Shown piece by piece: positions 1 to 64,000 of a stretch of DNA of 64,000 bases. The notes under the pieces are model-generated. The model had not been told where the DNA came from and did no database searches. It saw only the letters and a program-made list of their open reading frames with translations. The stretch comes from Cladocopium goreaui (taxonomy: Eukaryota; Sar; Dinophyceae; Suessiales; Symbiodiniaceae). Every line of letters starts with the position of its first letter. Within the stretch, counting starts at the first letter, position 1. Position numbers and translations under genes: made by a program. Where the stretch lies: the NCBI GenBank assembly GCA_947184155.2, contig CAMXCT020001024.1, forward strand, positions 511,584 through 575,583, written 5' to 3'.

Positions 1-72
1 GAAGCACTGAAGAACTTGGGTACAGTTGCGAAGGATGTTGAACATGCTATAACCTGCTATATGGATCTATAT

Positions 73-129
73 ATAGAACATGGTAGAACATGGTAGAACA
101 TGGTAGAACATGGTAGAACATGGTAGAAC
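73..129. repeat. 10-bp tandem repeat (TGGTAGAACA, about 5 copies)
   Basis: The decamer TGGTAGAACA follows itself from position 81 with almost no variation and is preceded by a diverged half copy. It lies just outside the last visible exon of the aminotransferase gene, probably in an intron of that gene. No function is evident. Confidence 0.9.
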
Positions 130-159
130 TATCAAAACATGTTCAAACCAATCCTCAGC

Positions 160-3100
160 CAAGCTTCATGGAACCTTCTGGCTCAGCAGCGACCTCCAAG
201 CCTGGGATGGCTTTGCAGCGTTGCACGCAGCATTTGGCGCTGGCCTGCCACAGGGCCATATCAAATTGTTGATGATCTGGTGATTTCTGATACAGTATAT
301 ACACAATGTGACAACCGTTTGTTACCGTGCAATGTTGGGTTTCTGCCGGCATAGTGGGTATGAAGTTCTATCATCTATCGAGATCTATCGAACATCAATG
401 AAAGCGCAAAAGGCGTCAAAAGTTGCACCTCCAAAGCTTCAAGGACTCTCGTGTGCCAAGGACAGCCGTTGGGCGCCGACGTCAGGATCTCCGGCACAGC
501 AGCCTCGGGCAACCGATGGCAACCGCATCGATACGACATGCAGCCCTTGCCGTGCCTGGAGAGGTGCCGACGGTCCCAAGGAAACCTGGAGTCGGAGTCA
601 TCTCAGGCCGACATCGACCATGTTGGCCCGTAGGATTGACATTGGAATGGTTCCCATAATAATTATGATAACATATGTTATTTATTGTTATTACATGTTA
701 TTCTATATGTTATTCTATATGTTTCTATTCATTTCTCATTCCAACTGTCCACGTCCAAGCTGCAACCGCAAACAACAAAAGAATGGTTGGGGGTGCTTGA
801 AGGGTGAAGGAGTCCCAGTCTAGAAATGCTAAAGCAGGCCGTTGATTCAGGAGGACATGTAAGGGTGCAAGATTGACAAAATCTGCATGCGCACTGCACG
901 ATCAAAACATTCCGCCAGGTTCTTTGGTCTAGTTTCATCATGTTTCATCTAGTTTCCGTGACATCCCTATGATGTCCTATGCATATCCTATGCTTGAGCC
1001 TGGCCAGACTCAACTTCCAGAGCCCATCGCCCCAGCCTGGCAGAGTTTCAGCAATGTCTCTGGCACTCCAGCGTCTGCAAACGCACCATCCGCATCGTGC
1101 ACAGTGATCCAGCCAATGCGCCATCCTTCATCATTGGCTGCTACTAGTATCAGAAACTTGGACACATGTGGTTGTCGAATTTGTCGAGAATGTGATGAAC
1201 ATCTTCAGGCAAGACATTGCATGAAACGATAACATGACGGTGGAGGTTGCAGTATATGGACAACGAGATTAATTTAGTGAAAGATGCAAAAAGGTATCTA
1301 AATATATCAAAAATATATAAAACAAATATAAAAAATAATCCCTATTGACTTTGGGGGGGTCACTCAAGTGACTCCATTTTCTAGACAGAAAATCTCTGAC
1401 CCAGTCAAAAGCCTAGAAAATGAAAACACCAAGTAAAATTGGACGTTTTTTTTGATTGGGCAATTCATTTTCTAGAGGGATGTATGGATGTTTTGGACAT
1501 GTGTGTTTTTAAACAAACAGGTGCATGAGAGTACAATTCACCACTTTGGGTCTAGAAAATGACCTGTAATGCCATCATAAGAACAATAAAAAATGATCCC
1601 TAAAAAAAATGGTTTCAAAAATGGAGGACCAGAAATGAACAATGTTTTCTCTAGAAAATGAATTGTGCAACCCTTACTAAGACAGGTAATCCTTACTAAG
1701 ATCAAGGTCTCTGTTTGGTTCGTGCCTCACTGAAAAGACATCTTTTCTTGGCACTTCAAAATTTTGGCACACTTGACTGAATCCTGAAGTTCTGTCTTCA
1801 CACTTTTGGAATAGAACATTGAAACGCATCTTGTCACATTTCAGCAAAATCTAGATGAATTTGGATCTATTTTGTGATGCTTTTGGGCACCCCAAAAGAG
1901 GTCTAGAAAATGCATTGCACAATCAATTTGTCTCTTGATATCAATCTAGCAGCTGTCTAGAAAATGACTTGATATGGAAGGATGAACTTGGCCCTGGGCA
2001 TGGGGCTTTTTAAGCATTCCCCAGGAATGACCCAGGAAGCATTCGGACAAGGGTTCGTTTGATTTTTTTTTCAGCCCCTATCTATCCTTATCTCTCTAGA
2101 CAATGGTCAGATACATTTACATATAAAATCATGAAGGACCTTTCCGACTTTCCTCGGGAAATGTAGGGAAAATGACTGTTCAAGCATTTTCTGTCTAAAA
2201 AGTGGGGTCACTTGAGTGACCCCCTACAAGGTTGGAAATTTCAATGGGGATAAAAAATATACCTAATGAATCTTATGCAGGATGTTAGCATTGTATCTAC
2301 CTTCGGGGTGCTGCTGAGACCATCTGAGACCCTTTCAAACGGACCTGGTGCAAGCCATCGCTTCGACAAAGCGCACACTGAAAGGATGGGCACTCGTGGC
2401 GATGCTTCCGCGCACGATACAAATGGCCTGGCCACCAGATCTCAGCGATTCTCAGCGACTAGTGACTATAGGGCTTTGTATGGGCTTTGTCGACCACTAT
2501 CAGCCACTAAGGCACTAAGGGCAAAAAAACCATGCCTGGAAAAACTCATCCCAGCGTACACTTCATCCGCAATCACAGGCAGGCCCAGCTCCGCCGCCGC
2601 GTTCAACACCTGTCCGCAGAGTGGGCGGAGACTTGAAAAATCTTGAAATCGGATGAAATCAGAAGATCTTGGAAGCCTTCTTTTCATGTTTTTCCCTTCC
2701 AGCGGCTCTAGTTTTGAGCAGCCTCTGCTAGGTGTTCGCGAGGGAAGACAGTCCCGCAAGGGTTTGAAGGGTTGTTGATCAGCAAGCCGCAGGTGTTGTC
2801 ATCCTTGGCGGAAGGTCGAGGCCAGCTGTCCAGACTTCCGGTCCAGATTGGCTGAAAGTGGATGGCACAAGATGCTCAAGGTGTCACATTTCAAAGCAAA
2901 ATGCTGCAACAGCCCCATACGGACGTAATGGTTCATCAGGAAAACATTATAATTCATGATAATTATTGATATTCAATGAATCTGTGTCCAGGTTCAGGTC
3001 CATGGTTCCTTGCACTGTCAAAAAGAGATCAGCTGAGGCTGGATCAACTAGCTTGGCAATATCCCCAATATTGCATTGCCAACCCTTGTCCGGCAACAAG

Positions 3101-4879
3101 TCGTAGTAGCGCACTTCAACTCCATGGTAGTCACCTGCAGCATCGCAGGCAGCTTCGCGCGGCTTGATAATTCTTGCACAGTTTCCGGAATATCTGTGGA
3201 ACTGTCCTAGCAGCTTGCCAAAGTGCATGGGATTGAAGCAAAGCTTGATGAAGATCCCGACGTCTTCCCAGGAGTAAATGGCCCAATTCAAGAGATCAGT
3301 GAGTCTCAACCCGCACAAGTTGGTGCACCACTTGGTGCACCGCGCACGGTGTTCACTGTCAGCTTCATGAGCTAAGGCCCTGACAAAGCACCTGGTACAA
3401 AGGAAAGCCAGGACGCGGCAAAAGCAAATTACCTCGATTGATCCAGCACAAGGCGCGACAAAACTTTCAATGCTGGGGATTGGCCATTTGAATCCATTTG
3501 ATATTGCTGTAGTTGATGCTATTTGTTTCCGTTAGGAGTCCGTAAGGAGTCAAATTGGGATCAGTCCAACGGCCAGCACAGCTTGATTGCAGCGGGACTG
3601 GAGCCCAATAAAGCAATAATAAGGTGTCCAAGAAATCATGAAACAAATCACGAAGCTCTTCTAACGTGACGCAGAAACGATTGCACTGCAATCTGGCTTG
3701 GACCAAATCTTGATAAACTTGGCAGTGTGGCGAACTTGATTTAAACAACATGGTACTCAATGACATAGATCTTGGTGTGAAACATTGTGAAACAAATATG
3801 GCTGCATATGATGCATATATGAGTCATATTATGATGCATATGCTGCATATGAGTCCAATTTAAACATGCCACTGCCAGGGGCAGCCAAGGCTGCAATGCA
3901 ATGCGACAGCGCTTCAGAGCAGCCCAAGGTCATGAACACGTCCTAGCGCTGAGGTCTCGCCCAGCGTCATCTCACTGCATAGCGATGTGAAGCCAAGTGG
4001 GCCGAATTATCCCAATTCCGAACTATTCCGATCTCTTTCAGAACAGTCTGGATTTCTCTGCAATATATGTTTCATGATTTCATATGATTTCCTAGTTCAT
4101 AATTACTGTATTTCCATGTATTTCCTCCATGCGGCGGCAGTTGAGAGTTGAAGGATTGTGACACATGTTGAAGGATCTTATGATCTTATCAGCGGTAGCA
4201 ACTTCCCTCCTCACCTTGGCCTGCAAGGTGGGTCTTCCTGGTGTGTTGAAGAAAGCTGCCACCGCTGTGCGGCATCGAGCGTTGCCTTGACTCGGCTGGT
4301 AGCCGTTGTTCTGTCCCGAGTTCACCTTACGCCATGACTGGCCACGGCATGCCACGGCCGTGGGAAAACCATTGGAAAACCAAATTTGGCTGGAAACCTG
4401 ATAACTTGATAACTTGCTGCCCCTGGGGATATCCCCGGGATGGGGACCAAAAGATACAAAAAGAGTGGCCAGCTGAGTCACTGCATGGGAGACAGCAGAG
4501 ACCATCTCAACACTGGGCCGGAGGTGTGGGTAGCATGTCGGATCCCCTTGCGCCAAAGACACCAACGTCTTTGATGGGTTTTCCTGCCAATTTGCAATGC
4601 GGAAGGAACATGACCATGAAGGAACATATGAGCTGTGACTGAACCATTTGTGCACAACTTCCTACGGATAGGCAACCCTTCTCAACCTGACTCAAGCCTT
4701 CATTGGATGCTGTGATTGTCTTCCACATTGAATGTCACTGGAGCCTTGCCGGCAATGGTATCCATGATCTCTCGAATTGGATTGCGGATGCCCTTGGCCC
4801 TGTCTCCCAAACGAATTCGCCATTTGGGCGCAGGTTGGTTTCCATCCTCCAGGCTCCGCTTCCTGGGAAGGGCTGGCAT
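160..4879 (-). CDS. TAT: Tyrosine aminotransferase-like PLP enzyme, 12 exons, 3' end beyond the window
   Basis: Enzymes of this family transfer the amino group of tyrosine to 2-oxoglutarate using pyridoxal phosphate. Twelve exons join in frame on the minus strand: 4739-4879 (ATG at 4879), 4482-4583, 4215-4325, 3873-3942, 3385-3432, 3016-3134, 2723-2803, 2536-2609, 2345-2427, 1037-1125, 429-503 and 160-244. Together they give about 359 residues. Family signatures appear in the right order: NPIREI near the N-terminus, LAQGDPT, NGYQPSQG, MTLGCSEAL, LLPRPGFPLY, YYDLLP, LINNPSNPCG, VIADEVYAG, the Schiff-base lysine in ALSKRW, then WRIGWI and AIPGL. Donors are GT except after exons 7, 8, 10 and 12, where they are GC, a known dinoflagellate habit. 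The roughly 60-80 C-terminal residues, including the conserved substrate-binding arginine, must lie left of position 1. A different subfamily member (for example nicotianamine-type) cannot be excluded, but the class I/II aminotransferase assignment is secure. Confidence 0.92.
1327..2262. mobile_element. Non-autonomous element with terminal inverted repeats inside an aminotransferase intron
   Basis: Positions 1354-1392 and 2187-2225 are inverted copies of each other, matching at 35 of 39 positions. Both carry the inner palindrome GTCACTYRAGTGAC. Weaker inverted similarity continues outward (an AT-rich stretch followed by CCCTATTGA or CCCCATTGA), giving an element of about 0.93 kb. It has no ORF of note. 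The interior repeats the word TCTAGAAAATG or its complement at least seven times (around 1380, 1410, 1470, 1551, 1652, 1901 and 1956), like the subterminal motifs of DNA transposons. It occupies most of the intron between the exons at 2345-2427 and 1037-1125. No clear target-site duplication was found. Confidence 0.7.
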
Positions 4880-5394
4880 GAACGCAGGAATGAACTTCAC
4901 GCATCCCAAAATTGTCAAAGATGTGACCTTCTTAGAATACAATGAATACAACTTCCATAAAACTTCCATAAAACATAAAACGTCCATAACTTCCATGCAG
5001 CCTGGGAGGAGCTGAGTTATTCCTGCAGGATGTCTGCCAAATCCAACATCACTTATATTAGACATGTGTAGTCAATTGTAATCACACACACGCATCTATA
5101 TATATATATATACAGCATAAATCTGTGTATGTATAAATGTCATGATCTGCTGCTTAGTCACTTGGGATTTGCCTTGGTCTCGACAATGGTAATTGTACCT
5201 TGGAACATTGGAACTGACATGGAACTGCTCCCAAGCTGGGACAAAAAAAAACTGGTCCAGTGGTCCAGCATCCCCAAATTCCATGCAAGGCGTCAAATCA
5301 TGTCAAATCTGCGCAGATGTTGGCTTTGAATGGCTTTCATACATCTTGATTGCGCAATGATGTTGATGATTCTGCATATTCTGCTTTTCAAATC

Positions 5395-7200
5395 GCTCAA
5401 CATGTCTTCACTGCATCTGAACGACTTGCCAGGGTGACCATCTTCTCGGAAAATAGCGAGATGGCAAACCCCACGAGTTGGTTGCCGCAGCCACAAAAGC
5501 TTCGGCAGCGAGGTGCAGTTCCCAATGAAACATGAGGATGTGGCTCCCACTGGCCACAGCTGGCCACAGCTGGCCACAGCCAACCAAGTGCAGTAAACAT
5601 CATTATATAAACGCATGAAAATGCATGAAGTACAGTTGACGTCATTGAAAACTTTAAATTAAATTCAATACATCTTTCATCTTTCTGTCCAATCCCGCGC
5701 AATCACGCGAACTAGCCACCTGTTTCTCCGGATTTACTGGAAATGCGCTAGGCAGAAGGCACGTCCACACTCCACACGAGAGTGTGGCTAAAGCCGGAGA
5801 TGCAAAGTGCCTTTTTCCTAGGGCTTTTGCGTGCAGGCTCCCTGTGACCCTTTCCAACCTTTCCATGGCTCAACAATAGCCTGATATGATTCCTCATTAG
5901 TCAATCCAAAGCATGCAATGAGCAATGCCTTGCTATGTTTCTGGACACAGGGTGCATACACTTCAGCATTAACGCTGCGTGTCAAGCTGCTTCTTTGGAA
6001 GACAGCCTGCACCAGGCAAAACAACTGCACAAACGCAGTACCAATATGTACCAATGGCGTCGGCGTCACAAGAAACCATTTTTTTGGTGGAAGCGATGCA
6101 ACAGTGTGTTTGCATGTGAAGATATGATTATGAACATACCTAAGGACCATTCCAGACTGACCTACATTACGAATTGTTATGCCGTATTGCACTACAGTAC
6201 CACCATACTATATTTGGACTTACTATACCAGTAAGGTATGATATGACTGATACAAGTTACAAGTATGACACAATACACGACAAAACGATCTGTACAGAGA
6301 CAAAGAGATGAGGTAAATGAGGAATGAGGACAGATGTCTCGCCACCGCTCAGGTGCGTGGTTTGCTCGGCTGGTCTCCTTGGCGAATCATGATCCGACAA
6401 AAGGTTTCCATATGGCTTCCATGCCACCAATGCTATCATGCAATCCTCCACACTGACTCCTCTAATGACTCTACTAATGGCCAGGGACCGAGCCACGGGT
6501 ATCCAGATCTATCCAGTGTCCACATCTTCCTGGTAAGACCAAGTGCCACAGAGATGGATCAAACTGGATCCCTACATCACCTAAAACAACGATGGAAATG
6601 CTGTGGTGCGGAGGAAGGTGGAATATAAATATATATATATACATATTTACATCATATTTACAAGGTGGTTAATCTGCTTGAAGATTTGTGTTGCCTCGCT
6701 AAACGGACATAATTTCCACACCCCCAACAACCCAAGGACTTGACTTGCCTGGATGTCAGCTGCCATGGGTTCACCCTCGACCAGCACATCCACTCCCATG
6801 TCCACTTGGTTCGTCTCGTTCGTTTCCACCTGCTTAGCAAATCCCATGAGGAACCCGTCCACGGCCACATCCGCTCCAATTCTGCATAATCTCAGCTACA
6901 CCAGGAAATCAACTTGGTTCAACTTGGTTCTCTCCATTTCTCTCCAGACTCCAAGCACCTCCTCAGGCAAAGTTCTGTCCCCGCTCTGTTCCGCTTCCGT
7001 GGGGGAACCATCAGCATTGGCTCTGGCCTGAAAATGCTGCAGGGACCGGACTCCGGACGTGGACGCATGATGACGCATTGATATGGAAGCATTGGAAGCA
7101 TACCATGGCCATGGATGTTCTTGAGGCAGCAAGCATCAGCAAGCACAAGACCAAGCCTTCCCTTGCATTTTGGCAACTCCAGCCTGCGGGTATCTCTCAA
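5395..7200 (-). CDS. Possible exons of an unidentified gene
   Basis: Three minus-strand stretches read like protein rather than noise, but I do not recognise a family. They are about 5400-5535 (contains REDGHPGKSFRC), 6657-6870 (contains GADVAVDGFLMGFAKQVE and EGEPMAADIQASQVLGLLG) and 6920-7030 (contains ADGSPTEAEQSGDRTLPEEV). Another open stretch at 5850-5990 contains AEVYAPCVQKHSKALLIA. Splice junctions were not resolved, and the pieces may belong to more than one gene. Strand agrees with the neighbouring loci. Confidence 0.3.
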
Positions 7201-7675
7201 CACTGAACGGTCGGGGAAATCTCTCTGGTCACTTTAACGCTGGCAAGCTGTGATTATCACTTGAAAGGGGTCGAACATGGTTGAACAATATTTGTTTAAG
7301 TCCAGTCTAACGAAACTGACCAAGGGCTCCTGTGATTTAGCTGCAGTCTTGCCAGCATCCTGGAACCTTTGTCGTCCTGCATCAGCGCAAGACAACAATG
7401 GGAAACACTTTGCGGATCTTTGCGGCAGTGCCTCTCGACTTATTATGAAGCACTGACATATGATATGAGCATAAAAGCATGGGAAAAAAACATATCAAAA
7501 TTGTCTAAGGATGTCTAAGGTCTAGAGTCTAGGGCTGACTACATCATGTGCAAGCATTCATGCATGCAAACACTGGAGGGACTCTGGGCACCTCTTCCTG
7601 GTTGCCCAAAGTACACTATGGCGTCTGCTTGACTTCAATAGATACTTCAAGAACGCCGCAGCATAGGGGCAGCAG

Positions 7676-7765
7676 AGGGGCAGCAGCAGGAGGAAGAAGA
7701 AGAAGAACAAGAACAACAACCACAACCATAAAAAAAACACGACAACCACAACCACAACCACCGAT
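7676..7765. repeat. Low-complexity purine and CAA-rich tract
   Basis: A run of AGC/AGG/AAG and then CAA/ACC triplets, about 90 bp. It produces long but meaningless ORFs in several frames (poly-Val/Leu/Ser on one strand, poly-Arg/Thr on the other). No gene is supported here. Confidence 0.85.
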
Positions 7766-8022
7766 CTTGTCCATCTTGACAAACTGCAACGCGCACAGGA
7801 TTACATAGGCATCTTTTCGCAAGCAATATGGCCCCAGCCTTTTTGCCGTTCTTTGGGCTCATTGATGCTAACCTAGAGTTCGGTTCTTTGGATGCCAAGC
7901 TTTGTGCTTAGCACTCATCAATACTTACTCATCACAAAGATCAATAAAAAAAAGCGTAGGCTTGGAGACTGGAGACATCTGGAGATGCTTGGAACCTCTG
8001 ACTCTGTCTGTGCTGCTGAGAT

Positions 8023-8529
8023 CTATGCCAGTTCTTCAACCTTCTCCAAAAGCTCTAAGACCTGACGCAAATGACTTGAGTCCTTCCAGTTCGATTCGAT
8101 GATCTGATGCCATTTTGGACCAGGAAAGTGCCCAAGCCATCACATTCCTTGCCAGGACCACACCTTCTCTCCGTCAGGAGTGGCCAATGTTCCAGTAAGC
8201 TCCATGGCTCGCCTAGCCTGGTGAGACTTAACAGAATGTTAACAGCAGTTTCAGAATGTTTCAGAAGCTAAGAATCTAAGAATGCAGGTGCACATACGGT
8301 CACATACATATAAAATATTATAAAATATTATAAAATCATATGAACACGTGTGTGATATGCTTGCCGTTTGCCTGTAGGTCTACCTACTGAAACATGCATA
8401 CTGTATATGTTGATGCATATCTTTCATGCATGTCTCAATATGTGTCATGTGTATGTCTACATCTGCCTGTCCCTTTCTTGGCCGTTCTCCCTCTGCTGCA
8501 TCATCTCTCTCTACCTCTTCCTACACACC

Positions 8530-8560
<31 letters not shown>

Positions 8561-10260
8561 TTCTTTCTTTCTGCGTCATCTCTTTCTGCTTTCATGTTGG
8601 TTCGTTTATAAAACATTCTAAAGCCATACGTATGCGCATCAGAATGATGCCATGTGGCTGGGAGAAAAACATCACATTATATGATTGCAGTATGTAAAAG
8701 GATGGATGGATGGATGGATGGATGGATGGATGGATGGATGGATGGATGGATGGGTGCAAAAAATGAAGCAGGTAAATATAAATAATATAATAGAATATGA
8801 CCAAATATGACCAAAATCGGCCTCAGGTATGTCTTCAATCATGTGAATCAACATGATGCAGCAAATACACGATTGCCTGAGGATCCATGGATTGCATATG
8901 TAATTTCAGCATACTTCAGCATAGTTCAATCGTCTAGCAAGTCAAACTAGGCACCTAAAATTCAGCGAATGATCCCAAGTTTGACAAAGACAAACCTAAC
9001 TCCGCCAGGCAACCACTCAGTCACTCATGACATACAAGATCATGCAAGAACTATAAGAAATGTGCAGGGAATCCAAAACAAAGGTCTCTCAAACTAGATC
9101 TGGCCGTTTTGGGTAATTCGGCTACAGTTTTGGAGGGGCAAGCAGCATTTGTCAGAAAGGCACCTGTCGAAAGGTCTTAACCGCCTTGTCTAAATCTTGC
9201 CCCCTGGCTTCAGCAAACGGCAGACACCCAGCAACTCATGCAGCATGTCACTGCACCACGGACTGACGCGGGCTGGCGCCTCTGGTGGTAAAACATAGCT
9301 AAACTGTATAGAAGACGCGCACCATCAGGGGTGTCCAAGGTACGATTCTCCTTTCAGCAGCTTGACATGGCAGTGGGCTGCTTTACTAACAACTGACCAA
9401 ATTCTCAAGCAACTGGTAACTGGGAGATGAGAAAACCGATCCACCTCAATGGCACTGACACAACCTCTGCCTTCCTTCTGCGTCTCTGGTGTTGTGGAAA
9501 GTCATCTTAGGGGTAGTAGCGGGACTATATATGTTCCGATGTATTCTGTGGGATAGCACGATAATAAGAGCTACCCTAGGGTCTCTCATTTCACCCGCAT
9601 GTGTAAGCTACAATACACATGGGACATGCAATGCTCGATATATCCCGCATGATGAACCACACGGCTCCTCGCGAATGGTCTTTGCCTGAAGCAGTGTTTC
9701 CGATACTTGGGACTCAAGAAGATCCCAAAAACTGTCCACAAATGTCCGCAGCGTTTCATTGAGTGGCAAGACCATACTGGCTTTGAGTCTCTGGCGCCGC
9801 GCGCACTTCAATATCTTATATGAATCATGCCAAAGCTTTGCAGCAGTGAAGGCCGTGAATGGTTATAATGGTTGTGGCCTTCTCATATTTATCCATCGCG
9901 CTTTGCAAGTCTTCCTCTCCACCGCCCTCTCTACCGCGCACGCGGTAGGCATTGCCTTCCTTGGCTGGTTGGTCGGGTCGCTTGGATATGTCTGGCATCG
10001 CTTTAAAATCATGCAGAAATCGGCCAACCAAAATAATTAATACGCAATAGGTTCAATACATCTGAATACATATGATACAAGTAAATACAACTGATACAGA
10101 TTACAAGTGTGGCCTACATTCAAGTATACTGAAGTTAACATAAGGGGATCCTTACTCCAAGATATTGGCAAGCCGGCAGGTGCTTGGTGCCCAGCACTGA
10201 AGGCAAGCTGTGCAGCTTCATCTGTTCGGTCATCTCCTGTTCCCTGGGCAAATCGCCCAT
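8023..10260 (-). CDS. Unidentified multi-exon gene with a possible TPR segment
   Basis: Five coding-like stretches lie in order on the minus strand. 10150-10258 contains [19 protein letters not shown]. 9840-10015 contains [11 protein letters not shown] and [13 protein letters not shown]. 9665-9790 contains [20 protein letters not shown]. 8148-8212 contains [19 protein letters not shown]. 8023-8110 ends in [12 protein letters not shown] followed by a TAG stop at 8023-8025. The second stretch has the spacing of a helix-turn-helix tetratricopeptide unit (small residue, Y, G, then A and Y-x-x-A), so a TPR protein is possible, but one partial unit is weak evidence. Introns are long and junctions were not fully placed. 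I do not assign a function. Confidence 0.4.
8440..8600. repeat. Pyrimidine-rich (CT)n tract
   Basis: Dense CT dinucleotides (about 8527-8570) within a longer C/T-rich stretch. The Leu/Ser-rich reading frames across it are composition artefacts. Confidence 0.85.
8700..8752. repeat. (GGAT)n microsatellite, about 13 copies
   Basis: Perfect tetranucleotide tandem array. It encodes the spurious His-Pro-Ser-Ile repeat seen on the opposite strand. Confidence 0.97.
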
Positions 10261-10299
10261 GTGGCATTCCAATGCATTCCAGCAACGTGTTCATCCACT

Positions 10300-11100
10300 G
10301 ACAAAACGTTGCAACAGCTGGATGAGCATTCCAAGATATTCCCGGTATTCTAAGCTCAATCTAAGATAATTATAGATAATCTACGTATTCTAAGTCATGA
10401 CAAGTCATGATACACGAGACGGAAAAGAATAGCGATCGATCGCCCATCACTACCCTTTACAGGGGGCGGTCCCCATCCCCCAGCAAGCAGGGACGGTCCC
10501 CAAGAAGACGTCAGCTCCTTGCCCTTTCTCGCTGCTTTTGCACTATTGTTTCCTACAATCATTCTTGCTGTCCCTGGAGTTTTTGCAAATGCTCAGCAAG
10601 TTCAACCCTGGAAATGAGAATTGATAATGTTGCTAATGCAGCTAGACGGAAATCTAAAAGTGTGGAAATTTGATGAAAATTGGAAATCATCTTCCAAATT
10701 GCAATCCGCCTGGAACAATGAGAGTTGGCACGGATACTTATGATAGGATCTTCACAGCAGTGAAGCAATTAATGAGAAGATGAGATAGTATAGTAAAAGT
10801 ATAGTGACAAAACCAATCGTCGTCGTAGTCGTCCTAGTTGCAGTAGCAAGGACAGTTGTGAATCAGTAGTCGTAGTCGTAGAAATGAGTGGGCAATAATG
10901 TTGCATCTTGACTAGTAGCTAGGTTCGCTTTTGTGCTTAAAAAAATATTTTCTGGACCCAGCATGATATGTTTCGGTTTCACTATTGTGGCAAGTTTTTT
11001 GATATTTTTGGTAAACCAATGTCTTTGTCAAAATAAACTCAGGTGCTATCCCCAACAGCTTGAAAGATTCTACGTGTTTGCCATAATTCGATATAAATCG
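10300..11100. other. No gene recognised
   Basis: Mixed sequence with short direct repeats such as CGTCGTAGTCGTC around 10818-10885. No reading frame looked convincingly coding on either strand. Confidence 0.5.
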
Positions 11101-11124
11101 TGCTTATGCCATTAAAAAAATCGG

Positions 11125-11655
11125 AACCCTTTGGAATTTCACAAAGCATCTGCACCAGAACCCTCCAGAACCTCACCAAGCATCTTCTCCGCCAAAACCC
11201 TCCGGAACCTCACAAGGTCTCTGAAACGGAACCTTCCGGAACCTCACAAGGTATCTGCCCCGGAACCTTCCAAAACCTCACCATGCATCTTCACCTAGAC
11301 CCTCCGGAACCTCATCAGGTAGCTGCACCGGAAACTTCCGGAACCTCACCAGGTACCTGCACCAAAACCCTCTAGAAACTAACCAAGTATCTGCACCGTA
11401 ACCCTCTGGAACCTCACCGAGTACCTGCACCGGAAACGTCCGGAACCTCACAGTCACAAGGTATCTGCACCGGAACCATGCGGAACCTCACAAGGTATCT
11501 CCAACGGAACCCTCCGGAACCGCACAGAACCCTCCGGAGCCTCAGCAGGTATCTTCACCGGAACCCTTCGGAACCTGAAGAGGTATCTGCACCGGAACTA
11601 TCTGCACCAGAACCTTCCGGAACCTTGTCCGGAACCTGGTGTTGAAGCTGCACCG
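11125..11655. repeat. 34-bp minisatellite, about 14 copies
   Basis: Units of 34 bp follow a consensus beginning CCCTCCGGAACCTCAC and ending TCTGCACCGGAA. Most units keep exactly 34 bp, and a few carry 6-20 bp insertions (near 11450 and 11525). Copies differ by 2-6 substitutions, so the array is not very recent. One plus-strand frame stays open for about 90 residues with repeated PEPH and SGTS words, but 34 is not a multiple of three and the frame rotates, which argues against a real repeat protein. A related fragment (GGAACCTGGTGTT) recurs near 14636. Confidence 0.93.
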
Positions 11656-11699
11656 GATCGGACCGAAGCAAATCTGGGCTAAGACCCCATAGCAAAGTT

Positions 11700-12890
11700 T
11701 TGCTGTTGAAAAATGTTTTTGTGAAGAAAAACTTCACATGTTTTCTGGGAAAAAATTAGGGGGTGGTGAGTCCAATCCCCGTTGACGTCAAAATGAAGGG
11801 AGTCTTCTCTGCCTCGAGGATCGCCTGTGCTTTGGCATAGTTTCGGAGGGCTTCATCCATATGATTTGCATCGCTATCCTGGTTTCAAAACGACTGTAGC
11901 ATGAGCACAACCAGATTGTACTGCCTCAAAGGCTGCGTGTGTGAAGACAGGCTTCTTTTCCATTGCTACTGGCACCGTCAAATATAGTGATTATTACACC
12001 AATAGAATGATACAGTATAGCAACCATGGGACAACAAAGGCACGTGCAGAGTGCTGGCTGATCCATCCTCCGATTCTTCCCGCGACAAATGTTGCTTAAC
12101 CTAGGGACGTCTCTAGTCGCATCGGATCAAGGATGGCGAAGGTCAAAACCCAACAAAAATGGTGGGAATTGCTCAAGTTTGATTCATGATCCAATAGCTA
12201 GAAGATGACATTCAAATAATTCAGTGGAGTCCAATAGTAATAGTACAACAGTACAACAATGTACAACGTAGTCAAACAACGTTCCAACAGTGGAATTTCA
12301 GTTCGTCTACGTCTACAATATATGTTGGTCTGGTTTGCTGTGACAGCCTTGCAAGTGCCACATTGAGCTTCTTGCATGCAGCGAAGCGATGTTGCCTAGG
12401 TGTCGCACGGCAAGGCATGACAAGCAAGTGGAGGTTGAGCCGCGAAGACATGTCACAACTCTGAAATGAAAAACAGACAGGGAGAAGGATCAAAGGATGG
12501 GTTTGGAATGGTTTGAATACGGCCAAGGTTCTCAACAAACGTGCGCCATCAGAAGTTTCCAGGGTACCAGTTTTGATACCTCAGTTTCGGCGTTCCTGGC
12601 TACAGTCTAGGGACCCCTTAGGGTATGTGGGGGGGACCTTTCCATTTTCCTTTTTAAGGTGGGGTTGCCTACTCCTGTCCAATCCTGATCCTGGCTTTGG
12701 AGACCAAGAATGCCTAAACAAGCCTAAACAGTGCATCGCGCCATTTTATAGGGTGCACAGCCGCATGGTCAGGGCAGTGTTTTACCTGGGACTGGAAAGC
12801 TTTCTCAGGCTTCAACCTGGCACTGCGGTGGGTAATAAGCACCTTTGGTGCCATCCATATATCAATATTCCCACGTCATGTTGCGTACCG
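11700..12890. other. No gene recognised between the minisatellite and the palindrome
   Basis: Both strands were read. Only short, unconvincing frames are present. The sequence is ordinary in composition and has no obvious repeat structure. Confidence 0.45.
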
Positions 12891-12897
12891 TGTCTCA

Positions 12898-14391
12898 ACA
12901 CTTGGGCAAACGGGACGGCCGGAGGTATACTAAAAACATAAAAGCTGGTTCACATTTTAGGTTTTGCCACCTTGATCCATCGCAATCTGATCCCGTTGTA
13001 GCGGATAGGTGCAAAGCTTTTTCAATTAGCTTCAAAATGGTTGATTTAAGCTTCCAAATCGTCGATTTTAGCTTCAAAATCGTCGATTCTAGCTTCACAC
13101 GGTGCTAGGGCGACGTTAGGGCGACGTTAGGGCGACATTAGGGCGTCTGTAGGGCCTTTCCTGCAGCTAAATGCCGCATCACATGATGTGGCAATCCTCC
13201 AGGGGCCAACAACAGGGCACAACCGACCAGATTGTTTTTTCTTGTGCCCAGCTTGTACTTTATTCTTTCCAGAGGCTATTCCTTTTCATTCCTGTTCATT
13301 TTTCTTTTTTGTTTTGGGACTTACAAACCTTAAGCACAATGAAATGCATAGAAGATTTCTTTCGCATTCCTATGCGTTTCATTGCTTTTAAGGTCTGTGA
13401 GTCCCAAGACATGATGGAAAAATGAAAAGGAATAGCTCTGGAAAGAAAAAGGTACGGAAACCTGTAGAAATGCTCCACGGACGGTCCCATTGCTTAGGGC
13501 CTCCGATGGAGAGGCCCCCAGAGCGAGAAACAAGCATGTCTCTTGCTCTGGGAAGCGTCCCATTGCTTAGGGCCTCCGGCCCTAAGCGAAATCGACCATT
13601 TTGAACCTAAAATCGACCATTTTGAAATTAAAAGCAACCAAATTAAGCGCACCACCGATTGGATGGGTTTTTGGGCGGAAGCATCCCCATCGCTTAGGGC
13701 CGGAGGCCCTAAGCAATGGGACGCTTCCCAGAGCAAGAGACATGCTTGTTTCTCGCTCTGGGGGCCTCTCCATCGCTTAGGGCCGGAGGCCCTAAGCAAT
13801 GGGACCGTCCGTGGAGCATTTCTACAGGTTTCCGTACCTTTTTCTTTCCAGAGCTATTCCTTTTCATTTTTCCATCATGTCTTGGGACTCACAGACCTTA
13901 AAAGCAATGAAACGCATAGGAATGCGAAAGAAATCTTCTATGCATTTCATTGTGCTTAAGGTTTGTAAGTCCCAAAACAAAAAAGAAAAATGAACAGGAA
14001 TGAAAAGGAATAGCCTCTGGAAAGAATAAAGTACAAGCTGGGCACAAGAAAAAACAATCTGGTCGGTTGTGCCCTGTTGTTGGCCCCTGGAGGATTGCCA
14101 CATCATGTGATGCGGCATTTAGCTGCAGGAAAGGCCCTACAGACGCCCTAATGTCGCCCTAACGTCGCCCTAACGTCGCCCTAGCACCGTGTGAAGCTAG
14201 AATCGACGATTTTGAAGCTAAAATCGACGATTTGGAAGCTTAAATCAACCATTTTGAAGCTAATTGAAAAAGCTTTGCACCTATCCGCTACAACGGGATC
14301 AGATTGCGATGGATCAAGGTGGCAAAACCTAAAATGTGAACCAGCTTTTATGTTTTTAATATACCTCCGGCCGTCCCGTTTGCCCAAGTGT
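12898..14391. repeat. Large near-perfect palindrome (arms about 692 and 702 bp, 100-bp spacer)
   Basis: The arm 12898-13589 is the reverse complement of 13690-14391. The spacer is 13590-13689. Identity is very high: I noted only isolated substitutions and one 10-nt length difference. That difference falls in a nested 23-bp hairpin of the form GCTTAGGGCC-TCC-GGCCCTAAGC. Intact copies of this hairpin lie at 13565-13587, at about 13692-13714 and at about 13775-13797, but the left-arm copy near 13494 has lost its second half. Every ORF in one arm is therefore duplicated in mirror image in the other, and these duplicate frames are not counted as genes. Such a structure could be a foldback transposon, an inverted duplication, or a very long hairpin that yields double-stranded RNA if transcribed. 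Confidence 0.95.
13105..13155. repeat. 11-bp TAGGGCGACGT repeat inside the palindrome arm
   Basis: Four imperfect units of TAGGGCGACGT lie near 13108-13150. They are mirrored at about 14138-14185 in the other arm, and a further diverged run lies just outside the palindrome at 14394-14440. The TTAGGG core recalls telomere repeats, but the period of 11 and the GCGACG part do not fit the dinoflagellate TTTAGGG telomere. Confidence 0.8.
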
Positions 14392-14764
14392 GAAGTTAGG
14401 GCGACGCTAGGGCAACGTTAGGGCATCTGTAGGGCTTTTCGTGCAGCTAAATGCAGCTAAATGCTAATAAGCTTTGCACCTATACACAGCTTACACAATC
14501 GGTTGCGCTTTTGAGACATGCCGTAGCCTGGCCGTAGCATCAACATTGTGGCCTGATTTTGGCTTTGTTTGTTTTGCTTACTTTTTGAAGCCAGTTGAAT
14601 GAAATGATTGGTCTTTTGGGCCCTGACCTTGCCCGGAACCTGGTGTTAAAACTGCAGCGGATAGCACCGCCGGATGGGAAACCCTTGAAAAAAAGATTTT
14701 CCAAAAAATGAACCCCACCGGCGTTTTCTTTTACTAAGTGGGTAGCTAGGCTACAGTTATCATC

Positions 14765-15330
14765 TTTTGCCTTGTCGGCACGATCAATCTACGAACAATG
14801 CATGCCGCTTTCGCAGAAGGATACTTGTGGCACAATGAATGGCAGAGTGCCCGTTCCGATCCTACTCCTATTTCGACTTGCTTCCACACCTCGAATAGAA
14901 TTTGACAGGAGTGCGGGTGCGATACCAACAACACAGTGACAATCCAGTACGAAATGGGCTTCTGAACTTCATTGGATTTCATAGGGCCCATCTGGCAGTG
15001 CCAACCGAGTAGGGGTGCAGTACTTGGGAATCTTGGAGCATTTACCCGCTGGAACTGGCTGGAACCCCTGAGGAACTCTGTGAAGCTGGCGCACGCTTCA
15101 TCCACAAAAATGTCTCATGAAAACTAAACCATACGCTGCAGTCGTGGTGCGAATCTCTTCAGCCTCTCTTAATGTTGCCAGTCCTTTCTTTAATGCCTTC
15201 TGCTCACCGTACACCTCGGCGTTTGGCTGTAAATCTCGCTGACTGTGTTGGTGACGGCAATCTTTGGTAAATGTGGAAATGGAAAAAACAAACATGATCA
15301 AACAATTGTATACAATTGTGATATCTTGGC
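14765..15330 (-). CDS. Probable exons of an unidentified gene
   Basis: A frame open from 15105 to 14746 contains DEACASFTEFLRGSSQFQ, then KSNEVQKPISYWIVTVLLV and RALCHSLCHKYPSAKAAC. An upstream frame at 15115-15245 contains DLQPNAEVYGEQKALKKGL and LREAEEIRTTTAAYGLV. Composition and codon choice resemble the other minus-strand exons. Introns could not be placed with certainty, and no family is recognised. Confidence 0.35.
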
Positions 15331-15454
15331 TTGCCATCGTACTGCCTTCTTTTATCTTCTTTTGGTCTTGAGGTCCTTGCCACCCCCAGGTTTCGAAGAA
15401 GCTTGGCTCCTTCAGGTGTCTGGAGGGTACCTGGAAACAGAGCCAGCTCCTAGA

Positions 15455-15760
15455 CTACATACTTATTGAATTCATTTGAATATGTTTGAATTGAGTGAGA
15501 GAAGTTCCTCTCTGACAGGGCAAGGCCTTGCTGTTCTCGGATGTTTCTGGACTTCTCCAGGTACTTTTGGCTATCTGCACACTTTCCAACCTGCGGAACA
15601 TCAATGGCAGGAACGCTCTCAGCATCGTGGCAATGGCCCGTGGCAGCCCTGGGATGCACTGGAGCCTGGCGCAACAAGTCTCCAACACCTTCTCCCAGCT
15701 GTGCGACGTCTGCACCGTCTGCACTCTGCTCAAGGTTCTCCTGCGCGAGTTGGGCCACCT
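15455..15760. other. Open in several frames; coding strand undecided
   Basis: This GC-balanced 300-bp stretch is open in two minus frames (one with LETCCARLQCIPGLPRAIA) and in plus frames (one with LSNLRNINGRNALSIVAMA). The minus strand is favoured by the neighbourhood, but the sequence alone does not decide, so no product is called. Confidence 0.3.
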
Positions 15761-16589
15761 CTTTCGAGCACAGTCATAGTCCTACCATGTGCTACGATGT
15801 GCTACCTGTATATTACATTACAATGATATATATTGTATATATGTAATTATATAATGATAATATTACATCATATTACTCCCCGTTTTTCATCTTTCACATT
15901 CTTTGACGACTGGGTATAACATGGTATAACTAGGTCCAACATAATCAATCTATATCAATCTCAGGGACACACTCAAATATATCATAATATATCAAAAGAA
16001 TTCAAAAATAGATCAAAATCCTTCAAAATACCTCATTTGTTCCGCTACATGAACTATTGCCGCTGTGTCCCTGCGCGGCGATCCCCGAAAAGGATCGCCT
16101 CCAGGCGCTGCTTCAGGTAGCCTTCACTGGCTTGAACAATCCAGCCTAGGAGTTGCACACATCGGAACTTGTGAATCAACAGTCAATGATCCTAAATGAT
16201 TAAATGATCCTAATGTCATTAGTTTGACATCTAGATCTGTGATGATGATCTGTGCCATTTGTCTATGGTGCATGTGGGCCTACAGTATTACAAGCATTGC
16301 TGCAATGACACTGTAAATCAATGCCATCAATTGATGCTTGTGTTTTCTCTATCTTCCTATATTGGTTTCATTGTGGCATTCATTGCGGTGCCGTTAGACA
16401 AGTGCATCAAGCTATAACATGGTATAACTTCCATGTTGATCATGTTGTGCAGCATATTGTCCAACGAATGCTGCGCTTTGGGCAGCCATGGGCAGCCATC
16501 CTTTTTTTCTCGCTTGGACAGGGTCTGCATCACCAGCCTGGCCACATGCCACAAGGTGCCACTTGGGTCATGGTCATGGAACAGGACAC

Positions 16590-19500
16590 AACAGGACCAC
16601 CCGGGGGCTTCAACTTCCCAAGACTGGCACCTTGGTAGCCACCAGCCCAACCATAGGATGGACCCCAACCTCTGGCTGCAAGTCCTGAGACTTGGACAGC
16701 GGCAGGTTTGGTTTAAAAGTTTAACGGTTTCACCGATGCCGCGGCGGGTGCTAAAAAAAAACAGGGGATGTGCATGAAATGTGCGATGCTGGCAAGCACT
16801 TGAGCTGCAACATGCTTCCTCTGGCCTGTATGCCCTTTGGGTGAAAGATGGTGAAACTATGGGAAACCCATGGCAACATATCATTTGGTACCTCGCAATT
16901 TAATTCCCTGAATGATTCCCCTTGGCCTCTGCTGACCGGCTGTCCTGGCGGCATGTTGGGCCGGGGCACAAAGCCTGGGCGAGCCGCCTCAGTTGGAGCA
17001 AGCCCTACAGTAACGCAGGAAACCTATCTGAGACGTACTAAATTAGATTGAAAATGATTGAAATACATTGAAATCAGATTGCTACAGTAAATTTTATCTG
17101 GCAACCTCAGGAGCCTCAGGACATGGAGTCTGGGCATATTTGCCATATCTGGGCATATCTTATACTGTATATTACATTACATGCGCATCACGAGGCACAA
17201 GAATCGGCATGCATCCCTCAAACACAATTCTGGGCTTCAGTTGCGGGCCTCCCCCCAGCCCAACAGATTTCGTTATCATTTTACACATCCGAGTCGTTGG
17301 AGGCTAATGTGGCCCAATGATACCCAAAGAATTCCCAATGATACCCCCCTGATGTTTGAAGTTGTTTGAATGCCTAAATTATACAAGCATGCAGCATGTA
17401 TGTATGGTGAAGCCTCGAGTTATCCCCACATCACCTCTTGGAGTCAAAGGCACCACGGGCTGCCCTCCAGGCCATTGAGCAGCGCCCGGCCATCCGCCAG
17501 ACTTGGGCATTGGGCCACCTTTCCCTCCCCAGGACCTCCGCTGGGATGGGAGATGGCAACTGATGGGGGGATGCTGGCTTATGCTGGCTGCATCTGGAAG
17601 CGCCTAGGGCTGATATCACTGATATCGTTATGATGGGATCCTTATATATTCTTATGGGATCTCTCTCAGTTATTTTTGGAGGTTCATCTCCATTGGGAAA
17701 CAAACCCTAGCAAACGTGCTGTACATCTTCGAGAAGAATCATGTTTTTCTTCAAAGCTGCCAGTGCAAGTTCAGCTAGTCTCGCCCCACAAGTGACTAAA
17801 CCGATCTAAACCGAGGCAAGTTGCGGCTGATGCGACTGGGTCATCTGCTGCTGCATGATGGCCGAGAATTTCAGCCTGCAGCTTTCCTGAGGGGATGCAT
17901 CCCATTGCATGGGCTATGGATCGACATGGATGAGATGGAGAAGCGCCGACACATCATGTGAATCGCCACATCCTGGTCACCCCATCGACACGTCGTCCTC
18001 CATCGGATGCCCAGCCAGCCGAGCCAAGTGTCATCACCACCCTCCAAACGCTGTTGCCTTTCTCTCCGAGCTTCCTCTGTGAGGCGCAACAACTTCTCCT
18101 CAGTTTTCAAGAGTAAAGCATCTGACTATCTGACAACCCCCCCCAAAAAAAAAAAACGAAAAACAAACTGCCCATGTGAGTTATCACATTGCCAAATACA
18201 TCCAGGTACGCCATCGCTTGAGGCAGCCAAATCAGAATCCCACAGGTTTCGAAGCTGGTTTTGCTGGAATGCAACAAGCTGTTTGGCAAATGAAATACAT
18301 TCCAACATCTTGTGCAAGGCTACCTTCCTCAGAGCAATCCCAGAGCAACACGTCTGAAATCACTAGCTTCACTGGCCGGATAAAGTGCCAGAGTGCCAGG
18401 TCGGCAGTCTGTTCTTCAGTCAGTACAGGTGATAGGATCCCATTGTCCAGGACCGTCACGACGTCTTTGATGAAGTCCTTGTTCAAACAAATGCTTGCAA
18501 CGTACTGGCAGCATGTTGCACTAGGAAAGCTGGCAGTTCGCCATAGGCTTCAAATTTTCACCAAGGAACACAGACTTCCGCAGCTGTTGTGACACCAAAC
18601 AACTTCGGGTTCAATGCTTTTCTGAAACAGCGGTTGTAGTAGTAGCCGACGTGGGACTCGTGGATGCCTGGCCTCCACAGAATTCCAAAGTGAGTGGTGT
18701 AAGAATCAATAATTAATCAATTCCAGACATTCCAGAAACTAGCATCATGGTTCACATATGTTCACATATGTTCACATAGGTTACCATGGTTTACGGATGG
18801 TTTACGGATGGTTTACATTGGTTTGCCATGGCTTACCCGTACCCAGGTGGCCAGTTGCTGTGAGTTTGGAATGTGCCCAGTGCCCAGGTTGAAGGGGTCG
18901 AATTAGCAAGTTGCTGATATCAGCTCGGCCTCTCTGGATCTGTCACCTCCTATGCAAATCCACAATTGACATTTTTCCATGAGCTGCAGTTGTGAAGATG
19001 ACTCAAATGACTGCCCCCTGCCACACTTTTCCGAAAATTCATGAAAATTCCCAAAAATGAGCAGTCCTGTCGGAAGAATTGCATGAGCAAAGATATCTCA
19101 AAGCGCAGGTTCATCAATGCCCAGTCCTGGTGTCCACTTCAACTTCCATCGCTTCCATGCTCCAACACGCTCCAGCCGGCGTGCCATGGATAACTGGTGA
19201 AGTGACATGGCAAAGCATTGACTCCTCGAAGGTGAAGTTCGCAAACAGCGGCTCTCCTGGACAGAGAATTTGGGATGCGAAATTTGACTAAGACAATGTC
19301 AAGCTGAGTGCAGGTTGATCTTAACATATAGTTCACCATCACAACATATAACAACATATCACAACTATCCCATGTCGCAGAAAACATTTCAACTGTCAAG
19401 CCATGCTTTTTGGGATAATTTCCGGACACCCATCGCAACCCGCCAATGTTGACAAAGCCTTCGCCAATGTCATTGACGTCCACGGTGAAAACGTCCGGAG

Positions 19501-20940
19501 GGACAAAGCCCTCGAGCTCAGCATCTGCAGTTGCCTGGCGCCAAGCAATTCGAAAAAGGACGTGATGCATAGCGATCATCCAAAACAGCTGGGTATTTTC
19601 CAAAGTGGGGCATATTCAATATTACTATGTATGTATGTAAACCCATTGAGTTTCAATACTACAGTAGTCATCATCAGTAGTCATCGATAGTCATCAATGA
19701 TTTACTATAAGTTGATCCACTTTTGATCACTTTTGAATGATTTGGAGGTACCCGAGGTACCCCATCTGCCTCAGCTTCTGCCTCAGCTTCACCTTCGGCA
19801 CTTCCAGCCTCCTGGGGTCCAGGGAGATCATCGCTTGATCTATATTGCAATATTGCACTGTAGGGGAGGTAAGAGACGTTGGAAACCACCAGATTCATCA
19901 AAACTCTGAGATATTCAAGATATTCTAGGTCTATGTGTTCTGTGCCATGTGAGGCCAGGAAAGGAATGGCAACAAAGATCTAGAGAACATATGTTCACTG
20001 CAGCTCAACAGCACCCACTCTGGGCTGGGGATTGAGCCGACGACCACAAGGCGAAGAGCCTAGAAATGGGCCCATGCGTCCGGAGCGTCCTTTGATTTCT
20101 CCCTTTCTTGTTTCTGGTGGTATCTCTTCTCCTGCACATGGCCCACTGAGAAGCCGGTTCCACCATCAAGGCGACAAGTCGGCCGGCAATGACAACGCGT
20201 TTCATGGAAGACATCAGGCACCAAAAGGGATGCACAGAATGACTTGATTTTTTTATTCATGCATGAACATACAGACACAACCCCCTAACTCTAAGAAGAA
20301 AAAACTCGGACATTTCATGTGGAAGTATATCCTACTTATAAATATATACATGTGTGTTGGTGTTTGTGTATATATATATATATATCATAACTATAAATAA
20401 CTATATATAATAATATTTAATAATATTTATATATAGTCTGCTATATATCCTGGATAACCCATCTGTGCAAAATTATCGCTCGAAATCCGAAACAGCAATA
20501 ATATCAATAATTATCGCCGGTTGCCTAAATTTTCGCTGTTTCCAGTTTTTTTTGCCGTTTCAGTTTCCATATTCTGGGTTCTTGATTTTTTTCGCCGTTT
20601 CGTTGGGTTTTTTCGCCGTTTCAAACCGGCAAACAGATGCAACAAGAGAAAAATGCAAAATCTGTTCGGAAGCAGAAAAAAATGCCGCCAGCAATAATTC
20701 CTGAAAAGGCAATAATTTTGCATACATTGGAAGACGCATATATATATTATATATATTTATTCATTTATTGATTTATCGACAGGCATTTACGTGCCTTTGT
20801 ACGAGCCAAGTGCATTCCTTACTACAGGTTTTGATCTCATAAGGGAGACGCTGGCCTTGTCAGCGCGAAGCTCCGCGGCTTGCTGCCTGAGTGGATCTGC
20901 CTTGAAGTCCTGCGAAGTGCTGAGGGATGATGGCTGGAGG
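16590..20940 (-). CDS. Run of unidentified exons, ending in a Gly/Pro/Trp-rich segment
   Basis: Coding-like minus-strand pieces, 5' to 3', are as follows. 20795-20940 contains SQDFKADPLRQQAAELRA. 19400-19560 contains VPPDVFTVDVNDIGEGFV. 19125-19285 contains GEPLFANFTFEESMLCHV and ACWSMEAMEVEVDTR. 18530-18590 contains RKSVFLGENLKPMANCQ. 18358-18500 contains NKDFIKDVVTVLDNGILSPV. 18030-18120 contains KTEEKLLRLTEEARRERQQR, a helical charged stretch. 17440-17600 contains SGGWPGAAQWPGGQP. 17225-17275 contains KSVGLGGGPQLKP. 16895-17020 contains VPRPNMPPGQPVSRGQG. 16590-16700 contains RGWGPSYGWAGGYQGASLG. The last four could form the low-complexity tail of an RNA-binding protein. One gene or several is unresolved, and no enzyme family was recognised. 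Confidence 0.4.
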
Positions 20941-21559
20941 ATTTGTTTCGTCTACACATACAGTCTATCTGTTACACTGCATTTAAGTCAAGTGTTTACA
21001 TCTAGCTAGATATATAACTTTGATAATACTCATAACTCATAATAATAACAATGATAACAATAATAATTGTTATAAATAATGTTATTAATATTGATGTATC
21101 ATGACATATACGTGTATATATAATTATATTATATATATATTATAGTCGCATATAGCCCTCCGAGTATGGTTGTTTTCAAATTGAAAATAATAGTTTCAAA
21201 ACCTGGGGCCTGGGTGGCTGGGGGGGGGTCGGGGAAACAAACTAACTCTGAGGAAAAGGTTTGTTTCTGGAGGAAAAGCAAACGTTTTAAGATGTTTTAA
21301 GAGGGAGTTGAAACGTTAGTTTCTGGTTGCCAAAACAAAGGTTTCGGCTGGGAAAAGGATAGTTTCCGGACGGGAAAACAAACGTTCACAGGAGAGGTTG
21401 CGGAACACTCGGGAAGCAACAGTTTCAAAACCAGAGTTTCAAGTTGGAGCAACAAAGGTTTCCAAACCGAAGGGAAAGAGTTTGTTTGTTTCCTACCGCC
21501 GGCCCCCCTCTGCAACACAAACGTTTGTGGGAAGACAGCCACAAGAACAGCCACAAGAA

Positions 21560-21580
21560 CAGCAACATCAACAGCAACCA

Positions 21581-21613
<33 letters not shown>

Positions 21614-21975
21614 CGGCAACCACGGCAACCACGGCAACCACGGCAACCACGGCAACCACGGCAACCACGGCAACCACGCAACCAACCAACCCACCAACCA
21701 ACCAACCAACCAACCAACAAGGAGGAATGGAAGAAGAAAAAGAAGCAAACGAAAAAGAAGAAGAAGAAGAACAAGAGGAGGAGGAAGAAGAGGAAGAAGA
21801 AGAAGAAGAACAAGAGGAGGAGGAAGAAGAGGAAGAGGAAGAAGAAGAAGAAGACAAAGAGGAAGAAGACAAAGAAGAAGAAGAAGAAGAAAAAGAAGAA
21901 AACAACACAAGAACAAGAGCAAGAGAAGAAGATAAAGATAAAGAACAGCAACAACAACAACAACAACAAACAACC
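21560..21975. repeat. Compound microsatellite: CGGCAACCA, CCAA, GAA-rich and CAA arrays
   Basis: Arrays follow one another: CAACAACGG and then CGGCAACCA 9-mers (about 21585-21680), CCAA tetramers to about 21720, a 200-bp purine tract of GAA/GAG (21720-21935), then CAA. Long ORFs on both strands (up to 253 codons of Val/Leu/Ser or Lys/Arg/Glu) come solely from this composition. Confidence 0.93.
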
Positions 21976-23189
21976 AACAGTAGACGCAGTTTGCACCCTG
22001 CCACTGCAGAAGTCGCAGAGCCATGGTCACTGTAAACCGGGAACAAGAGAGGAGTCAAGAGGACTGTATTGAAAGACCATTCTTACAAAGAATGGATTGC
22101 AGCCAACGATAAGGAAGGACGATGTGTCATTATTGTGCAGATGTTGAATGATCAACGTGACAAGCTTTGAGAAGAACGTGAGCAAGACAGTGGTGAGTTT
22201 ATGCTCGAAACCAGCTGCGCAGCACGTGCAGCGTTGTTGGAGTTGTTTTTGTGGCAGCGAAAAACAATGGAAATTGGTGCTGCATTTTGGTGTGCTGTCG
22301 ACCGTGAACACCGGACAAGTTCGAAAACTGGGCTGGCGCAAAGCAAATGGCAACAGTGCGTGTTGGACATAGGACGGAAATCCGCCGGCAAGAATCAAAA
22401 AAAAAGTTGATATGTTTATCGACAGATTGAAGAAAGCGGCTCGCTCTGAAAGAACGAAAACACTACGTACGGGTACAACAACAAACGACAACGATTGTTG
22501 CGTGTATTGACAGACTGAAAGCGCGGTTTGCTGTGAAAAAATACGCCGGAAAGAGACCCCAAACAGTGTGGGGGGTAGGAAGTCAATGTACCAGATACAA
22601 GGAACAGCTATGGAACAGTAACAGACAAACTCGCGCGGCATACTCTGTGCGAGCCTGCCCAATCGAAACGCACATGGACAAGTCACAAGAGCCATTTTAT
22701 GTGAAATTTTACAGGAAAAATGCCGACAGCCAGATGGAGCACCCTGCTCAAGCACCGGCCTTTACCCCTACCATAAGAACCCTTCAGTGTGGACACACCG
22801 TTTGGGAAAAGAAGACATTGAAACGACAAGTATGTAGGCTACCTAAAGAAAGCGGTGTCTTCGTTAAGAGTCACAAACAAAAAAAAAAGCGACAGAACTT
22901 CGCGGCGCCTGTTGTTGTTTTTGCCCAACAAAAAACACCAACAAGGTAGAAAGGTAGTTGAAAAGCCGGCGCATTCGAGAACAAAAAGGTAGATTACCCA
23001 AAGAAGGCGGTGCAGGCTACCTAAAGACAGTGGTGTGTTAGGTAGCTAGCATGCACAAAAAAAAAGAAGCACCAGCGCGGGAAACGTGGGAGTTACATTG
23101 CAAGAAAGCAGTGGGGTATGCATCAGTGAGAACCAAAAAAAGAGCAGAACGCTTCAATAGCATAGAAAAACGATGCGCAGCCATGCAGC

Positions 23190-23515
23190 AAACACAATGG
23201 CGAGGCCGACATGCAGTTGCATGGGTCATGGGCAAGGGCGAGAGGAGAGAATGCGGCAAATGGATGGCGATGCCAACATGCAGAGTCATGCAGTTGCATA
23301 CGAGGCCGAGCAAGAGCGCATGCAGCAAATGGATGGCAAGGCTGTTATTGGCGAGGCCGCGAAAAAGGATGGCGAGGCCGACATGCAGTTGCATGGTCTT
23401 GCTTGGCGAAGAAGAAGCATTGGCGAGGCCGAGAGAGAGAGAGAATGGCGAGGCCGAAATGCGGTCGGATGAGACATTGGCGAGACCGACATGCGGCCTC
23501 ATGAGTCATTGGCCG
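23190..23515. repeat. Minisatellite built on GGCGAGGCCGACATGCAGTT
   Basis: The phrase GGCGAGGCCGACATGCAGTT, or truncated and mutated copies of it, recurs about eight times with spacers of 5-45 bp containing ATGGAT and GCAGCAA. Unit length is irregular, so this is a degenerate array, and reading frames through it on both strands are not credible genes. Confidence 0.75.
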
Positions 23516-24739
23516 AGAGGTAGTTGCAAGAAGCAAGCAGAAACGCTTTGTCTGGCATCAGTCAGGAAGTTTGAAACCGCCAGAAACTGGTGAAACAGCG
23601 GTTGTAGGAACAAGAAACTATTTGAAACAATAGTTTGTTGCTCGGAAACAAACGTAGGACGTAGGAAACTAAGGTTTATTCCATATTCCTGGATGCAAAA
23701 CAAACTTGGCACATGGGCGGAAAAAGTTTGTGTTCCAAGGAAAAAGAAACGGAAACTAAAGTTTTGTCGCGTAGTTTGTTTTCTGGGTGGAAACAAACTC
23801 TCTACCTACTAGTTTCAAACAAACGTTTCACCCCAAACTAACTATATAACTAAACTTGCCGAAAAAAGGTTTGTTTTCAGTGTTTTGAAACTACTATAGT
23901 AGCCGTGTTTGCGTTTGTTTCTAATTGTTTCGAGTTGTGGGGTTTGAAACAAACGTTTCCCGAAAGGCTTGTTTTGAGCCCGGAAACTAACCTTTTGGCG
24001 CGAAAAAGTTTCTTTTGGCCATCAAGAACCTCTGTTTGAGAGATCCTGGGTTTTCTTTCCTAGTCCGAGCGTGTACCACTACGGTTAAAAAGTTAATTTG
24101 TCCCTGTTAAAACAAACCTTTTCTTCCGTTGCAAAACGTTTGTTTTCCGCAAGAAAAACTAAACCCTGTGGTGTGAAAACGGTTGTTTCTTCCTCAAAAC
24201 AAACTCCTGGCCGCATCACTACTGTAGCCCTCCGTGTGCTGCTGCGAAATCTGTGGCATCTGATGTAACTTTGGCGTTTCAGTGTCCTTCTGCTTCACCT
24301 GCCACTCGTTGGACAACTTCGACCAATCGCCCACCTGCTACTGTGGGGAGTACTGTGCTTGGCCGTCTTTCTATTGATATACAAGTACAGCCCTTGCACA
24401 AGCAGGTGTTAAATCCAGAAGATCCACATTTCCAACTCAAAACAAGGGATTTGCAGTCTGTGTGGTTCTGACGGGGTCTCAGGAGCTGAACTTGCAAAGG
24501 ACCAGGATTGTGACTAGTTGCCACTATTCTGCAAATGATGTTGCTGTGATATTACTCGCTTTAGTCTGTAGGGCAAAAAATGATGATGCATTGTATTGTC
24601 ATGTATGCAATTATGCACGTATGACCAATTTTGAACATCCCCGACCTGCGATGTACTTTATCATAATATATATATATATTGTACTGGTACATTAGTGCCG
24701 CATCAACATCTTTTTTTATCCCTTCTTTGTACTTCCTTT

Positions 24740-27700
24740 ATGCTATGTTTGCAACGGTCGGCAGGAATCATCAGGAATCTGCGGTCCCGCACTCTGGCGT
24801 TGAACCACTCGGACGGCACGAGATCCTCTACGCGGCTGGTGATCTTCTTCGCTTGCATCCACGACCTGCAAAATATAGTCAAGGAAAGTGGTGCAGATGC
24901 TTGGAGGGCTTTTCAAACCAACACGTATACACACAATTATATATATATTATGGATGTGTGTATGTATGCATGCATGCATGCATGCATGTATGTACATATA
25001 CATATGTATATATATATACATACACACCCACATACATATACTGTACATATATACATATATAACAAAAATGCATATATGTTTACAATATAAACATATATCT
25101 GCACTGCAGATATAATCATATATATAAATATATCAAAGCTGTAAATATATAGGGGAAATATATTACTGTACAGTACATTATAAAACAACGGCAGACTCTT
25201 TCAGCTAGAGCCACAATTGTCTTTAGGACAAGATCTCGCAGGATCTGGCGCCAGCCTCATGTACTCCTTGCTTGCAAGCTCTGTTGCCCATTCGTAGCGA
25301 ATCTCCGTGAAGTTTTCTTCATCTGTGGGAAGTGTGAAATCTGCAAAGGTACCTGATTGGAGTTTTCGGTGCCAAACAGGGAGGGGGTACTATGCTGGTC
25401 ATGATGATCAACATATATCAACATCACACCGGACATCGTATCAGTTTTACATTATGGAACAACGCTTGCGATTGCTTACAAACAATGGCAAGTTGCTGTT
25501 GAAAACAGGTGCCACCATGTCGGTAACAGGTCGTGGCAAGAACCAAAGCTTCTGCTCCTGCCGGAGGACACGCTTGAGAATGGATCCCATGCGAGCCACC
25601 CCCAGAGAGACCAGCCATGGCGCCTCTTCATCAAGTTCTGCCACTGGAGGCTGCTCTTCTTCCTGTGGTTCCTCTTTCATCTCAACATCCGGCTCCTCCT
25701 TGGAGCTGAGACGAAGCTTCCACAGCTGAGATTCGCTGATTCCTTTCTCAAATTCGAAAACAATCGGTATAAGTGTAGGCAATATCTATCTATACACATC
25801 TGTATCATGTCTTCAACGAATTCATTTCATACCAACTAAAGGGGCTGCACGATATCCCCGCCTTGACGCCCTCTTCTTTGACCTCTTCTGTCTTCACCTC
25901 TGAGGCCGTCCCAAAGACTAAAAATGATTAAAAATAGCCAGGCTGGAAGAGAGGCAAAAATGGGTGACATTTGGGTGTGTACGTACATTACGTACGTAAC
26001 ATATACACTGTAATATACACATATCATACCTTGTATATTACAGTAACATGTCATGTATTTATACAACTACATAATCTACATATTAAATATCATTAAATCA
26101 TATTAATACATTATACCAGTACAAATATATACAACATGATTTCGTGTGTGCATGCGCGTGTGCGTGTGTGTGTCTGTGTGTGTGTGTGGAGGTAAGATAT
26201 GGATGACTTCTCTGGTCCTTAACCGTGACGAGCAAGCTCTTTCCCTCCAGAATGGGCTCCACCCTTTGTCTTGCCAACCTTCCTTACAAAACACACTTCA
26301 CACTTCGATGGGGCATCTCCCCATCTTGATTTCAGGAAGATGATGTAGGCTGCAGGGCAAAATGCAGCAAGAGGCGAACTCTACGAGCGGGCAAGAGAAG
26401 CAATGGAAGTCTTCACCAAGAAAGTTCGGCCGGCCTGTTTCTAGCCTATGGATTGCGGGTATGATTTAGAAGAGAATGAACACAGATCTGAGAGAAGAGA
26501 TCCGCATTTTTTGGTTGCCCTTCAACTCTGTCAGCGGCTGACAGATCTGACAGCCTCTTCGTCCTTCGCTTCAGCTCCTTCCGCCTAGCAACATGTTGGG
26601 TTGCTGAACGCTGAAGGGCATACTGTAGTACACCCATACGCCCAAGTCCTTGCAATGTTTGCGTTTGACAGCTATTCCCAATCAAAACGCTCGCCACGAC
26701 CCCTGTCCCGGCACAGACCTTGCAAAACCCCTTTCCCCATTGGAAACGCTAGCTTTAACAAGCCTTGACCAAACTATCATGGTTCTATTATGTTCTATTC
26801 GTTTTTGATCGAATCCCATCGGAACGCCGGTTTCCAACGGGCCTTTTTTCGTGGGCACTGTTGACGCCCACAAACAAAAACGCGAAGCAGGCCCTTTTCC
26901 TAGTTTGTATACTGCAGGATGGGTTCTGATAAAGGAAAAAAACGAGGTCCAAAACGAGGTCAAAACGAGGTACGGAAAAAGCCCCGCATCTACACACATG
27001 GACTTTGGCCCGCAAGCCGCAAACCTGCCCTTCCTTGGATCACTGGTAGCGAAACAATGACAATTTGCAGAATCCCAGCACACCGCCATGGCAGTGTAGA
27101 GATGATAATCCCAGCGTTGTGTAGAAGTACCCGGAAACAGCAACAGCAGCAGCCGTCGAACCAGCAGCCGCAGCAACAGCAAGACGCCAGTAGCTGCAGA
27201 ACCCAACAGCAACCATCCCAAACACAATGAGAACGCAACTAGCAAGATTAAAGCACTATGCTAATAGTAAAACAACGCCCTACCCCAAACACAACCTAAA
27301 CGCCGCTTCGCCACTTTAGGTCTACATAAGATAGTAAAACAGCAACCTACCCTAAACACAAGCTAAACGCCGCATCGCCACGACTTCCACAAAAGCCTTC
27401 CCCCAAGCTAATTTCAAGATTTTTGGGATTTCGCCACGACTTGGGCAGTTGGGAGTATACACCATACTCCACACTCCATGACTCCATGACTAATGAGTTT
27501 GCAATATTATATATTCATATATGTATATGTCTATAAAATCTATTACATATTTATGGGCCACTCATACCTGATTCCGATGAAGGCTTTCCATTCATTTCCA
27601 ATCTGCCTTCTGGGTCTACAATTAGGTCCACTGCGTGACTCGTAGTTCGCGGTAGTTGAAGTTTAAGATTCAATGTGGGGGGGGGGGTCTTCCATGTTTT

Positions 27701-28548
27701 TCCAACCTTTCATTGGATTCATTGGTACCTGCTTTCGCTGGACCTTGGTTGCATGACCATGCCTTGGTTGCTTCGAACATCTTCATCTGAGCCTCCTGAC
27801 GCGCGCCGAAAGAGCACAGCTTCGAGGCACACACCAGAAGAAGAAAACCAGGGCTCAAAATATCCGGTGGCACGGTGGCACATGATTCTAAAATGATTCT
27901 AAAATGATTCTAAAATGATTCAATGAAAAGATATTAAAAATTAAGGAATAAAATTGGCAAATGACAAAACAGGAAACCAACCTTAGCATCTGTCTTGCAT
28001 CCGATGCCTCCATTGCCTTTTGCTTCTCCATCTTTTCTCTCACGAGCTTTTGCTGCATCTCCATCTGCCGTCTCCGCTCCTGCCATTTTGACATCTTCCC
28101 TAAACTATCCTAAGATATCCTAAGCAGAACACATGCACTGCAGTGTCAATGCGGCAGCAAGATACACCTTCTGAATTTTCCACTCTGTGTCCAGCTTCTC
28201 CTGCACCCATTTTGCCCATAATCAAGCAGCGTCTAGAGATGTCTAAAGTCTACAGTGTCTACAGGACACGGTTCCGACACAGAGTTGAATCAACTGTCAA
28301 CAGCTTTGCGCCTTCGATTTTCTCCAGCTGCTTTTTTCAGGAATATGTCACATAATTGTTGCATACAGTATCAATGCATATCAATGCATATCTGACCCTG
28401 CCCGTGTCCTGCTTCTCAGCCAGCACGGCTGCTCGAACTTTGACCTTGAAGCTCTCGGGCGGCTCACCCACCACCACAGCAGCAACGCGCCGAAAGTGTG
28501 GCAGGTCAAAGCGATGCAGCAAGTCCTGGCGGACTCGGACTCGTGCGG
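24740..28548 (-). CDS. Unidentified lysine/glutamate-rich nuclear-type protein, multi-exon
   Basis: Coding pieces, 5' to 3', are as follows. 28397-28548 contains LPHFRRVAAVVVGEPPESFK and ends at a GT donor. 28168-28200 (EKLDTEWKIQK) is a 33-nt exon with AG and GT borders that joins the first in frame. 27990-28092 contains KWQERRRQMEMQQKLVREKM, a coiled coil. 27720-27825 contains ARQEAQMKMFEATKAW. 26530-26605 contains ARRKELKRRTKRLSDLSAAD. 25850-25925 contains SEVKTEEVKEEGVKAGI. 25490-25765 contains ESQLWKLRLSSKEEPDVEMK and MGSILKRVLRQEQKLWFL. 25201-25352 contains EENFTEIRYEWATELASKEY and has a TGA at 25201. 24740-24880 contains KKITSRVEDLVPSEWFNA. The last piece may be an alternative 3' exon, because it follows an in-frame stop. 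The alternation of basic and acidic helices suggests a nuclear or RNA-associated protein, but no named family was recognised. Confidence 0.5.
24950..25150. repeat. TGCA/TATG/TATA microsatellite
   Basis: Short arrays of TGCA, ATAC/TATG and AT repeats. The Tyr/Ile/His/Met-rich ORFs here are artefacts. A (GT)n tract with CG interruptions follows at 26143-26192. Confidence 0.9.
27265..27395. repeat. Two direct copies of a segment of about 60 bp
   Basis: AAACACAACCTAAACGCCGC near 27291 and AAACACAAGCTAAACGCCGC near 27355 are the cores of two tandem, diverged copies that also share the flanking AGTAAAACA. No gene is seen between 26700 and 27640 apart from Gln-rich plus-strand and Leu/Val-rich minus-strand frames that I regard as compositional. 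Confidence 0.7.
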
Positions 28549-28810
28549 CTACAAAAATAGGCAGGGAATGAATGCGAACATCATGGTACCAGTAATATAC
28601 TGGCTATACGGAAATCGTTGAGGTCAACTTGCAGCAATGACTTTCTGCAAGTACTACTTCTGTAAGTTTTCATTTGATCAGAGTCAATGGATCAAACTGG
28701 GACTGCCAATTCCGGGGAAGCAGGGGCAGCAGGAGAAGTCAATCTTTGCATGGCTCACTGAGCAAACAAGGCGTTGGACTTGCAGTTGATGTGGGCCGTT
28801 TTCGGTCACA

Positions 28811-31640
28811 TCAAGCAAGTCCCATACCATCACGGCAGCCACACCATGCCATTAAATAAAGAATGTCCATGGCGCTTTGCCACTGCCCGCACTGATAGCA
28901 TGCAAGAAAGGCACTGTTGAAGCTGATCACATCTGCTAACATTTGCACTGAAGCCATTTGATTCAACAGCATACAAGCGACCTCCCAGCGCCCGCCTTTT
29001 TCACAGGCACTGATTGTGCTATTGTAGCTGATAATGTCCACTGCCACCTCCTCCATGGGCATTGTTCCAAGCAATTTCAAAGCCCATTCCCAACAGCCGT
29101 TTTTTTCACATGCGCTGATGGCACTGTTGTAGCTCACATTGGTGGCTTTCAGGGTGGTGTTTGGCATCATTTGCAAAAGTTCCAAAGCAACCAACCACTG
29201 ACCACCCTTCTCACAGGCACTGATAGCACTGTTGAACCCAACTGCATCTGGCATCACCATCTCTTCCAGCATTAAGAACAGCAATGCCAAGGCTTGTTGC
29301 CACATTTCAGCCCGGCCACAGGCGCTCATAGCAGCGCTGAAACAAACAACGTTCGGGATTACCTTCTGATGACCCATTGCCTCAAGAAAGTTCACCGCCA
29401 CTTCCCAGCGACCCTCAGCTTCACAGGAGCTGATTGCAGCGCTGAAAGTGAAAACGTCTGGGAGAACACGGGCTGAAGCCATTGAAGTCAACACCTCCAG
29501 AGCCAGTTTCCATTCTCCGACCTTCTGGCAGGAGCTGATTGCGCTGCTAAAACTGTAAACATTTGGAGTTACTCCGACAACTTTCATATAGTCCAAGAGG
29601 TGCAAGGCAACTTGCCATTGGCTGCCCTTTTCACATGCACTGATGGAGCTGCTATAGCTGACAACGTTCGGGCTGATGCGCTTGGATCCCATGGAAAACA
29701 GGAGGTGGAGGGCCTCTTCCCAGGAGCCATGTTTTTCACATGCACTGATGGCCTTGAAAGCGGTGCATGTAACAATGTAACAGTCCAACGTGTCGCCAAT
29801 GTCCAAACATGTCCAAAACCCTCAGCGGGGTCACAGAATTCAGTGGTCTGGGTTGCCACCTTGCTTCAAGATTCACTCCGATTCACTACTGCCATAGATC
29901 AGAAGGAGGCAGCTTTAAAAAGATGGTGGCGGGAGGTACCTTGCGGGATCAACCCAACATCTGAGCCTTCACCCCACATCCTTTTGCGAAAGCTGGGTGC
30001 CAAGTTTTATGTCCAGGCATGTCCAGGCCAAGGGGCACTGCTGTAGGAGATCACATTGGGGCTACTTCGTTGGCGCTCCAGCACCTGCAGCAATTCAAGT
30101 GCCAGCATCGTTTTGCCAGCCTTGGCACATGCACTGATTGCACTGTTGTATGTGATCACATCTGCCCCCTGAGGCTCCTTCCTAGGCTGCGAACATGGCC
30201 CCATTGGCTCCAAAAATGGAGCGTGTGGAAAGGGTTGGAAGACAAACTGCACACCCTTGGTGCACACACCGGCGTTCTCTGGCACACAGGCACACATATT
30301 CTGAGCAAACGATGGATAAAATAAAAATAAAATATATCTTTCGGGCATCTCTAGATTTGGTCACTTGGGGATCACATGGCATCCCCATGTTTGAACAGTT
30401 AGGCAGATCGAATCAAGCTGATTCCGCTGCATGCGCAGCATAGAACAGTAACATCATGTTGACTTATACTAGTAGTTCATTCTCATGAGACAACTCATCA
30501 TACTAATTATCTCGTTTTAATGCCAGTGTTTTCCTCGTAATATGTTCGAAAATATGAATAATATATAATAAATTATAATAATATGATGTACATTGCCATT
30601 TGCTCGGCTATACAATTGGCCAATCGGCCAAGGGATCCAAGGGGCATGTGGCGCATCATCGCAATGGCCTGCTGCCATTTGCTCATCTTCTCACAGACGC
30701 CCATGGCAGCGTTGCAACACACCGTATTGGGCGTCCGGCCGAGCTTCGACATGAAACGCATCCGTTCCAAAGCCAGAGGCCAGCGCTTGGCACAGCTGAT
30801 GGAACTGCTGCAGAATACCATGCCTTGGGAAATGTTGGAAATGTAATGGAAATGTTGGGAATCAGAATGGCAAATCATGCGGAACAACGAAAAATGGACA
30901 TTTAAAGTTTTTCGGGTGCAGTAATGATACGTGATAGTAATGGATGAATAAATAATGATCAATAATAATCATCAGTTATTGACGACGGACAAAAGATAGC
31001 ATATTTTTGACAAACAAAACACAAGTGGCAGGGTCGCCCACCTCTGGCTAGCAGTTTTAAAGAAGTAGTGTCGACGGTAGCAAAGGACTTTTCTAAAGAG
31101 GGTGTGGAGTTCAGTATCCGTTTCACGCTGCCTGTCCATGGGTCCCTCCGTCCACCCCTCATATCTGTCTTGTCTGATCTGTCTCAATCTCTTATCCAGC
31201 CTGGTTTGATGTTGCTTGCCAAGAATGATTGCAGCAAATGGCTTGACAAATGCCAACGAGAGCTCTTGGCCAAGGTTGTGGCGAGGCTGCCAAGAGTGGG
31301 ATCGCATCCGCTGCTTGCATCCAGCAAATGCAGGATTAGGTTCCATTGTTGACTGATGGCACTCCTTGGAAACAGCTGCCATCGGCCATTCATGGCCGAT
31401 TCCAGTGAAAGGCCTTGGTGTTGCAATCTCTGTAGCGCCTGCATGTACTCAGCCCATTCTGACTGATGCCTTTGTACATCTTGCACTCTCGTTGCCTGAC
31501 CCCACATGGTAGCCTCAACCTCCAGCTGTGGCACCAGGACTTCACAGGTTTGGCACTGCCATCCGGAAGGAGATCGCTTAGACCTTGCAGCCCAGGCCGA
31601 TGTGCACAGCGACCTGTGCGAAACGGCATGGTCCGGTCGG
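28811..31640 (-). CDS. Pentatricopeptide repeat (PPR) protein, at least 4 exons
   Basis: PPR proteins bind single-stranded RNA through tandem helical repeats of about 35 residues and usually act on chloroplast or mitochondrial transcripts. The last exon (28811-29752) encodes about nine repeats, each with the core SYNSAISACEKGG or a close variant, a typical dinoflagellate PPR pattern. Exon 30037 to about 30168 (ADVITYNSAISACAKAGK) joins it through a GC donor and an AG|G acceptor, restoring SYSSAISACEKHG exactly. Exon 30635-30823 adds FCSSSISCAKRW and NAAMGVCEKMSKW. It joins exon 31201 to about 31540 in frame through another GC donor at AACCAG|GC. That first visible exon is a less regular helical region (SRWHLSSHLLQSFLASNIKP) and may extend to a CQTCEV segment near 31560. 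The start codon and any targeting peptide were not identified. Antisense ORFs through this gene are shadows. Confidence 0.9.
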
Positions 31641-32239
31641 GCATTGGCATGGCGATCCGCAGCTATTAGCTTCGGTCAAGCCGGATGGCTAGGATTAGCT
31701 AAGACATGAGGCCATGATGCTGTCCATGCAGGACAGCTCATTTCTCACCATGGTGACCAGGCTTATGGGGGCTCATCTGTCTGCGGCTTGAACCCCCCAC
31801 ACTGCCCTTCATAAGACCAAGCTAGATCAACTTGATTCAACTTGTACATCCCCAATCACCCAATATCCAAATGATAAAGGTCCTGTCGTTCAGATTTCAG
31901 AAGATTGGATTTCACTTCCATCACCACGTAGTTCCGCGGAATCAAAGGGGCTATGGTGTAGAGAAGTTTTCCTTGGAACATTTTGGAACCATGCTCATGC
32001 AAACTGTGCACTGCCTAGCTCGTGGGATCTTTTGCGCATCCAAACTGACCTGTCAAAATGTGTCCAACACGTCCAAAGGAAGCCTCATAGGATTTGGAGG
32101 GATTTGGATGGAACTGTGGAATCTTTAACTTTAGAAATCTTTAGAATATTTCAAGAATCAGCTCAAATCTTCCACAGCATGACCACGCCAGGACACTCGG
32201 AGTCATTTCATCAAGCGCCTGAATTCCGAAGGTGACGTC

Positions 32240-35200
32240 GGGCTTGTCGTTGCTGTTCTTCAAGGATGTGGTCCTGCCAGTCCAAACAAAGTGGAGATTT
32301 GGAGACTAGCTGCTGGCCTTTTGAGAACCATGACCAGCAGATTCTCGGTACTGATGCTTCTGAACTGCAAGATGCCCTTGAAAATGGATGTCAGATGGTA
32401 AAGCTACCTCTGAAGCAATGCATCAACCAGCGTTGTCATCTACCCATGAAGAACGTGGTGATTCGCAGGTTGAAGCCAGCCAAGGCTTTGATTGGAATCT
32501 GACTGGCCCATGAAGATCATGAAGATGGGTTTGTTCGGGGCCCTCAACGACCACATTAGGACCACTTTGCTTTGCCCTACTTGTCTATGCGGGCCACGGT
32601 CAATATTTGGTATATAGCTCCAAGTCATCAATTTTTGAAGAGTGTATGATCGTTTTCCAAGCCCCAGCTCAATTTCCAAAAAATAGAGATGTCTCGAATA
32701 CTACTCTCCATTAACCTAAATTTTGGCTGTAGCTCATGTGCAATATCCGACGGTCATCCAGTACCCGCATGGTCCTGGGCTTTCCCAGACCACTTCCTGT
32801 AGCCCATTCCACAATCTTTCGATCCTTGGATGTGATGATTTGATTGAAGAATTTGGAATCAATCGCCCTAGGCAGAGTGGTTGCTCTTTGTGGTATGTGC
32901 TTGGATTCCAACTAACTGCAACAAAGGCACACTGACTTCAGTGTACCCAGGATGATTCTCCAAGAAGTCGTCCAACCAATCGAAGGTTCCTGCAGGATGG
33001 TGCGGAGTGATGTGTGTGTGTGTGTGTGTGACCAACACCATCCACCATCTTTTGCCACGTCACATGCCCACGGCCCATGACTTTCCAGTCCTTCATCTGG
33101 AAGTGCAATGGGAAACAGGATCTCAAACTTGCCATCTTGGCTACAGCTCGAGGATGCTATTACTGCATCTTCCTTTGCTGCTTCCTGGAAAGCTGTCTTG
33201 GCGGGTTTGTGACATAGTCGTGCAAGTCTCTCGTATCTCTCACTTTGTGCAAACCTGCTTCCCTCAAATAGAGACGCCGAGGATGGCTTGCAGACAGTGC
33301 ATTCATTTGAGTCTCACAGAATGTATAGGCCAACTAGCTTCGCAAAGGTTGCTGAAATGAGTATTGTCCATATGTTCACTTGGAGTGTTCACTTGGAGGT
33401 TCTGGGTTGCTTCTCCATGGTCTATCCCTGGTCCTGAATGGTGCAGCACTCAAATGGGACTGGTGCAATCAGGCCAGGTCCGAAGTGCACCTTGTCAAAG
33501 CTGGAAGGTGATTCAAGCACGGCTCGTTTAGTCAGAAGCTCTACCTTTGGCACTCCTCTGTTGACTGAAGCTATGTACCTTATCCATCCTTATCCTAAAA
33601 TCTGTATGACACTTGGCTTGTTAATATCAGTATGTTGATACAAGTATCTACAAATATAATTTAATATCTCGACTCAGCCCATATCTTTGCATCCATGTCT
33701 TACCCGCAAGGCGCCTGCAAAGTCACATTTCTGAAGGAAACGTGAGGAAACAGGGCGTGGCCAACAAGCCCTTCAGGAAGCGGCTGTGGCTTCGACACCT
33801 GGTGTGACTTCCACATCGAGTCAAGTCCTAGAATGAGAAAGTGACATTTGTGCGTGCAATTGCGTGCATATGTTCATTCATTTTCATTCTAGCTGTCTTT
33901 TTCATTCTCTGCGTGTTTGGACCACGAGCTATTTGACAACAAAGTTTAAGGACCGGTCGCCGGCAAACGCAAACATTGAAGATGAATGAAAATGACATGT
34001 CGGCATCCATCTGCCCTTTCTAAGCTGCAGGTTACAAAAGGAAAAGCTGCTGATTTTTTGCTGCGAGATGCCCGTCGGCCGTCTTTGAACAAGCTGATGG
34101 TGTTCGCATTTGGGCTGGCCTGTGAGTCGAGATGGCAAAATGCTTCGGCATGGTTCGGCATGTAGCATGGTCCAAGTGCCAAAAGCATCCAAGGGGCTGG
34201 GTCCAAGTTCAGGAGAACCCCAAAAACGTTGTCACGGACAAACCTTTCTGCTACGTTGGTCTTGTGCTTGTTGTTGATGAAGCAGCCATCTGAATCGAAG
34301 CAGACTGAGTCTTCCTCAGCTGGATTGGCTGAGCAGTTGCGCTCGGTAAAATTGCTTTGCCCTTGTCCTTGTCCTTGTCCTTCTTCTTTCTGGAAGTGGG
34401 GGCCTGTTAAAGGTGTGGTCATGGAAGACCTACCTGCTTTTCTCAAAATCAGTATGTGAGTATAGTATTCATGACATCTTGACTGATTCTTGCCACTTGA
34501 AGGCATTCTTTGCCCGCCACACTTCTTCCGCACGCTGACCAAGATTCTGTCTCTCCAAGAAATAGCGAGGAGCCTTTCTTGGAGAAACCGACCCGGCACT
34601 GCTGCCGAGAAATTGGCTGCAGCGGGGCCATTCGCCCTCCTGGCATCGGGATGGTATCATTGGTGATAGTTCACATCCCCAAATGGATCAACGATTCAAC
34701 GATGGTATCATGGATCAGTCATGGATACCTATAAAGCATTATATATACAAATATATATATATATAATAGGATATAATAGGATCTAATTGCATCTGCCACA
34801 AATGCGGCCTGGCATGGTTGGCAGTAGGACCTCCACAACTCGGACTTCGAACATGTACCTTCCAATGGAAAATCGATGAAAATCGACACGTCACAGTGCT
34901 TTTTGTGTTCAATGTGCTTGTCATGTTCTTCCTTTGCAGATACTTGATTACACTTGATTCTGTATAATTATTGGATATTATTGGTGCTTCATTGAATCAT
35001 CTGAATCATCCATTCTTGATGTTGCTTCATTTACAACGTATATGTAAACAGAATGCATCTCATTGCTGCCCAGAGGCCTCCCTGACTTGACTCCAACATT
35101 GGCGCGGGAAGCCGCCACCAGGAACTGCAATCCCGCATCGGACAAGCCCATCAGGACCTCCATCGGGCGTCAATGAAACATCATGTTGAATCATGTTACA

Positions 35201-36150
35201 GTACATCAACCATTTACTGAAGAATTTCATCAACCATTTAATCAAGCATAAGTGGTTGATATTCATACATATTCATACGTTGAATCATGTAAAATCATGC
35301 TAAATGCATCTACAGTCTACAGCAAATCCATCAACCACTGGCCACCATGCAGAGCTGGTGCATACAAAACCGTCACGACCCTTTGACGCGACGCGACTTG
35401 ACACCACGAGTGTGGGCTATCGTGTGCCTTGCCACCACTTGTGGGGATGACATTAAGAGTGCTATCCTCCGTCACCATTCCCACTGTCTCGGCGATTCGT
35501 GGTCGCGCATCCTGGAGTGGCCAGCATCTGGTTGTGGGGACCCAGTGGGGACTGAGTGGAGCTTCTTCGGTCAAGCGACCAAGCGCATGATCGGTCCTTC
35601 AGTGCATCCTTTTCCAGCTCGTCAGCCACTCCTGGGGGTGACCATCACAATGTCCCATGCTACCATCTCAATCCACTTTATATATGCATTATTATCATTA
35701 TTTTTTATGGACTCATCTTTCTACCTATAGTAGATCATTATACTGCTCCAATGCTCACAGCTTGCCAGGGATTGCAAAGGTCCTTCATGGCTGGTCTTGG
35801 CAACCTGCAGGCACCGTCACGTACTCTAGACATCATCTTGAAGCAACATGAAGCAGCTCTATGGACTTGCTCATGCCGAAACGCACTCACAGGCATCAAA
35901 CACTTTTGGCTCAAGGGATGATGATCTTTAATGAATATAATATTTATGTCTTTATATACACATTACATAATGATACATAATGATACAATATACATAATGA
36001 TCCTTTTACATACCCACACAGTCTGCGTTGCTTCTTGACCACTGCCTTCGCTGGTGGCTCTTCTTCCCCAGCAATCTGGGTCTTGGGCGCCATTCCGCGC
36101 CCGAAGCGTGGCTCAAGCCCGCTCTTCAGCACTTGGGGCTTCGTGGCCGC
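32240..36150 (-). CDS. Scattered exons of unidentified gene(s)
   Basis: Coding-like minus-strand pieces are as follows. 36015-36135 contains GMAPKTQIAGEEEPPAKAVV. 35317-35520 contains NVIPTSGGKAHDSPHSW and stops at 35317. 35060-35165 contains MEVLMGLSDAGLQFLVAASR. 34495-34590 contains ERQNLGQRAEEVWRAKNAFK. 34020-34440 contains ERNCSANPAEEDSVCFDSDG and VAERFVRDNVFGVLLNL. 33095-33170 contains DGKFEILFPIALPDEGL. 32160-32280 contains DVTFGIQALDEMTP. No domain is recognised, and the number of genes is uncertain. Confidence 0.35.
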
Positions 36151-37136
36151 AGCATGATGCTTGCGTTCTGGCGCTCAACTGCATCATGCCGACCGCAGTA
36201 GCATTTTTGGATTTTTTGACAACAAGTGACAATGATTGAAAATCATTGAAAACAAGTGAAGAAGATTGAAAAAGCACAAATCGTTCGAAAATATCTACAA
36301 GAAAAATGGATGGAAAAGGGATGAAAAGGGTTTCAGATATCTATCGCTCAGCACGTGTCAACTGCATTGAAGCCAAACTCCTGAGTTTTTGCCCGTATCC
36401 AGGCTGAGAAATGTCAAGAAATACCGCACTTGAACTTTGGTGCAGTGAAGTCGGGTCGCCGAATGGAGTCGCTGGCTGCACACATAAATATAGCATAATG
36501 TAGTCAAAGCATAGTCAAAGCATAATATAGAGCTATAGCTGTCTATAGCTTGGATCATCGACGACAATACTGGTCCATCTGGCACCGTGCAACAACAACA
36601 ACCACTATGTGGGCACTAGGGTTGCGACATGTTGTGACTGTGTGAGTGTGTCGTCGCCCTGGACAAGAGTCATAATTATAGGAAACCATGACGACAATCG
36701 TGAGTGTCTACTGATTGCATCATACTGTAGGTTGCAGTGGTCTCAATGTGGTCTCCAAGTAGGCTGGAAAACAAGGAACCACAGTATCAATGGCCATTTC
36801 AGGAACCTAAATTGGAGGTACCTACCATATATAAGGCCTATGTAAGGGAATATCCCCACAAAAAATTGTCTTATATGGTACAGTACCTCCATTTTAGGAT
36901 CCTGAAATTCCCATTGAAAGTAGTCAAGAAATCCGTTTCTGTCCATGTACAAGTACAAGTCCAAATCGAATGAGTAGCTACAGTACCGATGAATTCAATG
37001 ACAAGTTCAAGAACAAGGACTACAAAGTCTATCAAAGTCTGCTCATGTCTGATCAAAACATGGCTTCTTCACAACAAGACCATCATCTTTTGCCTCCGAC
37101 ACTATGAAATGTGCATCCATCACCATCGGGTTTCCC

Positions 37137-40100
37137 CTACACAACTTCAAGATCAAGATCTTCAGCCCCAGGAAGCAGCTGGTTACTCTGCAGGAATCCC
37201 ATTGGATCCTTGCTCCCGCAACTTGGCGGAAAGCGCAACGTGCAGCTGGTCTTGCAGTTGCTGACTCCAGCGACGTGGGGGAGCAGAATCCAGTTGATCC
37301 TTGGGAGTGATGGGGATGGTTGATGTAGGCTGCCCCACCCTCTGGGAGCCAAAGGATGGCCAAAGCGATGAAACGATGTCAAATTGAGTCCGTGTCCCGC
37401 CAGTTTAATGCGGAATGCTTCTGAATGAGACCCAATGTAAATCGCATTATATTATTTTATATAATTATATAATATATATGACATTGATTCCATAATATGT
37501 CTTTACATGGCAAGTAGTCAGTGCTGCTGAAGGTTGTTCACCGTTCACGACATTCCACCTGGGCTTTGCCAAGAATCTGGAACAAGGCCCGCTTGCAGCA
37601 TGAGCTTCATGGCTTCGACAATCTGTATGCAGTTTGATGGCTGCAACCTGCACTCAGATGAGTCGAGCGCTGGCTCCAAAATGTGACTTGCCTGCATCTG
37701 CATATTGTAGCTTATTACAACCTATACTATGCGCATATCTATATAATTCTATATATAATCATATATAAAGAATATAATATATATATATACTTGTCATAAC
37801 TGGAATCACATGGAATCACAAACCAAATGATGTTGCCAGCCACTGGCAGTCGCAGGTCGTGTAGGTTCTGACTTTTGAAACCAAATGCTGTAAGGTCCCG
37901 GCAGCTCAGAGCCCCAGGAAGCCTGACCGCTGCAGATGCGGAACAGGCGAACAGAAGGCTATCATAACTATCATTGAGATCACTCCTCCAAGGCATACCT
38001 AAGACAAGCTCACTGATTCTCCTAGTGGGCGCCCGTTTTTTTCCCCTCTTTTTCTTAATTAATTGCTTGGTCCATCTGTGTCCATCCCACCATCCCCCTA
38101 TCATCCCATGCCGCCCATGCCTGCAACAAACGCCGTAGCGCTTCCTCGAGCCAAAGCACCAGGAAGATTTCAGGCTTCGGCCCTGGCTTCGTGGAGGCCT
38201 GCTCCACTGCACTGCCATAGGTGCGCCTCGCAGAGAAAATAGGAAACTTTATGAGAAGATCAAAGATGTGTATATATATATCATATAACATTATATAACA
38301 TAATATAGAGTATTGTATCTGGGCACCTTAGAAAGGATTCACACTAAAAATCAGCTGTCATTTTGGGGTGGTTCATGGTGGCTCTCAATTATATCCATCA
38401 GCACCAAGAAAGAAAAGTCCAGATAGCCAAGTGAGATTTCCATTGCAGGCAAAAACCACATGCAAGAACGCTGACAGCAGATCCCATTCGTCGGATTTCG
38501 CCCAGACTCCAGAGGTATTTCCATAGCCTGACTTGCAACATGCCTCTTCATCCATAGATCGTCAGTGTCTGTGATTTTATTTTGTGGACTCCGGCGGTAT
38601 ACAGAATAAGTAAAGAATGAGAATGATAAAGTTCACCAGTTTAATCAAAATTGCCGTTTGTTTATGTTTGCTTGGGATTGTTTTAGATTTTAGATTATTT
38701 TAGATTGTCTGGCATGTTCAGTCGAGGATGTGGGCAGGCTATGTCCTTTGCCATGGGGCTTGTCGCGAAGCTCACCAGCCGGCATGGTCGTTTCCATCTG
38801 TCCCCAGATTGTCCTTCCGATCTTTGGATCGTTCGCTGAACCGGAGACCTTTGGCAATTTGGCCCAGATGCCAACGCTGCAAGTCTAGAGTCCAGAGCAC
38901 ATAATGGAACATAATGGACTGTCCTGATGATTCTAGACATTCTAGGCACAATCGCACGATATATCACTGGCATTAAAAAATGGCACTGCAGGTAACTAAG
39001 TCAACCTGCATCCTTTGAGACATGAGCAGAATGCTTCTTGCTCATGCTCACCGATGAATGACATCAGCCAATGACAAAAAAGATCTCAAAGCTTGATATC
39101 CATAGCGTCATAAGATTACCTTCAAACAAACGCTCTGAACTCCATAATTACACGTGAGTGAGGGGGTTTGACTACGTCCACTGGACTGCTTGGGTGTTCA
39201 AACATGGCAACTGGTGGGCACATCCCATTGCTTAAGCTTGCACACACCTCATCAACTGGAACATGAGACATACAAGCGTGAGCATACGCCGCATCAATCA
39301 GCAACGCATTTTGTGCCTTCTTGGCAGCATTGGATTCTTCAGGGTCTGCTTCGTCCTTGGCTGAAAATGGGGACCCTATGAACTGCTCTAATTATGACAA
39401 TTCCATACAATTCCTGGGTTTCGTACTTGTCAGACTTGACCCTGTTGCTCCAGTATTGTTGTTGCAGGCTTGAGTTTATGTTCTGAAGAGAGCTCGTTCA
39501 CACAGTGCCCCCATCCTCACACCTGAACTGCTCCTTGCGTGAATGTGTCTAATTTCATGGAGACCTTCTGCCACCATCTGACACCAAGGGGGTGGGGCCC
39601 TTCCTTGCAGCTGTGAGTCTTCAGGATCCTTTTTTGGTCCTGGTGCTTTTTGAATGCTCTTCCTTTTCTTGGGGCGCTTGGGTGTTTGTGCAGCAGTTCC
39701 ATCCGCAAGCTCCCCCTTCTCCTTTTCCAACCACTCTGGTTCGCTTCCTGTCGCATTGAAGGACGGGAGAAGGTGATTTCGCTTAGTACAGAGACTTGCG
39801 GATGTGCAGAACACGGGCATTCAAGAAATGCTGGTGTTTTGAGTTTTTGGGGGTATTGAGGGTATTGATTCCAAGTTTATGTTGAAGCACAACATGCCAG
39901 AGCTAGCGCAAAGGTCAAAGGTGCCTGCGACGAACCAAAGCCGGCCGCCATTCGGCATGAAGGAGGACGGGAAATATGCCTGCCTCCAGAGATGGGGCCA
40001 TTGATCACAAGGACCTTCCCATTGTGCTTGGATGTGGGGCAGGGTTCATTATCCTGGGTCTTGAATAATATAGCGAGGTAAAAAGCAGGGGCCATGACAA

Positions 40101-40650
40101 TTAATTCGTATGAATTCGTAGACACCCTGCCCCGCCTGAGCTCAGCATGATCCTCCGCACCTCTTCTCCAGCATCTGACATGCACGGCCGTCAAGGCTGC
40201 CTTTCTTTCATCATTTGTGACATAGACCTCAGGTTCTGGCACGCAAATCCGATTGCTGTCAAGAGCTTTGTAACGTGCATGTACATGATGTCTGTGAGGC
40301 CACTGGTGTCCATGAAACTGGCCCCCAATGTGATCGTGCTGTCCGGGTACTTCTGCAAATTGGGTATGACAGGCATTGACATGATATTATATGATATTAA
40401 CATAGTAGCACGACATGAGTGGCGTAGGGAAGATGAATGGAAGCTGAGTGCTGGACACTTTTTGAGTGCCGCCGCCACTGCACCACTTCCAACTCCAGAA
40501 CGGCTTGGAACCGATCATCTGATTCGCTGGTATCCTCCTGCAGTGTGCGGGTGAGCCTAGCATGGGACTGGCTCCGAATATATCTCACTGCAGCCATCCA
40601 CAACCATCCGCAAGCCATCTACCATTCTAGTTGCGCAATGTGTTATAAGT
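37137..40650 (-). CDS. Exons of one or more unidentified genes
   Basis: Pieces, 5' to 3', are as follows. 40437-40620 contains YIRSQSHARLTRTLQEDTSE and VLELEVVQWRRH. 40145-40350 contains DSTITLGASFMDTSGLTDIM, then TKLLTAIGFACQNLRSMS. 39880-40030 contains GKVLVINGPISGGRHI. 39480-39765 contains EPEWLEKEKGELADGTAAQT and a lysine-rich segment KRPKKRKSIQ. 39122-39365 contains AKDEADPEESNAAKKAQNAL and AYAHACMSHVPVDEVCA. 38765-38885 contains QRWHLGQIAKGLRFSERSKD. 38385-38520 contains AKSDEWDLLSAFLHVVF and ends at a stop. 38110-38220 contains KPEIFLVLWLEEALRRLLQA. 37850-37950 contains CRDLTAFGFKSQNLHDLRLP. 37137-37330 contains NQLLPGAEDLDLEVV and a stop. The basic patch suggests a nuclear protein for the first group. 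No family was assigned. Confidence 0.4.
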
Positions 40651-40998
40651 TATAAAATTCATAATTATATATATATATTCTATATATTGGATAGTCACTA
40701 GATGTCACTAGACTTAAATCTGCTCTGTTGCCCACTTGATCAACTTCCGGCCGCGGCAAATCCCTGCGGATCCAGGTGAGCCCAGGGGTCAAAGTATGGC
40801 GCCGCTGCACTGCCCAATGGCTCCGGCCAGGCATAGGTTTCCTGGGCCCCCAGGATCCAATATTTTGTCGGAGCTCACCCAAAGAAAAAAATCCTTGCAG
40901 TGGCATATGTGGCATAGGGGTGCAACAAGATGATTTTCACGAGAGTATTGGCTTTTTTTGTCGCTTGGTCGGCTCTTTGGCCTGGAAAGTTACGAGTA

Positions 40999-41922
40999 TC
41001 AGATCCAACAATTCAGGTGAACAGCTGCCACCATCAGAGTGTCAGATGCCTCTTTCAGACGGCCTGCAATGAACAACACGAACTCCTGATCGTCGTTGTG
41101 AAGGTAAGTCTTTTCATAGACCTGGAACAGGGATGGAGAGTGACAATGCTGCTCCAGAAAGCCTTGCAACTTCCGCACATCTGTCAAAAAACTTTCAGGG
41201 TGAACTACTTCCTGTCCATCATCACTGCTGTTTTCGTGGAACCATACGTTCAGGGACGTCAGAAAGTGTTCGACCGTGAAGGCGGTGTGCTTCATTTTTT
41301 GGAAGTTGCGGAACCATTCAAACCTCTCGTCTTTCGTCACTGGAAAGCTGGAATAGCTATCAAATCGATGCCATTTGGACACCAGGGTGCCGTTCCAATC
41401 ATGAACACAAAAGGCCAGGCTTTCCAAGAACTCTTCCGTAGTGATGGGAGGTGGTTCGCGGCGCAAAACAGTCAACACAGTGACCTCTGGAGGAAGTTGT
41501 TCCGAATCCTCCAATTCTTTGTCTGAAAGGACTATCCGCTGCAGCAGCGCAGGTATGCCCAAAGGTTTTTGCAAAGCATCCTTCACCATGGCCACGCTAG
41601 AGTCCGGAGCGACTTGGATTTTGATGATGTTTCCAGCCATGGTGGAGACCTCCAAGTCTCTGAACTCGTGTGTTTGGGGGATCTCGGAGCCTGGGTCTGG
41701 TTCGCTGACGGACACAGAAGGGATGCGCGCTTCTGGGATCAAATACACCTCGAAAGAAATAGTCGTGGGAGAGTCGACTTCAACAGCCTTGACATGATCC
41801 AAGTTCATATTGTCCCACAATTTCTGCAATTCATCACCAATGTCCTCATCCGACATTGGCATCTCCCCATCCTCCCCCGCAACGGGAAGCGCACTGGAAG
41901 GACCGTAACCATGTGAATCCAT
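40999..41922 (-). CDS. Ubiquitin-like-domain protein, 307 residues, single exon
   Basis: The reading frame opens at 41979, but the start at 41922 (MDSHGYGPSS) is preferred because the preceding 19 residues are hydrophobic and unlike a conserved start. After an acidic N-terminus comes a ubiquitin-fold segment at about residues 93-155: IIKIQVAPDSSVAMVKDALQ, then LQRIVLSDKELEDSEQL, then VTVLTVL. This matches the beta-grasp pattern, where a hydrophobic strand, a lysine-bearing helix and the L/F-x-G/D-K-x-L-x-D loop follow one another. Ubl repeats of this kind are common in dinoflagellates, and the target is unknown. No C-terminal GG is present, so it is not a conjugating ubiquitin. The C-terminal half (about residues 160-300) is not recognised. 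A 0.9-kb intronless frame stands out beside the short-exon neighbours. Confidence 0.75.
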   Translation of the reverse strand: MDSHGYGPSSALPVAGEDGEMPMSDEDIGDELQKLWDNMNLDHVKAVEVDSPTTISFEVYLIPEARIPSVSVSEPDPGSEIPQTHEFRDLEVSTMAGNIIKIQVAPDSSVAMVKDALQKPLGIPALLQRIVLSDKELEDSEQLPPEVTVLTVLRREPPPITTEEFLESLAFCVHDWNGTLVSKWHRFDSYSSFPVTKDERFEWFRNFQKMKHTAFTVEHFLTSLNVWFHENSSDDGQEVVHPESFLTDVRKLQGFLEQHCHSPSLFQVYEKTYLHNDDQEFVLFIAGRLKEASDTLMVAAVHLNCWI

Positions 41923-42404
41923 CGCAATGAATGTGAAACAAATGCTACTGAGGCTACAAATTTGAGTAAAAAAAAACAAAAAGGAATGACAATGGCATCA
42001 TGTATCCAGATTTTTGGACAAAGTCCAAAACCGAACCTGGTTCAATCGAAATGAACTGAGAAATATCTTCACGAGCGATCACTTGCCTAGAGAGATTGTA
42101 TGTGATTTGTCTGCGGTTGTTGGATCTGCTTTGTGGTTGGGGGCCCCGCCAAAGCTAACGGTGAGTTGGTTGACGATTCGACGCCTGTACTTTCCGGATC
42201 ATTTCATGGCACATCAGCAACGGCTTTGATCATCATATCCCGAAAGAAGGGTCTAGTATGGTCTAGTGGTGCAAAAAAAAAAACAAGAGCAACCAACGAA
42301 CCCGAATGCAGTCACGTAAAACACTCTTGTGAGACAAGTTGTTTCAACAGTTTTGTAAATTCATGATAATTTATGTGCATTTTTTCCCCTGTTCCCGTAC
42401 CAGT

Positions 42405-43318
42405 GTAGACTGTGGAGCGCGGAGTGCAGAGTGTGGTGTGTAAAGAGTGGAGTGTTGAGCGGGGAATGTAGTGTGTAGGGTATGAAGTGGGGATTGTGGA
42501 GTGTGAAGTGTCGAGTGTGGAGTGCATTGCATGGAGTGTAAAGTGCAAAGTGTAAAGTGTGGAGTGTGGAGTGGAAAGTAAAGTGTAGAGTGTCAAGTGT
42601 GAAGTGTAGAGTGTAAAGTGTAAAGTGTGGAGTGTCAAGTGCCAAGTGTCAATTGTCAATTGTCAAGTCCGGAGTGTGGAGTGGAAAGTTCAGTGTGGAG
42701 TGTAGAGTGTGGAGTGCAAAGTGTAGAGTGTGGAGTGCGAAGTGTAAAGTGTAGAATGTAAAGTGCAGAGTGTGGAGTGTCAAGTGTCAAGCGCAAAGTC
42801 TAAAGAAGAAAGTGTAGAGTGCGGAGTGCCAAGTGTAAAGTGCGAAGCGCAAAGTGCAAAGTGTAGAGTGTGGAGAGACAAATGTGAAGTGTGAAGTGTA
42901 AAGTGTGGAATGCAAAGCGTAAAGTGTAGAGTGTGGAGTGTAAAGTGTAGAGTGCGGAGTGTAAAGTGTAGAGTGCGGAGTGTCAAGGTTATAGTGGAGT
43001 GTAGGAGTGTAAAGAGTAGCGTGCAGAGTGTGAAGTGTAGAGTGTAGAGTGCAGGGTGTCAAGTGTGAAGTGTAAAGTGCTAAGTGTGGAGTGTAAAGTG
43101 TAGAGTGCGCAGCGTCAAGTGTAAAGTGTAGAGTGTAAAGTGTAGTGTAGAGTGTGGAGTGTAAAGTGTAGAGTGTAGAGTGTAAAGCGTAGGGTGCGGA
43201 GTGTAAGGTGTAAAGAAAAAGTCCGGAGTGCAAACTGCAAAGTGTAGAGTGTGAAGTGTAAAGTGTGGAGCGTGGAGCGTAAGGAAAGTGTGAAGTGTAA
43301 AGTGTAAAGTCCAAAGGG
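42405..43318. repeat. Heptanucleotide satellite (AGTGTNN)n, about 0.9 kb
   Basis: Almost the whole stretch parses as 7-mers AGTGT followed by AA, GG, AG, GA or CA, with occasional indels. Read on the minus strand this yields an artefactual seven-residue period rich in Leu-Tyr-Thr-Leu-His-Phe-Thr. The unit has telomere-like length but not the dinoflagellate telomere sequence TTTAGGG. Confidence 0.93.
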
Positions 43319-43319
43319 C

Positions 43320-44290
43320 AGAGTGTCCCAAATACATCCAAATACTGCGCCTGGCACATTCCACACACGACGGATCTGTACCCTCACGATATCTCACGAT
43401 ATCCCACGCCTGCCACACAATTTACACGTTCTCACCACTTTTCGCAAAAACAGGCAACACCACAGACACCACACTCACCACACGTCCAAAGTCCTGCACC
43501 TGCCACCCGAAAGAAGATGGACACGTCTAAAGTGTTCCGCCTGCCGCCCCCCCAAAGGGAACGACTTTATTAGACACGTTATGCAACGCGTCAGAATGTC
43601 ACGAAGTGCCACGCCTGCCACGCAAAACAACACATTAGAACCTCTTTTGAAACCTTCAAAGTCCTTCAAAAATATTCAAAAATGATACTGTAGGTTTTGC
43701 AGCTTCCCCCATAGGCACAGCGATGCCACAAGAACACCAGAGAATCAAGACGAGACATGCTGGAAGCTCAAAACGAGCATTTTGTACAAGACTTCCTCAA
43801 ATTTTCTCAGTTTGTAGCTTCAAAATCGACGTTTTCCAACGAATTTTCCTAATGCTAAAGATCGCGCCTGTCATACAGAACGACTTGAAGCGTTATGAAT
43901 CGAAACATGTTGGGATGTCACGTTAAGTGCCGCGCCTGCGGCACGAAATGACGCGGCGCGAAGTTCGAAACATCCAAAAGTTACCACTTTTGCAGCACCC
44001 GCCAGAGGCACGGCCATAGCGAACTCGTCGCGAACGGTTGCGGACGGTTCTGGACGGTTGCAAGCGGCGTCGAGCGAACACGTCCCAACCCCAGACCCCC
44101 AAAGTAAAACGAGAACCCTTCGCTACGCAGTCGGGAAAAACACGAAATCGCGCACCCCATTTGGGACCAGTGGCTGCTGTTTTGAAGACAGGAGATGTCC
44201 AAACTCCGTTCTTCCCCCCAGCTTCGCGGGGACCGCTCTTGAGGCAACGGTCTTTCAAAACCCATGGCAGTTTCGGCCACCTCGTCCCGT
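43320..44290. other. No gene recognised
   Basis: Several frames of 60-120 codons are open on both strands but lack protein character. Words such as GCGCCTGCCACGC and AAGTGCCGCGCCTGC recur, suggesting an old degenerate repeat. Confidence 0.4.
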
Positions 44291-44499
44291 GGTAGGTTGT
44301 AATGGGCTCACCTAGGTTGTTTCATCCATCGAGCCCGAACAGCCGAGCCATGGAAGGCCAAGCACATGAGAAACCCAGATTGAAATCAGAACCAAGGTTA
44401 CTGTATATTTTTTTGGATGCTCCTCTTTCATCCTATTTCATGCAATTCTTTCCCATTCTTTCACAAAGTATCACGCAATTACTGCGTATGAAAAAACGG

Positions 44500-44690
44500 G
44501 GCAGCGCACAGTCGCTGACCCACCCCGCCTTCACCTTCATCCATTTCCAGCTCGTTCATGCCTTTCAAGGCCACCCGCAGCCAGGAGCATTTTACTTCGC
44601 CGAACTTGCCAAAAGGCCGGCCGTGAACCACATGCCGCACTTCCCTGGTGCAGCTCACACCACCAAACATGTCTGGCAACATTGCGAAAA
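44500..44690 (-). CDS. Probable exon, unidentified protein
   Basis: The minus strand encodes MFGGVSCTREVRHVVHGRPF, then KFGEVKCSWLRVALKGMNEL and an acidic tail, without stops and with the codon style of neighbouring exons. The opposite-strand 164-codon frame is considered its shadow. No family was recognised. Confidence 0.4.
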
Positions 44691-44964
44691 CACAAGAAAT
44701 ATCAAGAAATCATCCAGCAATAAGCATGAACCGTGCAAGCCTCGCGCTTTCGAAGTCAAAGGATTCCTCGAAGTTTGTGCTGCTCACACCGCCTAAGCGT
44801 TCAGATTTTTACCCAGTCACTTTGGAAGCTACAACCGCTTTAGGCTGGCACCAACATACTCAGGACGCATACATGTAAACCATGTAATACAACTTTTGAT
44901 GGCCAAGATTTGAAGGTCCAGGGTAACCAGAAGAGTCTGATTTCGCTCAGTAGTAACGCATATA

Positions 44965-45075
44965 TACACACACATAATATAATATAATATAATATAATAT
45001 AATAGTTATATATTGTTATATATTGTTATATATTGTTATATACTGTTATATATTGTTATCTATTGTTTTGAAATA
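44965..45075. repeat. AT-rich microsatellites (ATAAT)n and (GTTATATATT)n
   Basis: About six copies of a pentamer are followed by six copies of a 10-mer, TTATATATTG with single changes. Confidence 0.92.
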
Positions 45076-45559
45076 ATGATAATAATGCCAAGTTAGGATT
45101 ATAAATCTATTAGGGATTAATCAACCACCACACAGGAAAAATGGTTCGGCAATACTAAACTGGGTTGGTGCCCCCTGATTAATCAACGGGTGGAGGGAAT
45201 CACCCGATTAACCAACCACGACACAAGAAATCCTGTTTTTTTTTGGTTCTGTCACATGCAGTGACATGCTTTGACCAGCACCCCTTTCAAGTTTTACATA
45301 GTTTTACACAGAGCTTCGGTTTCTTACGCTTAAAAAGGAAAATCAATTGAAAGTAGATTGGTATCAATTCGAAATTGATATCTTATGACTACAAATTGGG
45401 GGTTGAACCTTAGCAGAACCTCCCTAGGTACCTACCTTCCGGGGGGTTATTAATCTTAACTTGACCCAATCGTGACCCACAGGCAAAAGGGTACCCGCTG
45501 GCACTTCACCCTAGGCCCTTGTCTGATGCCAACACAGCACTCCAAACCCTTACCTTACC

Positions 45560-45715
45560 ACATCCTAGCACGAAGCCACGGAGCTTTTGTCGAAGGCCCT
45601 GTTGGTGAGCCACAAGAAATGCAGCAAACCGCCGCACTCCTCACACAACTGCCCCAAAAATTGAAGATGGAGGTGATCGAAGCGACAATTGCTATTTGTA
45701 GGAGAAAAACAACAT
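45560..45715 (+). CDS. Possible plus-strand exon, unidentified
   Basis: The plus frame contains SHGAFVEGPVGEPQEMQQTA, then LTQLPQKLKMEVIEATIAI, which reads like an amphipathic helix. It is one of very few plausible plus-strand pieces in the window. Flanking splice signals are not decisive. Confidence 0.3.
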
Positions 45716-46194
45716 GTTCATTTTCAGGGATTTCAAGCGTTTCAAGAGGAGGGTTTGGCGCAACTATTGACTGTCCAACTTTGGGACCAAATTGATTAGA
45801 ACTGGTCAGTAGTAGGGTGTGATATCATGCGATATGGAGTGGATCGGGTGTGATAACATGATGCGATGACATTGTGTTTTTTTCCCACAGAATTCCATTT
45901 GAAGCATATTGACCATAGCCGCTTGCTCATGGCATCTCATGGCACTGTATGCATCGATCAATGAGCCTCTCCTGCAGCAGCGTATCTCTAGACTTCTGTG
46001 GCAACGGGACGATTTCTCCCGGGCTCGCAGATGCTGCCCTTAGGAAAAACCGGTGCTGAAGCTGCTCGGCCCATGTTTTTAACCGCCCATCCCTCAGCAA
46101 AAAAAATGTATTTTGGTCGGGTAGGATCTTCGTCCCAAATAGCATCACAGTAAAAACACACGAACATGCTTATGTACAAGCCCATGTTATATAT

Positions 46195-46387
46195 ATACAT
46201 ATGTGTATATGTATATGTGTATGTGTAAGTGTATGTGTATATGTATGAATGTATGTAGGTATGCATGCATGCATGCGTGCATGCATGTGTGTGTGTGTGT
46301 CTGTATGTATGTCTGTATGTCTGTATGTCTGAGTGTATGTATGTATGTATGTATGTATGTATGTGTGTATGTGTGTGTGTATGTGCA

Positions 46388-46424
<37 letters not shown>

Positions 46425-46470
46425 GTATGTGTATGTGTATGTATGTATATGTATATGTATATGTAAATGT
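46195..46470. repeat. (GTAT)n / (GTGTAT)n / (GT)n microsatellite
   Basis: Tandem TATG, TGTATG and TG units over about 275 bp. The Cys/Val/Tyr/Met and His/Thr/Ile ORFs on the two strands are artefacts. Confidence 0.95.
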
Positions 46471-46619
46471 GGTTAAAGGTTCCTTTGGGCGTGCGTTTTT
46501 GCGTACGTTTCTACACGTGTTTCTCATTGCACTCGGCTGCCATTTTCTCTGCAACGCACGATGCGTGTCAGACGCTTTGCGCTGTGCGCAAAAAAAAGGC
46601 ATCCGGAACCGAATTCAGT

Positions 46620-46935
46620 ATTGGACTGGAACCGCGGAACCCTCATGCGCGGCGAGGACGGAAGACATTCCATCTCCACTACCCCTTCGAATCCAAGTGC
46701 TCCGAGAAAATGACCTTCAGGGCCGCCACCAACTTCGGGTCATCGGCCACTTCCCCTGCGAAAGTGAACAAAGGAGGTCAAGGGAATGTACTGGTCATAG
46801 GGTTGCCCGGCGAGGGGCGCCCCTGGAACCCGACCAGTTCCTCTAAATTTTTGGTGAGGGTGCGCTCCAACACAACCGCAGGAGGCAAGGACTTCATGGT
46901 CTTCAGGCGGGCCTCGGAAAACCTTCACAGTTTGT
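46620..46935 (-). CDS. Probable pair of exons, unidentified protein
   Basis: The minus strand reads EARLKTMKSLPPAVVLERTL, then TKNLEELVGFQG (about 46800-46935). After an AG|G acceptor near 46758 it reads EVADDPKLVAALKVIFSEHL (about 46690-46757). The intron would be short (about 40-50 nt), so an alternative is one exon with a frameshift. The plus-strand 156-codon frame here is judged a shadow. Confidence 0.4.
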
Positions 46936-47221
46936 AGGAGCGGGAAAGGGGCTCGGGCCAATACTGCTAGCGCCCGGCATTTTTGTGGTCACACACGAGT
47001 CAAGTGGTACACCTATACGCGCACTGCGTCCAACCCCATGATGAACAAACGTGTGCCATGTATACCCCTACGTGCACAAAATGTGCACAAACAAGCATGG
47101 GGGGAGAAATACGTATGAAGCGTCTGCGCGCTACACTACAGGAAGTCGTAAATAATATAGTTGGCACCAGGGTCGTTTCTTAATCCCGCAACAAGTAACT
47201 ACCCCCCCCTCTCTGCCATAT

Positions 47222-47640
47222 GCCACACCAAAGCTTGTAACCGTAGCACCCTTGCTAGAAATGCAGCTACAGGCTTCTCTCTCCCCACTTTGCCTTATGC
47301 ACGCACCAAAGATTGTAACCGCAGCACCCTTGCTAGAAATGCAGCTACAGGCTTCTCTCGCCCTACTCTGCCCTGCCATTTGCCCGCACCAAAGAGTTTA
47401 ACCGCAGCACTCTTGCCAGAAATGCAACTACAGGCTTCTCGCCTTACTCTGCCATTTGCCCGCGCCAAAGATAGTAACCGCAGCACCCTTGCTGGAAATG
47501 CAACTACGGGGTCCTGCTCTGCCAGCAGCCACCACCAAATATTTTGACCGTAGCAATCTTTGTAGAAGTGCATCTAGAGGACTCTCCCGCCTTACTCTGC
47601 CATGTGCCCATACTAAATATTTTAACCGTACAAGCTTCTT
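47222..47640. repeat. Tandem repeat of about 80 bp, five to six diverged copies
   Basis: Units share TAACCGCAGCACCCTTGCTA, GAAATGCAACTACAGG and CTTCTCTCGCC, then CCATTTGCCCGC, spaced 75-85 bp apart (starting near 47233, 47317, 47398, 47475, 47548 and 47625). Copies decay toward the right. The array lies just downstream of the transposase gene and may be part of that element's end. Confidence 0.85.
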
Positions 47641-47938
47641 TTTCCCGCCGGTCTAGACTTCTCCTCCCATGGCCAGCGCCCACAGTCCTAGCTCAGCCGC
47701 GTCTTGAGCAAGTCCAGCGACATCGCCTGCGCAAGCGGAATCAGCATGCAGGGGCAACACAAGAAGGCAGTGGAACTGGATGTAGAACATGCTGTCTAGG
47801 TGTGAGAGCAGCGAAGAACCAGCGGGCATATCTGAGAATGCAAGCCCAACGCTTTTTCAACTCTGCAAACGATCGCGATTCGAGGGCGAAAAGGTATGCG
47901 GATGCATACAAAACCAGCCACAACATAGTCTACAGCAT

Positions 47939-49229
47939 TTACTGGGCCAACGTTGCTGAGTAGGCTTGCAGAGTCTGCAAGGATACAGCCAGTGGGACAT
48001 ACCACGTGTTGCCAAAGTCTAAACTGTGCCCACGTGACACGATCTTTCGCCACTGGTACTCCTGCAACACAGACCTCCACATGGAACGGTCGGAGTGCAG
48101 AGGCAAGCGTCCTCCAGCGCGCTTGCGCACCCATCGCTTCACGATGCTCCACCCGTTTTCAATGTGATTAGTAGTAAAGCCATTGACATTCACAATCTCA
48201 CCGGCACTGTGGTTCACAATTTCATGCCAAAGGTCAGCATCACCCCACCCCTTCTCCCGCTTCAATTCTTCGACTGCGGCAATGGTTGCCTTCCAACCAT
48301 CTGTGACCAAGATGGTTTTGCGCGGGAGATCAAGGCAGCGAAGGCACTTGAGAATTTCTTCCTTGCCACGAGGGCGCCCAGCCTCTGCATCTGCAGGGCG
48401 CTCAAGGACACGGAAAAAGAAGCGGTCTGGCATCTTCGGGATAGTGGCGCCCCAAACCCACACCTGGTTTGGACTTGTTCAGGTGCGACTCATCGACCTC
48501 GAGCACGTACTTGTATTTCTTGTAAAAGTTGACCGCATTTGGCGTAGCACGCTGTTTCTTTGGAGAGAACTTGGCAGGGCGCTTCAGGATGCCACTAGAT
48601 GCAGAAGGGCGCTTCAGAACATGCTTCATCACCTTTCCAGAGGCAGCCGGTCTTTTTTTGCTAGCAGCAGCTGGCTTCTTGATGGCACGCATTCGGTTGG
48701 CTGATTTGGGAGGGGTCGCCGCCAAGGCATAGGTGTTCAGACGATGCTCAAGGTCCATCTCCACAGCTGCGTGCCATACCTTTTCCCATTGGAGCCATTG
48801 CTTGTGGCGAACCCCTGTCTCTTGCTCAAGAAGCCTTGTAGGATAACCGAAAGTCCACATGCAATAGGCATCAAAGAAGTTCAGCCAATTCTTTGCTTTC
48901 ACTTTCTCCAAAACAGTGCCAGCTGTTAAGGACTTTCGGATTCGTTGGCATGCACGACGGCCACCGCCTTGCCGCGACCACTCCCATGTGTCCCTGTCAC
49001 GGCGATACGTGGTGTGGTAGTCGTGGCCGCAGACACGACATGCATGTGAAGTCTGGAGAATGCCCACATGCATGGCAAACAACACGCCCTTCAGGTTCTC
49101 AGTGTCCGGGTACGGGGTGGTATCCAGCAGCGTTGCCCACTTCACTTTGTAGAGGCAGTCCGCTCTGGATGTGACCTCCTCTACATTCAAAATCCGGTGG
49201 AAAGCTCTCATGTCTGCATACACTGCCAT
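47939..49229 (-). pseudogene. Merlin/ISXO2-type DDE transposase, broken by a +1 frameshift
   Basis: Two overlapping frames (49229-48402 and 48463-47939) make one transposase. The N-terminal part has the zinc-ribbon start of this family: CRVCG, a tryptophan pair (TWEW), a second cysteine, then AGTVLEKVKAKNWLNFF. The catalytic aspartate in LEVDESHL ends the first frame; the second aspartate (VTDGWKA) and the glutamate (TNHIENGWS) lie in the second. Sequence at about 48463-48467 shows the frames offset by one base, after KSKPG. Before the DDE core is an unusual basic insert of about 45 residues with KKPAAASKKRPAAS and LKRPSASSG, like the KRPA-rich tails seen in dinoflagellate proteins. No terminal inverted repeats or target duplications were found, so the element is probably old. 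Confidence 0.85.
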
Positions 49230-49504
49230 GACACGGGGCGCTGCACAACGGCTTTTTCAAGGCTTCCCCGCACAACACGCTTACACTGACAGCACCGGCA
49301 AATAGCTGCGGGAAAGGTATACATACATGCAGCGCCTAAACCACAGTCTGCAAGCAGAGTGTCTAGCCAGCGGTATGGTACATCTGACGCTGAAGAACTG
49401 CAACAACACGAAACTGCCAGCAGATGACTAGTTATAGCTCAAGACACCATGTCTAGAAGACAATGTCTGGAAAACACTGTTTTTGAGAACGCCCGAAACG
49501 ACCC

Positions 49505-49526
49505 TGGAGCCGTATATGTATATATG

Positions 49527-49557
<31 letters not shown>

Positions 49558-49947
49558 TGATTGATGTATGTATGCATGTAGGTATGTATATATGTATGTG
49601 CGTATGTATGTATGTATGTATGTATGTATGTATGTATGTATGTATGTATGTATGTATGTATGTATGTATGTATGCATGCATGCATGCATGCACGTATGTA
49701 TGTATGTATGTATGTATGTATGTATGTATTGATTGATGTATGTACGCATGTAGGTATGTATATATGTATGTGCGTATGTATGTATGTATGTATGTATGTA
49801 TGTATGCATGTATGTATGTATGTATTGATTGATGTATGTATGCATGTAGGTATGTATATATGTATGTGCGTATGTATGTATGTATGTATGTATGCATGCA
49901 TGCATGCATGCATGCATGCATGCATGTATGTATGTATGTATGTATGT
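49505..49947. repeat. (GTAT)n microsatellite with higher-order repeat
   Basis: Mostly TATG tetramers. A distinct phrase, TATTGATTGATGTATGTA and then CATGTAGGTATGTATATATG, recurs at about 49555, 49727 and 49821, so segments of about 95-170 bp have been duplicated within the array. Confidence 0.95.
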
Positions 49948-50050
49948 ACCCTCTGGTAAATTAAAATAGACCCTGAAAATAGCCTAGTTTTAATCAAAAC
50001 TAATCTTCCAACCCCTTTCTGCCAGGGTCTATGTTAATTTACCGGGGGGT
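49948..50050. mobile_element. 103-bp TA-flanked inverted-repeat element (MITE-like)
   Basis: The ends 49948-49975 and 50023-50050 are inverted copies matching at 24 of 28 positions, beginning ACCCYCYGGTAAATTAA and ending TAGACCCTG. The termini are bordered by TA on both sides, as for Tc1/mariner-class insertions. The element interrupts the GTAT microsatellite, which resumes immediately after it. The interior is 47 bp with no coding capacity. Confidence 0.8.
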
Positions 50051-50200
50051 ATCTATGTATGTATGTATGTATGTATGTACGTATGTACGTATGTACGTAT
50101 GTACGTATGTATGTATGTATGTATGTATTGATTGATTGATTGGTTGATTGATGTATGTATGTATGTATGTATGTATGTATGTATGTATGTATGTATATGT
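50051..50200. repeat. (GTAT)n and (GTAC)n microsatellite, continuation
   Basis: The tetramer array interrupted by the small inverted-repeat element continues here, including GTACGTAT units and a GATT cluster. Confidence 0.95.
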
Positions 50201-50329
50201 GCATGTGCATATATATATATATATTTATATTCTGATATATTATGCGCATTTTGTTATATTATATGTGTGTATTGGATATATGTGATTGTGTTGTGATTAT
50301 TCCGCAAAGCCACCAGCAAATGGGTTTAA

Positions 50330-50484
50330 CCCATGTTTCATCTTTTTGCATCTGTGCTGCGGACGGCTTAGAGCTGATGGTTCTGACGGTGAGGCAGCCA
50401 TTCAGCAAGCAACAAGCGCTCATGGCTCAAGCAACGTTTGAATACTGTACCTGGTTGTGGGATGTCTTTACTCACATTGTCTGA
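50330..50484 (+). CDS. Possible plus-strand terminal exon, unidentified
   Basis: The plus frame reads ADGLELMVLTVRQPFSKQQA, then MAQATFEYCTWLWDVFTHIV and a TGA. Its amino-acid texture is protein-like, but no upstream exon or family was found. Confidence 0.25.
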
Positions 50485-50564
50485 AGGAGAAGCAACTTGG
50501 CATTTTGCATATAACATGATGAGCTTTCCTTCCAAACACGGTCACTGACTACTCAAACCATTGT

Positions 50565-51440
50565 GGAACCCAGTTTTGTGCCATAGTTGGTTTGTTTGTG
50601 CGACGAACTCCTCACTATACGCTTTGTGCTATACCAGTACACGGGAGCCATATGTGGTCGCAATGGGTTGTGAGACATCACATCCTGATGTGCCACACAT
50701 CTCATGCTGCCATCTCCCCTTACCTCCTACATATTTGGGGTACAGCTTGCCTTTGCAGTCTGACATCAGCATTGCCCACACTGCGAATTCCTTCAGCTTC
50801 TGCCCTGTGCTGTATGCCCAGTATTGCCACTGAATGCTTGTATCATGAGGGCCACAGAGCGATGCAAGGGATCCTCCTGTATACCTCAAGTAGCATGTGT
50901 ACTTGAAAAACCCCTTGAAAAACATGTTCCGAGGGTTTCCTGCCATGTGTACTTGAAAAACCCCTTGATGTCTAACATGCGGTCTTGCATGGATCATGTA
51001 TATAATATAATTATATGTTATGTAATTCATGATCATCAAATGTTCTCAAATTATCAACCCTTGCGGCCCAAGAATCTGCCATGGTATCGCTCAACTTTCA
51101 AGAACTACCTCATGGACTGGGTGCACGACCCTGCAATTTTTCAGCCACAGCACCTCAGCTTTGGATGTGCCCGATGTCTCAGTGCGGTTAAGTGAAGCGG
51201 CCAATCACACCGTCCCACTGTGCTTCCAAAATCTATGGTTAAACTTCCACAAGAATCAACTGGACATCTATTCAAACAACTCCTGCAAAACATGAGTCGC
51301 CCACAGTTCAAGTGGTGGAAGCCAGGCCCTTCCTCAATCAGTTTCAGAATGCGGTCCTTGTCCTCCTTCACGGAAGCCTCAGCCTGGCAAAATAAAAAAA
51401 ATGCATTCCAATGCATGCAGTTGTTCAATCAAAATGAGGC
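50565..51440 (-). CDS. Exons of an unidentified gene next to the retroelement
   Basis: Minus-strand pieces are as follows. 51290-51390 contains AEASVKEDKDRILKLIEEGP. 51100-51190 contains TSKAEVLWLKNCRVVHPV and stops with TGA near 51100. 50600-50810 contains KEFAVWAMLMSDCKGKLYPK and KGRWQHEMCG. The gene starts just downstream of a spliced-leader-like sequence at 51516-51529. A 24-nt direct repeat (CATGTGTACTTGAAAAACCC and four more bases) occurs at about 50888 and 50946. Function is unknown. Confidence 0.4.
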
Positions 51441-51515
51441 TTGATCACGTATTATACATATTATATTTATAGGTATCTCAACCTGAAACAGCCAGTAAGC
51501 GCACACGCTATTTTG

Positions 51516-51529
51516 CTTGAGCCAAAATG
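51516..51529 (-). other. Possible relict dinoflagellate spliced-leader sequence
   Basis: On the minus strand these 14 bases read CATTTTGGCTCAAG, identical to the last 14 of the 22-nt dinoflagellate spliced leader. The preceding eight bases do not match. Dinoflagellate genomes are known to carry such 5'-truncated relics upstream of genes that re-entered the genome from mRNA. The relic lies on the coding strand about 130 bp upstream of the first exon of the next gene. Chance cannot be excluded for a single 14-mer. Confidence 0.5.
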
Positions 51530-52171
51530 TAAGTGAATATACAAGGTACACTATTAGGCGATACTTTACAGGGAGGTAATGGAGACTATACATAAGCACC
51601 ATGTAAAAATACCCCCCGTTTACCGCAGCCGCTTGGCGGCTTTGGTAAAACTCCACCTCATGTACGCTGCCGCGATTCGACCTAAGTGAACAGGATTGTA
51701 CAAGAATGAAACACCTACGTCGGATGCTTGTGGCTCGGATGTCAAGGCACAGGACGAATGCGTGAATGCAAGTCGGATGCTCTTTTTGCCGATCAATGGG
51801 CACGGAGTTGCACACAGCACGGCCGTGGCTCCCGCCAGGCATCTTCAAATGGAATGAAGGAACAATACCATTCCTGTGATGTCACTCCAAAAGGATACCA
51901 TGGCAGGAAAAACTGTACAGCCATGAAAGGTGTGAATCGATTTGAATCTTGCCTTGAACATCCAATGGTATGGCTTGAGAAGTCATAGAAGTAAATTTTA
52001 ATTCATTCAAACTGTGCGGAAATTTGTGCATTGAAGTTCACTTGAATGGGGTAATGCATAAGGTGCGTCAAAGCTTTGGTGTGTTCAATGGGTGCGATGC
52101 CTGCCAAGTTTGTCATAGACAGGCATGCCTCCCGGCAAGCAAATTTGAAAAAGAAAGATATGACCTAAGCG

Positions 52172-52861
52172 TCAATGCGAGTCATCCCGAAGTTCAGGTC
52201 CAGCGCCAGTACCAGCCTCGCTGTTGATTCCAGTACCACGTGTAGCGGTAGCCCTGAACCCAGTAGGAATCTCCTTCAAAGTCACCATAGGCCACACCTC
52301 CCGGTGGGCTTCTGCCTTGCTTGCCCTTTCCCTTCTGCTGTCCCTTTCCCTTTGTCTGTCCTCCGCCTTTGTAGTGACCTTTTCCACCATGGCTTTGACC
52401 GTAAGGACCTCCGCGAGCAGTTGCTCGTGATGGGGTCGTTCATGTTCAGGTCGGCTAATGGGCCCACTTGCATGAGCTAGACTGACCTCCCGGTCGTCGC
52501 CGGTGGTTTCAGACTCCTTGTGCGTCTGTTGGGGGGCATAGTTCGACCACTGCAGCTTGCTGAACTCCACCAGTTCTTTCGCGATCTCTTTGGCATCAAA
52601 AGCATCAGGCACAAAGTCACGGTTGCCCCAGCCATAAACAATGGGTAGGGGTCTTTGCTTTGGCTTGATGAATTTTGCCACATAGACTGCGAACTGGCCA
52701 ATGTCGAGGAAGACGCCCCGATGTGACACAAACACCTCGGTGTGAAGATCCAAGGGTTGGTCGGGCTCCCGCTCCGACGATGGCACGAAAATCAACTTGG
52801 TGGCCATCTCAAGCTTTTCTCCAAGAACCTGAGCCTTGGTGCGCTCAATGGTCGGACTCAC
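52172..52861 (-). CDS. Retroelement ORF3, unidentified, 229 codons open
   Basis: The frame is open from an alternative start at 52861. The first ATG gives MATKLIFVPSSEREPDQPLD about 18 codons in. A compact N-terminal half (EVFVSHRGVFLDIGQFAVYV, then PIVYGWGNRDFVPDAFDAKE and AKELVEFSKLQW) is followed by a polar linker and a charged helix (EVLTVKAMVEKVTTKAEDRQ and RERDSRRERASKAEAHRE) of coiled-coil type. It starts beyond the end of ORF2 in a different frame, and three GGGA hairpins lie in or just after it. No family was recognised. It could be a structural or RNA-binding protein of the element, or the displaced C-terminal part of ORF2. Confidence 0.55.
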   Translation of the reverse strand: MSPTIERTKAQVLGEKLEMATKLIFVPSSEREPDQPLDLHTEVFVSHRGVFLDIGQFAVYVAKFIKPKQRPLPIVYGWGNRDFVPDAFDAKEIAKELVEFSKLQWSNYAPQQTHKESETTGDDREVSLAHASGPISRPEHERPHHEQLLAEVLTVKAMVEKVTTKAEDRQRERDSRRERASKAEAHREVWPMVTLKEIPTGFRATATRGTGINSEAGTGAGPELRDDSH

Positions 52862-52955
52862 TCAGCCAGCCAGACGCTCAATGAAGAGCAATGCCTCCGG
52901 CACCAGGTTTTGATTCGCCGCATTGAACTGAAAGAATGGGTCGCGGACGAGTCTG

Positions 52956-55900
52956 TCAACAAGGTCCTTGAAGCCCCTTTTCTTGAAAGATCTGACGTAG
53001 TTGCGGGCCATGTCTCTCAAGTTGCCATGTGCTTCTGGTTCGGACGGCGGTCGAAGAAGATGAAGATCCCTTCTCCGGCTGCCTGGCTACTCTGCCTCTC
53101 CGAGGGTGGTTGAAGATCACCTTGTCCATGGAAAAGGGCACACCTCTGGTACGGGCCATCGCCTCCCGGCGGGCAACCTCTGTGGCGATGTTGGCATCCG
53201 TCACGGGTTCCATTTGTCTAAAACACCGTGGACATTTCAGATGCCCGTCCATCATGAGGTATCCGCATATCGGGTGGCTGCAGCGCACCTGAGGGGAGTC
53301 TTGGATCTGGTTGTAGGAAATGTCCTTGAATTGCAACTCAAATCCAACTCGGCCCTGCCCTCGATTCCAGTTTCCACCACCGGGTCCGTTCCGCCCACGA
53401 CGCTGCAACCCACATGCATCAGTGCTCGTCATGGCGGCCATCTTTGCAATGGTGTAGCCGGGCACCAGCTGAGAACCTGATGCCGGCTCACCCTCCCGGG
53501 TGGCGGTGCTTTTCTCCACTTGGATGTCTTCGCGCCTGGAGAAGGGGAGGAGCTTGCCAAACTCAATGCGCTCTTTGATGCCTTCAAAGTTCAGCTGAGC
53601 ATTCTCCATCAACATTTCCATGCGGCTCATGAGGATGTCATCGGGATCAAACTCGGCCTTGGCCTGCTTGAGGACTTCCTGGTAAGTCTTCCGATGGTTG
53701 ACATAAGCCCTGTTGATATAGAAAAACTCGCCAGAACGCATATCAAAGGCGTTGATCATCGGGAGGTTCGATATCCAGTCTGGCGACAGGATGGCCTCGT
53801 CAGTCGCGAAAAGTTTGTAGCCCATTTGCATCATGAGCTCCATGTCAAACGCGATGGCGATTGGCCTCCCGGCCCGCGTACCTTGCAACTTTTTCATTTC
53901 CGCTTTCCAGGGCGGAGTGGAGTTGAAAAAGTTGTGGGCTCTGCCCGTTTTGTACGGGAATCCGCCAGGGATGAGGCCGAACTTGATGATGGAGTTGAAG
54001 GCGGCTTGGTCACAGGTGTGATACACCACTCTGGGGAACTTGTTCCACACAGGCGAGCCTTCCGGCATCGCGGAGAAAGCGGGGTGAACCGATGGGTCGT
54101 CAACCTTGGTCTCGTCGAAGTTCTCATCAAAAGTGAACATCGTTTTGATCATGGTCGACATCCCCCCTTGCTCCACGAGAAAGGCCCGATGGCCCTGAAT
54201 GGCCCTGATTCTCACTGGCGTCCACCTCAGCTTTCCGGACGACATTCCATTCACCTGCACTCTGAAGCGGCGCATCGGTGAGTTGCGCACTACCATCAAA
54301 ACTTCTTCTTCTCGGAGATGCGCAAAATCTCCTTGGAGATGCCTCACCAATGCCTTAAAGTCCATTGACAAATCAGTCCTCCGAATCTCTGGTGAAGGCC
54401 TCCTGTGAAACAAGCGGTGGCCACGGAGGTAGTCGGACATAGCATGGGAAATTGAGCTAAGCCTTCCGTAGTCCACCTTCCGCACAGGGACTCCTGCCAT
54501 GTTGTCCGGCTCAATCCACACCAGATCCTGTGCCGTGGCAAATTTCGACGTGTCGAACTGCTCAGCGCTCGGGCCATGTCCCTCATCGACAACCTTCAAT
54601 CTCTTGGGCATGGCCTTCTTCGCCGCCTTGGACTTTGGCTTGAGCTTGGCAGTCGGGTCAGGAGGCGTGGCTCCCGCCGACGCAGCTGCTGTAGTGTCAG
54701 TTCGCCAGGTCTTCGCCGATGATGCGCTCTGAGCCATGTCGGTCTTCCACGTCTTTGCAGATGACGAGCTCTGGGCCATCTCCGTCTTCCAGGTCTTCGC
54801 TGATGCCGTGCTCTGGACCATCTTGTTGCCCTGATCATCAACATCCATGGGCTCCGGGTCCCCCCGTGCATCAGACTTCTCGGCCTGCATAGAAGAGACC
54901 TTGTCGATCACGGCCATGTCATCATCGTCATCATCGTCGATCGCCTCGGCCTGCCCCTCCTCGACGTCGTGGAACTCCTCTTCATCGACAATCTCCACCG
55001 AAGCCACTGTCTCGAGGTCGTCGAGGTCCAGCTCCTTCTCTTCTTCGTGAACTGGATCACTGGCCACGACTCCCGGCGGGCGTTTGTCATCTTCGATGAG
55101 GTCCCAGCCCCTGAACTCCTCCTCTTCATCCTCGGCCGCGTAGGTGGCATCTTGCCACTCCTGGCCATGCTCTTCGGAGAGGCCTTGTCGCCTTGCCTGA
55201 ATTCGGTCTTCCATGGTGAGAGCCTGGACCTTGACAGCCTCATCATCTGAATCAGCGTTGTCTTGATGCATCGGTTCCAATGCCTGGTCCTCTTCAGGAA
55301 TGTCTCTCATCCAGGACTCGACCTCCCGGTCGGCAAAGGCTGTGGCGTTCTCCTCAGCTTGAAGCACCCAGTTGAAAATCTCGATGTCTGCATCAAGCAT
55401 GATCTTCTCAGGATCGGGTCGTTGAGGAAGATCTTGCGGTGAGGAGACATTCGAATCGATCTCAAGCTGGTACGCGGCCTTCAGGATGGTGAGGTTTGGG
55501 TAGTTCTTTTGCTCCTGGAGGTCCTCGATTCTTGGGAGTGTTCTCAAATGGTCGTCGACGCTGATGAGCTTGAGGTAGGAGAGGTGGCAGTCAGCGACGG
55601 CTTGAAGGAAGTTGGTAACATACTTCCGATTGATGGCGTCATCTTCCAAATGAACCTTGTCGTACCTCACAGTCCGGGCAAGCATCAGGGTCGTGTCGAG
55701 GGTTTGGATGCCGTGGTCCCCGCGCAGTGCCTTGATGTGGACGCGCATGGTCTCGTTGTAGGCCGACGGGAGAGCAAAGATGTCCGCGTCAGCATTCCCC
55801 ACAACCACGATGTCCAGGATTCGGGGTTCATCACGTTTGAGCTGGCCCAAGTCATTGACAGACCGCTCAACCCTTGCCTTTTGCCGCTCACACCAGTTGG

Positions 55901-56555
55901 CCGTGACCTCCCGGTCGGCAGCAGATTTGTTGTAGGCAGCCCTGTGAATCCAATGGACACCTCTGTAACCCCCTTCGCCATACACATCATTCCCGGCCCA
56001 CCCAACGATGACCAACACCGGAAGAACCGGACGACCATGGGCACGATTGGTGGACTCGATGTCATCGATGGCCTCGGGGATATACTGGACCATATGATTC
56101 AATCCCTTGCCCCACAGCATTTTGGTATATATGCCACGGATGTCTCCCCAGGGTTTGAGAAGATCGCCTCCGGAAAAACATGAAGCCTTCCCTGCATTGG
56201 GGTCAGGTACCAGAGCCAACGATGAGTCTGATACGATCAGCAGGTCGACCTCGCCTCCCGGCGGGTAAGGGCACATTGCCAAAAAGCCATCGGGCGTGTT
56301 CTTGTAGACCTCCGCCAACGTGTCGTACGCCCCTTCTGCATTGCCACCGCCCAGCATCGGCTCGACGATGTTCGCCAGGGGTAGTCGACATCCTTCCATC
56401 TCTCGTAGGAGCACCTGTGGGTCGTCCCAGGTCGCCACCGCAATGGCTCCCTTCAGGGTATTGACCACACCTTCCCATTGTGTGATGCGTTCGAGGATGG
56501 CGGGCCTCCCGGCAACCGCGCAGGCCTTGGCCATTTGGATTGCACGAGTCAACAT
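52956..56555 (-). CDS. Retroelement ORF2: SGNH-hydrolase-like + Tpt1/KptA-like + zinc ribbon, 1199 residues
   Basis: The ATG at 56555 (MLTRAIQMAK) is chosen because it follows the pol stop by 44 nt; the frame itself opens upstream. Residues 100-320 carry SGNH-hydrolase blocks in order: LLIVSDSSLA (Ser about 110), VGWAGNDVYG (Asn about 189) and DKVHLEDD (Asp 299, His 302). A long acidic linker follows, with three tandem copies of a 14-residue unit (SSAKTWKTDMAQS). Residues about 700-900 resemble RNA 2'-phosphotransferase, which removes the splice-junction 2'-phosphate from tRNA using NAD+: ISHAMSDYLRGHR, PVRIRAIQGHR, VYHTCDQAAFNSIIKFGLIP. The usual Arg-His pair near the start of that domain is split as RGH, so activity is doubtful. 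Near 1090-1113 is a C4 zinc ribbon (CSHPIC, then CPRC). A frameshift at about 52978 would extend the C-terminus by 36 residues (RGFKDLVDRLVRDPFFQF and onward). Confidence 0.7.
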   Translation of the reverse strand: MLTRAIQMAKACAVAGRPAILERITQWEGVVNTLKGAIAVATWDDPQVLLREMEGCRLPLANIVEPMLGGGNAEGAYDTLAEVYKNTPDGFLAMCPYPPGGEVDLLIVSDSSLALVPDPNAGKASCFSGGDLLKPWGDIRGIYTKMLWGKGLNHMVQYIPEAIDDIESTNRAHGRPVLPVLVIVGWAGNDVYGEGGYRGVHWIHRAAYNKSAADREVTANWCERQKARVERSVNDLGQLKRDEPRILDIVVVGNADADIFALPSAYNETMRVHIKALRGDHGIQTLDTTLMLARTVRYDKVHLEDDAINRKYVTNFLQAVADCHLSYLKLISVDDHLRTLPRIEDLQEQKNYPNLTILKAAYQLEIDSNVSSPQDLPQRPDPEKIMLDADIEIFNWVLQAEENATAFADREVESWMRDIPEEDQALEPMHQDNADSDDEAVKVQALTMEDRIQARRQGLSEEHGQEWQDATYAAEDEEEEFRGWDLIEDDKRPPGVVASDPVHEEEKELDLDDLETVASVEIVDEEEFHDVEEGQAEAIDDDDDDDMAVIDKVSSMQAEKSDARGDPEPMDVDDQGNKMVQSTASAKTWKTEMAQSSSSAKTWKTDMAQSASSAKTWRTDTTAAASAGATPPDPTAKLKPKSKAAKKAMPKRLKVVDEGHGPSAEQFDTSKFATAQDLVWIEPDNMAGVPVRKVDYGRLSSISHAMSDYLRGHRLFHRRPSPEIRRTDLSMDFKALVRHLQGDFAHLREEEVLMVVRNSPMRRFRVQVNGMSSGKLRWTPVRIRAIQGHRAFLVEQGGMSTMIKTMFTFDENFDETKVDDPSVHPAFSAMPEGSPVWNKFPRVVYHTCDQAAFNSIIKFGLIPGGFPYKTGRAHNFFNSTPPWKAEMKKLQGTRAGRPIAIAFDMELMMQMGYKLFATDEAILSPDWISNLPMINAFDMRSGEFFYINRAYVNHRKTYQEVLKQAKAEFDPDDILMSRMEMLMENAQLNFEGIKERIEFGKLLPFSRREDIQVEKSTATREGEPASGSQLVPGYTIAKMAAMTSTDACGLQRRGRNGPGGGNWNRGQGRVGFELQFKDISYNQIQDSPQVRCSHPICGYLMMDGHLKCPRCFRQMEPVTDANIATEVARREAMARTRGVPFSMDKVIFNHPRRGRVARQPEKGSSSSSTAVRTRSTWQLERHGPQLRQIFQEKGLQGPC

Positions 56556-56599
56556 GACGACGACGGGAGAGCGAAAGGGCGCGATGAGTGCACAGCAAG

Positions 56600-57617
56600 T
56601 TAGCTTGAGAGCGGGACGCTGACGGCGTCTGTCATGCGGAAAGTGTACTCTTCTGTTTTCTTGAGTGCAATGCCTCTGCCTGGTGCATGACGCCTGTTGC
56701 ATGTGCATTGGAACTTCGATAATGCTTTACCGACTCCAGCATGATTTGTGGCCACTGTCCAAGGCTTCTTCAACGGATCATTGTCTTGATTCACCATTCC
56801 AAGAGCACAACCGTCAAAATGGTAAGCAATCATTTCATACAAACTCAGAAGCTTTGCAACTTTAGCCAGTTTCCAATATCGACATTTTCGTGGCCACTCA
56901 AGTGCAATGTGTACTTCACAGTTCAACATCCGAAGGAACGATTTCAAGGAAATCCAAAGTCGGTCAAACTCTCGAACATGTTTCAAAACCTTTTCACGGG
57001 CACTGGGGTTTTTCATGTTGATATATGTCCATGGTGTACCCCCCGTGCACGGTAGGCTGATCCATATAAATGGTTTCACATCACCTTTGAAAGAGTTGAC
57101 ATACTCTGCAATCCTCATTTGGTTTTCAACTTCGTTAAGATCAAATTCTTCAGTGAACTGTAGTACTTCACAACCTTCAGACCACTTTCGATTGGTTTGG
57201 CTGAGTTTGGACTCGGGATGACAGCAAACTTCAACGATCAGTCTCTTGGTATCGGACTTGGCAGCGGGTCCCCCCGTGCTTGGTGCAGCAATGCTTGGAG
57301 GTATAATGGCCTCCGTTGCCGATGCCAAAGCTTTATGTGGGGTGACCTTCTTGGTGGGGGTCAATGCAAGAAGTTTGACAGCTAGTTTCCACTTTTCTGC
57401 ACTAACAAATGGCTTAGTGAGAATGTCTGCAGCTTGAAGCATGCTTGGACCATGAACTAGCTTGTACCATCTTCTTTTGAATTGTTCCTCCAACCAAGAT
57501 AGGTTAACTCGCTGTGTTTTGTCTGTGTGTCGGAAAGTGGGTGATTTTCCGTTCTCAAGGATTCTAATGGTAGCCTGATTGTCCTCTACAAATACACCTT
57601 TTATCGACCGTGGGGAA
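56600..57617 (-). pseudogene. Copia pol, 3' part: end of RNase H and C-terminal extension domain
   Basis: This begins where the LINE insertion ends. GVFVEDNQATIRILENGK, TDKTQRVNLSWLEEQFK and LQAADILTKPF are the terminal part of copia RNase H. Canonical copia proteins stop shortly after DILTKPF, but here about 260 further residues follow. They contain LIVEVCCHPESKLSQTN, FIWISLPCTGGTPW, VHIALEWPRKCRYWK and a Cys/His tail (CTCNRRH). The PCTGG loop after an acidic Rossmann-like strand faintly recalls DNA cytosine methyltransferases, but the match is too weak to call. The stop is TAA at 56600-56602. One GGGA hairpin lies inside (57265-57276). Confidence 0.85.
57603..57617. repeat. Target-site duplication, copy 1 (15 bp)
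   Basis: ATCGACCGTGGGGAA, identical to 60136-60150 and direct in orientation. It marks the 3' border of the LINE insertion. Confidence 0.95.
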
Positions 57618-60135
57618 GAAGAAGAGTTTGAAGTGCGCAGCGGCCAAATCCACAGCGCACGCAAGCGGCCGCGAAGCAGCCGCGCCTCCCTGAACCAGGC
57701 GAGAAACCTGGAGTCACACCTTAGCAAACAGGACCTTAGCGAGGCAAGCGCTCAATGGCGCGCAGCCCACAAAGTTTCCTGAACTTTGGCAATCCATCGA
57801 AGACTAGAAGCACTGAACCAACCAAACCGTTTGTCCACCACGTTTATGGGGGTGAGTTTCACCGGACGGTGGGGGCAGTCCCAGACCAAGTGATGAAAGG
57901 ACGCAGGAGAAACGCGACACCCTTCCCAAAGACAAATAGGATCGAAGCCAGCACCCGCCACAGCGCAAGCCGCAGGCGACAGCACAGCCCCGCAGGCAAC
58001 CGATCTCATGGCCGCCGACTCAGACATCCAAGACCGGACTTCATCCCACTTAATGGCAAAAAGAGACTCCTCAGGAAAGGAACGCAATTCAGCCGTTTCA
58101 TGTCGATTACTCCTCAAAAAGGCTCTCCATTGCAAAAGACGCCAAGTTTCCCGCACCCTATGCAAAACAAGCATCAGACTATCAGACGTGAGATCAACCA
58201 AAGTTTGCAGAGGACCACAAGACCATTGCCAAGGACCCACCACAGAAGAACCACATTCCTTGAACCAGCCGTTTAAAGTAAACAAAACAGAACCCCGAGA
58301 AGGACGATCAACCCAGACCAAACCGCGAGAACGAAGGCGATGGACCAAACTGGAAAGACGAACCCCAATGACGCAAAAAGGATGCAGCAAACCACCATAG
58401 AGGATGCTACGGAGGTGACGATTAGCAGCAAACATGACCCTTTGAGCGACGCGGAAGCTAGCCCACAACTGCCACATAGACCCCCAAGTAGGTAAGCGCG
58501 ACACCCAGCCATAAAGCATTTTACTGAGACCGTGCGTACGCAGAGCAAGAAGCAGGAAATTGAACGGCAAACGACAGGCACCTAACAGCAAAACCGAGCG
58601 TTTAGCTTTGTCGATGCGTTCGACTTCTTTACTGGACATTTTGCGATTTGACGTAGCCGAAGAGCACCCAAGAATACAAAAATCAGGAGAAACCCGTTCA
58701 GGATAAGAAGAAGCCGCAATCAAAGAGCGACGATGTTGAGAAGACCGCCCAGAAAGCTGAATCTTACCAGGAGACTCCCGAAGGCCAACAGAAGCAGAAA
58801 AGTCAGCCCAGGCCTGAATTTTCCCAATTAACCCAACGGCTGTAGACGCCGTAAAACTACGATCATCCATGTACACCCGAGTGATACCCGAAGAATCCAC
58901 AGGACGGACGTAATTGCAACCAGCCCCCATCCAAGCGAACATAGCAACAGGGCCGAAGGGGCAGCCCTGAGGGACGCAAGCAGAGGCATGAAGGGGGGAA
59001 GAGTCAACGTGGCCTTGCCATTCCAACCAACGAAGTTGAGTCCCCCACATGCGTTCGATAACCCGACAAAGGCCTTGTGGCCAACCTCCCCGACAAAGCA
59101 ACCTCCCAGTGGCAACAGCAGACATAGTATCATATGCCTTAGAATAGTCGAGAGACGCAACATAACCCAAAGAAGAGAAGGAACCGAAGATTTCCGAAGC
59201 CGCAATTTGAGCATCAGCCCCACGCCCGGCAACCACTTCAGAGGGAAGAGAGTCAACCCAAGCCTGGACAGAAGGAGATTGAACATACGTCGAACCCCAC
59301 AATCTCCAAAAACACGCAAGGACGGTAATTGGCCTCATGTCCTGGATATGTAAACAACCATTGGTAGCCCTTTTAGGAATATTGACCATGCGAGAGTGCA
59401 ACAACTGATTAGGCACTTCACCTTTCATTTCCCAATTGACGGCAAGGAGACGGAAGCAGCTCAAGGCTGGCACAGGCAAATGCCTCAGCTCGTCCCCTTT
59501 CCAGCCATCAACACTGGCTGAACCTCCTACCATTCTTGTTCTGGCCGTTTTTACCAAACCTTCCAAGGTAGGCGGCTCCCAAGCGATTTGAACATCAGGA
59601 ATGTGAGCAGTGGCAACAAGATTCCTAGAAATGGTTTCAACGTCCTGTTGTTGGTTAGACCAGAAATCATTCCAAAAAAGATGAACCATTTGAGCCACTT
59701 CTTTGGGGTGATGAACAGTAGTCCCAAAACCCGAAACGTGGTCGACCTGAGGAGCAGTGCGGGCCTTCAACCATCGACCCAAGCTTTTGGGGTCCTCCAA
59801 AATGTTGGTTTTCCATCGTTGCAGCCTGTCAGACCGAACCTGACGCTCAGCATCATCCAACTGTGCTTTGGTTCTGAGAATTTCATCATTAATTTGATCC
59901 CTGATCGTAGGAGAAAATTCAAGACCAAGTTTCAGAAATAACGAATCAACAACATGTCTATGCTGATACCAGCCCCGAGGCCGGCCAAGAAAACGGCGAA
60001 GTTCGAACAACCTCGCGAGGCGCTTCCGGTGTTTCAACAGCCGCATGGATCCAGGAGCAGAAATATTTTTAGTCCTAGACCAAGTGGCAGGTTTCCACTG
60101 AGGCAAATGGCCCTTTGAACAGCCGTGATTCAACC
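57618..60135 (-). mobile_element. 5'-truncated LINE-type retrotransposon inserted in copia pol
   Basis: A 2518-bp insertion lies between two exact copies of a 15-bp target site. It carries only the 3' part of a non-LTR element: a reverse transcriptase ORF without the usual upstream endonuclease, and a 134-bp GC-rich 3' untranslated segment. There is no poly(A) tail; the minus-strand end reads CTTCAAACTCTTCTTC. It lies in the same orientation as its host element. Removing it with one copy of the target site rejoins the codons of copia RNase H (FSPRS followed by IKGVF) with no change of frame, so it landed in an intact stretch of coding sequence. Confidence 0.93.
57752..60133 (-). CDS. LINE reverse transcriptase fragment, 793 codons open
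   Basis: The frame is open from the insertion border, so the listed start is not a true initiator. Motifs of non-LTR reverse transcriptases appear in order: GSASVDGWKGDELRHLP (about 204-220), MRPITVLACFWRLWG (266-280), SLDYSKAYDT (327-336), ACVPQGCPFGP (385-395), the catalytic YMDD (421-424) and LRESPGKIQLSG (about 445). A C-terminal Cys-His cluster (CLWEGC, HHLVWDCP) near residue 750 matches the zinc knuckle found after RT in many LINEs. No apurinic endonuclease domain and no RNase H are present. The frame has no internal stop, so the insertion is relatively recent. The clade within the LINEs is not determined. Confidence 0.92.
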   Translation of the reverse strand: MNHGCSKGHLPQWKPATWSRTKNISAPGSMRLLKHRKRLARLFELRRFLGRPRGWYQHRHVVDSLFLKLGLEFSPTIRDQINDEILRTKAQLDDAERQVRSDRLQRWKTNILEDPKSLGRWLKARTAPQVDHVSGFGTTVHHPKEVAQMVHLFWNDFWSNQQQDVETISRNLVATAHIPDVQIAWEPPTLEGLVKTARTRMVGGSASVDGWKGDELRHLPVPALSCFRLLAVNWEMKGEVPNQLLHSRMVNIPKRATNGCLHIQDMRPITVLACFWRLWGSTYVQSPSVQAWVDSLPSEVVAGRGADAQIAASEIFGSFSSLGYVASLDYSKAYDTMSAVATGRLLCRGGWPQGLCRVIERMWGTQLRWLEWQGHVDSSPLHASACVPQGCPFGPVAMFAWMGAGCNYVRPVDSSGITRVYMDDRSFTASTAVGLIGKIQAWADFSASVGLRESPGKIQLSGRSSQHRRSLIAASSYPERVSPDFCILGCSSATSNRKMSSKEVERIDKAKRSVLLLGACRLPFNFLLLALRTHGLSKMLYGWVSRLPTWGSMWQLWASFRVAQRVMFAANRHLRSILYGGLLHPFCVIGVRLSSLVHRLRSRGLVWVDRPSRGSVLFTLNGWFKECGSSVVGPWQWSCGPLQTLVDLTSDSLMLVLHRVRETWRLLQWRAFLRSNRHETAELRSFPEESLFAIKWDEVRSWMSESAAMRSVACGAVLSPAACAVAGAGFDPICLWEGCRVSPASFHHLVWDCPHRPVKLTPINVVDKRFGWFSASSLRWIAKVQETLWAARH

Positions 60136-60150
60136 ATCGACCGTGGGGAA
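60136..60150. repeat. Target-site duplication, copy 2 (15 bp)
   Basis: ATCGACCGTGGGGAA, identical to 57603-57617. It marks the 5' border of the LINE insertion. Confidence 0.95.
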
Positions 60151-62826
60151 AACATTGAAATCATACATTCTCCCTCTTTCTCACGTCCTACGAACTCGTA
60201 GTCGGTGATGGCTTCACGGATTTCGACGGATTCGATGTTGTAGTCGGACTCATAGGGACCATAAACCCTGAAGAAAGTCTTGCCAGTCCACTCCACATTG
60301 ATCGGGTAGTCAACTTTGACCTTCCAATTGTCCTGCATGAAGTCAACCATTCCGTCCTTTAGCATCACGGTGGTTCGAGCACATCCGATACGCTTAAGGT
60401 TAATGGGTGACTTGGACATGTCAATGGGTGTGAACAAATGTGACCTTGGTTTTGTGTGGACTCGGATAAGCAACCTTCTACTTCTCATGAATTGCCAGTA
60501 TTCCCCATTGGGTTCTTTTTGGGTTTCAATGTCATGCCTTGGCAAACCTCCCGGAATGCTGTCTTTTGCTGTTCTCTCCCCCCCCGCGTTCTGGAGGTAT
60601 GCCCACAAACCGGAGGAAGGTAGACCGACAGCTCTGAGGGATACGTTTGCACTCACAACTTCACTTTCAGTGCTTGACATTGCAACGGCAGTTTGTTTCT
60701 TACTGAATGCTGTGAGCGGGAAGTACGTGTTGGGTCCAACTAGAACTAACAAACAACCACTGGTGGATCGATTGTCGTACTCTCCTGCATGGTCCGCATC
60801 GGCAAATAGCCAAAGCCTACATTCACTCACCTTGTCCCCTATGAAAGCTCTTTGTTTGTGATCCAGGGTGGAATTAATGTAACAAATAAGTCTGTGCAGT
60901 GCCTTGTCGCACTCTGCACTCCATTTTGTCACACGAGCTGCCAGGCCTTGAACGGCTCGCAGCAAGTCAAAACGTGCCATCCTGGCTGCAAATAGCACTT
61001 TCATAAGGACCCTTGCGGCTATTGGAGCCAATACGCCTTTGGTTTCCTTCTCATCGGCAATGGGCCGTGCAATTCTTTCTTCGTGGAATGGTGTGGAAAC
61101 TTGTTTCAAAGGCTTGGCATCCCTGCCAGCAAGTGATAGATATCGATCAACACATGATTTCAGGAAAGGCTCCATATCATATGTGAAAGTAGTCACAGGC
61201 TTTTGCATGCAGGGCTGGTTCTCAAACAGTTGGTCCATATACGAGAAACCTTCCGCTCTAGCTTTCTTTTTGGCTCCGGACTTGTCCCTCTTGATGGTAG
61301 CCATTGCAGCCTTTGGATCTTTGCATGATGTGGGGAAGAAGTAAGTTGTGCCTACCCAAGAATCATTTAGGCTACCCCCTTTGTTCACGTTGGACCCAAT
61401 TCCAATAGTGTCCCATTGTTCAACTTCATTTCCATTGTTGTTGCATGGGATTGCATTCGTGAACCTAAATGGGGCTAAATGGCATGTCTTAACAACTTCC
61501 TCATTGGGCAAAAATAATTTCTTCCTTGGCTGCACATGGTGTCTCATGTAGACATCGTTGACGGTGTCAAGCTCCCAGAAATCCTGAGTCCTGTGGCACG
61601 CGGCGGCGGCAGGCGCGGCCGGGTCGGCCAGTGACTTGTCAAAGACATGAGCGTAAGGGTGATCCTCGACCTTGAGCTTTACGTTGTGTTGAGCTACATG
61701 GTCGCATCCAAGATATCTATTGACTTCCCCGGGAGTGTCCATGTCAATCTTTGATGCAATCAAACTCCATCCCTTCGACATGTTTTCTTTGGGGCCGGAC
61801 ATCTTAAAATCGTCAACATACACGACAAGCAACAGTTTGAGCTCTGGGTGGAAAAACACCGAAGGCCACCCTTCCGGGTCTGGCATGATAAAGCCCACTA
61901 GTTTCAACATGGCTTCACAGTATTGTTCCCAGAGTCCCCCCGAGTCGAAATGATCGGGTGGCAGTTCCACCCACGTCTCCACGCCCTTCCATAAGGCTTG
62001 AGTGTAAGCTTGCACTCCGTCATTTTGTTGGGTTATGAATCCCGGTTGAGCTCCGTAGGCATCCACCGCTTTGCCAGCTTCCATAGTGGCAGGTGAAGAA
62101 CCTAATTCAGAGAACAGTGCAACATCGGCGCTTTCGTCCTTTACGTTGTTGCCTTGAAATACTGTTCTTCCTTTGAATTTCCGGAGTTTATCTCCCTCGG
62201 GTAATTCACTTCCCTTTTCAACGCAAATCTCAAAGACTTTTCCTACGTGGACCTTCTTCCCAATCTTTTTGGCCTTGTCGGCAATGACCTTCCATTCGGC
62301 CACTGTCTCATATTGCCATGCCTTCTTCTTTACCAGTTTCTCCCACTCTACATCTAAGGCTTGCTGGGCTTTGGGATTGGCTCTAATTTCCTTTTTCCCC
62401 ACTGGCCTAGCCACCAAAGTGTTAACGGCTTTCTCCCCAGATTGGATTCCAAGCCTAATACACTTAACTCGATGCTTTTGAGGGTTCATCTGGCAAACAG
62501 GCATTGCTGGGATGAATTCGTAGGATAAACATTTTTCTAACTCATTTGGTGATTCTTTGAGAGTTCCGATCATGGGTACAGCTTTCACTCGTTTGGCGCG
62601 TTTCTTTTCCTTTTCTTCCAGGGCTAACTTTCGTTGCTCATCTGCTATTGATGCCCTTCTTTCTTTCTGAGACATTGCTTGCCATACAAATGGAGGGATG
62701 TCCTTTGGCTTACTTGAATTCTTGTATTTTCTTGCTTTAAAACCACCTGCGTCATAGAATGAGGGGTCATTGGTCCTGATTCTTTCAAGCTCCCCTGTAA
62801 TCGGATTGATTACCTCGACCTCTTCA
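60136..62826 (-). pseudogene. Copia pol, reverse transcriptase and most of RNase H
   Basis: The frame is open from about 62826 with no need for a start (EEVEVINPITGELERIRT, just before the ATG at 62675), as expected inside a polyprotein. RT landmarks are GRTVFQGNNVKDES, QNDGVQAYTQALWKG, the catalytic LLVVYVDDFKMSGP, and TPGEVNRYLGCDHV. RNase H shows LWLFADADHAGEYDNRSTSG and AFSKKQTAVAMSSTESEVVS. Between the RNase H helix ending GLWAYLQ and the conserved EDNQ (on the other side of the LINE) lies an insertion of about 140 residues not found in canonical copia (contains VHTKPRSHLFTPIDMSKSPI). The frame breaks upstream (62810-62830) relative to the integrase part. Confidence 0.9.
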
Positions 62827-63760
62827 TCAGGTACAGGTCGATTTGTTCTTTTGAGAATATTGTGACGATTACCTCATGAACCTCAATGTCCTTTTCAAGG
62901 TCTTCGACCGGAGGATCAATCTTCAAATTCTCTTCGTGGACATGCCATGATTCATCATCTTTAATGCAAGTTGTTCGAAACGGAAAGTCGGCTGCATCAA
63001 AGTCGGGAGATGGACCTATACACTGATTGTCGATGATCCGAACATTCACTTTGCAATTGGCATATTCGTACCATGCCTCCTTGTGGTCAACATGCTTGAA
63101 AAATTCTATATAACCATCCCTGGTGATAAACCGCGGATTGAACTGTTGGGCAGGTTGTCCAGCTTCAATGTCAGTGACTGTTCTTTTGGCTGGGCCTGGC
63201 TCCCGCACAGGCTGAGCGTCTTGCTCTTCCGGTGGCGGTAGTGCATCCTGGTCATCACACAGTTGGTTTGGTTTCAAGCTACCTTCTCGGATGGCATCGG
63301 CACGTTTGCGACAGGGAAACTCGATTCTCTCAGGAGTAGAAACCTTTAACACCCTCAACACCGTGACGGATTGGTCAAAATCTGCATCATTGATTTGCTT
63401 TAGAGAAGCTACTGCAAATTCCTTTCTCCAATGGAAGCCTGGATGGATAACATATCCTAGGAAGATACCGGGTTCAGAGGTCGGTTCGAACTTCATCTGC
63501 TTCTTGGGTTTCTTCCGAGGTCCAGTCCAATCGTCCACCTTACATCCAAACGGGATAAGTGGTCCTTCGAAGTCTGTCCCAAATCTCAATTTCCATGGTG
63601 TGGCCTTTCCAGTCCCATCATGTCCCATCTGGTGCTGTGTCATGCATGATGCACCAATGTCTGGCAGCATAGGGCCAGTATCCATGGTGAAGTCCTGCTT
63701 GAAGCAGATTTGCACGTGTTCCTTCCAACGTTGACCGCACGGCTTGTTCGGCGATGGCAT
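62810..63760 (-). pseudogene. Copia pol, integrase C-terminal region and linker to RT
   Basis: The frame resumes the integrase after a frameshift: TPWKLRFGTDFEGPLIPFGC and KFEPTSEPGIFLGYVIHPGF are the copia GKGY-like box, followed by an acidic linker (DQDALPPPEEQDAQPVREPG). It ends in a stop at 62810, and the following RT frame differs. Two frame changes (about 63630-63660 and about 62820-62850) therefore separate three coding blocks. Programmed frameshifting at both points is unlikely, and decay is the simpler reading. Confidence 0.85.
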
Positions 63761-64000
63761 TGGATGTTGAAATGTAATCTTTACTGATTTGATGCCTGAT
63801 CTTCATTGATCTCATAGCTGCTACAATCTCAGGGGCATTGTCACTGTAAAAGATTCCAATTTTCTCCAAGTCATCGACGAAATGTTTCATCGCCAGTGTG
63901 GTGTTGGATGTATCACGACGTGCAACAGGGTAAACATATCGAAAATCAGTGGCAACATCCTTAAATACCATTGCGACCCTGTCCCCGTCTACACCAGTTT
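63618..64000 (-). pseudogene. Copia pol, integrase catalytic core (5' part off window)
   Basis: The frame is open through the right edge. DVATDFRYVYPVARRDTS is the region after the first catalytic aspartate, which itself lies beyond 64000. The second aspartate is in IFYSDNAPE and the catalytic glutamate in AIAEQAVRSTLEGTRANLL, the D and E of the DDE triad with the copia-type spacing. The stop at 63618 follows a frame change. Confidence 0.88.

Follow-up and report, generated by a model that had tools for sequence, protein, structure and literature searches.

A family of small hairpins with an invariant GGGA loop runs along a giant Copia retrotransposon of Cladocopium goreaui, and the reading of these hairpins as copies of a single cis-acting RNA motif is well supported by the sequence evidence. 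We put at roughly one in two the probability that the element's own Gag/nucleocapsid binds these dispersed sites, which would then be packaging signals; we infer both this function and the protein partner, the latter from its position. What the genomic DNA documents is a motif that is repeated, covaries in its stems, is selected on the sense strand, is constrained at synonymous positions and recurs in a distant second family. These observations uphold the original prediction, made from the 64,000-nucleotide stretch of DNA analyzed here (the window), that the pattern is maintained at the level of nucleotides, that it is carried by a retroelement, that its stems covary and that it is best read as an RNA signal of that element.

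This retroelement, from a Cladocopium-like dinoflagellate, belongs to the Ty1/Copia type of LTR retrotransposons. The window copy is split by a nested LINE (Table 1), and most of the sequence of its 3' LTR was not alignable to the LTR of C720, an uninterrupted copy of 14,136 bp with direct LTRs of 156 bp (99.4% identity) on both sides. The frame that carries the hairpins is a single long ORF, 4,077 aa long in C720; in four more copies its length is 4,399-4,400 aa. Pfam searches placed SH3_retrovirus at 717-751 (E 0.0061) and RVT_2 at 1185-1385 (E 1.3e-5) in this frame, both under the curated cut-offs, and gave no match to an integrase core; the position of RVT_2 downstream of integrase-type domains weakly suggests Ty1/Copia membership. 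Upstream of pol the frame also encodes a CCCH zinc finger. The uninterrupted 14.1-kb copy has about 21 hairpin sites and no antisense counterpart of them. Its ORF sites occupy all three coding phases, as had been predicted from the window, and two further sites lie downstream of the stop codon, in the 3' untranslated part.

Table 1. Hairpin sites and parts of the carrier element in the window
Feature	Position	Strand	Remark
3' LTR of window copy	51450..51611	-	Start at shared TATTTTTAC after G tract; end by eye
GGGA bulged hairpin, GCC-TGGC-GGGA-GCCA-C-GGC, 3' untranslated part	51820..51842	-	26.3 bits
GGGA hairpin, 3' untranslated part	52120..52142	-	23.5 bits
GGGA bulged hairpin, PPGGV coded in C720 copy	52289..52311	-	27.8 bits
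GGGA bulged hairpin, codes DREV	52478..52500	-	23.0 bits
3' part of Copia polyprotein frame, KptA-like stretch	52956..56708	-	Interrupted in window copy
GGGA hairpin, RREA	53154..53176	-	Family site varying most between copies
GGGA hairpin, 5-bp inner stem, TREGE	53484..53506	-	
GGGA hairpin, RAGRP	53857..53879	-	
GGGA hairpin, 3-bp inner stem, SAGA	54662..54684	-	15.9 bits
GGGA hairpin, G-C closing pair, CGGG/CCCG, RGDP	54849..54871	-	Core same in 14/14 copies
Additional GGGA site, one stem mismatch (by eye)	55061..55083	-	18.8 bits; same in 14/14 copies; outside the 21 model sites
GGGA hairpin, DREV	55314..55336	-	Compensatory change in L029 and L030
GGGA hairpin, DREV	55899..55921	-	3-nt loop deletion in L035
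GGGA bulged hairpin, PPGGE	56246..56268	-	Core same in 14/14 copies
GGGA hairpin, 3-bp inner stem, AGRP	56497..56519	-	Core same in 14/14 copies
GGGA bulged hairpin, G-C closing pair, TGGP	57259..57281	-	
Nested LINE-type insertion (RVT_1), splits Copia frame	57618..60135	-	15 bp common to both junctions
Pol part of Copia frame	60075..62675	-	Homologous to RVT_2-containing frame of C720
Counterpart of C720 site L031:5244-5266	60539..60561	-	Differs by one base; weak match, 13.0 bits
GGGA bulged hairpin, A-U closing pair, pol region	61110..61132	-	26.9 bits; absent from original prediction
GGAA-loop variant, flanks similar	61868..61879	-	
GGGA 4-bp stem without GC clamp	63113..63124	-	Doubtful member

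Exactly 12 perfect stems of at least 4 bp enclose TCCC on the + strand (GGGA on the coding strand) between 51826 and 57276, the number originally predicted, and the predicted single orientation also holds: in the whole window, GGGA on the + strand is never enclosed by a stem of this length. The scan used for the shuffle tests counts 11 in this region because the site touching its edge is left out; dinucleotide and trinucleotide shuffles gave means of 0.148 and 0.126, respectively (maximum 2 in 1,000 for each). Synonymous-codon shuffles of the ORF at 52956-56708 had a mean of 0.154 (maximum 2 in 1,000) against 7 observed. All three kinds of shuffle give about 0.15, and the excess survived the dinucleotide test that had been named in advance as able to refute it. 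Every other tetraloop with a stem of at least 4 bp occurs at most twice in 51826-57276. The C720 element contains 17 such GGGA stems of at least 4 bp compared with 0.38 in shuffles (maximum 4 in 500), and when a bulge is scored GGGA accounts for 17 of 39 structures, compared with 0.2 over 30 shuffles. Chance and base composition are ruled out by these shuffle counts, with and without bulge scoring. At 291700-296400 in the C15 copy, one of four sites has a perfect Watson-Crick stem of at least 4 bp, and a strict count gives no excess there.

The claim that such stems occur nowhere else in the window did not hold: there are four more of at least 4 bp, two in the element (61115-61128 and 63113-63124) and two outside it (37210-37221 and 38796-38809), the latter pair being without a motif-model match and looking like chance occurrences. 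Two upstream relatives had also been proposed, and these are only partly of the family type; 61868-61879 has similar flanks and a GGAA loop, and 63195-63211 has the GGGA loop on what appears by eye to be a 2-bp inner stem with a 5' bulge.

Alignment of the sites revealed a larger motif, 5'-UGC-N-[4 bp]-GGGA-[4 bp]-NN-GCC. The predicted stems and loop are present, but the unit is longer than the 12 nt or so of a 4-5-bp stem and its loop: the stem has ~7 bp in all, an inner part of 3-5 bp next to the loop and beyond it a GC clamp, usually set apart by a bulge that is mostly on the 3' side and typically 1-3 nt long. Position -7 is G in 18 of 21 sites and -6 is C in 17 of 21, and these positions pair with +11 and +10 in 17 of 21 sites each. 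The loop, a G-N-R-A sequence closed by a base pair, is GGGA in 21/21 model sites, which were selected for GGGA, and the stem letters vary from site to site. Covariation between sites was 0.755 compared with 0.181 ± 0.043 (0.05-0.16 for a slid alignment), and double-changed cells numbered 36 against 10.6. Since the 21 sites were picked as hairpins, the pairing in this comparison is partly there by construction, which does not apply to the GC clamp, the genome-wide counts or the constraint between copies. No Rfam family matched at its gathering score in the window, L031, L032 or L033. A 5-bp stem with a G-U pair at position 283 of L045 was kept out of the site lists.

Across the genome, one motif pattern gave 201 matches and its reversal 3, and the same pattern with a single loop base changed (GTGA) gave 2. 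This last figure bears on the proposal that loop and stems make tertiary contacts, GNRA loops docking in C-G minor grooves so that the genomic RNA folds or dimerizes without protein. GGGA fits the GNRA consensus, tandem C-G pairs are frequent in the stems and two of the element's bulged structures have GGAA, also a GNRA loop; docking should, however, accept other GNRA loops, and at 2 matches against 201 we regard this explanation as improbable. Strand-specific evidence comes from the pair -4:+7, which in the 18 listed strings is G-U nine times on the sense reading and never on the antisense; the restriction of G-U pairs in these strings to the sense reading points to a motif that acts as RNA. 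Folding with ViennaRNA in a 122-nt context gave an inner-stem probability above 0.5 at only 8 of 21 sites, and antisense 28-mers were about as stable as sense 28-mers.

We compared these figures with a 200-kb background from the same genome, made up of 20 stretches at round positions on contigs from the reverse-transcriptase listing and hence not a random sample. It contained three GGGA/TCCC stems of at least 4 bp and, up to E 10, two matches to the motif model, at L025:1788 (20.0 bits, above some element sites) and L012:567 (13.3 bits). As far as this sample reaches, a genome-wide fashion for such hairpins is ruled out. The LINE-type loci L001-L008 hold three GGGA/TCCC stems in total, two of which are one 12-mer on opposite strands, and none matches the motif model; among IMG/VR viral contigs there were 193 pattern matches, none of them confirmed as a relative. 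The hairpins might instead be recognized by a protein of the host or of the element at some other step (nuclear export of the 14-kb transcript, splicing avoidance, translation control or RNA stability). This reading would draw on the same sequence evidence as packaging, and the sites in the 3' untranslated part and the single long frame suit it. A general host signal would be expected in ordinary genes too, and the apparent confinement of the motif to this lineage, judged against the two model matches in a small, non-random background, therefore makes such a role rather unlikely, although it deserves consideration.

The hairpins occupy fixed places across 14 aligned copies. Only two copies have gaps at sites: the decaying L035, with a 3-nt loop deletion and a gap of 61 columns, and L042, where the aligned stretch ends. 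No clean empty site was found among the 14. The original prediction had offered as a second option a self-spreading micro-hairpin that inserts its own copies, an idea prompted by many alike short units within one element. Fixed positions largely refute it, as does the difference in stem letters among sites with a constant loop, and we now give it very little credence. For stem changes, where uncompensated mutations had been named in advance as refuting, the outcome is mixed but favorable: among 488 pair states, the window's included and in copies that share descent as the motif strings do, 479 are unchanged, two compensated, four G-U and three broken, so that some mutations do lack compensation. 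At 55314..55336 both L029 and L030 show a compensatory change, with A-U in place of G-C. All three broken states fall at one site, 53160, and the three loop bases missing from L035 are at 55905. The window and L029 share 80% identity, and the third codon positions at which they disagree number 2/36 in hairpin cores, 3/27 in flanks and 498/1167 elsewhere; none of 20,000 random placements gave a count as low. A chance hairpin at 56100 (CAAGGGATTG), variable between copies, was excluded from the third-position and pair-state counts.

A second Copia family with 30-41% protein identity also carries the motif, and one of its sites shares an alignment column with a C720 site. The hairpin peptides are conserved at 22/22 residues in P0020, 63% identical outside the hairpins, and at 23/32 in P0021, 49% identical, where conservation fails at sites 9061 and 10896; this recurrence of most anchored peptides also argues against self-spreading. 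Six hairpin peptides upstream of P0001, where there is no anchor, stand outside these counts, and the poor agreement in P0026 (11/33) perhaps reflects misalignment or a frameshift. Conservation of these residues in distant proteins suggests that part of the constraint may act on protein. The idea that the hairpins simply follow from constraint on the protein or from a GC-rich choice of codons is, however, refuted by the synonymous-codon shuffles and the nearly frozen third positions, and the same RNA shape arises from different peptides and phases and twice past the stop codon; we attach next to no probability to it.

Under the packaging reading, a single RNA-binding protein encoded by the element would recognize each hairpin, most probably the Gag/nucleocapsid part with its CCCH finger, and ~20 sites along the genomic RNA would jointly pick out this RNA and compact it into a virus-like particle. 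The GGAG tetraloop of HIV-1 SL3 is bound by nucleocapsid. This purine-rich tetraloop on a short stem, read by a zinc-finger nucleocapsid, resembles what we propose, but it belongs to one local packaging region, compared with ~20 sites in the Copia element. In mode of action the array would resemble the packaging signals that are dispersed over the RNAs of MS2, hepatitis B virus and other RNA viruses (PMC6281560, PMC7612645). There, as in the Copia element, many short stem-loops on one genomic RNA share a recognition motif and vary in the rest. MS2 has a bulge in the stem too, but on the 5' side, and the Copia sites differ from these viral systems in a loop invariant among sites, an LTR retrotransposon as carrier and a protein binding that is putative. 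More tentatively, and at somewhat below even odds, we suggest an MS2-like assembly code in which Gag would read ~20 GGGA hairpins, spread over the coding sequence in all phases, cooperatively and so package the 14-kb RNA, with sites partly re-created elsewhere as families diverge. If so, no earlier LTR retrotransposon with such an array would be known from the literature searched.

Dispersed, specific assembly sites in viral genomic RNAs are in our view hard to settle, being degenerate and chance-like. The Copia sites are uniform, numerous, covarying, nearly frozen synonymously and present in many copies with natural variants, which makes the question directly testable. Raw sequence could also be searched with the 23-nt RNA tag for this retrotransposon lineage, and with its putative partner the tag is a candidate protein-RNA pair for RNA tethering.

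Among LTR retrotransposons, the RNAs of Ty1 and Ty3 are chosen through cis-acting sequences thought to be recognized by Gag, as proposed here; the Ty1 packaging sequences lie near the 5' end (nt 237-380), and a role of the Ty1 pseudoknot in encapsidation could not be demonstrated (PMC4974528). The sections of that source drawn on here mention no repeated family of coding-region hairpins, in contrast to the Copia element. Copia elements, the same superfamily in the same algal group, are the most abundant retrotransposons of Symbiodinium, and the word "hairpin" is absent from the text of the paper that describes them so (PMC5890265). What sets the present element apart is its single, very long frame, with a CCCH finger and an extended 3' part.

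A recount recovered all twelve of the predicted hairpins (12/12), whose loop reads TCCC on the plus strand and GGGA on the coding strand, and a scan of the whole window gave no stem of at least 4 bp around GGGA on the plus strand, in agreement with the single orientation that had been claimed. The claimed excess over chance was also borne out, as dinucleotide, trinucleotide and protein- and codon-count-keeping shuffles averaged ~0.13–0.15 (maximum 2 in 1,000 shuffles). The hairpin observation as a whole is confirmed and extended here, and we put the probability that the hairpins are a functional RNA motif at roughly 0.9; the proposal that they are RNA signals is well supported by covariation, synonymous constraint and sense-strand G-U pairs in the sequence.

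The element that carries the hairpins, encoded by the window's minus strand, is of the Copia type and damaged. Piece by piece it is 95–99% identical to an uninterrupted copy on contig C720, and its frame is broken by an insertion that we judge to be a nested LINE, with 15 bp common to both junctions. The C720 copy measures 14,136 bp end to end, with 156-bp LTRs of 99.4% identity and a single frame of 4,077 amino acids; four other copies have open frames of 4,399–4,400 amino acids. Searching the genome (1.17 Gb, 6,202 contigs) with a 3.8-kb query and scoring 40 of 59 candidates gave thirty copies nearly as long as the query, besides the window (90–97% identical), and two more distant ones, on contigs C1212 (78–80%) and C2993 (88%). 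An organism name, Cladocopium goreaui, was attached to 11 of 23 relatives, which were 72–95% identical, and this points to a Cladocopium-like dinoflagellate as the host. In Pfam a CCCH zinc finger scored above the cut-off; SH3_retrovirus and RVT_2 matched weakly, and a KptA-type RNA phosphotransferase match fell below the cut-off. What we take to be a GND motif like that of SGNH hydrolases and, presumably, a methyltransferase-like stretch lie 3' of RNase H.

Positions of the features described in the text (L031, stretch with the C720 copy; L032, a further stretch with the Copia polyprotein; C15, contig with a second Copia family; columns, those of the protein alignment with C720)
Sequence	Position	Strand	Feature
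Window	28811-29806	-	Open frame, pentatricopeptide-repeat protein (PPR_2, E 9.9e-43)
Window	46136-46553 and ~49455-49940		Long ATGT/ATGC tetranucleotide arrays
Window	47200-47585		79-nt unit, five copies
Window	51507-51520	-	LTR segment containing CATTTTGGCTCAAG
Window	51826-57276	-	Twelve GGGA-loop hairpins
Window	57618-60135	-	~2.5-kb insertion with RVT_1 reverse transcriptase, splitting the element at 57617/60136
Window	61868-61879	-	GGAA-loop version of the flanked hairpin
L031	3928		GGAA-loop version of the flanked hairpin
L032; L031	3-4535; 1-6570		Unusually large Copia polyprotein (frames up to 4,400 aa) with KptA-type stretch
C15	285084		Motif match; column equal to a C720 site (DREVQP vs NREVEP)
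C15	291772		GGGA site, 3 bp; four columns off a C720 site
C15	292387		Motif match; twelve columns off a C720 site, poorly aligned stretch
C15	293840		GGGA site, GCC-[4 bp]-GGGA-[4 bp]-N-GGC; near no C720 site
C15	294962		GGGA site (G-U allowed), same form as 293840; twelve columns off a C720 site, poorly aligned stretch

The C720 element contains 17 GGGA-loop hairpins of at least 4 bp, against 3 for the next commonest loop and 0.38 (maximum 4) in shuffles, and the motif has no antisense counterpart there, because TCCC stems of even 3 bp or more number zero. We aligned 21 sites, the 17 and four with a 3-bp inner stem. Although nothing about the bases outside the stem had been used to select them, G at -7 (18/21), C at -6 (17/21), G at +10 (14/21), C at +11 (16/21) and C at +12 (13/21) are conserved, and the pairs -6:+10 and -7:+11, each formed at 17/21 sites, make up an outer clamp. 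The best-scoring arrangement has a single bulged base on the 3' side at 10/21 sites, two or three there at 4/21, a 5' bulge at 3/21, unpaired bases on both sides at 3/21 and an unbroken stem at 1/21; the closing pair is C-G in 16, G-C in 3 and A-U in 2. Covariation over the whole structure was 0.755 against 0.181 in shuffles and was lost when the partners were slid, a score that is partly by construction because the inner pairs helped to define the sites, whereas the clamp is independent of site finding. Site 4866 lacks the clamp and may not be a true member. The element also holds two GGAA structures, compared with the 17 GGGA hairpins.

We aligned the 3.8-kb coding part of 14 copies (the window, C720 and twelve others, 0.80–0.98 identical to the window). 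Diversity around nine coding sites reaches its minimum at about -6 to +6 and is low from -8 to +12, rising immediately upstream and more gently downstream; random placements with the same site number and phases never reached the observed value (0/20,000). Third codon positions differ between the window and the copy L029 (80% identical) at 2/36 in the 12-nt hairpin cores, 3/27 in the flanks and 498/1,167 elsewhere, and for the copy L030 at 2/36, 3/27 and 289/1,172. Against the refuting condition of the original prediction, stem mutations without compensation in related copies, the outcome was mixed but on balance favorable: the 488 pair states, which count those of the window too, comprise 479 without change, 2 with compensation, 4 G-U and 3 broken, the last all at site 53160. 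Both distant copies, L029 and L030, have CAACC/GGTTG for CGACC/GGTCG at site 55319, two changed bases that keep the pairing, one of them altering an amino acid; the two copies may share one event here. Copy L035 accounts for two of the broken states, lacks three bases of the loop at 55905 and, within a 61-column gap, the whole 54669 site, and so looks like a decaying copy. In proteins related to the 3' part of the polyprotein, residues encoded at hairpins were kept at 22/22 positions in P0020 (447/710 outside), 23/32 in P0021 (595/1,211), 23/32 in P0024 (524/1,052), 17/27 in P0025 (333/808) and only 11/33 in P0026 (294/1,059).

Genome-wide, the pattern TGCNNNCCGGGAGGNNNNGCC gave 201 matches, compared with 3 for the reversed pattern and 2 with the loop GTGA. 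A hand count among the matches listed (100 of 201) assigned 14 to a string of the window's family, 70 to two strings or close variants, often ~7.3 kb apart, and 16 to other strings. Of the 18 distinct strings listed, 15 have a Watson-Crick pair at -3:+6, which is free to vary (5.4 expected, 0/20,000 permutations), and 13 pair at -4:+7 (8.9 expected, p 0.035), p-values that are indicative because the strings are related by descent. Nine of the -4:+7 pairs are G-U on the sense reading and none on the antisense reading; in the window's family there are 4 G-U states against 2 A-C (antisense G-U), both in L035. Given this scarcity of antisense G-U, selection probably acts on the sense RNA and not on DNA or cDNA. 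Against the RNA-signal reading, local folding in a 122-nt context gave an inner-stem probability >0.5 at only 8/21 sites, even though the 28-nt pieces all fold as the GGGA-loop hairpin; antisense pieces are about equally stable, and one match in the background stretch L025 (20.0 bits) outscores some element sites.

The motif itself, at the DNA level, led to a second Copia family. The 70-place group is represented by one carrier, C15, picked for its two motif matches and 41% identical to C720 over 262 amino acids of the integrase-side part and 30% over 1,151 of the 3' polyprotein. Between 291700 and 296400, a perfect Watson-Crick stem of at least 4 bp occurs at only one of four sites (293840), and the opposite strand has none. 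The C15 sites occupy two codon phases. Matched column by column, some sites are kept between the families and at least one seems newly placed. Recurrent strings of neither family, among the matches listed, on contigs C628, C732, C913 and C1016 and on C813 and C1090, suggest more carrier families. Inspection by eye of the C15 translation showed a CCHC zinc knuckle, CWKCGQYGHKSFEC, close to the C-terminal end of that family's polyprotein (stretch L046).

The sequence shows the hairpins to be an RNA element of a single retrotransposon lineage that is repeated, structured and specific in sequence. Recognition of loop and shape by a protein would fix the loop and the clamp and leave the stem sequence free, and a candidate reader is the CCCH finger, whose place upstream of pol is the one expected of a nucleocapsid finger. 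Multiple sites along one long RNA would suit cooperative packaging, and packaging by Gag is our best single guess, at odds slightly better than even. Such behavior of dispersed packaging signals is described in RNA viruses, with a possible extension to Gag-like proteins (PMC6281560); for Ty1, the packaging sequences are placed at nt 237–380, near the 5' end (PMC4974528). Among the entries listed in searches of open-licence PMC papers, we found no report of a comparable hairpin array in a retrotransposon.

The LTR of the window copy differs from the C720 LTRs, which have only GGCTCAAG at the place corresponding to CATTTTGGCTCAAG. This segment of the window copy presumably matches the spliced leader of dinoflagellates at its 3' end, and it may be a captured trans-spliced leader or chance.
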